NCBI GenBank assembly: GCA_964036045.1
Contig: OZ038380.1
Location: 126,400,899-126,464,898, forward strand
Reading direction: 5' to 3'
Length of the DNA stretch: 64,000 nucleotides
Origin: Eutreptiella sp. 'Long Island Sound 2002'
Taxonomy: Eukaryota; Euglenozoa; Euglenophyceae; Eutreptiales; Eutreptiaceae
This document shows, in pieces, positions 1 to 64,000 of the stretch (within the stretch, counting starts at the first letter, position 1; every line of letters begins with the position of its first letter). Under the pieces are notes generated by a model that saw only the letters and a program-made list of their open reading frames with translations, made no database searches and was not told the origin of the DNA. The translations under genes were made by a program, and so were the position numbers.

Positions 1-390
1 CTTACTCCACCTCCGCACGGGACGTAGCCCCCTCCCCTGTCGCGGGGGAGTGGCGGCTGGAAGCAAGGGGAACCGGGGCCCCGCAGGTCCCCGGACAGGT
101 GGTCCCTGCATCCCGCCCCCCATCCCGCCTCCGTTTCGCACAGGAGCGCACGCCCTCCCCCCACGGCGGGGGAAGGAACCTGGGTCGCATGGGCAGATGG
201 TCCCTCTCACAGCGACGCGCCCCCCCCCCCCCCCCAGTCAGAACGCGGAACCCCCCCCTCGGTCGTTGTCGGCACCCGCCCGGCCAGCGTGACGCCGGCC
301 GAGTGCTCCCTTGCGCCCTGCCCAGGGAGAGCGTGTCTGGCAATTTCTCCCGCCGGCACGTGCTGGGTGCCCTAACAACAACAACAACAA
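1..390 (+). mobile_element. LINE family B, 3' end of a copy cut by the window edge (B0)
   Basis: The stretch matches, base for base over long runs, the 3' ends of the two other B copies at about 23,880-24,252 and 35,100-35,378. All three end in the same CG-rich block, then a (CAA)n run, then (CATA)n. The left part (about 45-115) matches B1 much better than B2, so this is probably another short B1-type copy. It carries no protein domain. Long C runs lie on the sense strand. The 5' part is outside the window. Confidence 0.75.
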
Positions 391-650
391 CAATACATAC
401 ATACATACATACATACATACATACATACGTACATACATACATACATACATACATACATACATACATACATACATACATACATACATACATACATACATAC
501 ATACATACATACATACATACATACATACATACATACATACATACATACATACATACATACATACATACATACATACATACATACATACATACATACATAC
601 ATACATACATACATACATACATACATACATACATACATTCATACATACAG
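391..650. repeat. (CATA)n microsatellite tract 1
   Basis: About 65 near-perfect CATA units with one CGTA and one CATTC variant. It directly follows the (CAA)n end of B0 and directly precedes the 3' end of minus-strand A1. Reading frames of repeated Tyr-Val-Cys-Met or Ile-His-Thr-Tyr across it are artefacts of the repeat. Confidence 0.97.
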
Positions 651-909
651 GATTTGATTTGATTTGATTTGAAAAATCCGCTTTGTTTGGGTTCGGACCA
701 GTCCCCTTCCTGGTTCCACAGCAAGCCTCCCCTACAACCTACACACCGAACACAAAGCAAATCAAATCTCTGAACGAATATGACTTAGCGGTGATGTGAT
801 TGTCGACCCAGGCCACTCCCTTCTCAAAGCACGTGTTATGTCGACTCAGCACATGTGTTTCCCCTTGCCTTTGCCACCTTGCTTACCCATGGATCCTCCT
901 TTGCTTCCC
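651..909 (-). other. A1 3' untranslated region
   Basis: Non-coding DNA between the natural TAA stop of the A polyprotein (910-912) and the pentameric tail at 651-671. It is nearly identical to 11,808-12,066 in A2. The tail differs from the CATA repeat beyond it, so the element seems to have its own 3' repeat and the CATA belongs to the target. Confidence 0.7.
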
Positions 910-2139
910 TTAGCCCCAGAATAGGCATACTGGTATGACCCATAAGACGTGCTGGGAGCCGATGTCGATCTGTGCCTCCCAGAATCTGGCTGATACCTGT
1001 TCGCACGCCCTGAAGAGAGACTGTTGCCAAATTTGCATGTCTAGAACAGGTTTCAGCACAGGCGGGGGAACACCACGGGAGTGAGAGGCATCAGAAATAA
1101 CCCACCCCAGTGACAGACACGACTGCTCTGTCCGCACCATAAAACGCCACAGCTGGAGTCCCGAATCCTGGCGAAGCCCCTCCCATGGCCATTGCACACC
1201 CAGGAGGCACCAATACACACCCTCCCCCCCCAGTCGTCTCCTCATTGCCTCTCTGACGACAGAATGAAGGTTCCCTTGGCATTTGCTGATCCATACGGAG
1301 GGGACTTTCGAGTGCCAGACCGTCATCTTAATCGTCCCCTGGCCACTCACCATAACATGCCCTACGTATCCTTTCCCCCTGACAGACGAGAAAAGAACCC
1401 AGAGCAGGTTGGAGGGAGTGTGAATGTCCAGATGTGCAGCTGGCGTCTGAAACCCCAACAGCACACCTGAGTTCATTCCTGCGGTCCACTGAGAATGAAA
1501 TAGAGGGCACTGAAGCCGGACATCATCTGTATCGTACCCACCGTGTACCACGGCATACGCGCTCTCTAGGACTTGATAAATAAGGATATGTGGTTGACTG
1601 ACACCCAATTTGGAGAGAACCAGCGAAATACCTCTAATTGGCCCTAACCCCAGCCATATGGGCCACACAGGCTTCACTGATTTCGAGGAATCAGATATGG
1701 CGGCTCCCTTTGCAGGATGACACCAGACAATGAACAGACCCGGATATCCCAAAATCTCAACACCCCCCCATCGAAGAGCGATACGGTTACGGGGAATGCC
1801 CGCAGCCCACAGAATTTCGCAGACATGTCCAGACCAAGCAAGAACCCGCACTTTAGTAAATACGCATTCGTGGAATCTATGCTGTGTTACCGAGTGGCAC
1901 CACATGGAGCACAGTGAACATTCCGCTTCTCTGTGCTGCCATTCCCACTGGTTTGCTGACGCATACACACCCCAAGCCCTTATGCGTCCCCAATGCTCTA
2001 TTCCTAATGGCTGCAGCTGCACCCAGCACTTGAGCCCTGAGACCGATTCGGGTAGCACCATGCGCCATGATCTCTCCGGAGGGGCGGGTGAGCAAGAGGA
2101 AGAGACGCCGAGGAGAGCATCATCGGTTTGACTAAGCAA
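910..2139 (-). pseudogene. A1 C-terminal CCHC domain, second (distal) copy of the duplication
   Basis: About 409 codons repeating the C-terminal domain of the A polyprotein. It begins just after the inherited in-frame stop and ends at the natural TAA (910-912), after a C-terminus reading PVCLFWG. The zinc motif is C-S-L-C, nine residues, H, four residues, C, spaced like the C-terminal fingers of other LINE polyproteins, where such fingers are thought to bind nucleic acid. The frame is open throughout, but an upstream stop separates it from the rest of the protein. Confidence 0.75.
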
Positions 2140-2191
2140 ATGTCGTTTGAGGTCGACAATCTATCTGTCACCTTGGAATGGAAGAATGGAA
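914..2191 (-). repeat. 1,278-bp tandem duplication, distal copy
   Basis: Every landmark in 914-2191 recurs exactly 1,278 bp later, with only a few substitutions. The length is 426 codons, so the frame is kept. A2 has a single copy of this segment, so the duplication arose in A1 or its lineage after the two diverged. Confidence 0.95.
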
Positions 2192-3417
2192 CCCCAGAAT
2201 AGGCATACTGGTATGACCCATAAGACGTGCTGGGAGCCGATGTCGATCTGTGCCTCCCAGAATCTGGCTGATACCTGTTCGCACGCCCTGAAGAGAGACT
2301 GTTGCCAAATTTGCATGTCTAGAACAGGTTTCAGCACAGGCGGGGGAACACCACGGGAGTGAGAGGCATCAGAAATAACCCACCCCAGTGACAGACACGA
2401 CTGCTCTGTCCGCACCATAAAACGCCACAGCTGGAGTCCCGAATCCTTGCGAAGCCCCTCCCATGGCCATTGCACACCCAGGAGGCACCAATACACACCC
2501 TCCCCCCCCAGTCGTCTCCTCATTGCCTCTCTGACGACAGAATGAAGGTTCCCTTGGCATTTGCTGATCCATACGGAGGGGACTTTCGAGTGCCAGACCG
2601 TCATCTTAACTGTCCCCTGGCCACTCACCATAACATGCCCTACGTATCCTTTCCCCCTGACAGACGAGAAAAGAACCCAGAGCAGGTTGGAGGGAGTGTG
2701 AATGTCCAGATGTGCAGCTGGCGTCTGAAACCCCAACAGCACACCTGAGTTCATTCCTGCAGTCCACTGAGAATGAAATAGAGGGCACTGAAGCCGGACA
2801 TCATCTGTATCGTACCCACCGTGTACCACGGCATACGCGCTCTCTAGGACTTGATAAATAAGGATATGTGGTTGACTGACACCCAATTTGGAGAGAACCA
2901 GCGAAATACCTCTAATTGGCCCTAACCCCAGCCATATGGGCCACACAGGCTTCACTGATTTCGAGGAATCAGATATGGCGGCTCCCTTTGCAGGATGACA
3001 CCAGACAATGAACAGACCCGGATATCCCAAAATCTCAACACCCCCCCATCGAAGAGCGATACGGTTACGGGGAATGCCCGCAGCCCACAGAATTTCGCAG
3101 ACATGTCCAGACCAAGCAAGAACCCGCACTTTAGTAAATACGCATTCGTGGAATCTATGCTGTGTTACCGAGTGGCACCACATGGAGCACAGTGAACATT
3201 CCGCTTCTCTGTGCTGCCATTCCCACTGGTTTGCTGACGCATACACACCCCAAGCCCTTATGCGTCCCCAATGCTCTATTCCTAATGGCTGCAGCTGCAC
3301 CCAGCACTTGAGCCCTGAGACCGATTCGGGTAGCACCATGCGCCATGATCTCTCCGGAGGGGCGGGTGAGCAAGAGGAAGAGACGCCGAGGAGAGCATCA
3401 TCGGTTTGACTAAGCAA
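2161..3417 (-). pseudogene. A1 C-terminal CCHC domain, first (proximal) copy
   Basis: The same domain as at 910-2139, with the same finger. Its C-terminus does not stop after LFWG but runs on into SILPFQGDR, the residues that normally precede the domain, and then meets TAG. The same TAG lies upstream of both copies; A2 has TTG (Leu) at that codon. The nonsense change therefore came before the duplication. About 418 codons are open. Confidence 0.75.
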
Positions 3418-3469
3418 ATGTCGTTTGAGGTCGACAATCTATCTGTCACCTTGGAATGGAAGAATGGAA
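2192..3469 (-). repeat. 1,278-bp tandem duplication, proximal copy
   Basis: Partner of 914-2191. The junction near 2191/2192 joins the normal C-terminal coding end (CTATTCTGGGG in sense) to the segment that normally precedes the domain (TTCCATTCTTCC). Confidence 0.95.
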
Positions 3470-4032
3470 TCTCTGTCCAGCCATACATCAAGAACTGAGA
3501 CCTCCTGACGCTCACCGCGCGCACCAGCTTTCGCTTCAGAGTCCATTTCTGAGTTGAACGATGATATCCAGTCATCAAGTTCCGTATAGTGCTGTGCTGG
3601 CATCCAACCCATCTGAACCGGAAGATGCGTCAAGACAAAGTGCGCGACAACCCTGTCCATGATTGATGCAGTTTTGTCCGCCATGTCTCTGGACTGTAGC
3701 GACTGCACAACTGACAAACAGTCAGACCACACCCAGATTTCTGTTAAGCACACGCCATGGGAGGAGACCAATTCGGCAATGGCAACGACCGCAGAGACAA
3801 CAACAGAGGCTTCTACCAATTTGGTGCTGAGACCAATAGCAGAGAGGGATACACTGTATTCCAGCCACACATGACCCTGACCGTCCACAACTTTTGCCGC
3901 TCCCCCCCAGCAATCCTTGAGGCTTGCATCACCAAAAACATACAAAACCGTAGGAAAGGCATCCCCCCAAGGCGGTTTCACACACCACTTAGCCCCTTGA
4001 CCCGACCCGGGTTTGCGAAACTGAATGCCCAA
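3439..4032 (-). pseudogene. A1 RNase H domain
   Basis: About 197 codons carrying an RNase H of the LINE type: first acid in YVFGDAS, second in LVEASVVVSAVVAI, third in VWSDCLSVVQSL, and a late HYTE...NSEMDSEAKAG block. In A2 the late block reads QHDTE. In related LINEs this domain degrades the RNA of the RNA:DNA hybrid after reverse transcription. A stop upstream separates it from the reverse transcriptase thumb, and a TAG after QGDR separates it from the CCHC domain. Confidence 0.8.
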
Positions 4033-4047
4033 GCTTTGGAGCCTCGA

Positions 4048-4389
4048 CTAAATGCGCTGAGAGTCGCTGTCAAAGCGATGTAGGCACGGGTTCGACCAGT
4101 GTGGCCACGCAGATTGGGCCAGCAGGGCGTTGGGCCCATTTAGAGACTTAAACAGTTCATTGATGACTGTGACCCAAAGGACATGATCTGGGGCAGCTTT
4201 TCCTAGAATGGAAACTATGCAGGCACGTGGAGTATTGGGAGCCAACCCAAAGACCAGTCCGTACACCCTGCATATGGACCCCGTCATCGAACTGATTTGC
4301 ACGTCCGTTGGCACATTCACACAGCAGCGAAACACAAGCCTGTTGACTACAAGTCCTTCTATCACAGTGTGTGCCACACCCACCGACAC
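4048..4389 (-). pseudogene. A1 reverse transcriptase thumb/connection segment
   Basis: About 113 codons homologous to the A2 segment at about 13,930-14,270. It lies between the YVDD palm and RNase H and is split from both by small lesions. It contains the conserved SVGVAHTVIEGLVVNRLVFRC-type stretch. It has no function of its own. Confidence 0.65.
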
Positions 4390-4398
4390 GGGCCACCC

Positions 4399-4881
4399 TC
4401 ACAGCCTGCTGATGACCGATCGAGACCACCTTGTAATGACTTTTTTGATGGTAGGGAACCCTCCTAAAATATTAGCGTTTCCCCCCAGGAATTTTATGTG
4501 TTGGTGTCTACTGGTGGACCACACTGGCTTGTCGTCCCAGACGACCGATTTGTTGACACTGCAGACTGAGCCTTGTTTGACCTGAAGTACTTGAACGTTC
4601 ATTTTGGAGCTATTGTTGCGTTGTCCGACGCAGTCAATAATAACACGAAGGTGGTCGGCCACTCGCTGTCTGTCGTCTATGCTAGAAAACCCCACTGTGT
4701 CGTCTACATAGCCCAGAGAAGCAATCATTTCTACCGAGGGAGGAACACATACGGGAACCCCAACCCCTAGTTGACGCATGGCAAGATGTATCAAATTAAC
4801 CGCAAGTATGTAAAAAAGTGGATCTAAACCCCCCCCTTGAAGGACACCCTCCACTTGACAATACGACTCTGATAGGCCCAA
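4399..4881 (-). pseudogene. A1 reverse transcriptase palm with YVDD box
   Basis: About 160 codons. The N-terminal part reads GVLQGGGLDPLFYILAVN, a good LINE motif B, followed by SLGYVDDTVGF, motif C, with the two catalytic Asp. Motif A lies in another frame upstream, so a 1-nt shift near 4885-4890 separates them. A2 has the same shift. The G run encoding the Gly triplet is 8 nt here and 9 nt in A2. Confidence 0.85.
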
Positions 4882-6412
4882 GGGCAGAAACTACGTATTG
4901 CCTGAAGGACATGTAGTGATGAACCACTTCATGCACAACGCCACGTAAAAACACATACGTATCAGTAGCCCTCAGAATGGCTTGCCTGTTGATTTCATCA
5001 AAGGCACCAGAGAAATCCAAAAACATCGTCGTAACATCACCTCGCACCGCCAGGGATTGGGTGATCACTGTGTGTAGCATGCGGCGCAGGGCATGTGCGG
5101 AAGACCCTTTAAACCCTGCATACTGTCTACAACCAGACTCACTTGGTGCTGTGGCCAGCTCAATCAAAGGGGCATACATTTTAGCCTGTATGCGAAATAG
5201 GGCTGAGAGAAGTTTAATAGGTCTAGTATTGACATTGACATTGTCACCCGCAGATTTTTTTAGCGTAAGGTGTAGAGCCGAGAAAACCTCCAAAGGCCAC
5301 CGATCAAAGGGAAGTCTGAGTATCTGAGTCACTCGGAAGATGGACGCCAGCCCCATCCATTTCACTAGATTTGGTATAAAACCATCAACCCCTGCCGTCG
5401 CACTGGTCAGTTTGTGCCGGATACGCAACAGGGACTCTACTGAGACCTGCATCACTTGTGAGAGAATCAGGTACCTGCGGGCCTCGATTGCAACAGGGGT
5501 GAGGTGCAACACATACCTGTGGCGCATGACACACTGAACCCACTCAGGAGGAACAATAGTGGAACGCACAGGGTATTTCAGGACACACTCCCTGGGCAAC
5601 ACCTGCAGGATGTCCCTACCCGTCACCAGAGATTGAGAGGATGTGTCCGTTACCTGATGTAACGCAATGAACGGGTTTGCTGCTTGTAACTTCAGCACCT
5701 TCATGGTTCGCCCCGTGAGACCTGTTCCTGACACAGCTTTCCAGTCACTAATCACCGTAGACCAATATTTGGAGGACAATCTGAACTCTAGGGAGCGCTG
5801 CACTCTCCAGCCCTGGCCGACTGCAATGGCCTTGAGAGACGCAACTACTGATTTCAGCTCCGAGTGGACCTCTTCAGATTTAGGACTACTCACCACATGG
5901 TTGACGACTGAGATACACTCTTTATAGGCCTGCAGCCAGCTAGACGCATCACTGATGCCGAGACTCATGGCTTCCATGAGATTGGAAAAAATCACTCTGC
6001 TGTCATGGTCCCAATTGCGAGGTTCAACTGGGCGCATCAGAGATCCTGTGGCTCCTGCCTTTGCTGTCTGACACCCTTGAATCCAAACAACTGGGTGGTC
6101 GCCAACCTCTCTCAGCCACATACCGCAGGATTGCCCCGAGACTCCTTTTATAATGCAAAAGTCCTTGGGAAGATGAACCCTCCCCTGCATGAACGCAACT
6201 CGGGCACCCAGAAACTTAAGAAGGGCAACTGACAATTTATGTGTGCGGAAGCCCCTATTCCAGTCACCCCCCACGATGAGCCACGACACTGGTAGCTGTT
6301 GGAGACCGAAAATCAGATGCACCAACTGTTGATTGTATAACAGTTCGTCATACCTCTGTGCCATGTGGACGCTACCCAGGACCCCCAAGCCCCAGGCATT
6401 GTGGACCACCAC
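4796..6412 (-). pseudogene. A1 endonuclease C-terminal part and reverse transcriptase fingers
   Basis: About 538 codons. Near the start SWLIVGGDWNRG is the G-D-x-N box of an AP-type endonuclease and GDHPVVWIQG its terminal D-H box. Further on come TAGVDGFIPNLVKW, TRPIKLLSALFRIQAK and FLDFSGAFDEINRQAIL, the motif A with the first catalytic Asp. A nonsense codon near 6,460 (TGA where A2 has TGG) cuts it from the upstream frame. Confidence 0.85.
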
Positions 6413-6457
6413 AAGAAAAGAGTGGTTAGTATCCAGAAGAACAGTTTTGCACTGTGC

Positions 6458-8539
6458 TCAGGATGACAAAACCCAGACTTCTAGGCCTTTACCAACATCG
6501 CAGTGATCAGAGGAGCGATGCCAAAAGCCATCAATGTGTCTCCTGTCTAGCTTTTTCACTGAGCCCCAGGTTTCTTGAATGAACAGCACCTTGGCATCTG
6601 AGGTGACACACATCTCAACCACTTCATCCCATATGGTCCTGCGTATTTCTACTGACCTATTTAACCCCTGAACATTAGCAGACAGGCAGCCCCACGGCAA
6701 GGCAACAGGGGTGGCAGACTCAGGAATAGGAATGGAGCTCCACGCTTGCACTTCATAGTAGTGCAACGACCAATGAGGGGGGGTCCAATTGAGCCAGACA
6801 TGTAACATCAGGACACATTCCTGCGGGACGCATCGACACAGAACCTTTCCTGTCCGCCATCCCCGAGACAGAGGATCCCACTCAGTCACTCTGCAGACAT
6901 CCTGCCACCACCCAGCAGTGTCATCCACAATCTCTTTGCGGTGTCTTGCCACTGCCTTTCCTGACTTGACTAGCACTTGGTGCTGTCGTCCCCATTGTAA
7001 AGAAATGACCACCACCCAAAGGGGAAGAACACACTCCGGTTCAACAAAATTCACAGGGACTGGGGCCGCCAACAGGCCCATCCGGCCCAAAACAACTGCA
7101 TTGGCACACATGTGAAATTTAGTATCGCCACACGCCACGGTTGCTGACCTTACGAGGGTAGCATCCGCAGGTGATGAGGGAACACCGAGCAAAGCCACGT
7201 GTCTGGACCCCACCGTTTCTACCTTCTTAGTTAAGCCTGTCCATTGAGGACTCATGATGCGGCAAACTGACACTTTTCGATCACCGCATATCAAAACCCG
7301 ATGGTGTTCAGCATCACTGCGCTCAACAGTAGGAGGGGGAACCCCGTCACTGGCCAACCGACCCCATGATGCGTCAAGGCCTAGGGCAATTGAGGACACT
7401 TTAGAGTAGTCCCCCGTTTTTAGCTTCTTACGCACTTTGTTGACCTTGGTAAGCGTTTTGCGTTTTGAAAACTCCTCAGCCGCCCATTCAGGCACGTCGT
7501 AGAACCTATGATCTCTGTGTTTCACTGCTAGTTCTACACACTCCTTAGCCGAGACCCGGTGTTCCGGTGAGTCGTCATCCTCTCCTATCATGGTAGATTT
7601 TACTGCGGCATCGTAAACTTTGGACACACCCCAGATGGCGTGAGCAGACACAACCTCCCTGAGTTCATCAGGCATTCCAGGCGGGGGAGAATGGAATCTA
7701 ATGATCCCCCCTAACTCTCGTTGAAAGCCCCTACCCCACATGGACATGAAGGCATGAGAGGGGGAGAAGGGCGGAAAGAGACACCACACCGGGGATTGCA
7801 TTTTGGACGGCGAGAGAAACAGACCTGAAACAGGTGTACTCACTGGAGCCTCTTTGGCAGGCGCATGCTGAGGAATATGAGAGCCAATTTTTCGCAGTCC
7901 TTCAACCAGTTGTAATTCCTTCACCTCAATGAGGTCTGAGCGGCCCAATGGGTCCCTGGATGCTCTGATGCGCAAGCTGTCGCGGTACTTACCTCCCAGA
8001 ATGGGATCTAGTCTGCTGGACGGAACAAACATGACAACCTCACCAAATTGGGACAGCATGTCCCGATAGACTCTGTAGTCGAGAGACAACTGACCGAAGG
8101 CAACTTCACAACCCAAAAAGGAGTCAAGGGCATCAGTATGTTCAAACCCAGTGAGCAGAATAGGTTTTAAACGATCCGTGGTGGACTGCGACTTCTCAAC
8201 AATAACTTTGCCCAGCCCAGACCCAGCTTGCCATTGTTGTACCGGCGGTGAAACATTATCATAGATGGAGGCACTAGCCTGTCGTGGCTCAGCGGAGTTA
8301 CTGCCCTGTGCAGTGGAAGCCGTTTCATCCAGCGTTAGTGCCCTGACTACTCCCTCTACCCGCGGTTTCTTGGACTTTTTTGGCTTGGACGGAGAGGGCT
8401 TGGACGCATCTGCACCTGAAGAAGGACTGGAAATAACGTTGCGTTTTCTATTAGCCTCTGCAGCTAGTTTGGCTTGCAGGCGATGCCCTTCTTCTTCTGC
8501 CTGCCTAAGAGGACGCATCCACTTGAGCAACGCTACCAT
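6458..8539 (-). pseudogene. A1 N-terminal extension and endonuclease N-terminal part
   Basis: About 693 codons. The first 60 or so residues end in a lysine/proline cluster (SKPKKSKKPR) that could be a nuclear localisation signal. The middle is unlike any family I recognise. The end reads LSANVQGLNRSVEIRR and VLFIQETWG, the Asn and Glu boxes of an AP-type endonuclease that would nick the target. At about 7,927 this copy has GAG (Glu) where A2 has a stop, which shows the N-terminal region and the endonuclease were one frame. Confidence 0.8.
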
Positions 8540-8574
8540 GACACCCTTCCAGAACCTGCCCTCAACCGGTGTGA

Positions 8575-9519
8575 CTACTTCAACCTCAGCAAAATATTAC
8601 TCCTGATCCCCGAGGCTGCCAACAGCAAAACTTCAACAGGAACATCCTCACTGTCCATCTCAGCAACCAAGGACTGAAGTTTATCTTCCTCATTGATCGA
8701 AAGATCATCAACAGTGTTGACCAGGGAGATAGCACCCAAGACATTAGCGGACTCCGAACCTTGTTCCTGCGGGACTACGTCTGTGGGTTGATGTGGAGCT
8801 TCTGAGAGAGCGTCGGATTCACTAAAAATTTCCTTGTAAAAGGCTGACCAGATAGAGCGAAGTTCGGACTTGGCATTGAGACGTGCAGTGCTCCATTCGG
8901 TAAGCATGGGTCTGTCTGAGACTTTTGCAATGGTGGCCAGCATGGCATCCAAAAGGGAGTATTTTGAGGAGATGTTTGAGAAGCTTTCCGGTATTCTCTT
9001 GGATTTGACAACCTGGCGGCAGATGTCCTTCTCAGCACCATCCGGCAACTTGCCCACCAAGGAACTCCAGGAATTAGTCTCGATATCGGGACGCAGTTTG
9101 AGGACCTCATCCAACACAGTGTTGTCAATGGACCCGGCCAGAATACACATTGTCATGATCCTGGCCCTGACGCTGTCTGGTTGAACCCACAGGCCCACCG
9201 GTTCTTCTACAGGGTCCCCATGAGTGGGTGACCATCGCAATTTTGTAGGGGTGCCCCCTTTTTGAATGTGACCAAACTCCAGAGAAATAGTTGTCATGGG
9301 GCTGAACATGTGGAGTGGAGAGAAAACCAAAAAGATTACCTCCGTGGGACTGGTACAGGCACCGATACTCACTATCTGCATGCCCCTGGGCCTCAGGCAG
9401 TTGCGCTCTGTCTGGCATACCCCACACTTCCCACAGACGCCGATACTCACTATCTGCGCGTCATAGATGCTGTCATTGTCGGGTGGAATTACCCTGCGAG
9501 TGATATCAGCTTTTGTCAT
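8575..9519 (-). pseudogene. A1 N-terminal segment of the polyprotein
   Basis: About 314 codons from the probable start (MTKADITRR) to a frameshift near 8,575, where A1 lacks one base found in A2. Apart from a Cys-rich beginning with a doubled QIVSIG motif I recognise no domain. Its position suggests an ORF1-like role such as RNA binding, but that is inference only. Confidence 0.6.
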
Positions 9520-11616
9520 TCTGGGACGTTGGTACTCACTATCTGCACGTCACGACAAATCAGAATTGTAACGGCTTGACTATGATTCAATCACACACGG
9601 CCCCCACTTCCTAGTTACCTCCTTTCCTGATTCGTGTCCCATACCTCCATACCTTGCCCTCCCAACAGCCTAACGGCGGACGCAGACAACTGACGACCAA
9701 CAATGAAAGTGAGGAAAAACCAAGCGCTATAGGCCCGTAGGCTCCTGAAGGGTGTGAAGAACCGCATCAGGCAGTCGCGCAAATGAAAAACAAAACACAA
9801 TGACAACCCGTGCCCTTGACTGCTGACAGACTTTTCTGGCTGACGCTGTCTATGTCATCACCGCATGAGAAACCAGAAGCAATCTGGAAACTGTTCCCAG
9901 TGTCTGTAATAGGTGCAGCAGCTCGCAGAAAAAATAAATTTTTCCGAGTTGTTATCTACTCCCTGACCTGTCACAGTCAAATGTGTGGAAGCCGAAGCTT
10001 GGGGGCAGGCAAGGAGGGGGTTGCCCTGGCGGGGAGGGCAGAGAGGATCTTACAGCTTTTTATCTTTAGAACCCATGACGCTCTTTCAGACCTCTTGGTT
10101 GCCCAGGTGTCCTCTCTTCCCCCCCCTGTAGGGCTGAAACTGAACCCTGGCTACCCGGGCACGCAGCCTACACGCAGCACACTTTAACTCAGAAATAATT
10201 GTCCCAGATGAAAATGAAAACGAAAATTTTTTTGAAAGCGGCGCTGCCTGCGGCCCCCAAAAAATAGATAAATTGTGAGATACTCACTCGGGGAAGAGGT
10301 CAAGAGCGTGTGGGGGGTTAATGGGACTTGTTCTGCCTACACATGGTCTACGTCTCCGGGTCCCCCCATGACAGGGGGGCCTTTATCGTGATGGAACTAT
10401 CAGTCTGGAGCCCCAGTCTTCTGTGGATGCAAAACGAGCAGGAAGGGAGGAGCAGACCCGTGATCCTATGGGTGAGAGGGGAGAAGGGGGTAACATAACT
10501 GAGATTCATCTGCAGAGTCCGACATTGTGCGGCGGACATGTTGCTACAAAATAAAAACCGACATTGTTGTACCGCTGCTCCCAGGGGGAGAGGCCAGCGG
10601 TGCTGTACATCGTCTGCCGGCGGGGCAGGGGTCACCCCGGTGCCGTCTCCACCTCCAGCGACCCCTGTGATAAATCCGTCCCCAGCCCAGACCCGGACAT
10701 CTGGGAGGGGAACCCATCCACCATTTGAATCGATGTATGAGTCTGGTTGAACATCCAGCTCTGCTCCTATTTAGGTTGTGTGATGGCTGTGACACCTGCT
10801 GTCACGGTTGCCCCGCATTGCATCGCAGGGCGGGACCGGTAGCCCCCCGTGACAGCAGATCGCTGGCCGAAGGCCATGACTTTGCAGTTTTATTTCACTG
10901 ACTATGATGAAGTGACTGATTCCCAGACACTTCACAGTTTGTACCCCTAATTGAAGCTCCAGAGGAATGTGAGCTGAGGTAGTAATCAAGCAAGAGGCAA
11001 AGCAACAGAAGCAACCCCCCCCACACGACAACCAGGGGACCCGCCACCGTGCACTGCTGACCCGCATCTTCCCGAGACACGGCACCGCGCTCAATGGCAG
11101 AGGCCAGAGGCTGAAGTGGAGGGAGGGTGTTGTTCTTAGGGTGCTCCAGATGGATCCCAAGTATGAATCCCCGATCGTATCCCAGGTGGAATACCAGTGT
11201 GATCCCAAGATACCACCCTGATTGTACCCCACCTTTTTGATCTTCTGATCCCCATGTACGTACCCCAGTTAGAACCCCAGGTTGAATACCCCATTGACCA
11301 CCTGATATTCCCACGATAGAACCCCAGGGAGATGAACTCCTGCTTGATGAATTCTCCTCTGAGCCCCCCCAACAGGGAGGCGTCCGACTGACTCCTAGTC
11401 TCGCTCCGACATCATATTCTGTCGAAACCTGAAAAGGAGTAGAAACCGTAATGGATGGTATCCTACCTACTTGGAGAGAGGAGCAGGAGCCCCTATTATT
11501 GTAACTATACCTGAACCCTTTCCCTGACTACTACTTCTGTCTACCCTGATGTCGTTGATTGTTGAACACTCCTACCTTTACCCTGTGAGGCATCGAAGAT
11601 GTGGAACAGGTTAAGG
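9520..11616 (-). other. A1 5' leader region
   Basis: About 2.1 kb upstream of the presumed start, nearly identical to 19,394-21,496. No convincing gene: open frames of 60-155 codons are low-complexity. It holds a 12-bp inverted repeat (10,796-10,807 with 10,847-10,858) and a stretch at about 11,145-11,330 with regularly spaced GGGG/GGGA runs on the sense strand. An internal promoter is expected here for a LINE, but no site can be named. Confidence 0.6.
10796..10858 (-). promoter_or_regulatory. 12-bp inverted repeat in the A1 leader
   Basis: CTGCTGTCACGG at 10,796-10,807 pairs perfectly with CCGTGACAGCAG at 10,847-10,858 across a 39-nt loop. A2 keeps both arms at about 20,669-20,731. A leader hairpin or a dimeric protein site are both possible; function unknown. 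Confidence 0.5.
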
Positions 11617-11617
11617 A

Positions 11618-11648
<31 letters not shown>

Positions 11649-11807
11649 CATACATACATACATACATACATACATACATACATACATACATACATACATA
11701 CATACATACATACATACATACATACATACATACATACATACATACATACATACATACATACATACATACATACATACATACATACATACATACATACATA
11801 CATACAT
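11617..11807. repeat. (CATA)n microsatellite tract 2
   Basis: About 47 perfect CATA units between the 5' end of A1 (left) and the 3' end of A2 (right). It shows that both A copies are bounded by the same tetranucleotide. Confidence 0.97.
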
Positions 11808-12066
11808 CATTTGATTCGATTTGATTTGAAAAATCCGCTTTGTTTGGGTTCGGACCAATCCCCTTCCTAGTTCCACAGCAAGCCTCCCCTACAACCTACA
11901 CACTGAACACAAAGCAAATCAAATCTCTGAACGAATGTGACTTAGCAAGGATGTGACTGTCGACCCAGGCCACTCCCTTCTGAAAGCACGTGTTATGTCG
12001 ACTCAGTACATGTGTTTCCCCTTGCCTTTGCCACCCTGCTTACCCATGGATCCTCCTTTGCTTCCC
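11808..12066 (-). other. A2 3' untranslated region
   Basis: Counterpart of 651-909. It starts after the ancestral TAA (12,067-12,069) and ends in degenerate GATTT pentamers next to the CATA tract. Confidence 0.7.
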
Positions 12067-13328
12067 TTAGCCCCAGAATAGGCATAGTGGTATAAGTCGT
12101 GCTGGGAGCCGATGTCGATCTGTGCCTCCCAGAATCTGGCTGATACCTCTTCGCACGCCCTGAAGAGAGACTGTTACCAAATTTGCATGTCTAGAACAGG
12201 TTTCAGCACAGGCGGGGGAACACCACGGGAGTGAGAGGCATCAGAAATAACCCACCCCAGTGACAGACACGCCTGTTCTGTCTGCACCATAAAACACCAC
12301 AGCTGGAGTCCCGAATCCTGGCGAAGCCCCTCCCATGGCCATTGCACACCCAGGAGGCACCAATACACACCCTCCCCCCCCAGTCGTCTCCTCATTGCCT
12401 CTCTGACGACAGAATGAAGGTTCCCTTGGCATTCGCTGATCCATACGGAGGGGACTTTCGAGTGCCAGACCGTCATCTTAACTGTCCCCTTGCCACACAC
12501 CAGAACATGCCCTACGTATCCTTTCCCCCTGACAGACGAGAAAAGAACCCAGAGCAGGTTGGAGGGAGTGTGACTGTCCAGATGTGCAGCTGGCGTCTGA
12601 AACCCCAGCAGCACACCTGAGTTCATTCCTGCATTCCACTGGGAATGAAACATAGGGCACTGAAGCCGGACATTATCTGTATCGTACCCACCGTGTACCA
12701 TGGAATACGCGCTCTCTAGGACTTGATAAATAAGGATATGTGGTTGACTGACACCCAATTTGGAGAGAACCAGCGAAATACCCCTAATTGGGCCTAACCC
12801 TAGCCATATGGGCCACACAGGCTTCACTGATTTCGAGGAATCAGATATGGCGGCTCCCTTCGCAGGATGACACCAGACAATGAACGGACCCGGATGTCCC
12901 AAAATGTCAACACCCCCCCATCGAAGAGCGATACGGTTACGGGGAATGCCCGCAGCCCACAGAATTTCGCAGACATGTCCAGACCAAGCAAGAACCCGCA
13001 CTTTAGTAAATACGCATTCGTGGAATCTATGCTGTGTTACCGAGTGGCACCACATGGAGCACAGTGAACATTCCGCTTCTCTGTGCTGCCACTCCCACTC
13101 GTCTGCTGACGCATACACACTCCAAGCCCTTATGCGTCCCCAATGCTCTATTCCTAATGGCTGCAGCTGCACCCAGCACTTGAGCCCTGAGACTGATTCC
13201 GGTAGCACCATGCGCCATGATCTCTCCGGAGGGGCGGGTGAGCAAGAGGAAGCGACGCCGAGGAGAGCATCATCAGTTTGACTAAGCAAATGTCGTTTGA
13301 GGTCGACAATCAATCTGTCACCTTGCAA
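12067..13328 (-). pseudogene. A2 C-terminal CCHC domain
   Basis: Single copy of the domain that is duplicated in A1. It is open for 384 codons from 13,328 to a TAA at 12,174-12,176 (CAA, Gln, in A1); the last 35 or so residues to the ancestral stop follow. The finger is C-x2-C-x9-H-x4-C, with HREAEC before it and FHEC closing it. The rest is Trp-rich and unfamiliar. Upstream it is preceded in frame by the RNase H domain, after a TGA where A1 has TCA. Confidence 0.75.
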
Positions 13329-13367
13329 TGGAAGGATGGAATCTCTGTCCAGCCATACATCAAGAAC

Positions 13368-14720
13368 TCAGACCTCCTGACGCTCACCGCGCGCACCAGC
13401 TTTCGCTTCAGAGTCCATTTCTGAGTTGAACGATGATATCCAGTCATCAAGTTCCGTATCGTGCTGTGCTGGCACCCAACCCATCTGAACCGGAAGATGC
13501 GTCAAGACAAAGTGCGCGACAACCCTGTCCATGATTGGTGCAGTTTTGTCCGCCATGTCTCTGGACTGCAGCGACTGCACAACTGACAAACAGTCAGACC
13601 ACACCCAGATTTCTTTTAAGCACACGCCATGGGAGGAGACAAATTCGGCAATGGCAACTACCGCAGAGACAACAACAGAGGCTTCTACCAATTTGGTGCT
13701 GAGACCAATAGCACAGAGGGATACAGTGTATTCCAGCCACACATGACCCTGACCGTCCACAACTTTTGCCGCCCCCCCCCAGCAATCCTTGAGGCTTGCA
13801 TCACCAAAAACATACAAAACCGTAGGAAAAGCATCCCCCCAAGGCGGTTTCACACACCACTTAGCCCCCTGACCTGACCCGAGTTTGCGAAACTGAATGC
13901 CCAAGCTTTGGAGCCTGGAGTGAATGCGCCGAGAGTCGCCGTCAAAGCGATGTAGGCACGGGTTCGACCAGTGTGGCCACGCAGATTGGGCCAGCAGGGC
14001 GTTGGGCCCATTTAGAGACTTAAACAGTTCATTGATGATTGTGACCCAAAGGACATGATCTGGGGCAGCTTTTCCTAGAATGGAAACTATGCAGGCACGT
14101 GGAGTATTGGGAGCCAACCCAAAGACCAGTCTATACACCCTGCATATGGACCCTGTCACTGAACTGATTTGCACGTCCGTTGGCACATTCACACAGCAGC
14201 GAAACACAAGCCTGTTGACTACAAGTCCTTCTATCACAGTGTGTGCCACACCCACCGACACGGGCCACCCTCGCAGCCTGCTGATGACCGTTCGAGACCA
14301 CCTTGTAATGACTTTTTTGATGGTAGGGAACCCTCCTAAAATATTAGCGTTTCCCCCCAGGAATTTTATGTGTTGGTGTCTACTGGTGGACCACACTGGC
14401 TTGTCGTCCCAGACGACCGATTTGCTGACACTGCAGACTGAGCCTTGTTTGACCTGAAGTACTTGAACGTTCATTTTGGAGCTATTGTTGCGTTGTCCGA
14501 CGCAGTCAATAATAACACGAAGGTGGTCAGCCACTCGCTGTCTGTCGTCTATGCTAGAAAACCCCACTGTGTCGTCTACATAGCCGAGAGAAGCAATCAT
14601 TTCTACCGAGGGAGGAACACATACCGGAACCCCAACCCTTAGTTGAAGCATGGCAAGATGTATCAAATTAACCGCAAGTATGTAAAAAAGTGGATCTAAA
14701 CCCCCCCCCTTGAAGGACAC
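13368..14720 (-). pseudogene. A2 reverse transcriptase palm (YVDD), thumb and RNase H
   Basis: 450 open codons. The start, GGGLDPLFYILAVNLIHLA, is the end of motif B. SLGYVDDTVGF is motif C at roughly residues 50-60. The thumb follows, then RNase H at about residues 310-450: YVFGDAS, LVEASVVVS, VWSDCLSVV, VPAQHDTELDDW and NSEMDSEAKAG, so all four acids and the late basic position are kept. The apparent start is not a true initiation site: the frame is entered by a frameshift at a 9-nt G run. Confidence 0.85.
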
Positions 14721-15400
14721 CCTCCACTTGACAATACGACTCTGATAGGCCCAAGGGCAGAAACTACGTATTGCCTGAAGGACATGTAGTGATGAACCAC
14801 TTCATGCACAACGCCACGTAAAAACAGATACGTATCAGCAGCCCTCAGAATGGCTTGCCTGTTGATTTCATCAAAGGCACCAGAGAAATCCAAAAACATC
14901 GTCGTAACATCACCTCGCACCGCCAGGGACTGGGTGATCACTGTGTGTAGCATGCGGCGCAGGGCATGCGCGGAAGACCCTTTAAACCCTGCATACTGTC
15001 TACAACCAGACTCACTTGGTGCTGTGGCCAGCTGAATCAAAGGGGCATACAGTTTAGCCTGTATGCGAAATAGGGCTGAGAGAAGTTTAATAGGTCTAGT
15101 ATTGACATTGACATTGTCACCCGCAGATTTTTTTAGTGTAAGGTGTAGAGCCGAGAAAACCTCCAAAGGCCACTGATCAAAGGGAAGTCTGAGTATCTGA
15201 GTCACTCGGAAGATGGACGCCAGCCCCATCCATTTCACTAGATTTGGTATAAAACCATCAACCCCTGCCGTCGCACTGGTCAGTTTGTGCCGGATACGCA
15301 ACAGGGACTCTACTGAGACCTGCATCACTTGTGAGAGAATCAGGTACCTGCGGGCCTCGATTGCAACAGGGGTGAGGTGCAACACATACCTGTGGCGCAT
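14696..15400 (-). pseudogene. A2 reverse transcriptase fingers and motif A
   Basis: 234 codons in the same frame as the segment upstream, from which it is separated by one TAG near 15,416. Motifs: TAGVDGFIPNLVKW, NTRPIKLLSALFRIQAK and FLDFSGAFDEINRQAIL with the catalytic Asp. It runs out of frame at a shift near ALGPIR just before motif B. Confidence 0.85.
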
Positions 15401-15415
15401 GACAGACTGAAGCCA

Positions 15416-17797
15416 CTAAGGAGGAACAATAGTGGAACGCACAGGGTATTTCAGGACACACTCCCTGGGCAACACCTGCAGGATGTCCCTACCCGTCACC
15501 AGAGATTGAGAGGATGTGTCCGTTACCTGATGTAACGCAATGAACGGGTTTGCTGCTTGTAACTTCAGCACCTTCATGGTTCGCCCCGTGAGACCTGTTC
15601 CTGACACAGCTTTCCAGTCACTAATCGCCGTAGACCAGTATTTGGAGGACAATCTGAACTCTAGGGAGCGCTGCACTCTCCAGCCCTGGCCGACTGTAAT
15701 GGCCTTGAGAGACGCAACTACTGATTTCAGCTCCGAGTGGACCTCTTCAGATTTAGGACTACTCACCACATGGTTGACGACTGAGATACACTCTCTATAG
15801 GCCTGCAGCCAGCTAGACGCATCACTGATGCCGAGACTCATGGCTTCCATGAGATTGGAAAAAATCACTCTGCTGTCATGGTCCCAATTGCGAGGTTCAA
15901 CTGGGCGCATCAGTGATCCTGTGGCTCCTGCCTTTGCTGTCTGACACCCTTGAATCCAAACAACTGGGTGGTCGCCAACCTCTCTCAGCCACATACCGCA
16001 GGATTGCCCCGAGACTCCTTTTATAATGCAAAAGTCCTTGGGAAGATGAACCCTCCCCTGCATGAACGCAACTCGGGCACCCAGAAACTTAAGAAGGGCA
16101 ACTGACAATTTATGTGTGCGGATGTCCCTATTCCAATCACCCCCCACGATGAGCCACGACACTGGTAGCTGTTGGAGACCGAAAATCAGATGCACCAACT
16201 GTTGATTGTATAACAGTTCGTCAGACCTTTGTGCCATGTGGACGCTACCCAGGAACCCCAAGCCCCAGGCATTGTGGACCACCACAAGAAAAGAGTGGTC
16301 AGTATCCAGAAGAACAGTTTTGAACTGTGCCCAGGATGACAAAACCCAGACTTCTAGGCCTTTACCAACATCACAGTGATCAGAGGAGCGATGCCAAAAG
16401 CCATCAATGTGTCTCCTGTCTAGCTTTTTCACTGAGCCCCAGGTTTCTTGAATGAACAGCACCTTGGCATCTGAGGTGACACACATCTCAACCACTTCAT
16501 CCCACTTGGTCCTGCGTATTTCAACTGACCTATTTAACCCCTGAACATTAGCAGACAGGCAGCCCCACGGCAAGGCAACACGGGTGGCAGACTCATGAAT
16601 AGGAATGGAGCTCCACGCTTGCACTTCATAGTACTGCAACGACCACTGAGGGGGGGTCCAATTGAGCCAGACATGTAACATCAGGACACATTCCTGCGGG
16701 ACGCATCGACACAGAACTTTTTCTGTCCGCCATCCCCGAGACAGAGGATCCCACTCAGTCACTCTGCAGACATTCTGCCACCACCCGGCAGTGTCATCCA
16801 CAATCTCCGTGCGGTGTCTTGCCACTGCCTTTCCTGACTTGACTAGCACTTGGTGCTGTCGTCCCCATTGTAAAGAAATGACCACCACCCAAAGGGGAAG
16901 AACACACTCCGGTTCAACAAAATTCACAGGGACTGGGGCCGCCAACAGGCCCATCCGGCCCAAAACAACTGCATTGGCACACATGTGAAATTTGGTATCG
17001 CCACACGCCATGGTTGCTGACCTTACGAGGGTAGCATCCGCAGGTGATGAGGGAACACCGAGCAAAGCCACGTGTCTGGACCCCACCGTTTCTACCTTCT
17101 TAGTTAAGCCTGTCCATTGAGGACTCATGATGCGGCAAACTGACACTTTTCGATCACCGCGTATCAAAACCCGATAGTGTTCAGCATCACTGCGCTCAAC
17201 AGTAGGAGGGGGAACCCCGTCACTGGCCAACCGACCCCACGATGCGTCAAGGCCTAGGGCAATTGAGGACACTTTAGAGTAGTCCCCCGTTTTTAGCTTC
17301 TTACGCACTTTGTTGACCTTGGTAAGCGTTTTGCGTTTTGAAAACTCCTCAGCCGCCCATTCAGGCACGTCGTAGAACCTATGATCTCTGTGTTTCACTG
17401 CTAGTTCTACACACTCCTTAGCCGAGACCCAGTGTTCCGGTGAGTCGTCATCCTCTCCTATCATGGTGGATTTTACTGCGGCATCGTAAACTTTGGACAC
17501 ACCCCAGATGGCGTGAGCAGACGCAACCTCCCTGAGTTCATCAGGCATTCCAGGCGGGGGAGAATGTAATCTAGTGACCCCCCCTAACTCTCGTTGAAAG
17601 CCCCAACCCCACATTGACATGAAGGCATGAGAGGGGGAGAAGGGCGGAAACAGACACCACACCGGGGATTGCATTTTGGACGGCGAGAGAAACAGACCTG
17701 AAACAGGTGTACTCACTGGAGCCTCGTTGGCAGGCGCAAGCTGAGGAATATGATAGCCAATTTTTCGCAGTCCTTCAACCAGTTGTAATTCCTTCAC
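15416..17797 (-). pseudogene. A2 mid-protein region and AP-type endonuclease
   Basis: 793 codons. The first 400 or so residues are unfamiliar. The endonuclease occupies about residues 410-650, with boxes LSANVQGLN (Asn), VLFIQETWG (Glu), SWLIVGGDWNRD (Asp, Asn) and VGDHPVVWIQG (Asp, His). This domain nicks the target strand so that the 3' OH primes reverse transcription. All catalytic boxes look intact here. The leading stop is TAG at 17,797-17,799, with GAG in A1. Confidence 0.87.
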
Positions 17798-19393
17798 CTA
17801 AATGAGGTCTGAGCGGCCCCATGGGTCCCTGGATGCTCTGATGCGCAAGCTGTCGCGGTACTTACCTCCCAGGATGGGATCTAGTCTGCTGGACGGAACA
17901 AACATGACAACCTCACCAAATTGGGACAGCATGTCCCGATAGACTCTGTAGTCGAGAGACAACTGACCGAAGGCAGCTTCACAACCCAAAAAGGAGTCAA
18001 GGGCATCAGTATGTTCAAACCCAGTGAGCAGAATAGGTTTTAAACGATCCGTGGTGGACTGCGACTTCTCAACAATAACTTTGCCCAGCCCAGACCCAGC
18101 TTGCCATTGTTGTACCGGCGGTGAAACATTATCAGAGATGGAGGCACTAGCCTGTCGTGGCTCAGCGGAGTTACTGCCCTGTGCAGTGGAAGCCGTTTCA
18201 TCCAGCGTTAGTGCCCTGACTACTCCCTCTACCCGCGGTTTCTTGGACTTTTTTGGCTTGGACGGAGAGGGCTTGGACGCATCTGCACCTGAAGAAGGAC
18301 TGGAAATAACGTTGCGTTTTCTATTAGCCTCTGCAGCTAGTTTGGCTTGGAGGCGATGCCCTTCCTCTTCTGCCTGCCTAAGAGGACGCATCCACTTGAG
18401 CAACGCTACCATGACACCCTTCCAGAACCTGCCCTCAACCGGTGTGGCTGACTTCAACCTCAGCAAGATATTACTCCTGATCCCCGAGGCTGCCAACAGC
18501 AAAACTTCAACAGGAACATCCTCACTGTACATCTCAGCAACCAAGGACTGAAGTTTATCTTCCTCATTGATGGAAAGATCATCAACGGTGTTGACCAGGG
18601 AGATAGCACCCAAGACATTAGCGGACTCCGAACCTTGTTCCTGCGGGACTACGTCTGTGGGTTGATCTGGAGCTTCTGAGAGAGCGTCGGATTCACTAAA
18701 AATTTCCTTGTAAAAGGCTGACCAGATAGAGCGAAGTTCGGACTTGGCATTGAGACGTGCAGTGCTCCATTTGGTAAGCATGGGTCTGTCTGAGACTTTT
18801 GCAATGGTGGCCAGCATGGCATCCAAAAGGGAGTATTTTGAGGAGATTTTTGAGAAGCTTTCCGGTACTCTCTTGGATTTGACAACCTGGCGGCAGATGT
18901 CCTTCTCAGCACCATCCGGCAACTTGCTCAGCAAGGAACTCCTGGAATTAGTCTGGATATCGGGACGCAGTTTCAGGACCTCATCCAACACAGTGTTGTC
19001 AATGGACCCGGCCAGAATACACATTGTCATGATCCTGGCCCTGACGCTGTCTGGTTGAACCCACAGGCCCGCCGGTTCTTCTACAGGGTCCCCATGAGTG
19101 GGTAACCATCGCAATTTTGTAGGGGTGCCCCCTTTTTGAATGTGACCAAACTCCAGAGAAATAGTTGTCATGGGGCTGAACATGTGGAGTGGAGAGAAAA
19201 CCAAAAAGATTACCTCTGTGGGACTGGTACAGGCACCGATACTCACTATCTGCATGCCCCTGGGCCTCAGGCAGTTGCGCTCTGTCTGGCATACCCCACA
19301 CTTCCCACAGACGCCGATACTCACTATCTGCGCGTCATAGATGCTGTCATTGTCGCGTGGAATTACCCTGCGAGTGATATCAGCTTTTGTCAT
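17798..19393 (-). pseudogene. A2 N-terminal region of the polyprotein
   Basis: 531 open codons from ATG (MTKADITRRVIPRD), with no frameshift. The start is chosen because it is the first ATG of the frame and A1 shares it. A Cys-rich start holds GVCGKCGVCQ and two QIVSIG motifs. A helical, charged middle follows, then a Pro/Lys cluster SKPKKSKKPR near residues 370-380. No known domain is recognised. In A1 the frame continues into the endonuclease region, so this is a fused N-terminal extension and not a separate ORF1. Confidence 0.7.
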
Positions 19394-21496
19394 TCTGGGA
19401 CGTCGATACTCACTATCTGCACGTCACGACAAATCAGAATTGTAACGGCTTGACTATGATTCAATCACACACGGCACCCACTTCCTAGTTACCTCCTTTC
19501 CTGATTTGTGTCCCATACCTCCATACCTTGCCCTCCCAACAGCCTAACGGCGGACGCACACAACTGACGACCAACAATGAAAATGAGGAAAAACCAAGCG
19601 CTATAGGCCCGTAGGCTCCTGAAGGGTGTGAAGAACCGCATCAGGCAGTCGCGCAAATGAAAAACAAAACACAGTGACAACCCGTGCCCTTGACTGCTGA
19701 CAGACTTTTCTGGCTGACGCTGTCTATGTCATCGCCGCATGAGAAACCAGAAGCAATCTGGAAACTGTTCCCAGTGTCTGTAATAGGTGCAGCAGCTCGC
19801 AGAAAAAATAAATTTTTCCGAGTTGTTATCTACTCCCTGACCTGTCACAGTCAAATGTGTGGAAGCCGAAGCTTGGGGGCAGGCAAGGAGGGGGTTGCCC
19901 TGGCGGGGAGGGCAGAGAGGATCTTACAGCTTTTTATTTTTAGAACCCACGACGCTCTTTCAGACCTCTTGGTTGCCCAGGTGTCCTCTCTTCCCCCCCC
20001 TGTAGGGCTGAAACTGAACCCTGGCTACCCGGGCACCCAGCCTACACGCAGCACACTTTAACTCAGAAATAATGGTCCCAGATGAAAATAAAAACGAAAA
20101 TATTTTGAAAGCGGCGCTGCCTGCGGCCCCCAAAAAATAGATAAATTGTGAGATACTCACTCGGGGAAGAGGTCAAGAGCGTGTGGGGGGTTAAGGGGAC
20201 TTTTCTGCCTACACATGGTCTAAGTCTCCGGGTCCCCCCATGACAGGGGGACCTCTATCGTGATGGAACTATCACTCTGGAGCCCCAGTCCTCTGTGGAT
20301 GCAAAACGAGCAGGAAGGGAGGAGGAGACCCGTGATCCTATGGGTGAGAGGGGAGAAGGGGGTAGCATAACTGAGATTCATCTGCAGAGTCCGACATTGT
20401 GTGGCGGACATGTTGCTACAAAATAAAAACCGACATTGTTGTACCGCTGCTCCCAGGGGGTGAGGCCAGCGGTGCTGTACATCGTCTGCCGGCGGGGCAG
20501 GGGTCACCCCGGTGCCGTCTCCACCTCCAGCGACCCCTGTGATAAATCCGTCCCCAGCCCAGACCCGGACATCTGGGAGGGGAACCCGTCCACCATTTGA
20601 ATCGATGTATGAGTCTGGTTGAGCATCCAGCTCTGCTCCTATTTAGGTTGTGTGATGGCTGTGAGACCTGCTGTCACGGTTGCCCCGCATTGCATCGCAG
20701 GGCAGGACCGGTAGCCCCCCGTGACAGCAGATCCCTGGCCGAAGGCCATGACTTTGCAGTTTTATTTCACTGACTATGATGAAGTGACTGATTCCCGGAC
20801 ACTTCACAGTTCGTACCCCTGATTGAAGCTCCAGAGGAATGTGAACTGAGGTAGTAATCAAGCAAAAGGCAAAGCAACAGAAGCAACCCCCCCCCCCCCC
20901 ACACGACGACCAGGGGACCCGCCACCGTGCACTGCTGACCCGCATCTTCCCGAGACACGGCGCCGCGCTCAATGGCAGAGGCCAGAGGCTGAAGTGGAGG
21001 GAGGGTGTTGTTCTTAGGGTGCTCCAGATGGATCCCAAGTATGAATCCCCGATCGTATCCCAGGTGGAATACCAGTATGATCCCAAGATACCACCCTGAT
21101 TGTACCCCACCTTTTTGATCTTCTGATCCCCATGTACGTACCCCAGTTAGAACCCCAGGTTGAATACCCCATTGACCACCTGATATTCCCATGATGGAAC
21201 CCCAGGGAGATGAACTCCTGCTTGTTGGATTCTCCTCTGAGCCTCCCCAGCAGGGAGGCGTCCGACTGACTCCTAGTCTCGCTCCGACACCGTATTCTGT
21301 CGAAACCTGAAAAGGAGTAGAAACCGTAATGGATGGTATCCTACCTACTTGGAGAGAGGAGCAGGAGCCCCTATTATTGTAACTATACCTGAACCCTTTC
21401 CATGACTACTACTTCTGTCTACCCTGATGTCGTTGATCGTTGAACACTCCTACCTTTACCCTGTGAGGCATCGAAGATGTGAAACAGGTTAAGGAT
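19394..21496 (-). other. A2 5' leader region
   Basis: Counterpart of 9,520-11,616, including the 12-bp inverted repeat and the G-run stretch (about 21,025-21,210). Differences from A1 are mostly single substitutions and a longer C run near 20,888-20,900. No gene is supported; open frames of 60-155 codons here are not domain-bearing. Confidence 0.6.
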
Positions 21497-22197
21497 TACA
21501 TACATACATGCATGCATGCATACATACATACATACATACATACATACATACATACATACATACATACATACATGCATGCATGCATACATACATACATACA
21601 TACATACATACATACATACATACATACATACATACATACATACATACATACATACATACATACATACATACATACATGCATGCATGCATGCATACATACA
21701 TACATACATACATACATACATACATACATACATACATACATACATACATACATACATACATACATACATACATACATACATACATACATACATACATACA
21801 TACATACATACATACATACATACATACATACATACATACATACATACATACATACATACATACATACATACATACATACATACATACATACATACATACA
21901 TACATACATACATACATACATACATACATACATACATGCATGCATGCATGCATGCATACATACATACATACATACATACATACATACATACATACATACA
22001 TACATACATACATACATACATACATACATGCATGCATGCATACATACATACATACATACATACATACATACATACATACATGCATGCATACATACATACA
22101 TACATACATACATACATACATACATACATACATACATACATACATACATACATACATACATACATACATACATACATACATACATACATACATACAT
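21497..22197. repeat. (CATA)n microsatellite tract 3 with CATG islands
   Basis: About 700 bp, the longest tract. It contains islands of (CATG)n at about 21,507-21,519, 21,572-21,584, 21,676-21,692, 21,936-21,956, 22,028-22,040 and 22,079-22,088. It lies between the 5' end of minus-strand A2 and the 5' end of plus-strand B1, so both elements start from it, facing apart. Confidence 0.97.
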
Positions 22198-24252
22198 AGC
22201 GCGGAGTCCCCCCCGGCGAATCCGAGGTTCTTCCTCGAAGGGGCCCACGGGCCCAGGGGACGCCACCGGGTATTTTCGGCCAAGCCGGACGGAGCTCCCA
22301 CCGGCGACCCCCCCCCGCATGGGTGGGTGCACGCGACAGCCGCCACCCCCCCCCCCCCCCTCAGCCCCCCCAAAAAGGGACTCCGGCGCGGAGGGTTGGG
22401 GATATAGTCCCATGCCGCGCGGCCATGAATGGACATGGCCCTACACAGGGCGATACACGCCCGCCCCCCCCCCCCTCGCACAAGAGGGGCCCCCGTCGTC
22501 CCCCGGGCAGGGAGCAACCCCCCCCCCTCCCCAGGGAACGGCCGCCCTCAGGAGCCCTCGCCCAGCCCCCGAGGGCCTCTCGGGGTTCGCCCCCGAGCCA
22601 GCCCGGCCCTCCCACGCCCCCCCCTCACCAGCCGCAGCCCTAGGGCCCGCCCGGTCTCCCCCGCGCCGGCCCGCGATCTCCCGGGACCCGGGCCCCAGAG
22701 CCCCGGTGCCCAGCCCCGCCCGCCCCCCCGGTATCCCTCCGGCGGGGCCCGTCCCGGTCCGGTTCGGCCGCGAGGGGACGGCGAGGCGCTCCCCCCGCCT
22801 CCACCAGGATTCGCCCCCGTGGATGACGCTCGGCGGGATTCGTCCCCGCCGAGCGGGGTGCGGGCCCCATCGCTGACCGTGGCCCCCCATCACCACGAGC
22901 GCCCCAGGCTCCCCGGCCGACTTTGGCCAGCCCCGGCCGCTCCTCCGCCCCGGTCAGCCACACGGTGACGCTCAGCGGCTGAGCTCACCGCACCCCCTCC
23001 CCCGCGCACGCTCGCCAACCCCCACTCACAGCCCCCCTCGCCCCCGCCTTCCCCCCCCCCCCTGCCCCCTCCTCCCTCTCCCCCTGCCCTGTCCCTCCCT
23101 TCGCTCCTCACAGGTAACCCGTGGCATCGGAAGCAGGCCACCGTGGTCGCAGCCAGCATGGCTCCAGATCATCGTCGGGCCCCCCCACTACCGGCAGGGG
23201 TCCCAGGCCTTGCTCCTCCCTCACGCCCCCTGCACCGGCCCAGTGCGGCCTCATATGGCATGAGTCATCCTCCTCCCCTCCGTGCAACGCCTCCCCCCCT
23301 GCCCCCACCCCAGCCCCTGCCTCGTTCACAGGAGACGTTCAGGGGGGACCACAGGTCCCTGGGAGGGGAACTCAGTACCATGGGCGGGGACCCACGCCTC
23401 TCACTTCCTGCCCCCGCGCGCCGGGGCCGCACCAGCTGTGCTGTGCCGGCCCCACGGGAAGCGAACAGCACGCCAGGGCCGCACCAGCTGTGCTGTGCAG
23501 GCCCCACAGGAACCCCCGCACGCCAGGGCCGCACCAGCTGTGCTGTGCAGGCCCCACAGGAACCCCCGCACGCCAGGGCCGCACCAGCTGTGCTGTGCAG
23601 GCCCCACAGGAACCCCCGCACGCCAGGGCCGCACCAGCTGTGCTGTGCAGGCCCCACAGGAACCCCCGCACGCCAGGGCCGCACCAGCTGTGCTGTGCAG
23701 GCCCCACAGGAACCCCCGCACGCCAGGGCCGCACCAGCTGTGCTGTGCAGGCCCCACAGGAAACCCCGCACGCCAGGGCCGCACCAGCTGTGCTGTGCAG
23801 GCCCCACAGGAAACGGGCAGCGCCCCTCCACGCCCGCGCTCGTGCGGTTCAGGGGCACGCAGGCAGATTGCCCCCTCCCCTGTCGTGGGGGAGCGGCGGC
23901 CGGAAGCAAGGGGAATCGGGGCCCCGCAGGTCCCCGAACAGGTGGTCCCTCCAGCCAGCCCCCCCACCCCGCCTCCGTCTCGCACAGGTCGGGTCACCCT
24001 CCCCCTCGCAGCGGGGGAGGGCTCCAGGGTAACACACACAGGTGGCTCCTCCCTCCTCCTTGCGCGCGCACCCCCCCCCCCCCCGACATGGCGGCCCCCA
24101 CCCCCCCCCCCCCCCCCTCGGTCGTCGTCGGCACACGCCCGGCCAGCGTGACGCCGGCCGACTGCTCCCTTGCGCCCTGCCCAGGGAGAGCGTGTCTGGC
24201 AATTTCTCCCGCCGGCACGTGCTGGGTGCCCTCACAACAACAACAACAACAA
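22198..24252 (+). mobile_element. LINE family B, short non-autonomous copy (B1)
   Basis: A 2.05-kb element. It shares its 5' end with B2 (first about 900 bp, with GGAGTCCCC near the start) and its 3' end with B0 and B2, but has no protein domain. The middle holds an eight-copy 50-bp minisatellite. It is probably an internally deleted derivative moved by proteins of full B elements. The sense strand is very C-rich. Proline-rich open frames in all phases follow from composition and are not called. Confidence 0.78.
23421..23820 (+). repeat. 50-bp minisatellite, 8 copies, in B1
   Basis: Eight head-to-tail units of exactly 50 bp starting at 23,421, 23,471, 23,521 and so on, six of them almost identical. 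Each holds GCACCAGCTGTGCTGTGCAG. Because 50 is not a multiple of 3, successive units are read in rotating frames, which argues against a coding role. Confidence 0.95.
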
Positions 24253-24470
24253 CATACATACATACATACATACATACATACATACATACATACATACATA
24301 CATACATACATACATACATACATACATACATACAAACATACATACATACATACATACATACATACATACATACATACATACATACATACATACATACATA
24401 CATGCATGCATACATACATACATACATACATACATACATACATACATACATACATACATACATACATACA

Positions 24471-24500
<30 letters not shown>
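24253..24500. repeat. (CATA)n microsatellite tract 4
   Basis: Follows the (CAA)n run at the 3' end of B1 and precedes the 5' end of B2. About 60 units with one CAAA variant and one CATG pair. Confidence 0.97.
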
Positions 24501-24502
<2 letters not shown>

Positions 24503-25780
24503 GCGGAGTCCCCCCCGGCGAATCCGAGGTTCTTCCCCAAAGGGTTCACGAGCCCAGGGGACGCCACCGGGTTTTTACGGCCAAGCCGGACGGAGCTCCC
24601 ACCGGCGACCCCCCCCCCGCACATGGGAGGGTGGACACAACAACCGCCAGCCCCCCCCCCCCAGCCCCCCCAAAAAAGGGACTCCGGCGCGGAGGGTTGG
24701 GGATATAGTCCCATGCCGCGCGGCCATGAATCGACATGGCCCTACACCGGGCGATACACGCCCTCCCCCCCCCTCGCTCAAGAGGGCCCCCCGTCGTCCC
24801 CCGGGCAGGGAGCACCCCCCCCCCCCCCCCCTCAAGGAACGGCCGCCCTCGGGAGCCCTCGCCCAGCCCCCGGGGGCCTCTCGGGGTTCGCCCCCGAGCC
24901 CGCCCGGCCCTTCTCGCCCCCCCTCACCAGCCGCAGCCCAGAGGCCCGCAACCACCAGGGACCCGGGCCCCGGAGCCCCGGTGCCCAGCCTCGCCCGCCC
25001 GCCCGGTATCCCTCCGGCGGGGCCCGTCCCCGCCTCCACCAGGATTCGCCCCCGTGGATGATGCTCGGTGGGATGCGTCCCCGCCGAGCGGGGCGCGGGC
25101 CCCACCGCTGACCGCGGCCCCCCCTACACCTCGAGCGCCCCGGGCTCCCCGGCCGACTTTGGCCAGCCCCGGCCGCTCCTCCGCCCGGTCGGCCGCACGA
25201 TGACGCTCTGCGGCTGAGCTCACCGCACCCCCGTCCCCCTCGCGCGCACACCCACCCACCGGCCCACAGCCCCCCCCCCCCCCCCCAACGTGCACGCCGT
25301 GCCCCCACCGCCCCCCCACTCTCCCCCCCCACCTCTCTCAGGTAGCGAAGCCCCCGAGGTGGGCAGCCGCAGCCGCCGACGGACGGCCGCCTTACGAACA
25401 AGAGGACCCCCCGCACGCGGTGGGGGTCCAGGCCTTGCACCCCTTCCCCCTGCCACACGCATCATGGCGTTGCATGTGTCATACCTCCCTCCCTGTGCAC
25501 CATGTGTCATGGCCGCGAGTGGCCTTTGCCTCCCCTCCCCCACACCGAAACCGCACGGGGGGGGGCGAAGGCCCCTGGGTGGGGCCCCCAAAACCCCTGC
25601 AGCTGCGCCTCCCGACTGGAGGGTGGTGGGGCCCGCCGGTGCGCGGTACGAGCCCCCGCCACCCTCCAACCGCCTGCCGCGACCCCCTGTCCCCCCCCCC
25701 TGTCCCCCACCCCGGCTGGGGCGGCGCGGCCCGCGCGTGCGGTACGAGCCCGCGCCGCCCCATGTTGCATTATACGGGCA
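24501..25780 (+). other. B2 5' region
   Basis: C-rich DNA. The first part, to about 25,330, is homologous to the B1 5' region. I see no domain in it; proline/arginine-rich frames on both strands reflect composition. The start (24,505-24,565) can pair GGAGTCCCC with GGGGACGCC with one mismatch, as in B1. Confidence 0.55.
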
Positions 25781-25783
25781 GTG

Positions 25784-26321
25784 CGGGCCGCCAGGAGAGC
25801 GGAGGGGCGCCGCACTGCCCCGAGCGCCCCCACTTCACCACCCGCCACGGCTCCCCCCGGTCCACCGCCATTGACCACATCTTCGCCACCGGACCTATCG
25901 CCTCCCACACTCACCACGTCCTCCCCTGCCACACCTGCCACGCCATGGTGCTGGCGCAGGTCACCCTACACCACCGCTCCTGCGACGCCCACTCGTGGCG
26001 CCTGTTCCGATGGCGCCTGGCAACTGTCGAGGACATGGACTCCCTCTCAGCCGCCCTTGACCTGGCCGCCCGCGGCTACGTCTCTCGCGCTGCCGTCCTC
26101 TCCTCCACCTCCATCACCTCCGCCACTCGCACAGTCCTCCGGCTGCCCTCCCCTCCCCTGGAACCGTTCCACGGCATCCTCCCCCACCCGGGGGCCACCC
26201 TCACGACCCGTGAGGAACGGCTCGCCGAGGTCACGGCCCAGTCCCGATCCCAGACGGCCAACCGGCACGTCTCCGTGGACCACGCCTTCTTCGCCGCCCG
26301 CTGCACCCCGGACCCCTGGCT
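25784..26321 (+). pseudogene. B2 endonuclease C-terminus and linker, 5' part of the broken ORF
   Basis: A coding part in one frame, open to 26,499 only by running into D. The RSTAIDHIFATG box is typical of the end of a LINE AP endonuclease. A linker follows with LATVEDMDSLSAAL and ARCTPDPW. It ends at the insertion point of D. If D and one TGGCT are skipped, the frame continues into WLPLLDPPTD at 30,831. No Glu or GDxN box is present upstream, so the endonuclease is truncated. Confidence 0.75.
26317..26321. other. Target-site duplication of D, left copy (TGGCT)
   Basis: TGGCT directly before the left inverted repeat matches TGGCT at 30,825-30,829 directly after the right one. Removing one copy plus D restores a continuous LINE reading frame, which supports the exact limits. 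Confidence 0.85.
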
Positions 26322-26346
26322 CTTAGGCGTCACAAGTTGCCCACCC
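26322..26346 (+). repeat. D left terminal inverted repeat
   Basis: 25 bp, matching the complement of 30,800-30,824 except at the 15th base (G here, T in the complement of the right end). The outermost base C/G is included because it lets both ends mirror each other and leaves equal 5-bp flanks. Confidence 0.9.
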
Positions 26347-26526
26347 TCTAGGACCCCGTATACGCGCGATTTGACAATATTCTACATTTCTACTTTGAGT
26401 ATGTTATTTGACGTATGTGACCAAAGTTGTTGGCAGAGCTGTATGACACCCGTTGAAATACGTGTTGATGTGTTAGCCTTGTGTATCCCCGTCTTCTAGT
26501 GTGTTGTATTTGACGTTTTTCTGAAG

Positions 26527-26827
26527 CTGGCCGAAATTTCGGCCAGGTTTTGGGCAACATTGCACACAACTATGTGTATATGCAGTTTTTGACCCTTCTG
26601 GCCGAAATTTCGGCCAGCTTTTTGGTTTCTTGGTGAATAGGCATGATTATTTTCATTTTTCTTAGGGCTGGCCGAAATTTCGGCCAGCTTTTTGGTCTGT
26701 TCACTATTCAAGCACTTATATTCTGGTTTTTGGGTGGGCTGGCCGAAATTTCGGCCAGCTTTTCCTATTTTTGAACATGTAAGCAATTATTTCCCCTTTG
26801 AACACACCTGGCCGAAATTTCGGCCAG
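26527..26827. promoter_or_regulatory. Five phased palindromes upstream of D gene 1
   Basis: Five perfect copies of CTGGCCGAAATTTCGGCCAG start at 26,527, 26,598, 26,668, 26,739 and 26,808, steps of 71, 70, 71 and 69 bp. Most are followed by CTTTTTGG or similar. The text between copies is not conserved, so it is the site and its spacing that are kept. They lie in the 5' end of the element just before gene 1, as expected for a dimeric transposase or repressor array, or for a replication-type iteron set. Confidence 0.85.
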
Positions 26828-26898
26828 CTTGCAATGGTCGTTGTTCATGAGTATTACACCATACACTCCTACATAACTGTTTTCTTGTCTCAGCATGA

Positions 26899-28659
26899 AT
26901 GTCTTCTGCTATTACTGTCACTGTTGTACATGCTGCAGTTATCGGTGCTTTTGCTACTACAGCCAAAGGGCTGTTGCGAAATGCATTATGTGGTGGGACT
27001 CTGCAAAAGCTTTTGCAATTCTGCCTCTTGTTGCGGAAGAATCGCAGGAGCCGGCACTCCCTGACACAGTTGAAGGCCGCCGCCACTGAGAAGAAGCCCC
27101 CACGATGGTACATGACATTTTTGTCACAGTTCCATGCCCTATACTGCCTGCTGCGCCGTATGGCCCTCCCATACTCTAACTGTGGGTCTGGTTACAACTG
27201 GGGTATTATTTCCTGCCGCCAACGCCGTAAGGTAGGAGTCCTTGGTCAGTGTAACACTAAGCAGGAGTCCATTCACCATCGTGCTGGACTAGCAGCACAC
27301 AACTTGTGGAACACCATGCACCGTAGGCAAGTTTGTATATGGTTTGATAACCTGAGGCGTTACAGGTCGGGAGCTGATCCCCATTCACCCGACTTAACCC
27401 TAAACTGTACAGCTGTTGCTGTTTTGCACACTACTGCCCTACCTGCATACCGGGGTCTGCCGGAGCTGGCCGAAATTGAGGCCAGGGTACCAAAGGTTGC
27501 TGATGACATCTTTCGCTCACATAGATCATTGTTTGATCGTATTGATGTTGCCAACCAAGGTATTCAGAGAGTTTGGGTTCGTGCTCCTTTGGATACTGCC
27601 AGAAAAGATGTTCGTTCCCTCAACTGGAGACCCTTTTTCCTGTCTGAGCTCCGCTCCGGCACACACAAAGAGCTTTTGCAACTGGTGGTTGATTTGTCAT
27701 GTGTGGAACACCGCACCAGACACTGTGTTCCGCTGCTTGTGGACATGAAAATACACTTTGCCCTACTTAAGCTGTGTTATGGTGGTGCTTATGTTCCCTG
27801 GAATGTACCACAATTACTGTTGGGTTTTCCTTTGGTGTACGGAGTATGGCATAACTATAAGTATTGCATTGAATTGATCTACAGGGCGTTCCTGCCGTTC
27901 ATTAAGTTTTTGGAGCAGGGGAACAGCCTTCAGGTTGGGTCTATCCTCCCTCGCAAGGTCAAGGTCATCCATATGGAGAAGACGTTGCTTGGACTCATGC
28001 TAGCAACATCGTCCAATAGAGGCAGACTAGATGAGCGCGTCACTTCCCTGCTCAATAGCCAGCGGGACTTGACGCCCATTCAGCGCAAGGGTTTGCGTAT
28101 GTTATTAGCCCTTAAGGCTTTGCTGTACACATACTTTCCAGCTGCCCACAGCATTGGGACTTTGGTTCATGAGTGCAACTGGGAGGGACGGGGGGCAGGT
28201 TCCGGTATTGTAGCTAAGCAGGCACTTGAGATGTCCCTACTGCTCATGCTGAACATCCTAAAGCCCGAGGAACAGTTAACCACGGAGTATGTGAAAACCA
28301 CCGCTGTTGCTCTTTTGTTTTGGAGTCAGTGGCATTCCGCCTCCCTAGGGTGTATCCACTCTGAGGAGCTGGGTGAGGCACTTCTGAGTCGGTTCTCAGC
28401 CCACTGTCGCCGCAACACTGCCTGTACTAGCGTCCAACAGTCGTCTGATTTATTTCTGACACTTCCCCCTGTCCAACCCGGAGAGAAAGTTTTGCGTGGT
28501 GTGCTGACTGAGAGATCCGTGGCAATGTTCTCTGCCAATCTTAAACAATTCATCTTGACAGCCCGTACACAGAGCCTGCCCATTTGTGTTCCCGTTCCGG
28601 TCTATAAAGTTGAGGTGAGAAGACTGGATGCAGTTGAGGATTTGACGTTCCCCGAATAA
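26899..28659 (+). CDS. D gene 1, 586-aa protein, candidate transposase
   Basis: The largest gene of D, fully open. ATG at 26,899 is the first in frame after the palindrome array; an upstream start is blocked. I recognise no family with certainty. Cys/His and Arg-rich stretches lie in the first 150 residues. Conserved-looking blocks include CIWFDNLRRYRSG (about residue 150), PLLVDMKIHFALLKLCYG (about 280) and LVHECNWEGRG (about 425). These offer D, D and E residues in a plausible DDE order, but that is inference from spacing. A degenerate palindrome lies inside the gene at 27,466-27,485, where it encodes LAEIEAR. Confidence 0.7.
   Translation: MSSAITVTVVHAAVIGAFATTAKGLLRNALCGGTLQKLLQFCLLLRKNRRSRHSLTQLKAAATEKKPPRWYMTFLSQFHALYCLLRRMALPYSNCGSGYNWGIISCRQRRKVGVLGQCNTKQESIHHRAGLAAHNLWNTMHRRQVCIWFDNLRRYRSGADPHSPDLTLNCTAVAVLHTTALPAYRGLPELAEIEARVPKVADDIFRSHRSLFDRIDVANQGIQRVWVRAPLDTARKDVRSLNWRPFFLSELRSGTHKELLQLVVDLSCVEHRTRHCVPLLVDMKIHFALLKLCYGGAYVPWNVPQLLLGFPLVYGVWHNYKYCIELIYRAFLPFIKFLEQGNSLQVGSILPRKVKVIHMEKTLLGLMLATSSNRGRLDERVTSLLNSQRDLTPIQRKGLRMLLALKALLYTYFPAAHSIGTLVHECNWEGRGAGSGIVAKQALEMSLLLMLNILKPEEQLTTEYVKTTAVALLFWSQWHSASLGCIHSEELGEALLSRFSAHCRRNTACTSVQQSSDLFLTLPPVQPGEKVLRGVLTERSVAMFSANLKQFILTARTQSLPICVPVPVYKVEVRRLDAVEDLTFPE
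27466..27485. promoter_or_regulatory. Degenerate D palindrome inside gene 1
   Basis: CTGGCCGAAATTGAGGCCAG, two mismatches from the perfect site and read as coding. Either a relic or a tolerated internal binding site. Confidence 0.5.
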
Positions 28660-28669
28660 ATCGACCGAC

Positions 28670-28689
28670 CTGGCCGAAATTTCGGCCAG
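28670..28689. promoter_or_regulatory. D palindrome between genes 1 and 2
   Basis: A perfect copy 10 bp after the gene 1 stop and about 80 bp before the gene 2 ATG. Its position between genes fits a transcription boundary or control site. Confidence 0.8.
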
Positions 28690-28770
28690 CTTGTGTGTCG
28701 TTCAATTAATGCACAATAGGAGCCCACCCTGTGCTACCACCTGTCTGCAGCTACACTTGGTACTATCGAG

Positions 28771-29481
28771 ATGGCCAAAAGGCAGTGCGCTATTGCATCA
28801 CACCTGAAGGTAGCCTATGGCAGCTGGACCTGGACTGAAGAAAACCCCTGGCCCCCGTGGTCAGCAGTAATTAAGGCCCCTCTTTGGAAGGAACCCAAAT
28901 ATGAGGGGTTGCGGGGATCGTTGCAGAAGCCTGTTGCTAAGCCTGTTTGTGAAAAATCTGATACTGGTCTGGTCAGTATCCAGTGTGCTAGGGAGTCCCT
29001 CGTTGAGTCAAGCACAGGCAAACTCATTGCAGAGTCAGGCCGTGTGGAACTGATGGCAATGCGTTGTGGAGTCCCTGTTCCCAGTATCATTAGTTCACTG
29101 CCCTCTGCTGCTTGTGTCATTGAGGTGCCCCGCCTCTATACAGCTGGTTTGCATAACCTGGTTGTGCAGCTGCTTTTGTCCGGTGTGCCTGTGTTCATTG
29201 CGGGTGAGTCTGCTGATGTGAAAGCCACTGTTGCTGCTTTGAAGGCCACTGTGGCTGAGGATATGTATCAGTGTGATGTTGCACTTTACAATTTGTCAAG
29301 CAAGACCCCGCTGTACACTTCTACGTCCCATCTGGTTTCCATTTGTTCTGCCACTGCCTTTGATACCAGGCTTCCCCGTTACGTGGCTTTTACTGAAGGA
29401 CCCATGTCGTCTGTGATGCCTGTTGAAATATTCTCATTTCTTTTGAGCCTGGTTCCGGTCCCAGAACGGGCAGGCAACTAG
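28771..29481 (+). CDS. D gene 2, 236-aa unknown protein
   Basis: Open from ATG (MAKRQCAIASHLKVAYG) to TAG. No domain is recognised. The N-terminus is Trp/Pro-rich (GSWTWTEENPWPPW), the middle mixed hydrophobic and Ala/Val-rich with no clear membrane segment or zinc motif. It lies 111 bp after gene 1 and 36 bp before gene 3 on the same strand, so genes 2 and 3 could share a transcript. A cargo or accessory transposition protein is possible; nothing proves it. Confidence 0.65.
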   Translation: MAKRQCAIASHLKVAYGSWTWTEENPWPPWSAVIKAPLWKEPKYEGLRGSLQKPVAKPVCEKSDTGLVSIQCARESLVESSTGKLIAESGRVELMAMRCGVPVPSIISSLPSAACVIEVPRLYTAGLHNLVVQLLLSGVPVFIAGESADVKATVAALKATVAEDMYQCDVALYNLSSKTPLYTSTSHLVSICSATAFDTRLPRYVAFTEGPMSSVMPVEIFSFLLSLVPVPERAGN

Positions 29482-29517
29482 TTTTTGCTGGGGACTCTGT
29501 CTGTGTATTTTGCAAGC

Positions 29518-30039
29518 ATGATGTCTACCAGGTTTTCCAAGGACTGTAATGTTGTGTGTGCCCTTTTGGGTGAGGAGACTATTGTGCCCGATGACTTTGT
29601 TCAGCTCATCAGAGCAGGTATCACCAACGCCGACCCGTGCCCCCCCAAGTCATGGGAGGATGTGTACCACGACTTGGGGGCAGGTTTTCATGTGGATTGT
29701 TCTGGGGTTAGGTATGTAGATGAGGATCCTGAGGAGCAAGATGGGGAGGCAGAGTCGCAACCAGAGATACAGACTCCAAAGAAGAAACCCAAAACTGCCC
29801 CTGCCCCCTCACCCAGTGGCACGCAGTGCGCTCAGGCCACCCCAGCTTCCTCCTCAGGCACTGTTGCCCCTACTGGCAAAGGTATGAATACTTTTGTGAA
29901 TCATTTTTCACCATCCCAGGGTGGAAACACACAGTCACAGAACTCTGCCACTGCCAAGTCTGGTGCTGCAGCCCCTGCCAAGCAGCCTGCTAACACACGT
30001 GCTAAGAAGCCCCGTGCATCTGGTCTGCGCAAGCGCTAA
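29518..30039 (+). CDS. D gene 3, 173-aa protein with basic low-complexity tail
   Basis: Starts at one of two adjacent ATGs (29,518 or 29,521); the frame opens upstream but with no earlier ATG. The first 75 residues look globular (CALLGEETIVPDDFVQL, KSWEDVYHDLGAGF). An acidic patch DEDPEEQDGE then gives way to a Ser/Pro/Ala/Thr-rich tail with PKKKPK and a C-terminus KKPRASGLRKR, likely nuclear localisation or DNA-binding signals. Such a tail suits a DNA-handling protein. Family unknown. Confidence 0.65.
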   Translation: MMSTRFSKDCNVVCALLGEETIVPDDFVQLIRAGITNADPCPPKSWEDVYHDLGAGFHVDCSGVRYVDEDPEEQDGEAESQPEIQTPKKKPKTAPAPSPSGTQCAQATPASSSGTVAPTGKGMNTFVNHFSPSQGGNTQSQNSATAKSGAAAPAKQPANTRAKKPRASGLRKR

Positions 30040-30078
30040 TGCCAGTCCTGCTGCTTATATTGCCTGTCAGCATGAAGT

Positions 30079-30401
30079 CTGGCCGAAATTTCGGCCAGCA
30101 TGCAGTCCTCAGCCTCTTCAGCCTTTTATTATTGTGTTTCCCCATAGGCACTGCAAAAGTCTGCTTTGATTCGTCAGGTGGCAAGTATTTGCTTGTAATT
30201 GAGTATATTATGTTGCACACCCTGTTCAAATGTCACTGCTCCTGTGTTCCTTGCTCATGTGTACTGTCTTAGGTACCCATTTCAGTGATCATATTCGGAG
30301 TTTCGATGGACCTGGCCGAAATTTCGGCCAGCTTAGGCCTGTCTGTCAAATAGGACCATGTGTTTGGACTTTTTCGAAGAGCTGGCCGAAATTTCTACCA
30401 G
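30079..30401. promoter_or_regulatory. D right-end palindromes
   Basis: Two perfect copies at 30,079-30,098 and 30,312-30,331, and a degenerate one at 30,382-30,401 (four mismatches in the right arm). The last two are 70 bp apart, the same step as in the left array. Confidence 0.8.
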
Positions 30402-30799
30402 GTTGGTTAAAATAGGAAATACAAGTACATGCTTTGGGATAGTTTTTTGTGTGCTTCAATGAAAGGTATGTTTGGGGTTCCCTCATCTGTGGTGTATAGG
30501 GGGGTTCTGTGATCAACCTCGAACAAAGGGGAGAGAAAAATAGGCAGCCCCCTCCCCCCCACACACTGGAATGCAGTGGTCTAAATGTAAAACAACACTA
30601 TATTTTGGTGATTGAATGTCTTTATTTTGAAAATCTGTGTGTTTCCAGAAATGCAAACAATGGCATATATTTGAAATACACACCTTGTTTTTGCATGTTG
30701 CCACCAGGGGGGCTTGGGTACCCAAAAAATAACACCCCTTTTCACATACTTTTCCCCTCATTACAACATGGACTTCCGTGGGCCATAGCGCCAGGTGGG
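30402..30799 (+). other. D right non-coding end
   Basis: AT-richer DNA between the last palindrome and the right inverted repeat. No gene, repeat or named site is seen. Confidence 0.5.
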
Positions 30800-30824
30800 G
30801 GGTGGGCAAATTGTGACGCCTAAG
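30800..30824 (-). repeat. D right terminal inverted repeat
   Basis: Mirror of 26,322-26,346. It is followed by TGGCT (30,825-30,829), the second target copy. Confidence 0.9.
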
Positions 30825-33688
30825 TGGCTCCCCCTCCTGGACCCGCCCACCGATCTCACTCTCCCCCTACTCCGCGACGCCCTCCGCGCGAACGCCCGAC
30901 CAGAATCCCCCGCCTCCTCCGGGCGTACGCCCTCGCCCGCCAGCCCCCCCCCCTCATCAGCACCGCCTCCCTCGCCCACCGCCGCACGGGCAAGCGCTCC
31001 CTCGCCGTGTCCACTGACAACGTGGCACGCGCGGCGCTCTTCCGCAGCGGCGGAGACGTCCACCTCGGGTTGCTACTCCTCCTCCTCCAGCTCGAATCTG
31101 GCACCCCGGGCGTCTCCAACGAGACCGTCCGCTACGGCCTCTACAAGGGGGAACCCACCAAGCCACTCCCCCGGCACCTCACACGCTCCTTTCGCCCCGT
31201 CGACGTGGAGTCGGGCGTCTCCGGCGCAGCCTCCGGCATCACCACGACCCGCCTAGCCGCCGATCTCGAGCTCACCCCCACCTACACCCCCGCCTCCTTC
31301 GCCTACCGCCCAAGCCACTCCGCCCTCGGCCTCGCCCTGGTAGCCCGCGCCGCCGCCTACACAGCCCTCTCCACCCACGGCACCTGCGCCATCTGCGACT
31401 GGGACGAGTCTGACGCGTACCTCAGGGTGCTGCGCCAAGACAACTCCCGCCTTCGCTCCCGCCTCCGCGCCACGTGGGACTTTGGCCCCTGGGCAGACGG
31501 CTTCTACAGCCGCCTGGTCATCCGCGTGGCCACCCGGGAAGGGTTTCGCGCACCCCTTCAGCACCGAGGAGGGGGGCAACCAGGGCGACGGATTCGCCCA
31601 ACTCCACACCAGGCCCCCAGCCTGGTCATCACCAGGGCCATGCGCCCCAACACTTCCATCACCCTCCCCCTCACCGTCCCCGGCCACTCAGCGTCCCTCC
31701 CCGCCACCCACCTCTCGTACAGCGACGACCGCCGCTTCATCACCCCCTCCCTCACGGACGTGGCTGCCATGGCCACTGACGGCCGCGAGTGCTCTCGCCG
31801 CGCCGGCCGCATCATACACCCCGACAAGCAGGAGTTCTCCCTCATCGACTGCCGCCCAGGCCGGCCCACCCTCGTCACAGCCGACGTCCCGCAGCACACC
31901 GGCACCACCACCACCGCCCCCCTGGAAGTCGTCGGCATTCCCATCCTCCCCGAGCTCCCCCTCCTCCGCGTCATCAACAAGTCCCGCGCGTCCCTCGACC
32001 GGGCGCGCAAGGCCAGCCGCAACCGCGAGGCCTGCCCCATACTCCAGCTCCGCTCCCTGCACGCCTTCGGCCTCTCTCCCCTCGACTACGTCACCTCGGG
32101 CGTCCTCGTTCCCCCCCCCTCTTTCCGCCCCCATCAGACCACCATCAACAATGCTTACCGCCAAGCCTTCCGTCTGCCCCCGTGGGCACACTCAGCCTTC
32201 CTCCACCTCCCCCTCCAGCAGGGCGGTCCCGGCGCCCCCCTCCTAGCGCACCGGGCCCCCCTCAACCTCCTCCGCACCTACCTCCGCGCCTCTTGGGGCC
32301 CCAACACCCTCGCAATAGCCGCCACGGCGTCCCTCATCTCCCCACGCCGCCCCACCCCCTGGCTCACCGAAGGTCCCGCCCTGGCACAGGCGCTCGCCCC
32401 CCTCGACATCATCGTCCACCTCCTCCCCTCCCCCCACGTACGCCCCACCCCGCAGCACCACACCGGCTCACTGGCCCCCCTCCGCTCCCTCCCCTATGTC
32501 GTGGTCGCATGCGACGGCAGCCAAGAGGGCACCCGCCTCGGCGCCGGCTTCCTCCTCTGGCACCCCCACCACGGCACTCTCTACCGCGGCTGGCTTGGCC
32601 TCCACGCCCTCGCCGGCCACTCCACCGACGCAGAGTGGATCGCCAAAATAGCCGCCATGTTTGCCCTCCGCGGCTGGTCCGGCGAAGCCCTCTTCGCCTC
32701 GGACTCCACCACCTCCCAACTCTGCGATCTCACCCGCGGCCCGCCCCCCTCCTCCGCCCTCTCCATCCCGTACCGGGCGGCCCTCCTCTCCGCCTCCTTC
32801 CGCATGCACGAGGCCTGGCTCCCCGCGCAACACGACTCCGGCTCCGCCAGCCACCTCGCCACCCTCAACGCCGAGGCCGACAGCCTAGCCCGCCGCGGGC
32901 TCCAGGCCGCCTCCCCGTGGACCCTCCCCTGGTCCGCACTCTTCCACGGCCGCATCGTGGCGCTCCGTGAGGGTGCCATCTTCCTTAGCCCCGCGCGCGC
33001 CGCAGAGGCAGCGTATGCGGCCACCACCGCCCGCACCCACGCGCTGCACCTCCGGCCCCTGCCCCCAGGCTGGTCCTCCCACCTACTCCGCCTCGCGTAT
33101 GAACGCGCCGAGATCCCGGCACTGGCCCTCCACCGCATCATGCACCTCCGGCTACTGCACTCCCAGGACCACCCCCCCGGCTACGGAGGGGTGACGTGCC
33201 CCTTCTGTCACCGCCCCTACCCGGACTCCGCCGCCCACCTCCAATACCACTGCACCCCCCACTACGCCCTGCAGTTACTCCTCGCGTGGCGCCTGTTCAC
33301 GCACCCGCCCGTCCTGTCAGCCACAGCCAGCCACTCCCCCCGCCTTGTCACACCTTTAGAGCTCCGCACGGCCACCACCGCAGTGTACCTCTCCGAGCAC
33401 CTCCCAGCTGCCCCGCGACCCGGCCCCCCGACGCAGTTGGGGTTCAGTCTGCTCGGCATGTGGCACTCCTCCTCCCCCCACGGCGCCCCCCCACTGCTGG
33501 ACAGCGCCGGCCGGGAGGGACTCCTCCGCGAGCGTCTCTCCACCCTCAGCACGACGCACACGTCGCTAGCGTCACTCCTCCGCCGTGCCCCCTTCCCACG
33601 TCACCGCCCCGCCCCCCCCCCCTCCCGCCGCACGTCCCCACGCCGCCCTGCACCCAGCCCCACACACTGCGCCACAGCATCGCCCTAG
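30824..33688 (+). pseudogene. B2 reverse transcriptase, RNase H and CCHC finger
   Basis: 954 open codons. The first 25 or so belong to the wrong frame; the true frame enters from the -1 phase near 30,890-30,910. Reverse transcriptase: FAYRPSHSALGLALVARA, then motif A ICDWDESDAYLRV (Asp near 192) and motif C LSYSDDRRFI (residues 299-302). RNase H: VACDGSQEGTRLGAGF (Asp near 564), STDAEWIAKIAA, LFASDSTTSQL and AWLPAQHDSGS...LNAEADSLA. The finger is C-P-F-C, nine residues, H, four residues, C, at 792-810. The DWDE motif A and SDDR box resemble family C. The start codon is not genuine, since translation would come from upstream of D. Confidence 0.88.
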
Positions 33689-34008
33689 CCTGGCTCCTCC
33701 GCCATTGCGCCACTTGGCGCCTCACGATAGACCGCCGTCCTGTGGTCCCGCTCCCCCCGGCGCCACTCCCGGGGCCGCACCCAGCCCACGTCGTGTTCAC
33801 CCCCACGTCGCGGGCCGTGGACATCCTCCCACTCCTCACCGCCAGCCCCCCCGGGCAACGCATACTGCTTGCCGCCAACCCCTCGGTCCTCAGTGAGGTC
33901 CTCATCGGGCACGCCGATGCCCTGCACGTGCGCCCGCTGCTGCCCGACTTGCATGTTGCGTACGCCCCCGGCACGCCCGTCGACCCCTCCGTGTGGGACT
34001 CTCAGTGA
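33610..34008 (+). pseudogene. B2 C-terminal tail in a shifted frame
   Basis: After a run of 11 C near 33,610 the frame that looks coding changes. It then reads LRHSIALAWLLRHCATWRLTIDRRPVV and RAVDILPLLTASPPGQRILL to a stop at 34,006. The finger-bearing frame dies at 33,688 in low-complexity Pro/Arg. A slip in the C run, in evolution or in sequencing, explains both. Confidence 0.55.
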
Positions 34009-34710
34009 GGCCACCGGCCACCGGCCGGCCCGCACGCACCGCCCCGCGCTCGCCTCGGGCACTCGTGCCCGTGGACGCCGCTACCCAAGCGCCCGGCCCC
34101 GGCCTCAGCCCCCGAGCAGCGCTTCCTGCCAGCCGCAGGTCCCACGGCCCGCAGGGGCCCCCCGACAGGCACGCCGACACCCTTGCGCGTGCGCCCCCCG
34201 CAGCTTGGCCTGCACGGCGCGCTCTCCCCCGGCACGCCCTCCGACCCCACTGTGTGGGGCTCTGGGGGCCTCTGCCGACCGTCGGCTGGGCCGCCCGCAC
34301 CTCCCAGCGACCGCCACGGGCCCCGCACCCGCACATCGCCGCCTCCGCCCCGGCCGCCCGCCGCTACCCATGCGCCCGGCCCCGGCCTCAGCCCCCAGGC
34401 AACGCAACCTGCTCACCGCAGGTCCCTCGGCCCGCAAAGGGGCCCGCACCGGGCACACCGACGCCCTTGCGCACGCGCCCCCCGCAGCTTGGCCTGCAGG
34501 ACGCGCCCTCCCCCGGCACGCCCACCGACCCCACTGTGTGGGGCGCTCAGGGCCACTGCCGACCGCCGGCTGGACCGCCCGCACCCCCCCGCGACCGCCA
34601 CGGGCCCCGCACCCGCATGGCGCCGCTTCCGCCTCGGCCGCCCGCCGCTACCCATGCGCCCGGCCCGGGCCTCGACCCCCCGCCGGCTGTGCCGCGCGGC
34701 CTCCCGTAAG
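33850..34710 (+). repeat. About 270-bp imperfect tandem repeat, 3 copies, at the B2 coding end
   Basis: Landmarks recur near 33,853, 34,116 and 34,397 (CAACGCA..CTGC) and again as GTGTGGG near 33,990, 34,252 and 34,536. Steps are about 262 and 282 bp. The first copy overlaps the last codons, the others lie in the 3' region. Confidence 0.75.
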
Positions 34711-35378
34711 CACGGCACAGGGACAGGCACCAGGGGACAGCACCTGAACCAAACACAACACGCTAGCAATTGTATACCCATGATCATGCTCTTGTGCTCC
34801 CGCCCTTGTGCCCTCCCTCCCCCATGACCGACGCGCGCGCGCGCCCGCACTACCGGGGACGAGGCGGCCACACCACAGCACGAGCAAAGGTGACTAGGCA
34901 CCGGCAGACAGCAACTCCCGGGCCTCCCCTCGCCCCCGTAGAAGGCTAGAAGCACGGGCCAGCGCCCCCGGCCACGCCACGGCCGCACACGAGGAACATC
35001 CACCTCGGCGGGACGTTCGGGCAAGGCGCGGAGTGTCCGTGGACCCGGGCGTGCCTTCCCCACCCCACGGTCACCGCCCCACCCTCCACCCCCACCACAG
35101 CCGCTTCGCACAGGACGAGTAACTCTCCCCCCGCGAGACGGGGGAGGGCTCCAGGGTAACCTCCACAGGTGGCCCCACCCTCCTCCACGCGCGCCCCCCC
35201 CCCTCCCCCTCCACTCCACGGCGCCCCCCCCCCCCTCGGTCGTTGTCGGCACACGCCCGGCCAGCGTGACGCCGGCCGACTGCTCCCTTGCGCCCTGCCC
35301 AGAGAGAGCGTGTCTGGCAATTTCTCCCGCCGGCACGTGCTGGGTGCCACAACAACAACAACAACAACAACAACAATA
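34009..35378 (+). other. B2 3' untranslated region
   Basis: Tandem repeats to about 34,710, then a unique stretch, then from about 35,100 the block shared with B0 and B1, ending in a (CAA)n run that meets the CATA tract. No gene is supported. Confidence 0.65.
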
Positions 35379-35790
35379 CATACATACATACATACATACA
35401 TACATACATACGTACATACATACATACATACATACATACATACATACATACATACATACATACATACGTACATACATACATACATACATCCCTACATACG
35501 TACATACATACATACATACATACATACATACATACATACATACATACATACATACATACATACATACATACATACATACATACATACATACATACATACA
35601 TACATACATACATACATACATACATACATACATACATACATACATACATACATACATACATACATACATACATACATACATACATACATACATACATACA
35701 TACATACATACATACATACATACATACATACATACATACATACATACATACATACATACATACATACATACATACATACATACATACATA
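35379..35790. repeat. (CATA)n microsatellite tract 5
   Basis: About 100 units with a few CGTA and one CATC-C variant. It ends the A/B nest. The sequence to the right has no A or B end. Confidence 0.97.
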
Positions 35791-37364
35791 ACTGGGGGCG
35801 GCGGGGGGTAGTCCAATGGCAGTTGGTGTCTGTGAACTGCTCTGTTCTTTCCCGCCGCTTCGCGTCAGTCCTGCCCGAGTGTGGCTCACGGCGCCGGTGG
35901 GGCACTCACTCAGGGTTTCAGAGTGGCGTGTGCGGAGAAACGGTGGGGCCACCTCCTGTGGTAAGGTAAAAGAGATGGTTTCAGTTCCTCTTAGTTCTCC
36001 CCTCCACGCTCCTGAGGCAAGAAAATGGGAGAGAAAAAAAAGGGTAACGGAGCGTGAATCGCGAGAAAAGACTAAAGGAAGCACCCGTCCTGAACGGGTC
36101 CAAGACCGCCGAGAGCGGTAGATGTCGAAACGATGCGAGGGAAACCTAAGTGCCTACAGTGCGTGCCGTGCCTGCAACCGATACAAGAATGTACATAGTG
36201 CACGAACCTGGAACATGGAACTTGAAATGCATTGGAACATGACCCACATGCACACGTGTGAGCAAGATGACATCATCAGCATCAGCATGAGGACAAATGT
36301 ATGGTACCGCACCTACCAAAAATCGAGCAGACAGAGAAGCAGAACAGAGCCGGAATCACGCCAATGCCGTATCGCGCACCACCGCACGCATCAAGCAGTC
36401 AAAACGAAACCACGCCTCGTCCGTAACACGCACCATCCGCACAATTCGCACAAGCGCACAATGGCAAGAAGGAGAAGTGGGCATCAGTTCAGGCATCACA
36501 GGAAAGTCGGCTCAACAGAGTATGTGCATGACAACCCCAACCTCCACCACAGAATACCGCGATGAGTCCGCATCAACGCCTGTGAAGAGCCAGATGATCC
36601 ATCCGAAGCTCTGGCGGAAACCTTGGAATCAAGGAAAGCCCAGTGGAGCACAAAGTCATGACCACTGGGCTGCGCAGGCCGTGACCAACCCCCAACAAGA
36701 CCTCCACCGTCAAGAATCACAAGAAACCCGATGGTCTAGATGGCACGATCAAACGGACGAAATGGCCCGATCAATCGGGGGTACGGGGAATACGCCGAGT
36801 CGCGGGCAAAGACCGAGGTATCACGATGAGACGACCCATGCGACACATCAGCAAGTATAAATAAGTGCCCGATGGTCTGGGCAACACGACCTGATGGACG
36901 GAACATCCCACCCAACTGGGAGTATGGGGAATCAATCAAGCAGCTGGACAAGGCCGCAATATCATGATGAGACGATCTACGAGGCGTACCAACAAGAACC
37001 ACAAGAAGCCCGATGGTAAGCATATCACAACCCAGCGGAAGGGACGGCCCAATCAAACGAGAGTGCGGGGAATCAATGAGACCGCTGGACAAGGCCGGAG
37101 TATCACAATCCGATGATCTACATGACGGAAGGCGTGAGGAATCAACAACCACAACTGGAGCGTCGAGATCCCAGCCCCTCCGCATCGGCAAGACAACAAG
37201 GCCACACCGCAGCCGGCAAAGAGAGACTGGACCCGAAGCAGTGCCACGGCACAGGGTTCAGAAAGCGCAGCAAGGAGGCCTCCTATGCGCGAGCGCTGAA
37301 GGCCCAAGCAAAGCTGTGGGGCAAGCGAGCGTAGAGACTCGCTCCGGACATCCCGACGTACAGC
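35791..37364 (+). other. Region left of the first C coding fragment
   Basis: Non-coding in appearance; the open frames are Arg/His/Thr-rich and have no domain. It holds a three-copy repeat at 36,725-37,145 with a TATA-like TATAAATA near 36,857. It could be the C leader or host DNA. Confidence 0.45.
36725..37145 (+). repeat. About 140-bp imperfect tandem repeat, 3 copies
   Basis: Units start with CCCGATGGT near 36,727, 36,868 and 37,009 and share GGGGAAT(C/A)A and ATCA(C/T)(G/A)A..GACGA blocks in order. Identity is roughly two thirds by eye. Confidence 0.7.
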
Positions 37365-37667
37365 ATGTACATGAGGACCCCCTGCTCGCTGTCGATAGCC
37401 GTCGACCCGCCGGTGAAGAATGACCAAGTACATCAAGCGAGAGAGCAGTTCCATGCATGGATCACGAGCCGAGTGCAGCAAACGTGGCCGTCAGCAGGAA
37501 CGTTCCTCCACAAGGAGAAAGAGGGCGCGCACACCGACAACCGCCTGTACCGGCTTTACACAGGCACGGACCACGCTGCTTTCGTCAGCGTTGCCATGAC
37601 GATGTTTGAGACGGAAGACCAGAGATTCATCCTTCGTGGCGCATCCGAACGCCTGGACAAAGTGTAG
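37365..37667 (+). pseudogene. Possible coding fragment upstream of C ORF1
   Basis: 100 codons, MYMRTPCSLSIAVDPP to TAG. Its composition looks protein-like (HAWITSRVQQTWPSAGTFLH, TDHAAFVSVAMTMF) unlike the surrounding low-complexity frames. No family is recognised. It may be a relic of the C N-terminus or of an unrelated gene. Confidence 0.35.
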
Positions 37668-39258
37668 CAGATGACAAATCTCGCCTGGCGCACACCGAGT
37701 GGACATAGGACCCCGGGAACCGACAGGGGGCAAGACCTACCCCCCGGCAGGATCGCGTTTGTCCCCGAGGAGCAATGGCGAGAAGTCCTCCCGCATCATG
37801 TCTGCCCTCCGGGCCTGGAGTACCCCATGGAGTTTACCTCCGGCAAGAATTACGCACGGACTCGTCCACGGAAGAGTTAATCGTCCATGAACGTACACAC
37901 ATGATGCAAGCATGTGCCAAAAATGATGTTTTGTGAAGTTTTGTGTGATTGTGTGGCTCTGTGCAAAAGTGTGAGACATGTGTGATATGTGAATTACAGT
38001 CATACGACCCATGAGATATGGGGGAACCTGTGGGACTCTGCCTTTCGATGTACTACACAGGTACCAGCAATGGCGTGATGTGCATAGTAGAGATGCTGTG
38101 CACCTAACAAAAGGACATGAATGCTGCTCCTAAGAGCTTGTGCATGCCCCAATGTAAATTCTCAAGGTGAACCCGGGTCGTCCAGCGACACACGAAAACA
38201 AATGCCAATGGTGCGGTCTTGTGTGATCTGTGTGACTACGTGAATCGTGAGACATGTGTAGGAAAAAAAACGCCAGAACAGCTGCTCCTAAGGGCTGGTT
38301 CGCACCAAAATGTACAATTCCAAGATGTGCTGCCGAACCAGGGGCTGTCTGACGACAGAGGCAGCCGTTTGGTCCTGCAACAACGTGCACCCGTATAATT
38401 ACCATGCCGTTCTGATGACGACCCAGGGGCTGTCCAACGACAGAGACAGTCGCGCGGTCATGCACTGGCACGCACCAATAACGCAACCTGTAGTATAACC
38501 GTGTTGTGCAGCACACAGAAGATTGAAAAATGTCCAACACCAAGAGATCCCAATGTACATTATTTACCCGGCCGACCATTCCACACGTCACTGGTCATCC
38601 GCACGTTCACTGTCATCATTGATGATGAACGCCCGGGATCAACCCGAGCAGGGGCACGAGTCCGAATGTCACCCAGCCACATCTCAACTGGCGAGTCTAA
38701 TTGCTGAATTGTTAGATGCGGAGTCCAGACAATCAGAACACGCGAACACAGGTCAACCTGTGGTGAGAGTTGCATGAGGCATGGTCACGCGCGAGACACA
38801 CACGGCACACGACACACAGTGAGACACACCAGCACGACCAGCCACAAGTCCACAAGTTCAAAAGTGATGAGAAAGCTGGATACAATGGACCAACCTGGAC
38901 TGTGGATCAGACATGGCCCCGTCAAGAACAGGGCATTGGCCGCCACGAGCGGCCCAGGATGATCCCACGGTGCCAGAAACAACCAAATGATCAAATGAGC
39001 CCCATGAGACACCGAGCCCCTTGCACCACATCCTGCGTCATAACCGGCATATGGTCCCCACCAAACCAGAGCAAGAGCAACCGAGAGCCTGTCCCCGATC
39101 CTGTTCCTGATCCTATTCCTGGTCTGAGGCTCCACCATGAGCGGGACAATGGCCGCCACGAGCGGCAGAATGGACCCCCCAATCACCTGTGCCCTTGACC
39201 TTGACCTGACCTTGGCCCAGTATTTACGCCCAGCAATCATGCACATGGAGTTTGTCAA
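37668..39258 (+). other. Unassigned region with diffuse repeats
   Basis: Between about 37,910 and 38,470 two imperfect blocks repeat: GTGAGACATGTG (37,970 and 38,249), TGCTCCTAAG (38,122 and 38,282) and a CCAGGGGCTGTC..ACGACAGAG segment (38,338 and 38,423). I see no gene. Confidence 0.4.
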
Positions 39259-39702
39259 TTGTTCGCAGCTCCGACAGCAAGACTCCGTCGCGCCGAGAAC
39301 ATATGGACCGTATCACGTATCTTAGGGTCGGAGGAGCTGTCCATGACCGAGATCCACGGCCCGTCGGGGGTGGAAGTATCCGGCATCCCGGTCACGCAGG
39401 AGTTGGTGCAGTCATTCGGCCTCCGGGTCAGCACGATCAGGGGAGGCCTATGCACAGGAGGCACCGATCGTGCGATGGTGAGGAAGGCGTTCCCGAACCT
39501 GTATGACCATAGTGTGCACGACCTGACCGAGAAGTATAGGGAGCTGATCCACACGATGAGCACGGATGACGGACTGATCTTCCACGCCGAACCGGCTCAA
39601 CAATGGCAATGGAAAGCAGGAGAACGAGAGTCTCTGTCATTCCTGGATGAACGACCGCATGCCGTACGCGAACTCCTGAACCAGACGGCCGTGCCACCAT
39701 GA
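39259..39702 (+). pseudogene. C ORF1, N-terminal fragment
   Basis: 147 codons in a protein-like composition. From about residue 28 it reads MTEIHGPSGVEVSGIPVTQ and GGTDRAMVRKAFPNLYDHSV. It is followed 60 bp later by the main ORF1 piece in the same frame phase (both start at positions congruent to 1 modulo 3), after a stop. No recognised domain; assigned to ORF1 only by position. Confidence 0.5.
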
Positions 39703-39762
39703 AAGAGGACGACATTTGCATGGCTGCACTTCTGGCACGCCCTGTCAGCGCAACTGGCGAGG

Positions 39763-41052
39763 TTGGAGAAGAAGGTACCTCTCTCGGACGCCTCCGGCAC
39801 TGAAGAAGGACATCCAGCACCATGCCCAGTGAGCACTCACACGATCCGGTTGGCGGTGACATCAACGCTGTCTGCATTGAAGCCACAACCCGCACTTCCG
39901 ATTCCAAGCAGGAGACAAACCGGCCAGAACGTCCCGTCGAACCCAGTGCTGGACCTGCAGAATGCAGCGGGGAGCTCACTAGACCATCAGGCAGGAAAAC
40001 CCAATGTGATGGCTGCCGGCCAACCAAGGTATGCACCGGGACTCCATCTCCTGAAGCCGGTGAGAGAGGCCCTGTCAACCGCCCAACTCCTTGCCAAGCC
40101 CCCGCAGAACACTCACCACACCCTCCAAGAGAAGACGAAGGCCCTCCTGCAGATGACAAACCAGGTAGCGGAGACATGCAAGAAGGCGACGGGCACAGAT
40201 GCGTCGGAGATGGCAAGGACCCTGTACATGTACATGGCCGACATCCCATCAGCAACCCCGATGCTGCCCTTGCTGCCGAAGGCGACGACCGGCAGCCAAA
40301 TCAGCAACCTGCTCGCCGTGAACCCGCTGAACTTCCCCGTGGACAGCACCATGGTCATCGAGAGACTCCAGCAGTGGCAATCGTGGCACGTCACAAATGA
40401 GGCGGGACGAGTGGCGTCGGAGGCAGCGATCATAGCATGCCTGGAAGCACTGCATGAGAAGTTCAACGGCATGGACCACAATGCGCTCAATTGGGGTCAC
40501 GTGGGAACGACACTTGCCATCGAACTGCCGATCAGCTTTGACCTCAAGATGACCCTAACACAAGCCGACATCAAGGCAAAGCCGTGGGAAGGAATCCGGG
40601 CGGCAGTCATTGAGACGGAGCTCAAAGAGGACCTGGAGACGATCACAAAGACCTGTTCCCAGATGAAGGCCACGTCGGCCTTCATAGCCTGGGCCCAAAG
40701 ATTCCGGCAACTGCGGGCACCGGGAAGCATGCCAGCAACCACTCAACCGGTTATGGAGGACAAGTACCCACTGGGAGAAGGAGCACAGTCGCAGGTGATG
40801 AGAGCCAATCCGCCATCTCCCACAAGGCAACCACCACCGCAGCTGCAGACGCGGCTGAACAGTAGCCAGGGAAGCACGCCGGGTATTTTGGGCTACACCC
40901 AAACGCCGAGCAATGCCAGCAACGACTCCGCAATGATGGTGATGGCGATGGGCCTCACAAACATTGACATGCAGGAAGCCAACGAGGTGCTCTCCAATGT
41001 GTTCAGCTATCCGTGGGCAATGAAGGAGATGGCAAAAACCAAAGGATACTAG
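39763..41052 (+). pseudogene. C ORF1, main gag-like part
   Basis: 429 open codons. The first 100 are Pro/Ser/Thr-rich; about 120-340 are helical and charged (HTLQEKTKALLQMTNQVAETCKKAT, TELKEDLETITKTC), suggesting coiled-coil or capsid-like packing; the end is Gln/Pro/Asn-rich. LINE ORF1 proteins bind the element RNA. No RRM or zinc knuckle is visible, so the assignment rests on position before the endonuclease and on composition. Confidence 0.55.
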
Positions 41053-41335
41053 TTCCGCACGACCCAGCGAGAGGAACGGGACCACATTGCATGGGGCGCT
41101 GATGCGATCACACTGAGAACGCGATGAGGACAAGACTTCGTGATCCGATCCAACACAAGAAAGGTGAACCGTATGGCGTGAAGAAAGAGGATACGGAGAC
41201 ACCAGGGGTCATGCCAGTCATCCGGCCAGCACCTGCACCCAACCAACCCCAACGACCGGCATCTCCACCTTCGGCTACCAGCCACCGTTCAATGCACGAT
41301 ACATGGGAGCACCGATGCCTGCCTAACAGCAGCAG

Positions 41336-41683
41336 ATGATGCCACCCCCAGCACCCGTCCACATGCCGATGAACATGCCGCCGTACATGGCGCACTATGG
41401 GTTCCAGAGTCCCACCGGTGGGTACCCGTACCCTGCACCCCCAGCAAAGTCACTGCTACCAGCCTTGCCAGCCCCACCAGCGTACGGTCAGCCATCGACG
41501 CCAGGACCGGAGCGCCATGAGCCCACCAAGATGGCGAGGCCGCAGCCGTACCCGCCAGCCGCCAAGGAAGGGGAGAACCCACTCACCCCATTCGTGCCGG
41601 AGAACATCCGGGCGATGCTCCCCAAGGACGTCCAAACGGCGACCACGGAAGGAGTGCCGGGGTACATGACCGGCGGCATGTGA
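41336..41683 (+). pseudogene. C ORF1, Pro/Met/Tyr-rich C-terminal part
   Basis: 115 codons with PPAPVHMPMNMPPYMAHYG. Immediately upstream in the same frame lie RYMGAPMPA, a TAA and QQQMM, so one CAA-to-TAA change probably cut a longer Gln/Pro-rich tail. Confidence 0.5.
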
Positions 41684-41725
41684 CTACCGGAGAAGCTACC
41701 GCGGAGGTCCTCATGCAGCTCGTCT

Positions 41726-42601
41726 ATGCTGGAGGTACTGGATGCCATGACACTCACAGCCCCATCGTTGGACGAGAACATCAGGGAGGCAGAATGCAGA
41801 TTGGAACGATGGTGGCATGCTGTATCGGAAGCGGACTTGGTCAAGGACATGACTCCAACAGCTGGCACTACATCAGCACCACACAGCTTTGGTCAAGTAT
41901 GCAGTGACTGCCACGAACTGTTACCAGAAGGAACCAATCAATGGCCTCAACACCTACAAGCATGGGTGTTTGCCATCCCGATCTATCACGAACCAGCTGA
42001 CCCACTGCAGCAGGCATGCCGAATGCTCCTGCATCACTTCCCTACACTCTCCAGAGTGTCACATCTCCAACCATGGCAACTGATCCACCACGCAAGAGCA
42101 ATCCAACTCTGGATGTCCGGATTCATGAGCCTAACCCCCAAGATTAGAGCACGCCAGCAACCCTCCGTACCGGTCATGTCCAACCATCACGTAATTCTCC
42201 TGTGCTCCATGCCAGGCAAAGACCTTGGAGGCACAAACATGCGACACACGGGATACTCACCAACGCCACAGTCCACAGAACTCACATGGTGTGAGCGGAC
42301 AAGTGACACGGAGAGCGCGCGCACGACCACTTTCCTCGTGGCCACAGAATGTCAAGTATGTGGCCGCCTCAAGTTCCAAGAGACCGCCATCATACAGCAA
42401 GACAAGCAAGCAAGAATTCAAGGCATGCGTCTTCAACTGTGCTCGTGCATCCGATCCGAAGACTCCATCACCACGAAGATGGCGGCGGCATCCATAGTGT
42501 CCCTGGGAGAACATCGGGTAACGAATGTCTACCCCATCACTCACACAAGATTTCACAAATGCACACCAACCAAGCCCAAAAGGATTAGTGAGGCACGTTG
42601 A
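41726..42601 (+). pseudogene. C region between ORF1 and endonuclease
   Basis: 291 open codons. Two Cys pairs are visible: CSDCHELLPEG near residue 58, and CQVCGRLKFQETA near 210 with CSC about 29 residues on, so a four-Cys zinc site is possible. The remainder is not recognised. It could be the N-terminal part of ORF2, placed as the long extension of family A is. Confidence 0.5.
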
Positions 42602-42684
42602 CTTTCAGGCGATGGCGAACACATACGACAGCAAGAAAGCAGCCTACCTCCCGCAACCAACATCCACTAACCAGATGCCAGCAA

Positions 42685-43057
42685 TGCGAAACCTTGGAGT
42701 CAACTGCTGCAGCCTAAGGCAAGCAAGCAAGGACGTCTTTGCGCCCTCATTGCCCTCACCGAACCCGACATCATCACACTGCAAGAGATATGGGACTGCC
42801 AATACCTCAAGAGCATACGAGGCCTACCGTATCACTGTATCACGGCCAATGACTTTCATGGCGGAGGCCTGGCCACACTCATTCACTGGAGACATGCCAC
42901 AAGAGCAAAGATGCATGTCGAAAGACATGATCACTGGTTGGGAGTATCGGTCAAGGTGAGAGACAAGAGACTCGTTGCAGTTGTGAACATCCACATCACC
43001 CCGCACATGGACAAGGATGTGAGGAACCAAATCTGCGTGGAATCCGGGAGGTTTCTG
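42685..43057 (+). pseudogene. C AP-type endonuclease, N-terminal part
   Basis: The Asn box (LGVNCCSLRQASK, near 42,690) is in one frame; the Glu box (DIITLQEIWDC, near 42,775) and VKVRDKRLVAVVNIHITPH are in another after a shift near 42,720. A TGA at 43,058-43,060 then separates it from the GDVN box in the same frame. Order and spacing fit a LINE endonuclease. Confidence 0.72.
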
Positions 43058-43081
43058 TGAGTAGCCAACACTGCCATTCAA

Positions 43082-44158
43082 ATGCTACAAGGGGATGTGA
43101 ATGCCGACATGCGCACAACATGGTTCAAGCATACCCTTGGCCCGAAGGGACCCTGGAGCTTTCTTTCGCCCCCGTACAGAGCAAGAACACCCACCAACAC
43201 GGTCCGCAACCATCGCAGAATCTCACACAAAGTGACCAACTGGCTGCTGCTATCAGACACCACGCCATGCGATAAGTGCGAATGGACCATCATGCCACGA
43301 CTGAGCACCCACTACGCCCTTCTATTCAGCCTGCACTACTCAACAAGCGTTCTGAGACCCGCGGATCTGGCTCACAAGCAGTTCCAATTTGCGGCCACCA
43401 CAAAGGAGCAGATGGACAAAGCTGCAGCGGTGGTATCCCTGGGAGTGTACTGGTGCCTGTATGGGGATTGGACCCCCAACGGCACGATCAAGCTGTACTG
43501 GGAACTCATCAAGCACGCAGTCCGAGGGAAATCCGATGTCACCACCATCTCCAGTGACGCACAGGAGGTCCTGGCAATTACAACGTCGGCCAATGAGGAA
43601 GACAAAGAAAGGGTGAAGGCGTGGTGGACCAGGAAACAGGATGCAGCCATGGCAGCATCAATTGGGGTCAACATGCATCGGCTAAAGGGGACGAACATCA
43701 CGTCACAGACAGCCCGGGTCTTCCGTATAAGCTCCCAGAAGTTCAGCATTATTGACAAGGTCAATGTAGACGGCAGGCTTTTACCGACCGATCCGGAAAA
43801 GTTCGGCCAAGAACTACAGACGCAGGCACAGGAGATGTATTCCAACGGGCCAGGGACGCTCATGGATGCCCCCTATATCCGGCGAGGCGCGGACAAGTAC
43901 AACTCGGCACCCCATCTGCAGGACACGCCGGACTTTATCTCGCAAATGTGGCGCCTGACGAGCGAACGGAAGCATCAGCCCACGGAGGATGCAGCAGGCA
44001 AACTCCCGACGTTTCAGGAATTCGAGGCATCCGTGCACGGGAGATGGTCAGAAACGACGTCGGTGGATGAGCTGCCAAGAAGCATCCTGAAGCGCTTGGA
44101 CGGGCACGTATGGATGGTTCTCATGTTGATACTACACATGATATTCGCTGGTATCTAG
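43082..44158 (+). pseudogene. C endonuclease C-terminal part and linker to reverse transcriptase
   Basis: 358 open codons. It opens with MLQGDVNADM, the G-D-x-N box; LSTHYALLFSLHYS is probably the terminal D-H box with Asp changed. The rest is the linker that in LINEs precedes the palm. The next motif (PILLEGYIHR near 44,240) is again in another phase. Confidence 0.7.
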
Positions 44159-44192
44159 AGCCTGTGGCTACGGACATGCCTGCAGCTCTGCA

Positions 44193-45035
44193 TTGCCAAG
44201 AAAGTACCTGAATGGTTGGTTCGAAACAACAGACCCATCCTGCTTGAAGGGTACATCCACAGGAATGGGGGGAACAATGTCTTCCAAAGATCCCCAAAGA
44301 AGAGCAGAAATCAGAGGCAAATTCCCGACGATATGCTTCGCGTACCGGAAGCACCTGTCGCCTCAATATGCAGCGATAGCAGCTCGGATCGTCACCGCCA
44401 TGTGGGCCGTACAGCACAATGAGCTGTGGTGCCTGGACTGGGACGAGAAGAATGCCTTCTGCAACTCGGTGAGGAGTGGTCACGATGCGGTATCCAAGGA
44501 CGTGGCATTTCAAGTGGAAGACTGGGTAAGGCCGGTGTACGACAAGATGAGGATCCTGCTGGTGTCACCACATGGCCTTCTGGGACCGTATCCAATGCAG
44601 CACAGCCGACCACAAGGATTGAGTATGGGGGTGGGGCTGTACAACAACGTTGCTGTGGTGAGGACCGAATTTGTACACAGAGTATTGGCGAACAGGCAGT
44701 CCCCAGAGACCATGCAGAAGACCGACCCGGAACTGCATCGGAGTGTTCCACGAATGCCCCCGGACCTGGAGAAGATCTTGCCGGACATATGCTACTCGGA
44801 CGACCGGAGAGGCTACGCTGTTACGGAGGACGGTTTGAACTATCTGCTGAGGAGTGGATGCCATGCATGCTGGTCAACAGGGGGTCCTGAACTTCCTGAA
44901 GCTGAAGTTTTTCCTCATCGTGTTAGAAGGAGGAAGACTGAAGTATGGGAAAGGAGAGCACGACACATACCTGGGTCCGATGAGTCTGACGGATGGTCTG
45001 ATGATGACAGGGATCCCACTGTTGGTGTGTTATGA
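44193..45035 (+). pseudogene. C reverse transcriptase palm with YSDD box
   Basis: 280 codons. The first 35 are off-frame; from about residue 45 ICFAYRKHLSPQYAAIAARI parallels FAYRPSHSALGLALVARA of B2. Motif A is LWCLDWDEKNAFCNSV, motif B HSRPQGLSMGVGLYNN, motif C ICYSDDRRGYAV at 44,786-44,821. All catalytic Asp are kept. The last 55 residues are off-frame after a shift near 44,850. Confidence 0.85.
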
Positions 45036-45543
45036 ACCAAAGGAATGCCTCGAGAAATTCAAGAGCAAACTGAATCGGATTCTGAAAGCAGCGGGGCGAA
45101 CACAACCGACCTATGTTTTGGCACTCAGAATCATCCCGTCCTTTGCTGTGGCGAGCCCAGACTACGTCTTCACGGTCATCCCCGCCAAGAGAGAATGGAT
45201 CGCCAAGCACCAAATCGTCATCAAGAAGATTGCGTGTGCGGTACTGGGCATTCAGAAGAACACACCGAACACATGGCTGTACATGCCCCTCAGCATAGGT
45301 CGCTTCGGCATCCCGGAAATTGAGACACGATTTAAGCTGAAGTGCATCGCCATGTGGGTATCAGCATTGAACTGCCGGAATGCGCTGACCAAGCAGGCGA
45401 CGAGGTATGCTTGGTTCACGAACATCACAGATACCCTACAAACATGGGATCCGGGAGTGGTCCGGGAATGGCTTCGATATCACAAGCTCAACATTGTGGT
45501 CAGTGACCGGGAACATGGTGTCGTACAATGGTCTGAACCATAG
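44854..45543 (+). pseudogene. C reverse transcriptase thumb/connection
   Basis: 229 codons, starting a few residues before LKLKFFLIVLEGGRLKYG, the motif D region, and continuing to VREWLRYHKLNIVV and a TAG after WSEP. The next codons in the same frame read IEIRRKKAKG and then the RNase H start. The same TAG is present in all nine array units. The tandem unit begins inside this gene at 45,459. Confidence 0.75.
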
Positions 45544-45584
45544 ATTGAAATCCGCAGAAAGAAGGCCAAAGGTACAATCTACAT

Positions 45585-46634
45585 GATATCGACGGCTCCA
45601 AGGACACCATCGATGGGATTGAAGTGATCGGTTGGGCTGCAGTGATCGGCGATGACGATGGACTTCTGGCAACGGCGCATCAGGCCATCCAAAGCACCGC
45701 CGGGTCTTCGTGGGTAGCGAAACGGTGCAGCAAGGGGGGCTGCATGGACCTGCTCGAGCACATCAGCTCAGAGGACTGTGCCATTGGAGCGGTGGTGGCG
45801 GACAACGTGTCGGCGTCGTTCGGCGAGGATGGAGGACGCCCTTCCCCCTGCGCATGGTTCGACAGGATTCGGCTGCGGTATGCAGAGTTCGTGTCCAGCC
45901 ACGACGTCCCCGAGTACTTCATCCCGGCGCAGCATGACAGCCATGACAGTTACTGGCTGGCAAGGTGGCAAAGCATGGCTGACCAGCTGGCGAAAGCGGC
46001 GCTGCGGACAGCTCGGAGGTTGACGGCACCCTTCCGAAGGCACCTGGAGGGCATGGCGCCGCTGTTCAAGTCGCAGACACTGGTGGTGCATGTGACCAAG
46101 GGCCTCGACCAATGTGCAGTGGACCGGTGCATGCCCATCGTCCCGAGGATGGCGCACCTGGCAGGAAGGACGTGGCGAGAGGCGGTGGCGGCAGGCAACA
46201 TTGCCAACAAAGGCATGGCAGCAGCCTTGTGGCTCAGGTCGGCAGCATGGTGCCACGTGTCCAACAAGGAGGAATTCCACTGCCCAATCTGCAGGAGGAG
46301 CTGCGATGGATGGGGACGGCATCTGGCACAATCGTGTGTCCATGCTGCAATGGCATGCATGATGGGGCTTGCAGCGGTCGCCCAGAGCCTCCAGGACCAA
46401 GGAAAGGAGGTACAGTGGACGTCGGTGACCACCCTGCGAGTCGGGGAAGTGGAACTCTGGCGGCTGCAGCACGAAGACGACTTTCGCCAGACCCAGCACA
46501 TCCCCGAGGACACAGTGATGGTGTCGTCGTCAGGCCTGCTCGCCAATGCGAGTCAGAAAATGGAGGTCAAGAGGAAGCTGACGGAGGCATACCTCAATGC
46601 GATGGCCGACTTCATCACCCTCCCACTAGGATGA
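45585..46634 (+). pseudogene. Unit 1 RNase H and CCHC finger
   Basis: Open from 45,624. The conserved start MISDGSKD at about 45,583 is lost by a 1-nt deletion (ATCGAC where other units have ATCCGAC). ADNVSASFGEDG carries the third acid and AQHDSHDSYW...MADQLAKA the late His/Asp. The finger is C-P-I-C, nine residues, H, four residues, C. It ends LPLG and TGA. Confidence 0.82.
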
Positions 46635-46772
46635 AGACTGCAGGAGTTCCTATGGATGCAACCGGCAGGATGGACCGCAACCCGGAGATGGGGCACACCG
46701 GCCATCCGTTCCGCAATCCAGCATGCTGCGGGAGGAAGATCCTAGACGGTATGGGGCCCGGAAGCCCACCTC

Positions 46773-47450
46773 ATGGCCCATCCACTGGACGAATCGGCGC
46801 CGATCAGACGGACAGGCATGATGGCAGCCAGAGCCCCACCACCGAAGGATCAATGGGACGCGCAATCCGTTATCATCATGGACACAACACCAGCCACGTC
46901 GGAATATGACATCTGGGTGATCCGCCCGGGAGACATACATGGACTATACATCGGGTACAAGCCACATTGCATGTCGGCAGAGCTGATGGAAGTCATCAAG
47001 GAACTCCGGCTATCCGAATGGGCTAATCGAGAGGTTCATCCACTGCATCCACTGAACTGGGAAGATGACAGCGACGATGGGGATTACGAACCAAAAAGCG
47101 CGGAAGAACAGTCGGACGATGAAGATGAAGACGATGACTTCGAAAGCATGGAAGAGGATGTGGAATCGTCGGACGGGGACGACCGAGGAGACTTTTACAC
47201 ACACCCCGCACCCCACCCACACTGCAACCCCACACACGGGCATGCACACGCGCACACACGTGAACGTTCATCTCAGCGGCCCTACCCCGATCGCCTCTTG
47301 GGGATGCGAGGCCAAAATGAGGAACCTCCTCACCCCGCATACGACAACCCGATCGTGAACAGCACTCAGGTCATCGCTCAGCATCTCAGCCACCACTCGC
47401 AATCAACGAGCGGCGGCGACCACCCCAAGGCCGGCCTCAAGGGGACGTGA
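46773..47450 (+). CDS. Unit 1 acidic-tailed frame, long form (225 aa)
   Basis: Starts MAHPLDESAPIRRTG. A globular-looking part with IWVIRPGDIHGLYIGYK is followed by a tract of about 45 residues rich in Asp/Glu (SDDEDEDDDFESMEED) and, in this unit, a His-rich tail. CGA here replaces the TGA (short form of 137 aa) seen in most units. No family is recognised. Antisense frames across it are shadows. Confidence 0.5.
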   Translation: MAHPLDESAPIRRTGMMAARAPPPKDQWDAQSVIIMDTTPATSEYDIWVIRPGDIHGLYIGYKPHCMSAELMEVIKELRLSEWANREVHPLHPLNWEDDSDDGDYEPKSAEEQSDDEDEDDDFESMEEDVESSDGDDRGDFYTHPAPHPHCNPTHGHAHAHTRERSSQRPYPDRLLGMRGQNEEPPHPAYDNPIVNSTQVIAQHLSHHSQSTSGGDHPKAGLKGT

Positions 47451-47672
47451 GGCACGTACCGGCACCCCCGCACCATCCCCAGCAAGAGCAACTGCCGATG
47501 TGCGGAAGCGCCAGGCCCCGCACCAGACAAGAGCATTGTGCACGGCGCTAAGGCCTCAGCTCAGCACCACGAAGCCGCAACATTATCCCCACACGCATGC
47601 ACATGATCGCAAGCGCAGGCACTCGCACACGCCAAGACATCAAAGGCCGGTGCACAGAGCACCGCTGGAAGA

Positions 47673-49885
47673 GGTCCGGGAATGGCTTCGATATCACAAG
47701 CTCAACATTGTGGTCGGTGACCGGGAACATGGTGTCGTACAATGGTCTGAACCATAGATTGAAATCCGCAGAAAGAAGGCCAAAGGTACAATCTACATGA
47801 TATCCGACGGCTCCAAGGACACCATCGATGGGATTGAAGTGATCGGTTGGGCTGCAGTGATCGGCGATGACGATGGACTTCTGGCAACGGCGCATCAGGC
47901 CATCCAAAGCACCGCCGGGTCTTCGTGGGTAGCGAAACGGTGCAGCAAGGGGGGCTGCATGGACCTGCTCGAGCACATCAGCTCGGAGGACTGTGCCATT
48001 GGAGCGGTGGTGGCGGACAACGTGTCGGCGTCGTTCGGCGAGGATGGAGGACGCCCTTCCCCCTGCGCATGGTTCGACAGGATTCGGCTGCGGTATGCAG
48101 AGTTCGTGTCCAGCCACGACGTCCCCGAGTACTTCATCCCGGCGCAGCATGACAGCCATGACAGTTAGTGGCTGGCAAGGTGGCAAAGCATGGCTGACCA
48201 GCTGGCGAAAGCGGCGCTGCGGACGGCTCGGAGGATGACGGCACCCTTCCGACGGCACCTGGAGGGCATGGCGATGCTGTTCAAGTCGCAGACACTGGTG
48301 GTGCATGTGACCAAGGGCCTCGACCAATGTGCAGTGGACCGGTGCATGCCCATCGTCCCGAGGATGGCGCACTTGGCAGGAAGACGTGGCGAGAGGCGGT
48401 GGTGGCAGGCAACATTGCCAACAAAGGCATGGCAGCAGCCTTGTGGCTCAGGTCGGCAGCATGGTGCCACGTGTCCAACAAGGAGGAATTCCACTGTCCA
48501 ATCTGCAGGAGGAGCTGCGATGGATGGGGACGGCATCTGGCACAATCGTGTGTCCATGCTGCAATGGCATGCATGATGGGGTTGCAGCGGTCGCCCAGAG
48601 CCTCCAGGACCAAGGAAAGGAGGTAGAGTGGACGTCGGTGACCACCCTGCGAGTCGGGGAAGCGGAACTCCGGCGGCTGCAGCACGAAGACGACTTTCGC
48701 AAGACCCAGCACATCCCTGAGGACACAGTGATGGTGTCGTCGTCAGGCCTGCTCGCCAATGCGAGTCAGAAAATGGAGGTCAAGAGGAAGCTGACGGAGG
48801 CATACCTCAATGCGATGGCCGACTTCATCACCCTCCCACCAGGATGAAGACTGCAGGAGTTCCTATGGATGCAACCGGCAGGATGGACCGCAACCCGGAG
48901 ATGGGGCACACTGGCCATCCGTTCCGCAATCCAGCATGCTGCGGGAGGAAGATCCTAGAGGGTATGGGGCTCGGAAGCCCACCTCATGGCCCATCCACTG
49001 GACGAATCGGCGCCGATCAGACGGACAGGCATGATGGCAGCCAGAGCCCCACCACCGAAGGATCAATGGGACGCGCAATCCGTTATCATCATGGACACAA
49101 CACCAGCCACGTCGGAATATGACATCTGGGTGATCCGCACGGGAGACATACATGGACTATACATTGGGTACAAGCCACATTGCATGTCGGCAGAGCTGAT
49201 GGAAGTCATCAAGGAACTCGGGCTATCCGAATGGGCTGATCGAGAGGTTCATCCACTGCATCCACTGAACTGGGAAGATGACAGCGACGATGGGGATTAC
49301 GAACCAAAAAGCGCGGAAGAAGAGTCGGACGATGAAGATGAAGACGATGACTTCGAAAGCATGGAAGAGGATGTGGAATCGTCGGACGAGGACGACTGAG
49401 GAGACTTTTACACACACCCCGCACCCCACCCACACTGCAACCCCACACACGGGCATGCACACGCGCACACGCATGAACGTTCATCTCAGCGGCCCTACCC
49501 CGATCGCCTCTTGGGGATGCGAGGCCAAAATGAGGAACCGCCTGACCCCGCATACGACACCTCGATCGTGAACAGCACTAAGGTCATCGCTCAGCATCTC
49601 AGCCACAACTCGCAATCAACGAGCGGCGGCGACCACCCCAAGGCCGGCCTCAAGGGGACGTGAGGCACGTACCGGCACCCCCGCACCATCCCCAGCAAGA
49701 GCAACTGCCGATGTGCGGAACCGCCAAGCCCCGCACCAGACAAGAACATCGTGCACAGCGCTAAGGCCTCACCTCAGCACCACAAAGCCGCAACATTATC
49801 CCCACACACATGCACATGATCGCAAGCGCAGGCACTCGCACACGCCAAGACATCAAAGGCCGGTGCACACAGCACCGCTGGAAGA
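47673..49885 (+). repeat. Array unit 2
   Basis: Its RNase H frame (47,797-48,168) stops at a TAG in DSHDS*W, and one base is missing near 48,383 and another near 48,582, so the finger is out of frame. Private change: GTCGGTGACC near 47,713. Confidence 0.93.
48986..49399 (+). CDS. Unit 2 acidic-tailed frame, short form (137 aa)
   Basis: Same 137-codon frame as in units 3, 5, 6, 7 and 8, ending SSDEDD and TGA. Confidence 0.5.
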   Translation: MAHPLDESAPIRRTGMMAARAPPPKDQWDAQSVIIMDTTPATSEYDIWVIRTGDIHGLYIGYKPHCMSAELMEVIKELGLSEWADREVHPLHPLNWEDDSDDGDYEPKSAEEESDDEDEDDDFESMEEDVESSDEDD

Positions 49886-50009
49886 GGTCCGGGAATGGCT
49901 TCGATATCACAAGCTCAACATTGTGGTCAGTGACCGGGAACATGGTGTCGTACAATGGTCTGAACCATAGATTGAAATCCGCAGAAAGAAGGCCAAAGGT
50001 ACAATCTAC

Positions 50010-51338
50010 ATGATATCCGACGGCTCCAAGGACACCATCGATGGGATTGAAGTGATCGGTTGGGCTGCAGTGATCGGCGATGACGATGGACTTCTGGCAA
50101 CGGCGCATCAGGCCATCCAAAGCACCGCCGGGTCTTCGTGGGCAGCGAAATGGTGCGGCAAGGGGGGCTGCATGGACCTGCTCGAGCACATCAGCTCGGA
50201 GGACTGTGCCATTGGAGCGGTGGTGGCGGACAACGTGTCGGCGTCGTTCGGCGAGGATGGAGTACGCCCTTCCCCCTGCGCATGGTTCGACAGGATTCGG
50301 CTGCGGTATGCAGAGTTCTTGTCCAGCCACGACGTCCCCGAGTACTTCATCCCGGCGCACCATGACAGCCATGACAGTTACTGGCTGGCAAGGTGGCAAA
50401 GCATGGCTGACCAGCTGGCGAAAGCGGCGCTGCGGACGGCTCGGAGGATGACGGCACCCTTCCGACGGCACGTGGAGGGCATGGCGATGCTGTTCAAGTC
50501 GCAGACACTGGTGGTGCATGTGACCAAGGGCCTCGACCAATGTGCAGTGGACCGGTGCATGCCCATCGTCCCAAGGATGGCGCACCTGGCAGGAAGGACG
50601 TGGCGAGAGGCGGTGGTGGCAGGCAACATTGCCAACAAAGGCATGGCAGCAGCCTTGTGGCTCAGGTCGGCAGCATGGTGCCACGTGTCCAACAAGGAGG
50701 AATTCCACTGCCCAATCTGCAGGAGGAGCTGCGATGGATGGGGACGGCATCTGGCACAATCGTGTGTCCATGCTGCAATGGCATGCATGATGGGGCTTGC
50801 AGCGGTCGCCCAGAGCCTCGAGGACCAAGGAAAGGAGGTAGAGTGGACGTCGGTGACCACCCTGCGAGTCGGGGAACCGGAACTCTGGCGGCTGCAGCAC
50901 GAAGACGACTTTCGCAAGACCCAGCACATCCCCGAGGACACAGTGATGGTGTCGTCGTCGGGCCTGCTCGCCAATGCGAGTCAGAAAAATGGAGGTCAAG
51001 AGGAAGCTGACGGAGGCATACCTCAATGCGATGGCCGACTTCATCACCCTCCCACCAGGATGAAGACTGCAGGAGTTCCTATGGATGCAACCGGCAGGAT
51101 GGACCGCAACCCGGAGATGGGGCACACTGGCCATCCGTTCCGCAATCCAGCATGCTGCGGGAGGAAGATCCTAGAGGGTATGGGGCCCCGAAGCCCACCT
51201 CATGGCCCATCCACTGGACGAATCGGCGCCGATCAGACGGACAGGCATGATGGCAGCCAGAGCCCCACCACCGAAGGATCAATGGGACGCGCAATCCGTT
51301 ATCATCATGGACACAACACCAGCCACGTCGGAATATGA
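50010..51338 (+). pseudogene. Unit 3 RNase H and CCHC frame, extended by a frameshift
   Basis: The first 327 or so residues are normal (MISDGSKD start, VVADNVSAS, finger with CPICRRSCDGWGRH). The last 115 (from NGGQEEADGG) are translated from the frame that in other units is not coding. Confidence 0.7.
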
Positions 51339-51615
51339 CATCTGGGTGTTCCGCCCGGGAGACATAAATGGACTATACATTGGGTACAAGCCACATTGCA
51401 TGTCGGCAGAGGTGATCGAAGTCATCAAGGAACTCCGGCTATCCGAATGGGCTGATCGAGAGGTTCATCCACTGCATCCACTGAACTGGGAAGATGACAG
51501 CGACGATGGGGATTACGAACCAAAAAGCGCGGAAGAAGAGTCGGACGATGAAGATGAAGACGATGACTTCGAAAGCATGGAAGAGGATGTGGAATCGTCG
51601 GACGAGGACGACTGA
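51202..51615 (+). CDS. Unit 3 acidic-tailed frame (137 aa)
   Basis: Intact short form. Differs from others by VFRPGDIN and EVIEVIK. Confidence 0.5.
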   Translation: MAHPLDESAPIRRTGMMAARAPPPKDQWDAQSVIIMDTTPATSEYDIWVFRPGDINGLYIGYKPHCMSAEVIEVIKELRLSEWADREVHPLHPLNWEDDSDDGDYEPKSAEEESDDEDEDDDFESMEEDVESSDEDD

Positions 51616-52225
51616 GGAGACTTTTACACACACCCCGCACCCCACCCACACTGCAACCCCACACACGGGCATGCACACGCGCACACACGTGAACGTTCAT
51701 CTCAGCGGCCCTACCCCGATCGCCTCTTGGGGATGCGAGGCCAAAATGAGGAACCGCCTGACCCCGCATACGACACCTCGATCGTGAACAGCACTAAGGT
51801 CATCGCTCAGCATCTCAGCCACAACTCGCAATCGACGAGCGGCGGCGACCACCCCAAGGCCGGCCTCAAGGGGACGTGAGGCACGTACCGGCACCCCCGC
51901 ACCATCCCCAGCAAGAGCAACTGCCGATGTGCGGAAGCGCCAGGCCGCACACCAGACAAGAACATCGTGCACAGCGCTAAGGCCTCACCTCAGCACCACG
52001 AAGCCGCAATATTATCCCCACACGCATGCACATGAACGCAAGCGCAGGCACTCGCACACGCCAAGACATCAAAAGCCGGTGCACAAAGCACCGCAGGAAG
52101 AGGTCCGGGAATGGCTTCGATATCACAAGCTCAACATTGTGGTCAGTGACCGGGAACATGGTGTCGTACAATGGTCTAAACCATAGATTGAAATCCGCAG
52201 AAAGAAGGCCAAAGGTACAATCTAC

Positions 52226-53071
52226 ATGATATCCGACGGCTCCAAGGACACCATCGATGGGATTGAAGTGATCGGTTGGGCTGCAGTGATCGGCGATGAC
52301 GATGGACTTCTGGCAACGGCGCATCAGGCCATCCAAAGCACCGCCGGGTCTTCGTGGGCAGCGAAATGGTGCGGCAAGGGGGGCTGCATGGACCTGCTCG
52401 AGCACATCAGCTCGGAGGACTGTGCCATTGGAGCGGTGGTGGCGGACAACGTGTCGGCGTCGTTTGGCGAGGATGGAGGACGCCCTTCCCCCTGCGCATG
52501 GTTCGACAAGATTCGGCTGCGGTATGCAGAGTTCGTGTCCAGCCACGACGTCCCCGAGTACTTCATCCCGGCGCAGCATGACAGCCATGACAGTTACTGG
52601 CTGGCAAGGTGGCAAAGCATGGCTGACCAGCCGGCGAAAGCGGCGCTGCGGACGGCTCGGAGGATGACGGCACCCTTCCGACGGCACCTGGAGGGCATGG
52701 CGCTGCTGTTCAAGTCGCAGACAGTGGTGGTGCATGTGACCAAGGGCCTCGACCAATGTGCAGTGGACCGGTGCATGCCCATCGTCCCAAGGATGGCGCA
52801 CCTGGCAGGAAGGACGTGGCGAGAGGCGGTGGTGGCAGGCAACATTGCCAACAAAGGCATGGCAGCAGCCTTGTGGCTCAGGTCGGCAGCATGGTGCCAC
52901 GTGTCCAACAAGGAGGAATTCCACTGCCCAATGTGCAGGAGCAGCTGTGATGGATGGGGACGGCATCTGGCACAATCGTGTGTCCATGCTGCAATGGCAT
53001 GCATGATGGGGTTGCAGCGGTCGCCCAGAGCCTCCAGGACCAAGGAAAGGAGGTACAGTGGACGTCGGTGA
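52226..53071 (+). pseudogene. Unit 4 RNase H and CCHC frame, shifted end
   Basis: 281 codons, MISDGSKD start and complete finger; frame lost after MACMMG. Confidence 0.7.
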
Positions 53072-53613
53072 CCACCCTGCGAGTCGGGGAAGTGGAACTC
53101 TGGCGGCTGCAGCACGAAGACGACTTCCGCAAGACCCAGCACATCCCCGAGGACACAGTGATGGTGTCGTCGTCGGGCCTGCTCGCCAATGCGAGTCAGA
53201 AAATGGAGGTCAAGAGGAAGCTGACGGAGGCATACCTCAATGCGATGGCCGACTTCATCACCCTCCCACCAGGATGAAGACTGCAGGAGTTCCTATGGAT
53301 GCAACCGGCAGGATGGACCGCAACCCGGAGATGGGGCACACTGGCCATCCGTTCCGCAATCCAGCATGCTGCGGGAGGAAGATCCTAGAGGGTATGGGGC
53401 CCGGAAGCCCACCTCATGGCCCATCCACTGGACGAATCGGCGCCGATCAGACGGACAGGCATGATGGCAGCCAGAGCCCCACCACCGAAGGATCAATGGG
53501 ACGCGCAATCCGTTATCATCATGGACACAACACCAGCCACGTCGGAATATGACATCTGGTTGATCCGCCCTTGAGACATACATGGACTATACATTGGGTA
53601 CAAGCCACATTGC

Positions 53614-54093
53614 ATGTCGGCAGAGCTGATGGAAGTCATCAAGGAACTCCGGCTATCCGAATGGGCTAATCGAGAGGTTCATCCACTGCATCCACTGAAC
53701 TGGGAAGATGACAGCGACGATGGGGATTACGAACCAAAAAGCGCGGAAGAAGAGTCGGACGATGAAGATGAAGACGATGACTTCGAAAGCATGGAAGAGG
53801 ATGTGGAATCGTCGGACGAGGACGACCGAGGAGACTTTTACACACACCCCGCACCCCACCCACACTGCAACCCCACACACGGGCATGCACACGCGCACAC
53901 ACGTGAACGTTCATCTCAGCGGCCCTACCCCGATCGCCTCTTGGGGATGCGAGGCCAAAATGAGGAACCGCCTGACCCCGCATACGACAACTCGATCGTG
54001 AACAGCACTAAGGTCATCGCTCAGCATCTCAGCCACAACTCGCAATCAACGAGCGGCGGCGACCACCCCAAGGCCGGCCGCAAGGGGACGTGA
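53614..54093 (+). pseudogene. Unit 4 acidic-tailed frame, 5' truncated long form
   Basis: 159 codons from an internal ATG (MSAELMEVIKEL). Shares the CGA readthrough with unit 1 only. Confidence 0.45.
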
Positions 54094-54439
54094 GGCACGT
54101 ACCGGCACCCCCGCACCATCCCCAGCAAGAGCAACTGCCGATGTGCGGAAGCGCCAGGCCCCGCACCAAACAAGAACATCGTGCACAGCGCTAAGGCCTC
54201 AGCTAAGCACCACGAAGCCGCAACATTATCCCCACACGCATGCACATGAACGCAAGCGCAGGCACTCGCACACACCAAGACATCAAAGGCCGGTGCACAG
54301 AGCACCGCTGGAAGAGGTCCGGGAATGGCTTCGATATCACAAGCTCAACATTGTGGTCAGTGACCGGGAACATGGTGTCGTACAATGGTCTGAACCATAG
54401 ATTGAAATCCGCAGAAAGAAGGCCAAAGGTACAATCTAC

Positions 54440-55492
54440 ATGATATCCGACGGCTCCAAGGACACCATCGATGGGATTGAAGTGATCGGTTGGGCTGCAG
54501 TGATCGGCGATGACGATGGACTTCTGGCAACAGCGCATCAGGCCATCCAAAGCACCGCCGGGTCTTCGTGGGCAGCGAAATGGTGCGGCAAGGGGGGCTG
54601 CATGGACCTGCTCGAGCACATCAGCTCGGAGGACTGTGCCATTGGAGCGGTGGTGGCGGACAACGTGTCGGCGTCGTTCGGCGAGGATGGAGGACGCCCT
54701 TCCCCTTGCGCATGGTTCGACAGGATTCGGCTGCGGTATGCAGAGTTCGTGTCCAGCCACGACGTCCCCGAGTACTTCATCCCGGCGCAGCATGACAGCC
54801 ATGACAGTTACTGGCTGGCAAGGTGGCAAAGCATGGCTGACCAGCTGGCGAAAGCGGCGCTGCGGACGGCTCGGAGGATGACGGCACCCTTCTGACGGCA
54901 CCTGGAGGGCATGGCGATGCTGTTCAAGTCACAGACACTGGTGGTGCATGTGACCAAGGGCCTCGACCAATGTGCAGTGGACCGGTGCATGCCCATCGTC
55001 CCGAGGATGGCGCACTTGGCAGGAAGGACGTGGCGAGAGGCGGTGGTGGCAGGCAACATTGCCAACAAAGGCATGGCAGCAGCCTTGTGGCTCAGGTCGG
55101 CAGCATGGTGCCACGTGTCCAACAAGGAGGAATTCCACTGCCCAATCTGCAGGAGGAGCTCCGATGGATGGGGACGGCATCTGGCACAATCGTGTGTCCA
55201 TGCTGCAATGGCATGCATGATGGGGCTTGCAGCGGTCGCCCAGAGCCTCCGGGACCAAGGAAAGGAGGTACAGTGGACGTCGGTGACCACCCTGCGAGTC
55301 GGGGAAGCGGAACTCTGGCGGCTGCAGCATGAAGACGACTTCCGCAAGACCCAGCACATCCCCGAGGACACAGTGATGGTGTCGTCGTCAGGCCTGCTCG
55401 CCAATGCGAGTCAGAAACTGGAGGTCAAGAGGAAGCTGACGGAGGCATACCTCAATGCGATGGCCGACTTCATCACCCTCCCACCAGGATGA
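54440..55492 (+). pseudogene. Unit 5 RNase H and CCHC frame with one stop
   Basis: Same frame throughout with one TGA at about 54,893-54,895 (CGA in other units). 350 codons otherwise. Confidence 0.75.
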
Positions 55493-55630
55493 AGACTGCA
55501 GGAGTTCCTATGGATGCAACCGGCAGGATGGACCGCAACCCGGAGATGGGGCACACTGGCCATCCGTTCCGCAATCCAGCATGCTGCGGGAGGAAGATCC
55601 TAGAGGGTATGGGGCCCGGAAGCCCACCTC

Positions 55631-56044
55631 ATGGCCCATCCACTGGACGAATCGGCGCCGATCAGACGGACAGGCATGATGGCAGCCAGAGCCCCACCAC
55701 CGAAGGATCAATGGGACGCGCAATCCGTTATCATCATGGACACAACACCAGCCACGTCGGAATATGACATCTGGGTGATCCGCACGGGAGACGTACATGG
55801 ACTATACATTGGGTACAAGCCACATTGCATGTGGGCAGAGCTGATGGAAGTCATCAAGGAACTCCGGCTATCCGAATGGGCTGATCGAGAGGTTCATCCA
55901 CTGCATCCACTGAACTGGGAAGATGACAGCGACGATGGGGATTACGAACCAAAAAGCGCGGAAGAAGAGTCGGACGATGAAGATGAAGACGATGACTGCG
56001 ATAGCATGGAAGAGGATGTGGAATCGTCGGACGAGGACGACTGA
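55631..56044 (+). CDS. Unit 5 acidic-tailed frame (137 aa)
   Basis: Intact short form; changes include GDVHG, CMWAELM and DDCDSMEED. Confidence 0.5.
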   Translation: MAHPLDESAPIRRTGMMAARAPPPKDQWDAQSVIIMDTTPATSEYDIWVIRTGDVHGLYIGYKPHCMWAELMEVIKELRLSEWADREVHPLHPLNWEDDSDDGDYEPKSAEEESDDEDEDDDCDSMEEDVESSDEDD

Positions 56045-56654
56045 GGAGACTTTTACACACACCCCGCACCCCACCCACACTGCAACCCCACACACGGGCA
56101 TGCACACGCGCACACACGTGAACGTTCATCTCAGCGGCCCTACCCCGATCGCCTCTTGGGGATGCGAGGCCAAAATGAGGAACCGCATGACCCCGCATAC
56201 GACAACTCGATCGTGAACAGCACTAAGGTCATCGCTCAGCATCTCAGCCACAACTCGCAATCAACGAGCGGCGGCGACCACCCCAAGGCCGGCCTCAAGG
56301 GGACGTGAGGCACGTACCGGCACCCCCGCACCATCCCCAGCAAGAGCAACTGCCGATGTGCGGAACCGCCAGGCCCCGCACCAGACAAGAACATCGTGCA
56401 CGGCGCTAAGGCCTCACCTCAGCACCACAAAGCCGCAACATTATCCCCACACGCATGCACATCAACGCAAGCGCAGGCACTCGCACACGCCAAGACATCA
56501 AAGGCCGGTGCACAGAGAACCGCAGGAAGAGGTCCGGGAATGGCTTCGATATCACAAGCTCAACATTGTGGTCAGTGACCGGGAACATGGTGTCGTACAA
56601 TGGTCCGAACCATAGATTGAAATCCGCAGAAAGAAGGCCAAAGGTATAATCTAC

Positions 56655-57383
56655 ATGATATCCGACGGCTCCAAGGACACCATCGATGGGATTGAAGTGA
56701 TCGGTCGGGCTGCAGTGATTGGCGAACACGATGGACTTCTGGCAACGGCGCATCAGGCCATCCAAAGCACCGCCGGGTCTTCGTGGGCAGCGAAATGGTG
56801 CGGCAAGGGGTGCTGCATGGACCTGCTCCAGCACATCAGCTCGGAGGACTGTGCCATTGGAGCGGTGGTGGCGGACAACGTGTCGGCGTCGTTCGGTGAG
56901 GATGGAGGACGCCCTTCCCCCTGCACATGGTTCGACAGGATTCGGCTGCGGTATGCAGAGTTCGTGTCCAGCCACGACGTCCCCGAGTACTTCATCCCGG
57001 CGCAGCATGACAACCATGACAGTTACTGGCTGGCAAGGTGGCAAAGCATGGCTGACCAGCTGGCGAAAGCGGCGCTGCGGACGGCTCGGAGGATGACGGC
57101 ACCCTTCCGACGGCACCTGGAGGGCATGGCGCTGCTGTTCAAGTCGCAGACACTGGTGGTGCATGTGACCAAGGGCCTCGACCAATGTGCAGTGGACCGG
57201 TGCATGCCCATCGTCCCGAGGATGGCGCACCTGGCAGGAAGGACGTGGCGAGAGGCGGTGGTGGCAGGCAACATTGCCAACAAAGGCATGGCAGCAGCCT
57301 TGTGGCTCAGGTCGGCAGCATGGTGCCACGTGTCCAACAAGGAGGAATTCCACTGCCCAATCTGCAGGAGGAGCTGTGATTGA
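56655..57383 (+). pseudogene. Unit 6 RNase H frame, stopped inside the finger
   Basis: 242 codons to RRSCD and TGA. The codons after the stop (57,423-57,707) remain open. Confidence 0.7.
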
Positions 57384-57845
57384 TGGGGACGGCATCTGGC
57401 ACAATCGTGTGTCCATGCTGCAATGGCATGCATGATGGGGCTTGCAGCGGTCGCCCAGAGCCTCCAGGACCAAGGAAAGGAGGTACAGTGGACGTCGGTG
57501 ACCACCCTGCGAGTCGGGGAAGCGGAACTCTGGCGGCTGCAGCACGAAGACGACTTTCGCCAGACCCAGCACATCCCCGAGGACACAGTGATGGTGTCGT
57601 CGTCACGCCTGCCGGCCAATGCGATTCAGAAACTGGAGGTCAAGAGGAAGCTGACGGAGGCATACCTCAATGCGATGGCCGACTTCATCACCCTCCCACC
57701 AGGATGAAGACTGCAGGAGTTCCTATGGATGCAACCGGCAGGATGGACCGCAACCCGGAGATGGGGCACACTGGCCATCCGTTCCGCAATCCAGCATGCT
57801 GCGGGAGGAAGATCCTAGAGGGTATGGGGCCCGGAAGCCCACCTC

Positions 57846-58259
57846 ATGGCCCATCCACTGGACGAATCGGCGCCGATCAGACGGACAGGCATGATGGCAG
57901 CCAGAGCCCCACCACCGAAGGATCAATGGGACGCGCAATCTGTTATCATCATGGACACAACACCAGCCACGTCGGAATATGACATCTCGGTGATCCGCCC
58001 GGGAGACATACATGGACTATACATTGGGTACAAGCCACATTGCATGTCGGCAGAGCTGATGGAAGTCATCAAGGAACTCCGGCTTTCCGAATGGGCTGAT
58101 CGAGAGGTTCATCCACTGCATCCACTGAACTGGGAAGATGACAGCGACGATGGGGATTACGAACCAAAAAGCGCGGAAGAAGAGTCGGACGATGAAGATG
58201 AAGACGATGACTTCGAAAGCATGGAAGAGGATGTGGAATCGTCGGACGAGGACGACTGA
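57846..58259 (+). CDS. Unit 6 acidic-tailed frame (137 aa)
   Basis: Intact short form; DISVIRPGD instead of DIWVIRPGD. Confidence 0.5.
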   Translation: MAHPLDESAPIRRTGMMAARAPPPKDQWDAQSVIIMDTTPATSEYDISVIRPGDIHGLYIGYKPHCMSAELMEVIKELRLSEWADREVHPLHPLNWEDDSDDGDYEPKSAEEESDDEDEDDDFESMEEDVESSDEDD

Positions 58260-58868
58260 GGAGACTTTTACACACACCCCGCACCCCACCCACACTGCAA
58301 CCCCACACGCGGGCATGCACACGCGCACACACGTGAACGTTCATCTCAGCGGCCCTACCCCGATCGCCTCTTGGGGATGCGAGGCCAAAATGAGGAACCG
58401 CATGACCCCGCATACGACAACTCGATCGTGATCAGCACTAAGGTCATCGCTCAGCATCTCAGCCACAACTCGCAATCAACGAGCGGCGGCGACCACCCCA
58501 AGGCCGGCCTCAAGGGGACGTGAGGCACGTACCGGCACCCCCGCACCATCCCCAGCAAGAGCAACTGCCGATGTGCGGAACCGCCAGGCCCCGCACCAGA
58601 CAAGAACATTGTGCACAGCGCTAAGGCCTCAGCTCAGCACCACAAAGCCGCAACATTATCCCCACACACATGCACATGATCGCAAGCGCAGGCACTCGCA
58701 CACGCCAAGACATCAAAGGCCGGTGCACAGAGCACCGCTGGAAGAGGTCCGGGAATGGCTTCGATATCACAAGCTCAACATTGTGGTCAGTGACCGGGAA
58801 CATGGTGTCCTACAATGGTCTGAACCATAGATTGAAATCCGCAGAAAGAGACCAAAGGTACAATCGAC

Positions 58869-59921
58869 ATGATATGCGACGGCTCCAAGGACACCATCGA
58901 TGGGATTGAAGTGATCGGTTGGGCTGCAGTGATCGGCGAACACGATGGACTTCTGGCAACGGCGCATCAGGCCATCCAAAGCACCGCCGGGTCTTCGTGG
59001 GCAGCGAAATGGTGCGGCAAGGGGGGATGCATGGACCTGCTCGAGCACATCAGCTCGGAGGACTGTGCCATTGGAGCGGTGGTGGCGGACAACGTGTCGG
59101 CGTCGTTTGGCGAGGATGGAGGACGCCCTTCCCCCTGCGCATGGTTCGACAGGATTCGGCTGCGGTATGCAGAGTTCGTGTCCAGCCACGACGTCCCCGA
59201 GTACTTCATCCCGGCGCAGCATGACAGCCATGACAGTTACTGGCTGGCAAGGTGGCAAAGCATGGCTGACCAGCTGGCGAAAGCGGCGCTGCGGACGGCT
59301 CGGAGGATGACGGCACCCTTCCGACGGCACCTGGAGGGCATGGCGCTGCTGTTCAAGTCACAGACACTGGTGGTGCATGTGACCAAGGGCCTCGACCAAT
59401 GTGCAGTGGACCGGTGCATGCCCATCGTCCCGAGGATGGCGCACCTGGCAGGAAGGACGTGGCGAGAGGCGGTGGTGGCAGGCAACATTGCCAACAAAGG
59501 CATGGCAGCAGCCTTGTGGCTCAGGTCGGCAGCATGGTGCCACGTGTCCAACAAGGAGGAATTCCACTGCCCAATCTGCAGGAGGAGCTGTGATGGATGG
59601 GGACGGCATCTGGCACAATCGTGTGTCCATGCTGCAATGGCATGCATGATGGGGCTTGCAGCGGTCGCCCAGAGCCTCCAGGACCAAGGAAAGGAGGTAC
59701 AGTGGACGTCGGTGACCACCCTGCGAGTCGGGGAAGCGGAACTCTGGCGGCTGCAGCACGAAGACGACTTTCGCCAGACCAAGCACATCCCCGAGGACAC
59801 AGTGATGGTGTCGTCGTCACGCCTGCTCGCCAATGCGATTCAGAAACTGGAGGTCAAGAGGAAGCTGACGGAGGCATACCTCAATGCGATGGCCGACTTC
59901 ATCACCCTCCCACCAGGATGA
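58869..59921 (+). CDS. Unit 7 RNase H and CCHC protein, intact (350 aa)
   Basis: The best-preserved frame of the array. DGSKD (Asp4) is the first acid, VVADNVSAS (Asp74) the third, and AQHDSHDSYW with ADQLAKA (about 118-140) the late block. At the place of the second acid (AEW in B2) this family reads SSWAAKWCG, so the Glu is absent. The finger is C234, C237, H247, C252. It ends ITLPPG, TGA. Without the reverse transcriptase it is probably not a working gene, but it could be translated if the array is transcribed. Confidence 0.7.
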   Translation: MICDGSKDTIDGIEVIGWAAVIGEHDGLLATAHQAIQSTAGSSWAAKWCGKGGCMDLLEHISSEDCAIGAVVADNVSASFGEDGGRPSPCAWFDRIRLRYAEFVSSHDVPEYFIPAQHDSHDSYWLARWQSMADQLAKAALRTARRMTAPFRRHLEGMALLFKSQTLVVHVTKGLDQCAVDRCMPIVPRMAHLAGRTWREAVVAGNIANKGMAAALWLRSAAWCHVSNKEEFHCPICRRSCDGWGRHLAQSCVHAAMACMMGLAAVAQSLQDQGKEVQWTSVTTLRVGEAELWRLQHEDDFRQTKHIPEDTVMVSSSRLLANAIQKLEVKRKLTEAYLNAMADFITLPPG

Positions 59922-60059
59922 AGACTGCAGGAGTTCCTATGGATGCAACCGGCAGGATGGACCGCAACCCGGAGATGGGGCACACTGGCCATCCGTTCCG
60001 CAATCCAGCATGCTGCGGGAGGAAGATCCTAGAGGGTATGGGGCCCGGAAGCCCACCTC

Positions 60060-60473
60060 ATGGCCCATCCTCTGGACGAATCGGCGCCGATCAGACGGAC
60101 AGGCATGATGGCAGCCAGAGCCCCACCACCGAAGGATCAATGGGACGCGCAATCCGTTATCATCATGGACACAACACCAGCCACGTCGGAATATGACATC
60201 TGGGTGATCCGCCCGGGAGACATATATGGACTATACATTGGGTACAAGCCACATTGCATGTCAGCAGAGCTGATGGAAGTCATCAAGGAACGCCGGCTAT
60301 CCGAATGGGCTGATCGAGAGGTTCATCCACTGCATCCACTGAACTGGGAAGATGACAGCGACGATGGGGATTACGAACCAAAAAGCGCGGAAGAAGAGTC
60401 GGACGATGAAGATGAAGACGATGACTTCGAAAGCATGGAAGAGGATGTGGAATCGTCGGACGAGGACGACTGA
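60060..60473 (+). CDS. Unit 7 acidic-tailed frame (137 aa)
   Basis: Intact short form; GDIYG and KERRLSE variants. Confidence 0.5.
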   Translation: MAHPLDESAPIRRTGMMAARAPPPKDQWDAQSVIIMDTTPATSEYDIWVIRPGDIYGLYIGYKPHCMSAELMEVIKERRLSEWADREVHPLHPLNWEDDSDDGDYEPKSAEEESDDEDEDDDFESMEEDVESSDEDD

Positions 60474-61083
60474 GGAGACTTTTACACACACCCGGCACCC
60501 CACCCACACTGCAACCCCACACACGGGCATGCACACGCGCACACACGTGAACGTTCATCTCAGCGGCCCTGTCCCGATCGCCTCTTGGGGATGCGAGGCC
60601 AAAATGAGGAACCGCCTGACCCCGCATACGACAACTCGATCGTGAACAGCACTAAGGTCATCGCTCAGCATGTCAGCCACAACTCGCAATCAACGAGCGG
60701 CGGCGACCACCCCAAGGCCGGCCTCAAGGGGACGTGAGGCACGTACCGGCACCCCCGCACCATCCCCAGCAAGAGCAACTGCCGATGTGCGGAACCGCCA
60801 GGCCCGGCACCAGACAAGAACATTGTGCACAGCGCTAAGGCCTCAGCTCAGCACCACAAAGCCGCAACATTATCCCCACACACATGCACATGATCGCAAG
60901 CGCAGGCACTCGCACACACCAAGACATCAAAGGCCGGTGCACAGAGCACCGCTGGAAGAGGTCCGGGAATGGCTTCGATATCACAAGCTCAACATTGTGG
61001 TCAGTGACCGGGAACATGGTGTCCTACAATGGTCTGAACCATAGATTGAAATCCGCAAAAAGAAGGCCAAAGGTACAATCGAC

Positions 61084-61812
61084 ATGATATCCGACGGCTC
61101 CAAGGACACCATCGATGGGATTGAAGTGATCGGTTGGGCTGCAGTGATCGGCGAACACGATGGACTTCTGGCAACGGCGCATCAGGCCATCCAAAGCACC
61201 GCCGGGTCTTCGTGGGCAGCGAAATGGTGCGGCAAGGGGGGATGCATGGACCTGCTCGAGCACATCAGCTCGGAGGACTATGCCATTGGAGCGGTGGTGG
61301 CGGACAACGTGTCGGCGTCGTTTGGCGAGGATGGAGGACGCCCTTCCCCCTGCGCATGGTTTGACAGGATTCGGCTGCGGTATGCAGAGTTCGTGTCCAG
61401 CCACGACGTCCCCGAGTACTTCATCCCGGCGCAGCATGACAGCCATGACAGTTACTGGCTGGCAAGGTGGCAAAGCATGGCTGACCAGCTGGCGAAAGCG
61501 GCGCTGCGGACGGCTCGGAGGATGACGGCACCCTTCCGACGGCACCTGGAGGGCATGGCGCTGCTGTTCAAGTCGCAGACACTGGTGGTGCATGTGACCA
61601 AGGGCCTCGACCAATGTGCAGTGGACCGGTGCATGCCCATCGTCCCGAGGATGGCGCACCTGGCAGGAAGGACGTGGCGAGAGGCGGTGGTGGCAGGCAA
61701 CATTGCCAACAAAGGCATGGCAGCAGCCTTGTGGCTCAGGTCGGCAGCATGGTGCCACGTGTCCAACAAGGAGGAATTCCACTGCCCAATCTGCAGGAGG
61801 AGCTGTGATTGA
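61084..61812 (+). pseudogene. Unit 8 RNase H frame, stopped inside the finger
   Basis: 242 codons; SSEDYAIGA where others have SSEDCAIGA. Same stop as unit 6. Confidence 0.7.
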
Positions 61813-62274
61813 TGGGGACGGCATCTGGCACAATCGTGTGTCCATGCTGCAATGGCATGCATGATGGGGCTTGCAGCGGTCGCCCAGAGCCTCCAGGACC
61901 AAGGAAAGGAGGTACAGTGGACGTCGGTGACCACCCTGCGAGTCGGGGAAGCGGAACTCTGGCGGCTGCAGCACGAAGACGACTTTCGCCAGACCCAGCA
62001 CATCCCCGAGGACACAGTGATGGTGTCGTCGTCACGCCTGCCGGCCACTACGATTCAGAAACTGGAGGTCAAGAGGAAGCTGACGGAGGCATACCTCAAT
62101 GCGATGGCCGACTTCATCACCCTCCCACCAGGATGAAGACTGCAGGAGTTCCTATGGATGCAACCGGCAGGATGGACCGCAACCCGGAGATGGGGCACAC
62201 TGGCCATCCGTTCCGCAATCCAGCATGCTGCGGGAGGAAGATCCTAGAGGGTATGGGGCCCGGAAGCCCACCTC

Positions 62275-62688
62275 ATGGCCCATCCTCTGGACGAATCGGC
62301 GCCGATCAGACGGACAGGCATGATGGCAGCCAGAGCCCCACCACCGAAGGATCAATGGGACGCGCAATCCGTTATCATCATGGACACAACACCAGCCACG
62401 TCGGAATATGACATCTGGGTGATCCGCCCCGGAGACATATATGGACTATACATTGGGTACAAGCCACATTGCATGTCAGCAGAGCTGATGGAAGTCATCA
62501 AGGAACTCCGGCTATCCGAATGGGCTGATCGAGAGGTTCATCCACTGCATCCACTGAACTGGGAAGATGACAGCGACGATGGGGATTACGAACCAAAAAG
62601 CGCGGAAGAAGAGTCGGACGATGAAGATGAAGACGATGACTTCGAAAGCATGGAAGAGGATGTGGAATCGTCGGACGAGGACGACTGA
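62275..62688 (+). CDS. Unit 8 acidic-tailed frame (137 aa)
   Basis: Intact short form with GDIYG as in unit 7. Confidence 0.5.
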   Translation: MAHPLDESAPIRRTGMMAARAPPPKDQWDAQSVIIMDTTPATSEYDIWVIRPGDIYGLYIGYKPHCMSAELMEVIKELRLSEWADREVHPLHPLNWEDDSDDGDYEPKSAEEESDDEDEDDDFESMEEDVESSDEDD

Positions 62689-63174
62689 GGAGACTTTTAC
62701 ACACACCCGGCACCCCACCCACACTGCAACCCCACACACGGGCATGCACACGCGCACACACGTGAACGTTCATCTCAGCGGCCCTACCCCGATCGCCTCT
62801 TGGGGATGCGAGGCCAAAATGAGGAACCGCCTGACCCCGCATACGACAACTCGATCGTGAACAGCACTAAGGTCATCGCTCAGCATCTCAGCCACAACTC
62901 GCAATCAACGAGCGGCGGCGACCACCCCAAGGCCGGCCTCAAGGGGACGTGAGGCACGTACCGGCACCCCCGCACCATCCCCAGCAAGAGCAACTGCCGA
63001 TGTGCGGAACCGCCAGGCCCGGCACCAGACAAGAACATTGTGCACAGCGCTAAGGCCTCAGCTCAGCACCACAAAGCCGCAACATTATCCCCACACACAT
63101 GCACATGATCGCAAGCGCAGGCACTCGCACACGCCAAGACATCAAAGGCCGGTGCACAGAGCACCGCTGGAAGA

Positions 63175-64000
63175 GGTCCGGGAATGGCTTCGATATCACA
63201 AGCTCAACATTGTGGTCAGTGACCGGGAACATGGTGTCCTACAATGGTCTGAACCATAGATTGAAATCCGCAAAAAGAAGGCCAAAGGTACAATCGACAT
63301 GATATCCGACGGCTCCAAGGACACCATCGATGGGATTGAAGTGATCGGTCGGGCTGCAGTGATCGGCGAACACGATGGACTTCTGGCAACGGCGCATCAG
63401 GCCATCCAAAGCACCGCCGGGTCTTCGTGGGCAGCGAAATGGTGCGGCAAGGGGGGCTGCATGGACCTGCTCGAGCACATCAGCTCGGAGGACTGTGCCA
63501 TTGGAGCGGTGGTGGCGGACAACGTGTCGGCGTCGTTCGGCGAGGATGGAGGACGCCCTTCCTCGTGCGCATGGTTCGACAGGATTCGGCTGCGGTATGC
63601 AGAGTTCGTGTCCAGCCACGACGTCCCCGAGTACTTCATCCCGGCGCAGCATGACAGCCATGACAGTTACTGGCTGGCAAGGTGGCAAAGCATGGCTAAC
63701 CAGCTGGCGAAAGCGGCGCTGCGGACGGCTCGGAGGATGACGGCACCCTTCCGACGGCACCTGGAGGGCATGGCGCTGCTGTTCAAGTCACAGACACTGG
63801 TGGTGCATGTGACCAAGGGCCTCGACCAATGTGCAGTGGACCGGTGCATGCCCATCGTCCCGAGGATCGCGCACCTGGCAGGAAGGACGTGGCGAGAGGC
63901 GGTGGTGGCAGGCAACATTGCCAACAAAGGCATGGCAGCAGCCTTGTGGCTCAGGTCGGCAGCATGGTGCCACGTGTCCAACAAGGAGGAATTCCACTGC
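63175..64000 (+). repeat. Array unit 9, cut by the window edge
   Basis: First 826 bp of a unit. The RNase H frame is open from about 63,299 to the edge, which falls at the finger start. The array therefore continues to the right. Confidence 0.93.

What the first reader, a model, noticed from the sequence alone, without database searches (positions are those of the whole stretch)
26322..30824. An unassigned 4.5-kb DNA transposon with three genes
Seen directly: 25-bp inverted ends (24/25), a 5-bp TGGCT duplication, three uninterrupted plus-strand frames and a base composition unlike the surrounding LINE. Known superfamilies are usually told apart by end sequence and duplication length; CTTAGGC ends with 5 bp do not match those I know (hAT and P 8 bp, Mutator 9, CACTA 2-3, Transib 5 bp but CAC ends, Maverick 6). 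The proteins are unfamiliar.
Basis: partly seen in the sequence, partly recalled or inferred. Interest (0 to 1): 0.88.

Follow-up and report, generated by a model that had tools for sequence, protein, structure and literature searches.

The report
Unclassified green-alga DNA transposon, defective copy
This is a broken copy, with its middle deleted, of a roughly 6.5-kb DNA transposon whose characteristic ends occur 917 times in what is probably a green alga's genome; its main protein is predicted to be a cut-and-paste transposase folded like those of P elements and hAT elements, and it matched no described family in our searches, so it likely represents a new group of jumping genes.

The parts
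26317..26321 (.). left target-site duplication TGGCT
26322..26346 (+). left terminal inverted repeat CTTAGGCGTCACAAGTTGCCCACCC
   Evidence: 24/25 with right end; 917 ends in the genome, control 0
26527..26827 (.). five perfect 20-bp palindromes CTGGCCGAAATTTCGGCCAG (starts 26527, 26598, 26668, 26739, 26808; spacing 71, 70, 71, 69)
26899..28659 (+). gene 1, predicted DDE transposase, cut short at 586 aa by the internal deletion (673-738 aa in the 12 of 17 long copies where it is open); all acidic candidates present; residue 424, Arg in 18 of 18 aligned relatives, is His here; an imperfect palindrome lies at 27466-27485
28653..28654 (.). junction of the ~2-kb internal deletion (element position 2333 joined to 4362 of L014, two shared bases)
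28670..28689 (.). palindrome that lies in predicted intron 3 of gene 2 in long copies
28751..30039 (+). predicted exon 4 (last exon) of gene 2, broken by a stop codon at 29479-29481 into the 236- and 184-aa frames; one open 422-aa frame in 15 of 17 long copies; exons 1-3 lie in the deleted part
30079..30401 (.). three palindromes in the 3' non-coding region (30079, 30312 perfect; 30382 with 2 mismatches)
30800..30824 (-). right terminal inverted repeat
30825..30829 (.). right target-site duplication TGGCT

Best explanation
The window holds a defective, internally deleted copy of a roughly 6.5-kb DNA transposon whose gene 1 is predicted to encode a DDE transposase with the P-element/hAT type of fold, which likely moves the element by cutting it out and pasting it into 5-bp staggered target cuts. 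Shown: inverted ends, 5-bp duplications, empty sites, hundreds of ends, 98.8% mean identity among 17 long copies, and a second, diverged family with the same ends and layout. Predicted: an RNase H core carrying D150 (strand 1), D282 (strand 4) and E489 (helix after a helical insertion domain), with a G(2)H motif just after strand 5. Inferred: gene 1 protein binds the CTTAGGC ends, cuts and joins; the defective window copy could then be moved only in trans. Also inferred: the product of the spliced gene 2, or gene 1 itself, binds the ~70-bp-spaced palindromes to build the transposition or regulatory complex. The lineage fits no named superfamily tested and is best treated as a new superfamily-level group.
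Confidence: 0.82

Rival explanations
1. It is a very diverged branch of the P superfamily that has lost its DNA-binding THAP finger and changed from 8-bp to 5-bp duplications.
Against: Hermes (8.8) is tied within 1 Z unit; no P-element or THAP model among Pfam hits at E <= 10; 5-bp duplication in 20 of 21 copies; the C/D of the [C/D](2)H motif is G in 17 of 19 and A in 2 of 19.
Confidence: 0.12
2. It is a diverged hAT lineage, comparable to hAT5 families with 5-bp duplications.
Against: No hAT model among Pfam hits at E <= 10; ends CTTAGGC differ from hAT ends as I recall them (from memory).
Confidence: 0.1
3. Gene 1 is not the transposase; the enzyme is encoded by gene 2 or supplied by another element.
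For: Gene 2 is also present in family B and has no assigned function; sequence searches name neither protein.
Against: The gene 1 family has the predicted RNase H fold and invariant acids. The 2.6-kb family B copy L043 has both ends and gene 1 but no match to gene 2, though it too may have been moved in trans.
Confidence: 0.06
4. Gene 2 is a ParB-plus-methyltransferase accessory protein like those reported in algal transposons, binding the palindromes as a parS-like array and marking the element.
For: By eye, GQVR...RVQxRYD and GGQH in exons 1-2 and a methyltransferase-like stretch in exon 4; [quoted passage not shown] the palindromes are symmetric and regularly spaced.
Against: ParB_N (PF02195) gave 10 hits genome-wide, where hundreds would be expected if the element's exons were recognisable; no credible Pfam, NCBIfam, PHROG or PDB match.
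Confidence: 0.3

Closest known systems
P-element transposase (PDB 6p5a, 6pe2)
   Different: No sequence similarity found, no THAP or P-element Pfam model, 5-bp instead of 8-bp duplication, G(2)H instead of [C/D](2)H
hAT transposases (Hermes, PDB 4d1q, 6dwz); hAT5
   Different: No hAT Pfam model; other end sequence (recalled)
Transib / RAG1 (PDB 6pqy, 6dbr)
   Different: CAC ends absent (ends are CTTAGGC); weaker fold match
ISCth4 (PDB 6xg8; IS256 family, recalled)
   Different: Bacterial copy-out/paste-in element; no sequence match
ParB-methyltransferase accessory proteins of algal transposons (Sola1-1 of Ectocarpus)
   Same: A large extra protein encoded by an algal DNA transposon
   Different: Domains not detectable in gene 2 by the profile searches run; Sola1-1 is 21.5 kb and of another superfamily

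Membership tests
DDE cut-and-paste DNA transposon (general) | Terminal inverted repeats and fixed-length target duplication across copies | tested here: met
   20 of 21 copies with perfect 5-bp duplication
DDE cut-and-paste DNA transposon (general) | Empty sites elsewhere | tested here: met
   40 of 40 scored LINE copies align across the join; 3 of 3 read are exact at the junction
DDE cut-and-paste DNA transposon (general) | RNase H fold with three invariant acids in the right elements | tested here: met
   Predicted model of relative P0041 and conservation; prediction only, geometry and catalysis not shown
DDE cut-and-paste DNA transposon (general) | Excision of the donor copy (cut-and-paste rather than copying) | not testable with these tools
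   No excision footprints examined; no experiment
   5 bp
P superfamily | Sequence match to THAP / P-element models | tested here: not met
   Pfam at E <= 10, none
P superfamily | Transposase fold | tested here: inconclusive
hAT superfamily (incl. hAT5) | hAT transposase / dimerisation model in sequence | tested here: not met
   Pfam at E <= 10, none
hAT superfamily (incl. hAT5) | 8-bp duplication, 5 bp in hAT5 | tested here: inconclusive
   5 bp fits only hAT5 (for the definition)
Transib | 5-bp duplication | tested here: met
   CTTAGGC ends in both families
KDZ (Kyakuja, Dileera, Zisupton) | 8-bp duplication reported for Zisupton | tested here: not met
   5 bp; definition from PMC12730594 passages
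ParB-methyltransferase accessory protein | ParB_N domain detectable | tested here: not met
   the intron between exons 1 and 2 weakens the genome search
The 24 Repbase superfamilies | Similarity to a Repbase transposase | not testable with these tools
   Repbase and HHpred not available

The most novel reading that the evidence does not exclude
This is the founder of a new eukaryotic transposon superfamily that carries its own partition-like or operator-like system: thirteen symmetric 20-bp sites, about 70 bp apart within clusters, set in the element's non-coding stretches, introns included, and bound by its own second protein, so that the whole element is packed into one nucleoprotein complex that marks, regulates or pairs its ends. 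Between two diverged families the sites near the left end keep their positions, and in the best-preserved sites both arms have changed together, as expected if protein and site evolve together.
Probability: 0.28. Interest if true: 0.8.

Novelty: new variant of a known kind. Interest (0 to 1): 0.62.

Why it matters
New superfamilies of DNA transposons are rare: Repbase, as accessed in 2019, counted 24 in eukaryotes (PMC12730594, passages). This lineage is abundant, has nearly identical copies (98.8% among 17) and has relatives on unnamed short contigs, so it may be widespread. It would add a branch to the P/hAT/RAG type of DDE enzymes, and its palindrome array with a dedicated second gene gives a directly testable case of a transposon that organises its own chromatin or end pairing.

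Tried and rejected
Three-gene reading: rejected. DUF6589 kinship, which I suspected from memory: PF20231 gave no hit in the genome, but its control rang nowhere, so the test says nothing. First AlphaFold run on the family's own protein: pLDDT 43, not used for folds. Viral origin: no relatives of gene 1 found in viral contigs, no significant viral fold match. ParB/methyltransferase identity of gene 2: looked likely by eye, no profile supports it. Phage tblastn with gene 2: 15 records, the 10 listed at E 0.8-3, chance. Paper searches for this lineage listed none that describes it, judged by titles and the beginnings of abstracts; three papers were opened for passages only; the library holds open-licence papers only. 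In one search a family that is not listed is not excluded. A genome-wide count of the palindrome could not be obtained.

Full report
What is there. The interval 26322-30824 is an insertion in a GC-rich LINE. Its ends match at 24 of 25 positions and it is flanked by TGGCT on both sides. Joining the two flanks with one TGGCT gives a sequence found at 97-98% identity in all 40 scored places of the genome (358 candidates; 39 cover all 203 bases, one covers 3-203), which are LINE copies without the insertion. Three of these read in full show one TGGCT at the exact junction; the one-base length difference lies about 85 bases downstream and is a change in the window's LINE. This shows insertion, duplication and target directly.

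Family structure. The window lies in an unnamed 2.28-Gb genome. All 75 matches to the 586-aa protein that the search scored (8,141 candidates) are 96-100% identical (a lower bound). I fetched 20 copies. All 20 have both ends; 19 met the stricter end match used for measurement and the twentieth, L017, was read separately. With the window copy, 20 of 21 have identical 5-bp duplications and one (L023) differs at one base. The 24-bp end, with one position left free, occurs 917 times, the reversed control 0 times. Of the 93 end positions listed for contig C1, 34 pairs form: 15 of 6.4-6.6 kb, 15 shorter (2.2-6.4 kb) and 4 longer; 25 ends are unpaired. So complete elements are about 6.5 kb and internal deletions are common. 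The 17 long copies measured (6.3-6.5 kb; L017 left out) share 98.8% mean identity. Target sites look symmetric about the duplication (C at -2 in 14 of 20, G at the mirror position in 11 of 20).

The window copy is defective. Against L014 it joins element position 2333 to 4362, losing about 2 kb with two bases of microhomology. The 586-aa frame is gene 1 cut short. In 12 of 17 long copies gene 1 is open for 673-738 aa; in the other 5 it is broken. The 236- and 184-aa frames are two pieces of one 422-aa frame, open in 15 of 17 long copies. Residue 424, arginine in 18 of 18 aligned relatives, is histidine in the window copy.

Gene 2. In the long copies the frames after gene 1 join through GT-AG introns of 87, 87 and 128 bp into one frame of 771 aa. 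With the same exon limits this frame is open over its whole length (770-771 aa) in 8 of 17 long copies; the other 9 have stops or frame shifts, some early. The donor and acceptor dinucleotides are kept in 16 or 17 of 17 copies at each site. A second acceptor for intron 2 would also keep the frame. Splicing is predicted, not observed. In the second family parts of exons 1-2 are recognisable at 43-54% identity, in copies that carry stops. By eye the N-terminal part recalls ParB and the last exon a DNA methyltransferase, and such fusion proteins are reported in algal transposons (PMC12477816, passages seen). But Pfam, NCBIfam, PHROG and PDB searches found nothing credible, and a genome search with ParB_N gave only 10 hits, nine on high-numbered contigs that I did not read and one on C1 far from any listed end. 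I therefore leave gene 2 unassigned.

Palindromes. CTGGCCGAAATTTCGGCCAG occurs in the window only inside the element: 10 sites with up to 3 mismatches in the 16-base core, 0.22 expected, 0 of 100 shuffles reach 10. In 15 of 17 long copies there are 14 sites: 13 outside the predicted exons (five after the left end, three between the genes, one each in introns 2 and 3, three before the right end; 0-2 mismatches each) and one imperfect site inside gene 1; L016 and L018 have 11 and 10. Spacing within the clusters is 68-71 bp. In the second family, L043 has four sites at element positions 207, 276, 345 and 456, against 206, 277, 347, 418 and 487 in the first; L041 has its first three at the same places and two more after gene 1. 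Of these ten family B sites two have a perfect 14-base core GGCGAAATTTCGCC, that is, both arms changed together; the other eight have 1-3 mismatches, so symmetry is only partly kept in these old copies. Position outlasts sequence, which argues for a bound protein, probably a dimer; which protein is not known.

Second family. P0015 (46% identical) lies in the same genome; its other scored matches are 64-90% identical to it and most carry stops. L043 carries CTTAGGCCACGCTAACT ends and an AAATG duplication on both sides, holds gene 1 and has no match to gene 2. The 17-bp end occurs 294 times, control 0, with three pairs 6.3-6.4 kb apart among the places listed. Shared hallmarks are therefore CTTAGGC termini, a 5-bp duplication (one family B copy read), gene 1, gene 2 (in L041 and L044) and palindromes.

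Host. Contig C2205 carries rbcL beside rpl2; the rubisco fragment's best chains include some that I recognise (from memory) as Chlamydomonas, and a copy of the same plastid stretch sits on chromosome-size contig C7. I infer a green alga; the species is not known.

Placement. Works like: a cut-and-paste DDE transposon of the P/hAT fold type (inferred mechanism). Membership: at least one tested defining feature each of P, Transib and KDZ is not met, and hAT is met only in part. Repbase could not be searched, so "new superfamily" stays a proposal.

Noticed in passing
window 45562-64000: Tandem array with a 2,213-2,216-bp unit, 9 copies (mostly 96-100% identical in the stretches compared), still running near the window's end; by eye it carries a LINE-like RNase H/zinc-knuckle reading frame.
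   Followed up: partly
window 393-649, 11619-11807, 21497-22198, 24252-24500, 35376-35790: Long near-perfect (TACA)n/(ATAC)n arrays up to 702 bp; possibly LINE tails or a preferred LINE target.
   Followed up: no
window 30915-30916: The window's LINE lacks one base present in three other copies of the same LINE.
   Followed up: partly
L043 933-3574; L041: Second, older family of the same transposon lineage in the same genome, with 294 exact ends.
   Followed up: yes
L038 (G000:C7) and L039 (G000:C2205): A chromosome-size contig holds a near-identical copy of the plastid rbcL-rpl2 region: nuclear plastid DNA.
   Followed up: partly
L037 (G000:C394): A contig with an rpl3-rpl4-rpl2-like cluster (named by eye, rpl2 by profile) unlike the green plastid: probably another plastid or a bacterium in the assembly.
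   Followed up: no
G000:C324, C953, C1228, C1235, C1262, C1386, C1696, C1801, C2055 and C1:5002265-5002468: Ten ParB_N hits, nine on high-numbered contigs (perhaps bacterial, not read) and one on chromosome-size C1.
   Followed up: no
P0093-P0101: Relatives of gene 1 on short contigs of unnamed origin, 43-52% identical to P0041 (P0101 29%), suggesting a wide spread of the lineage.
   Followed up: partly
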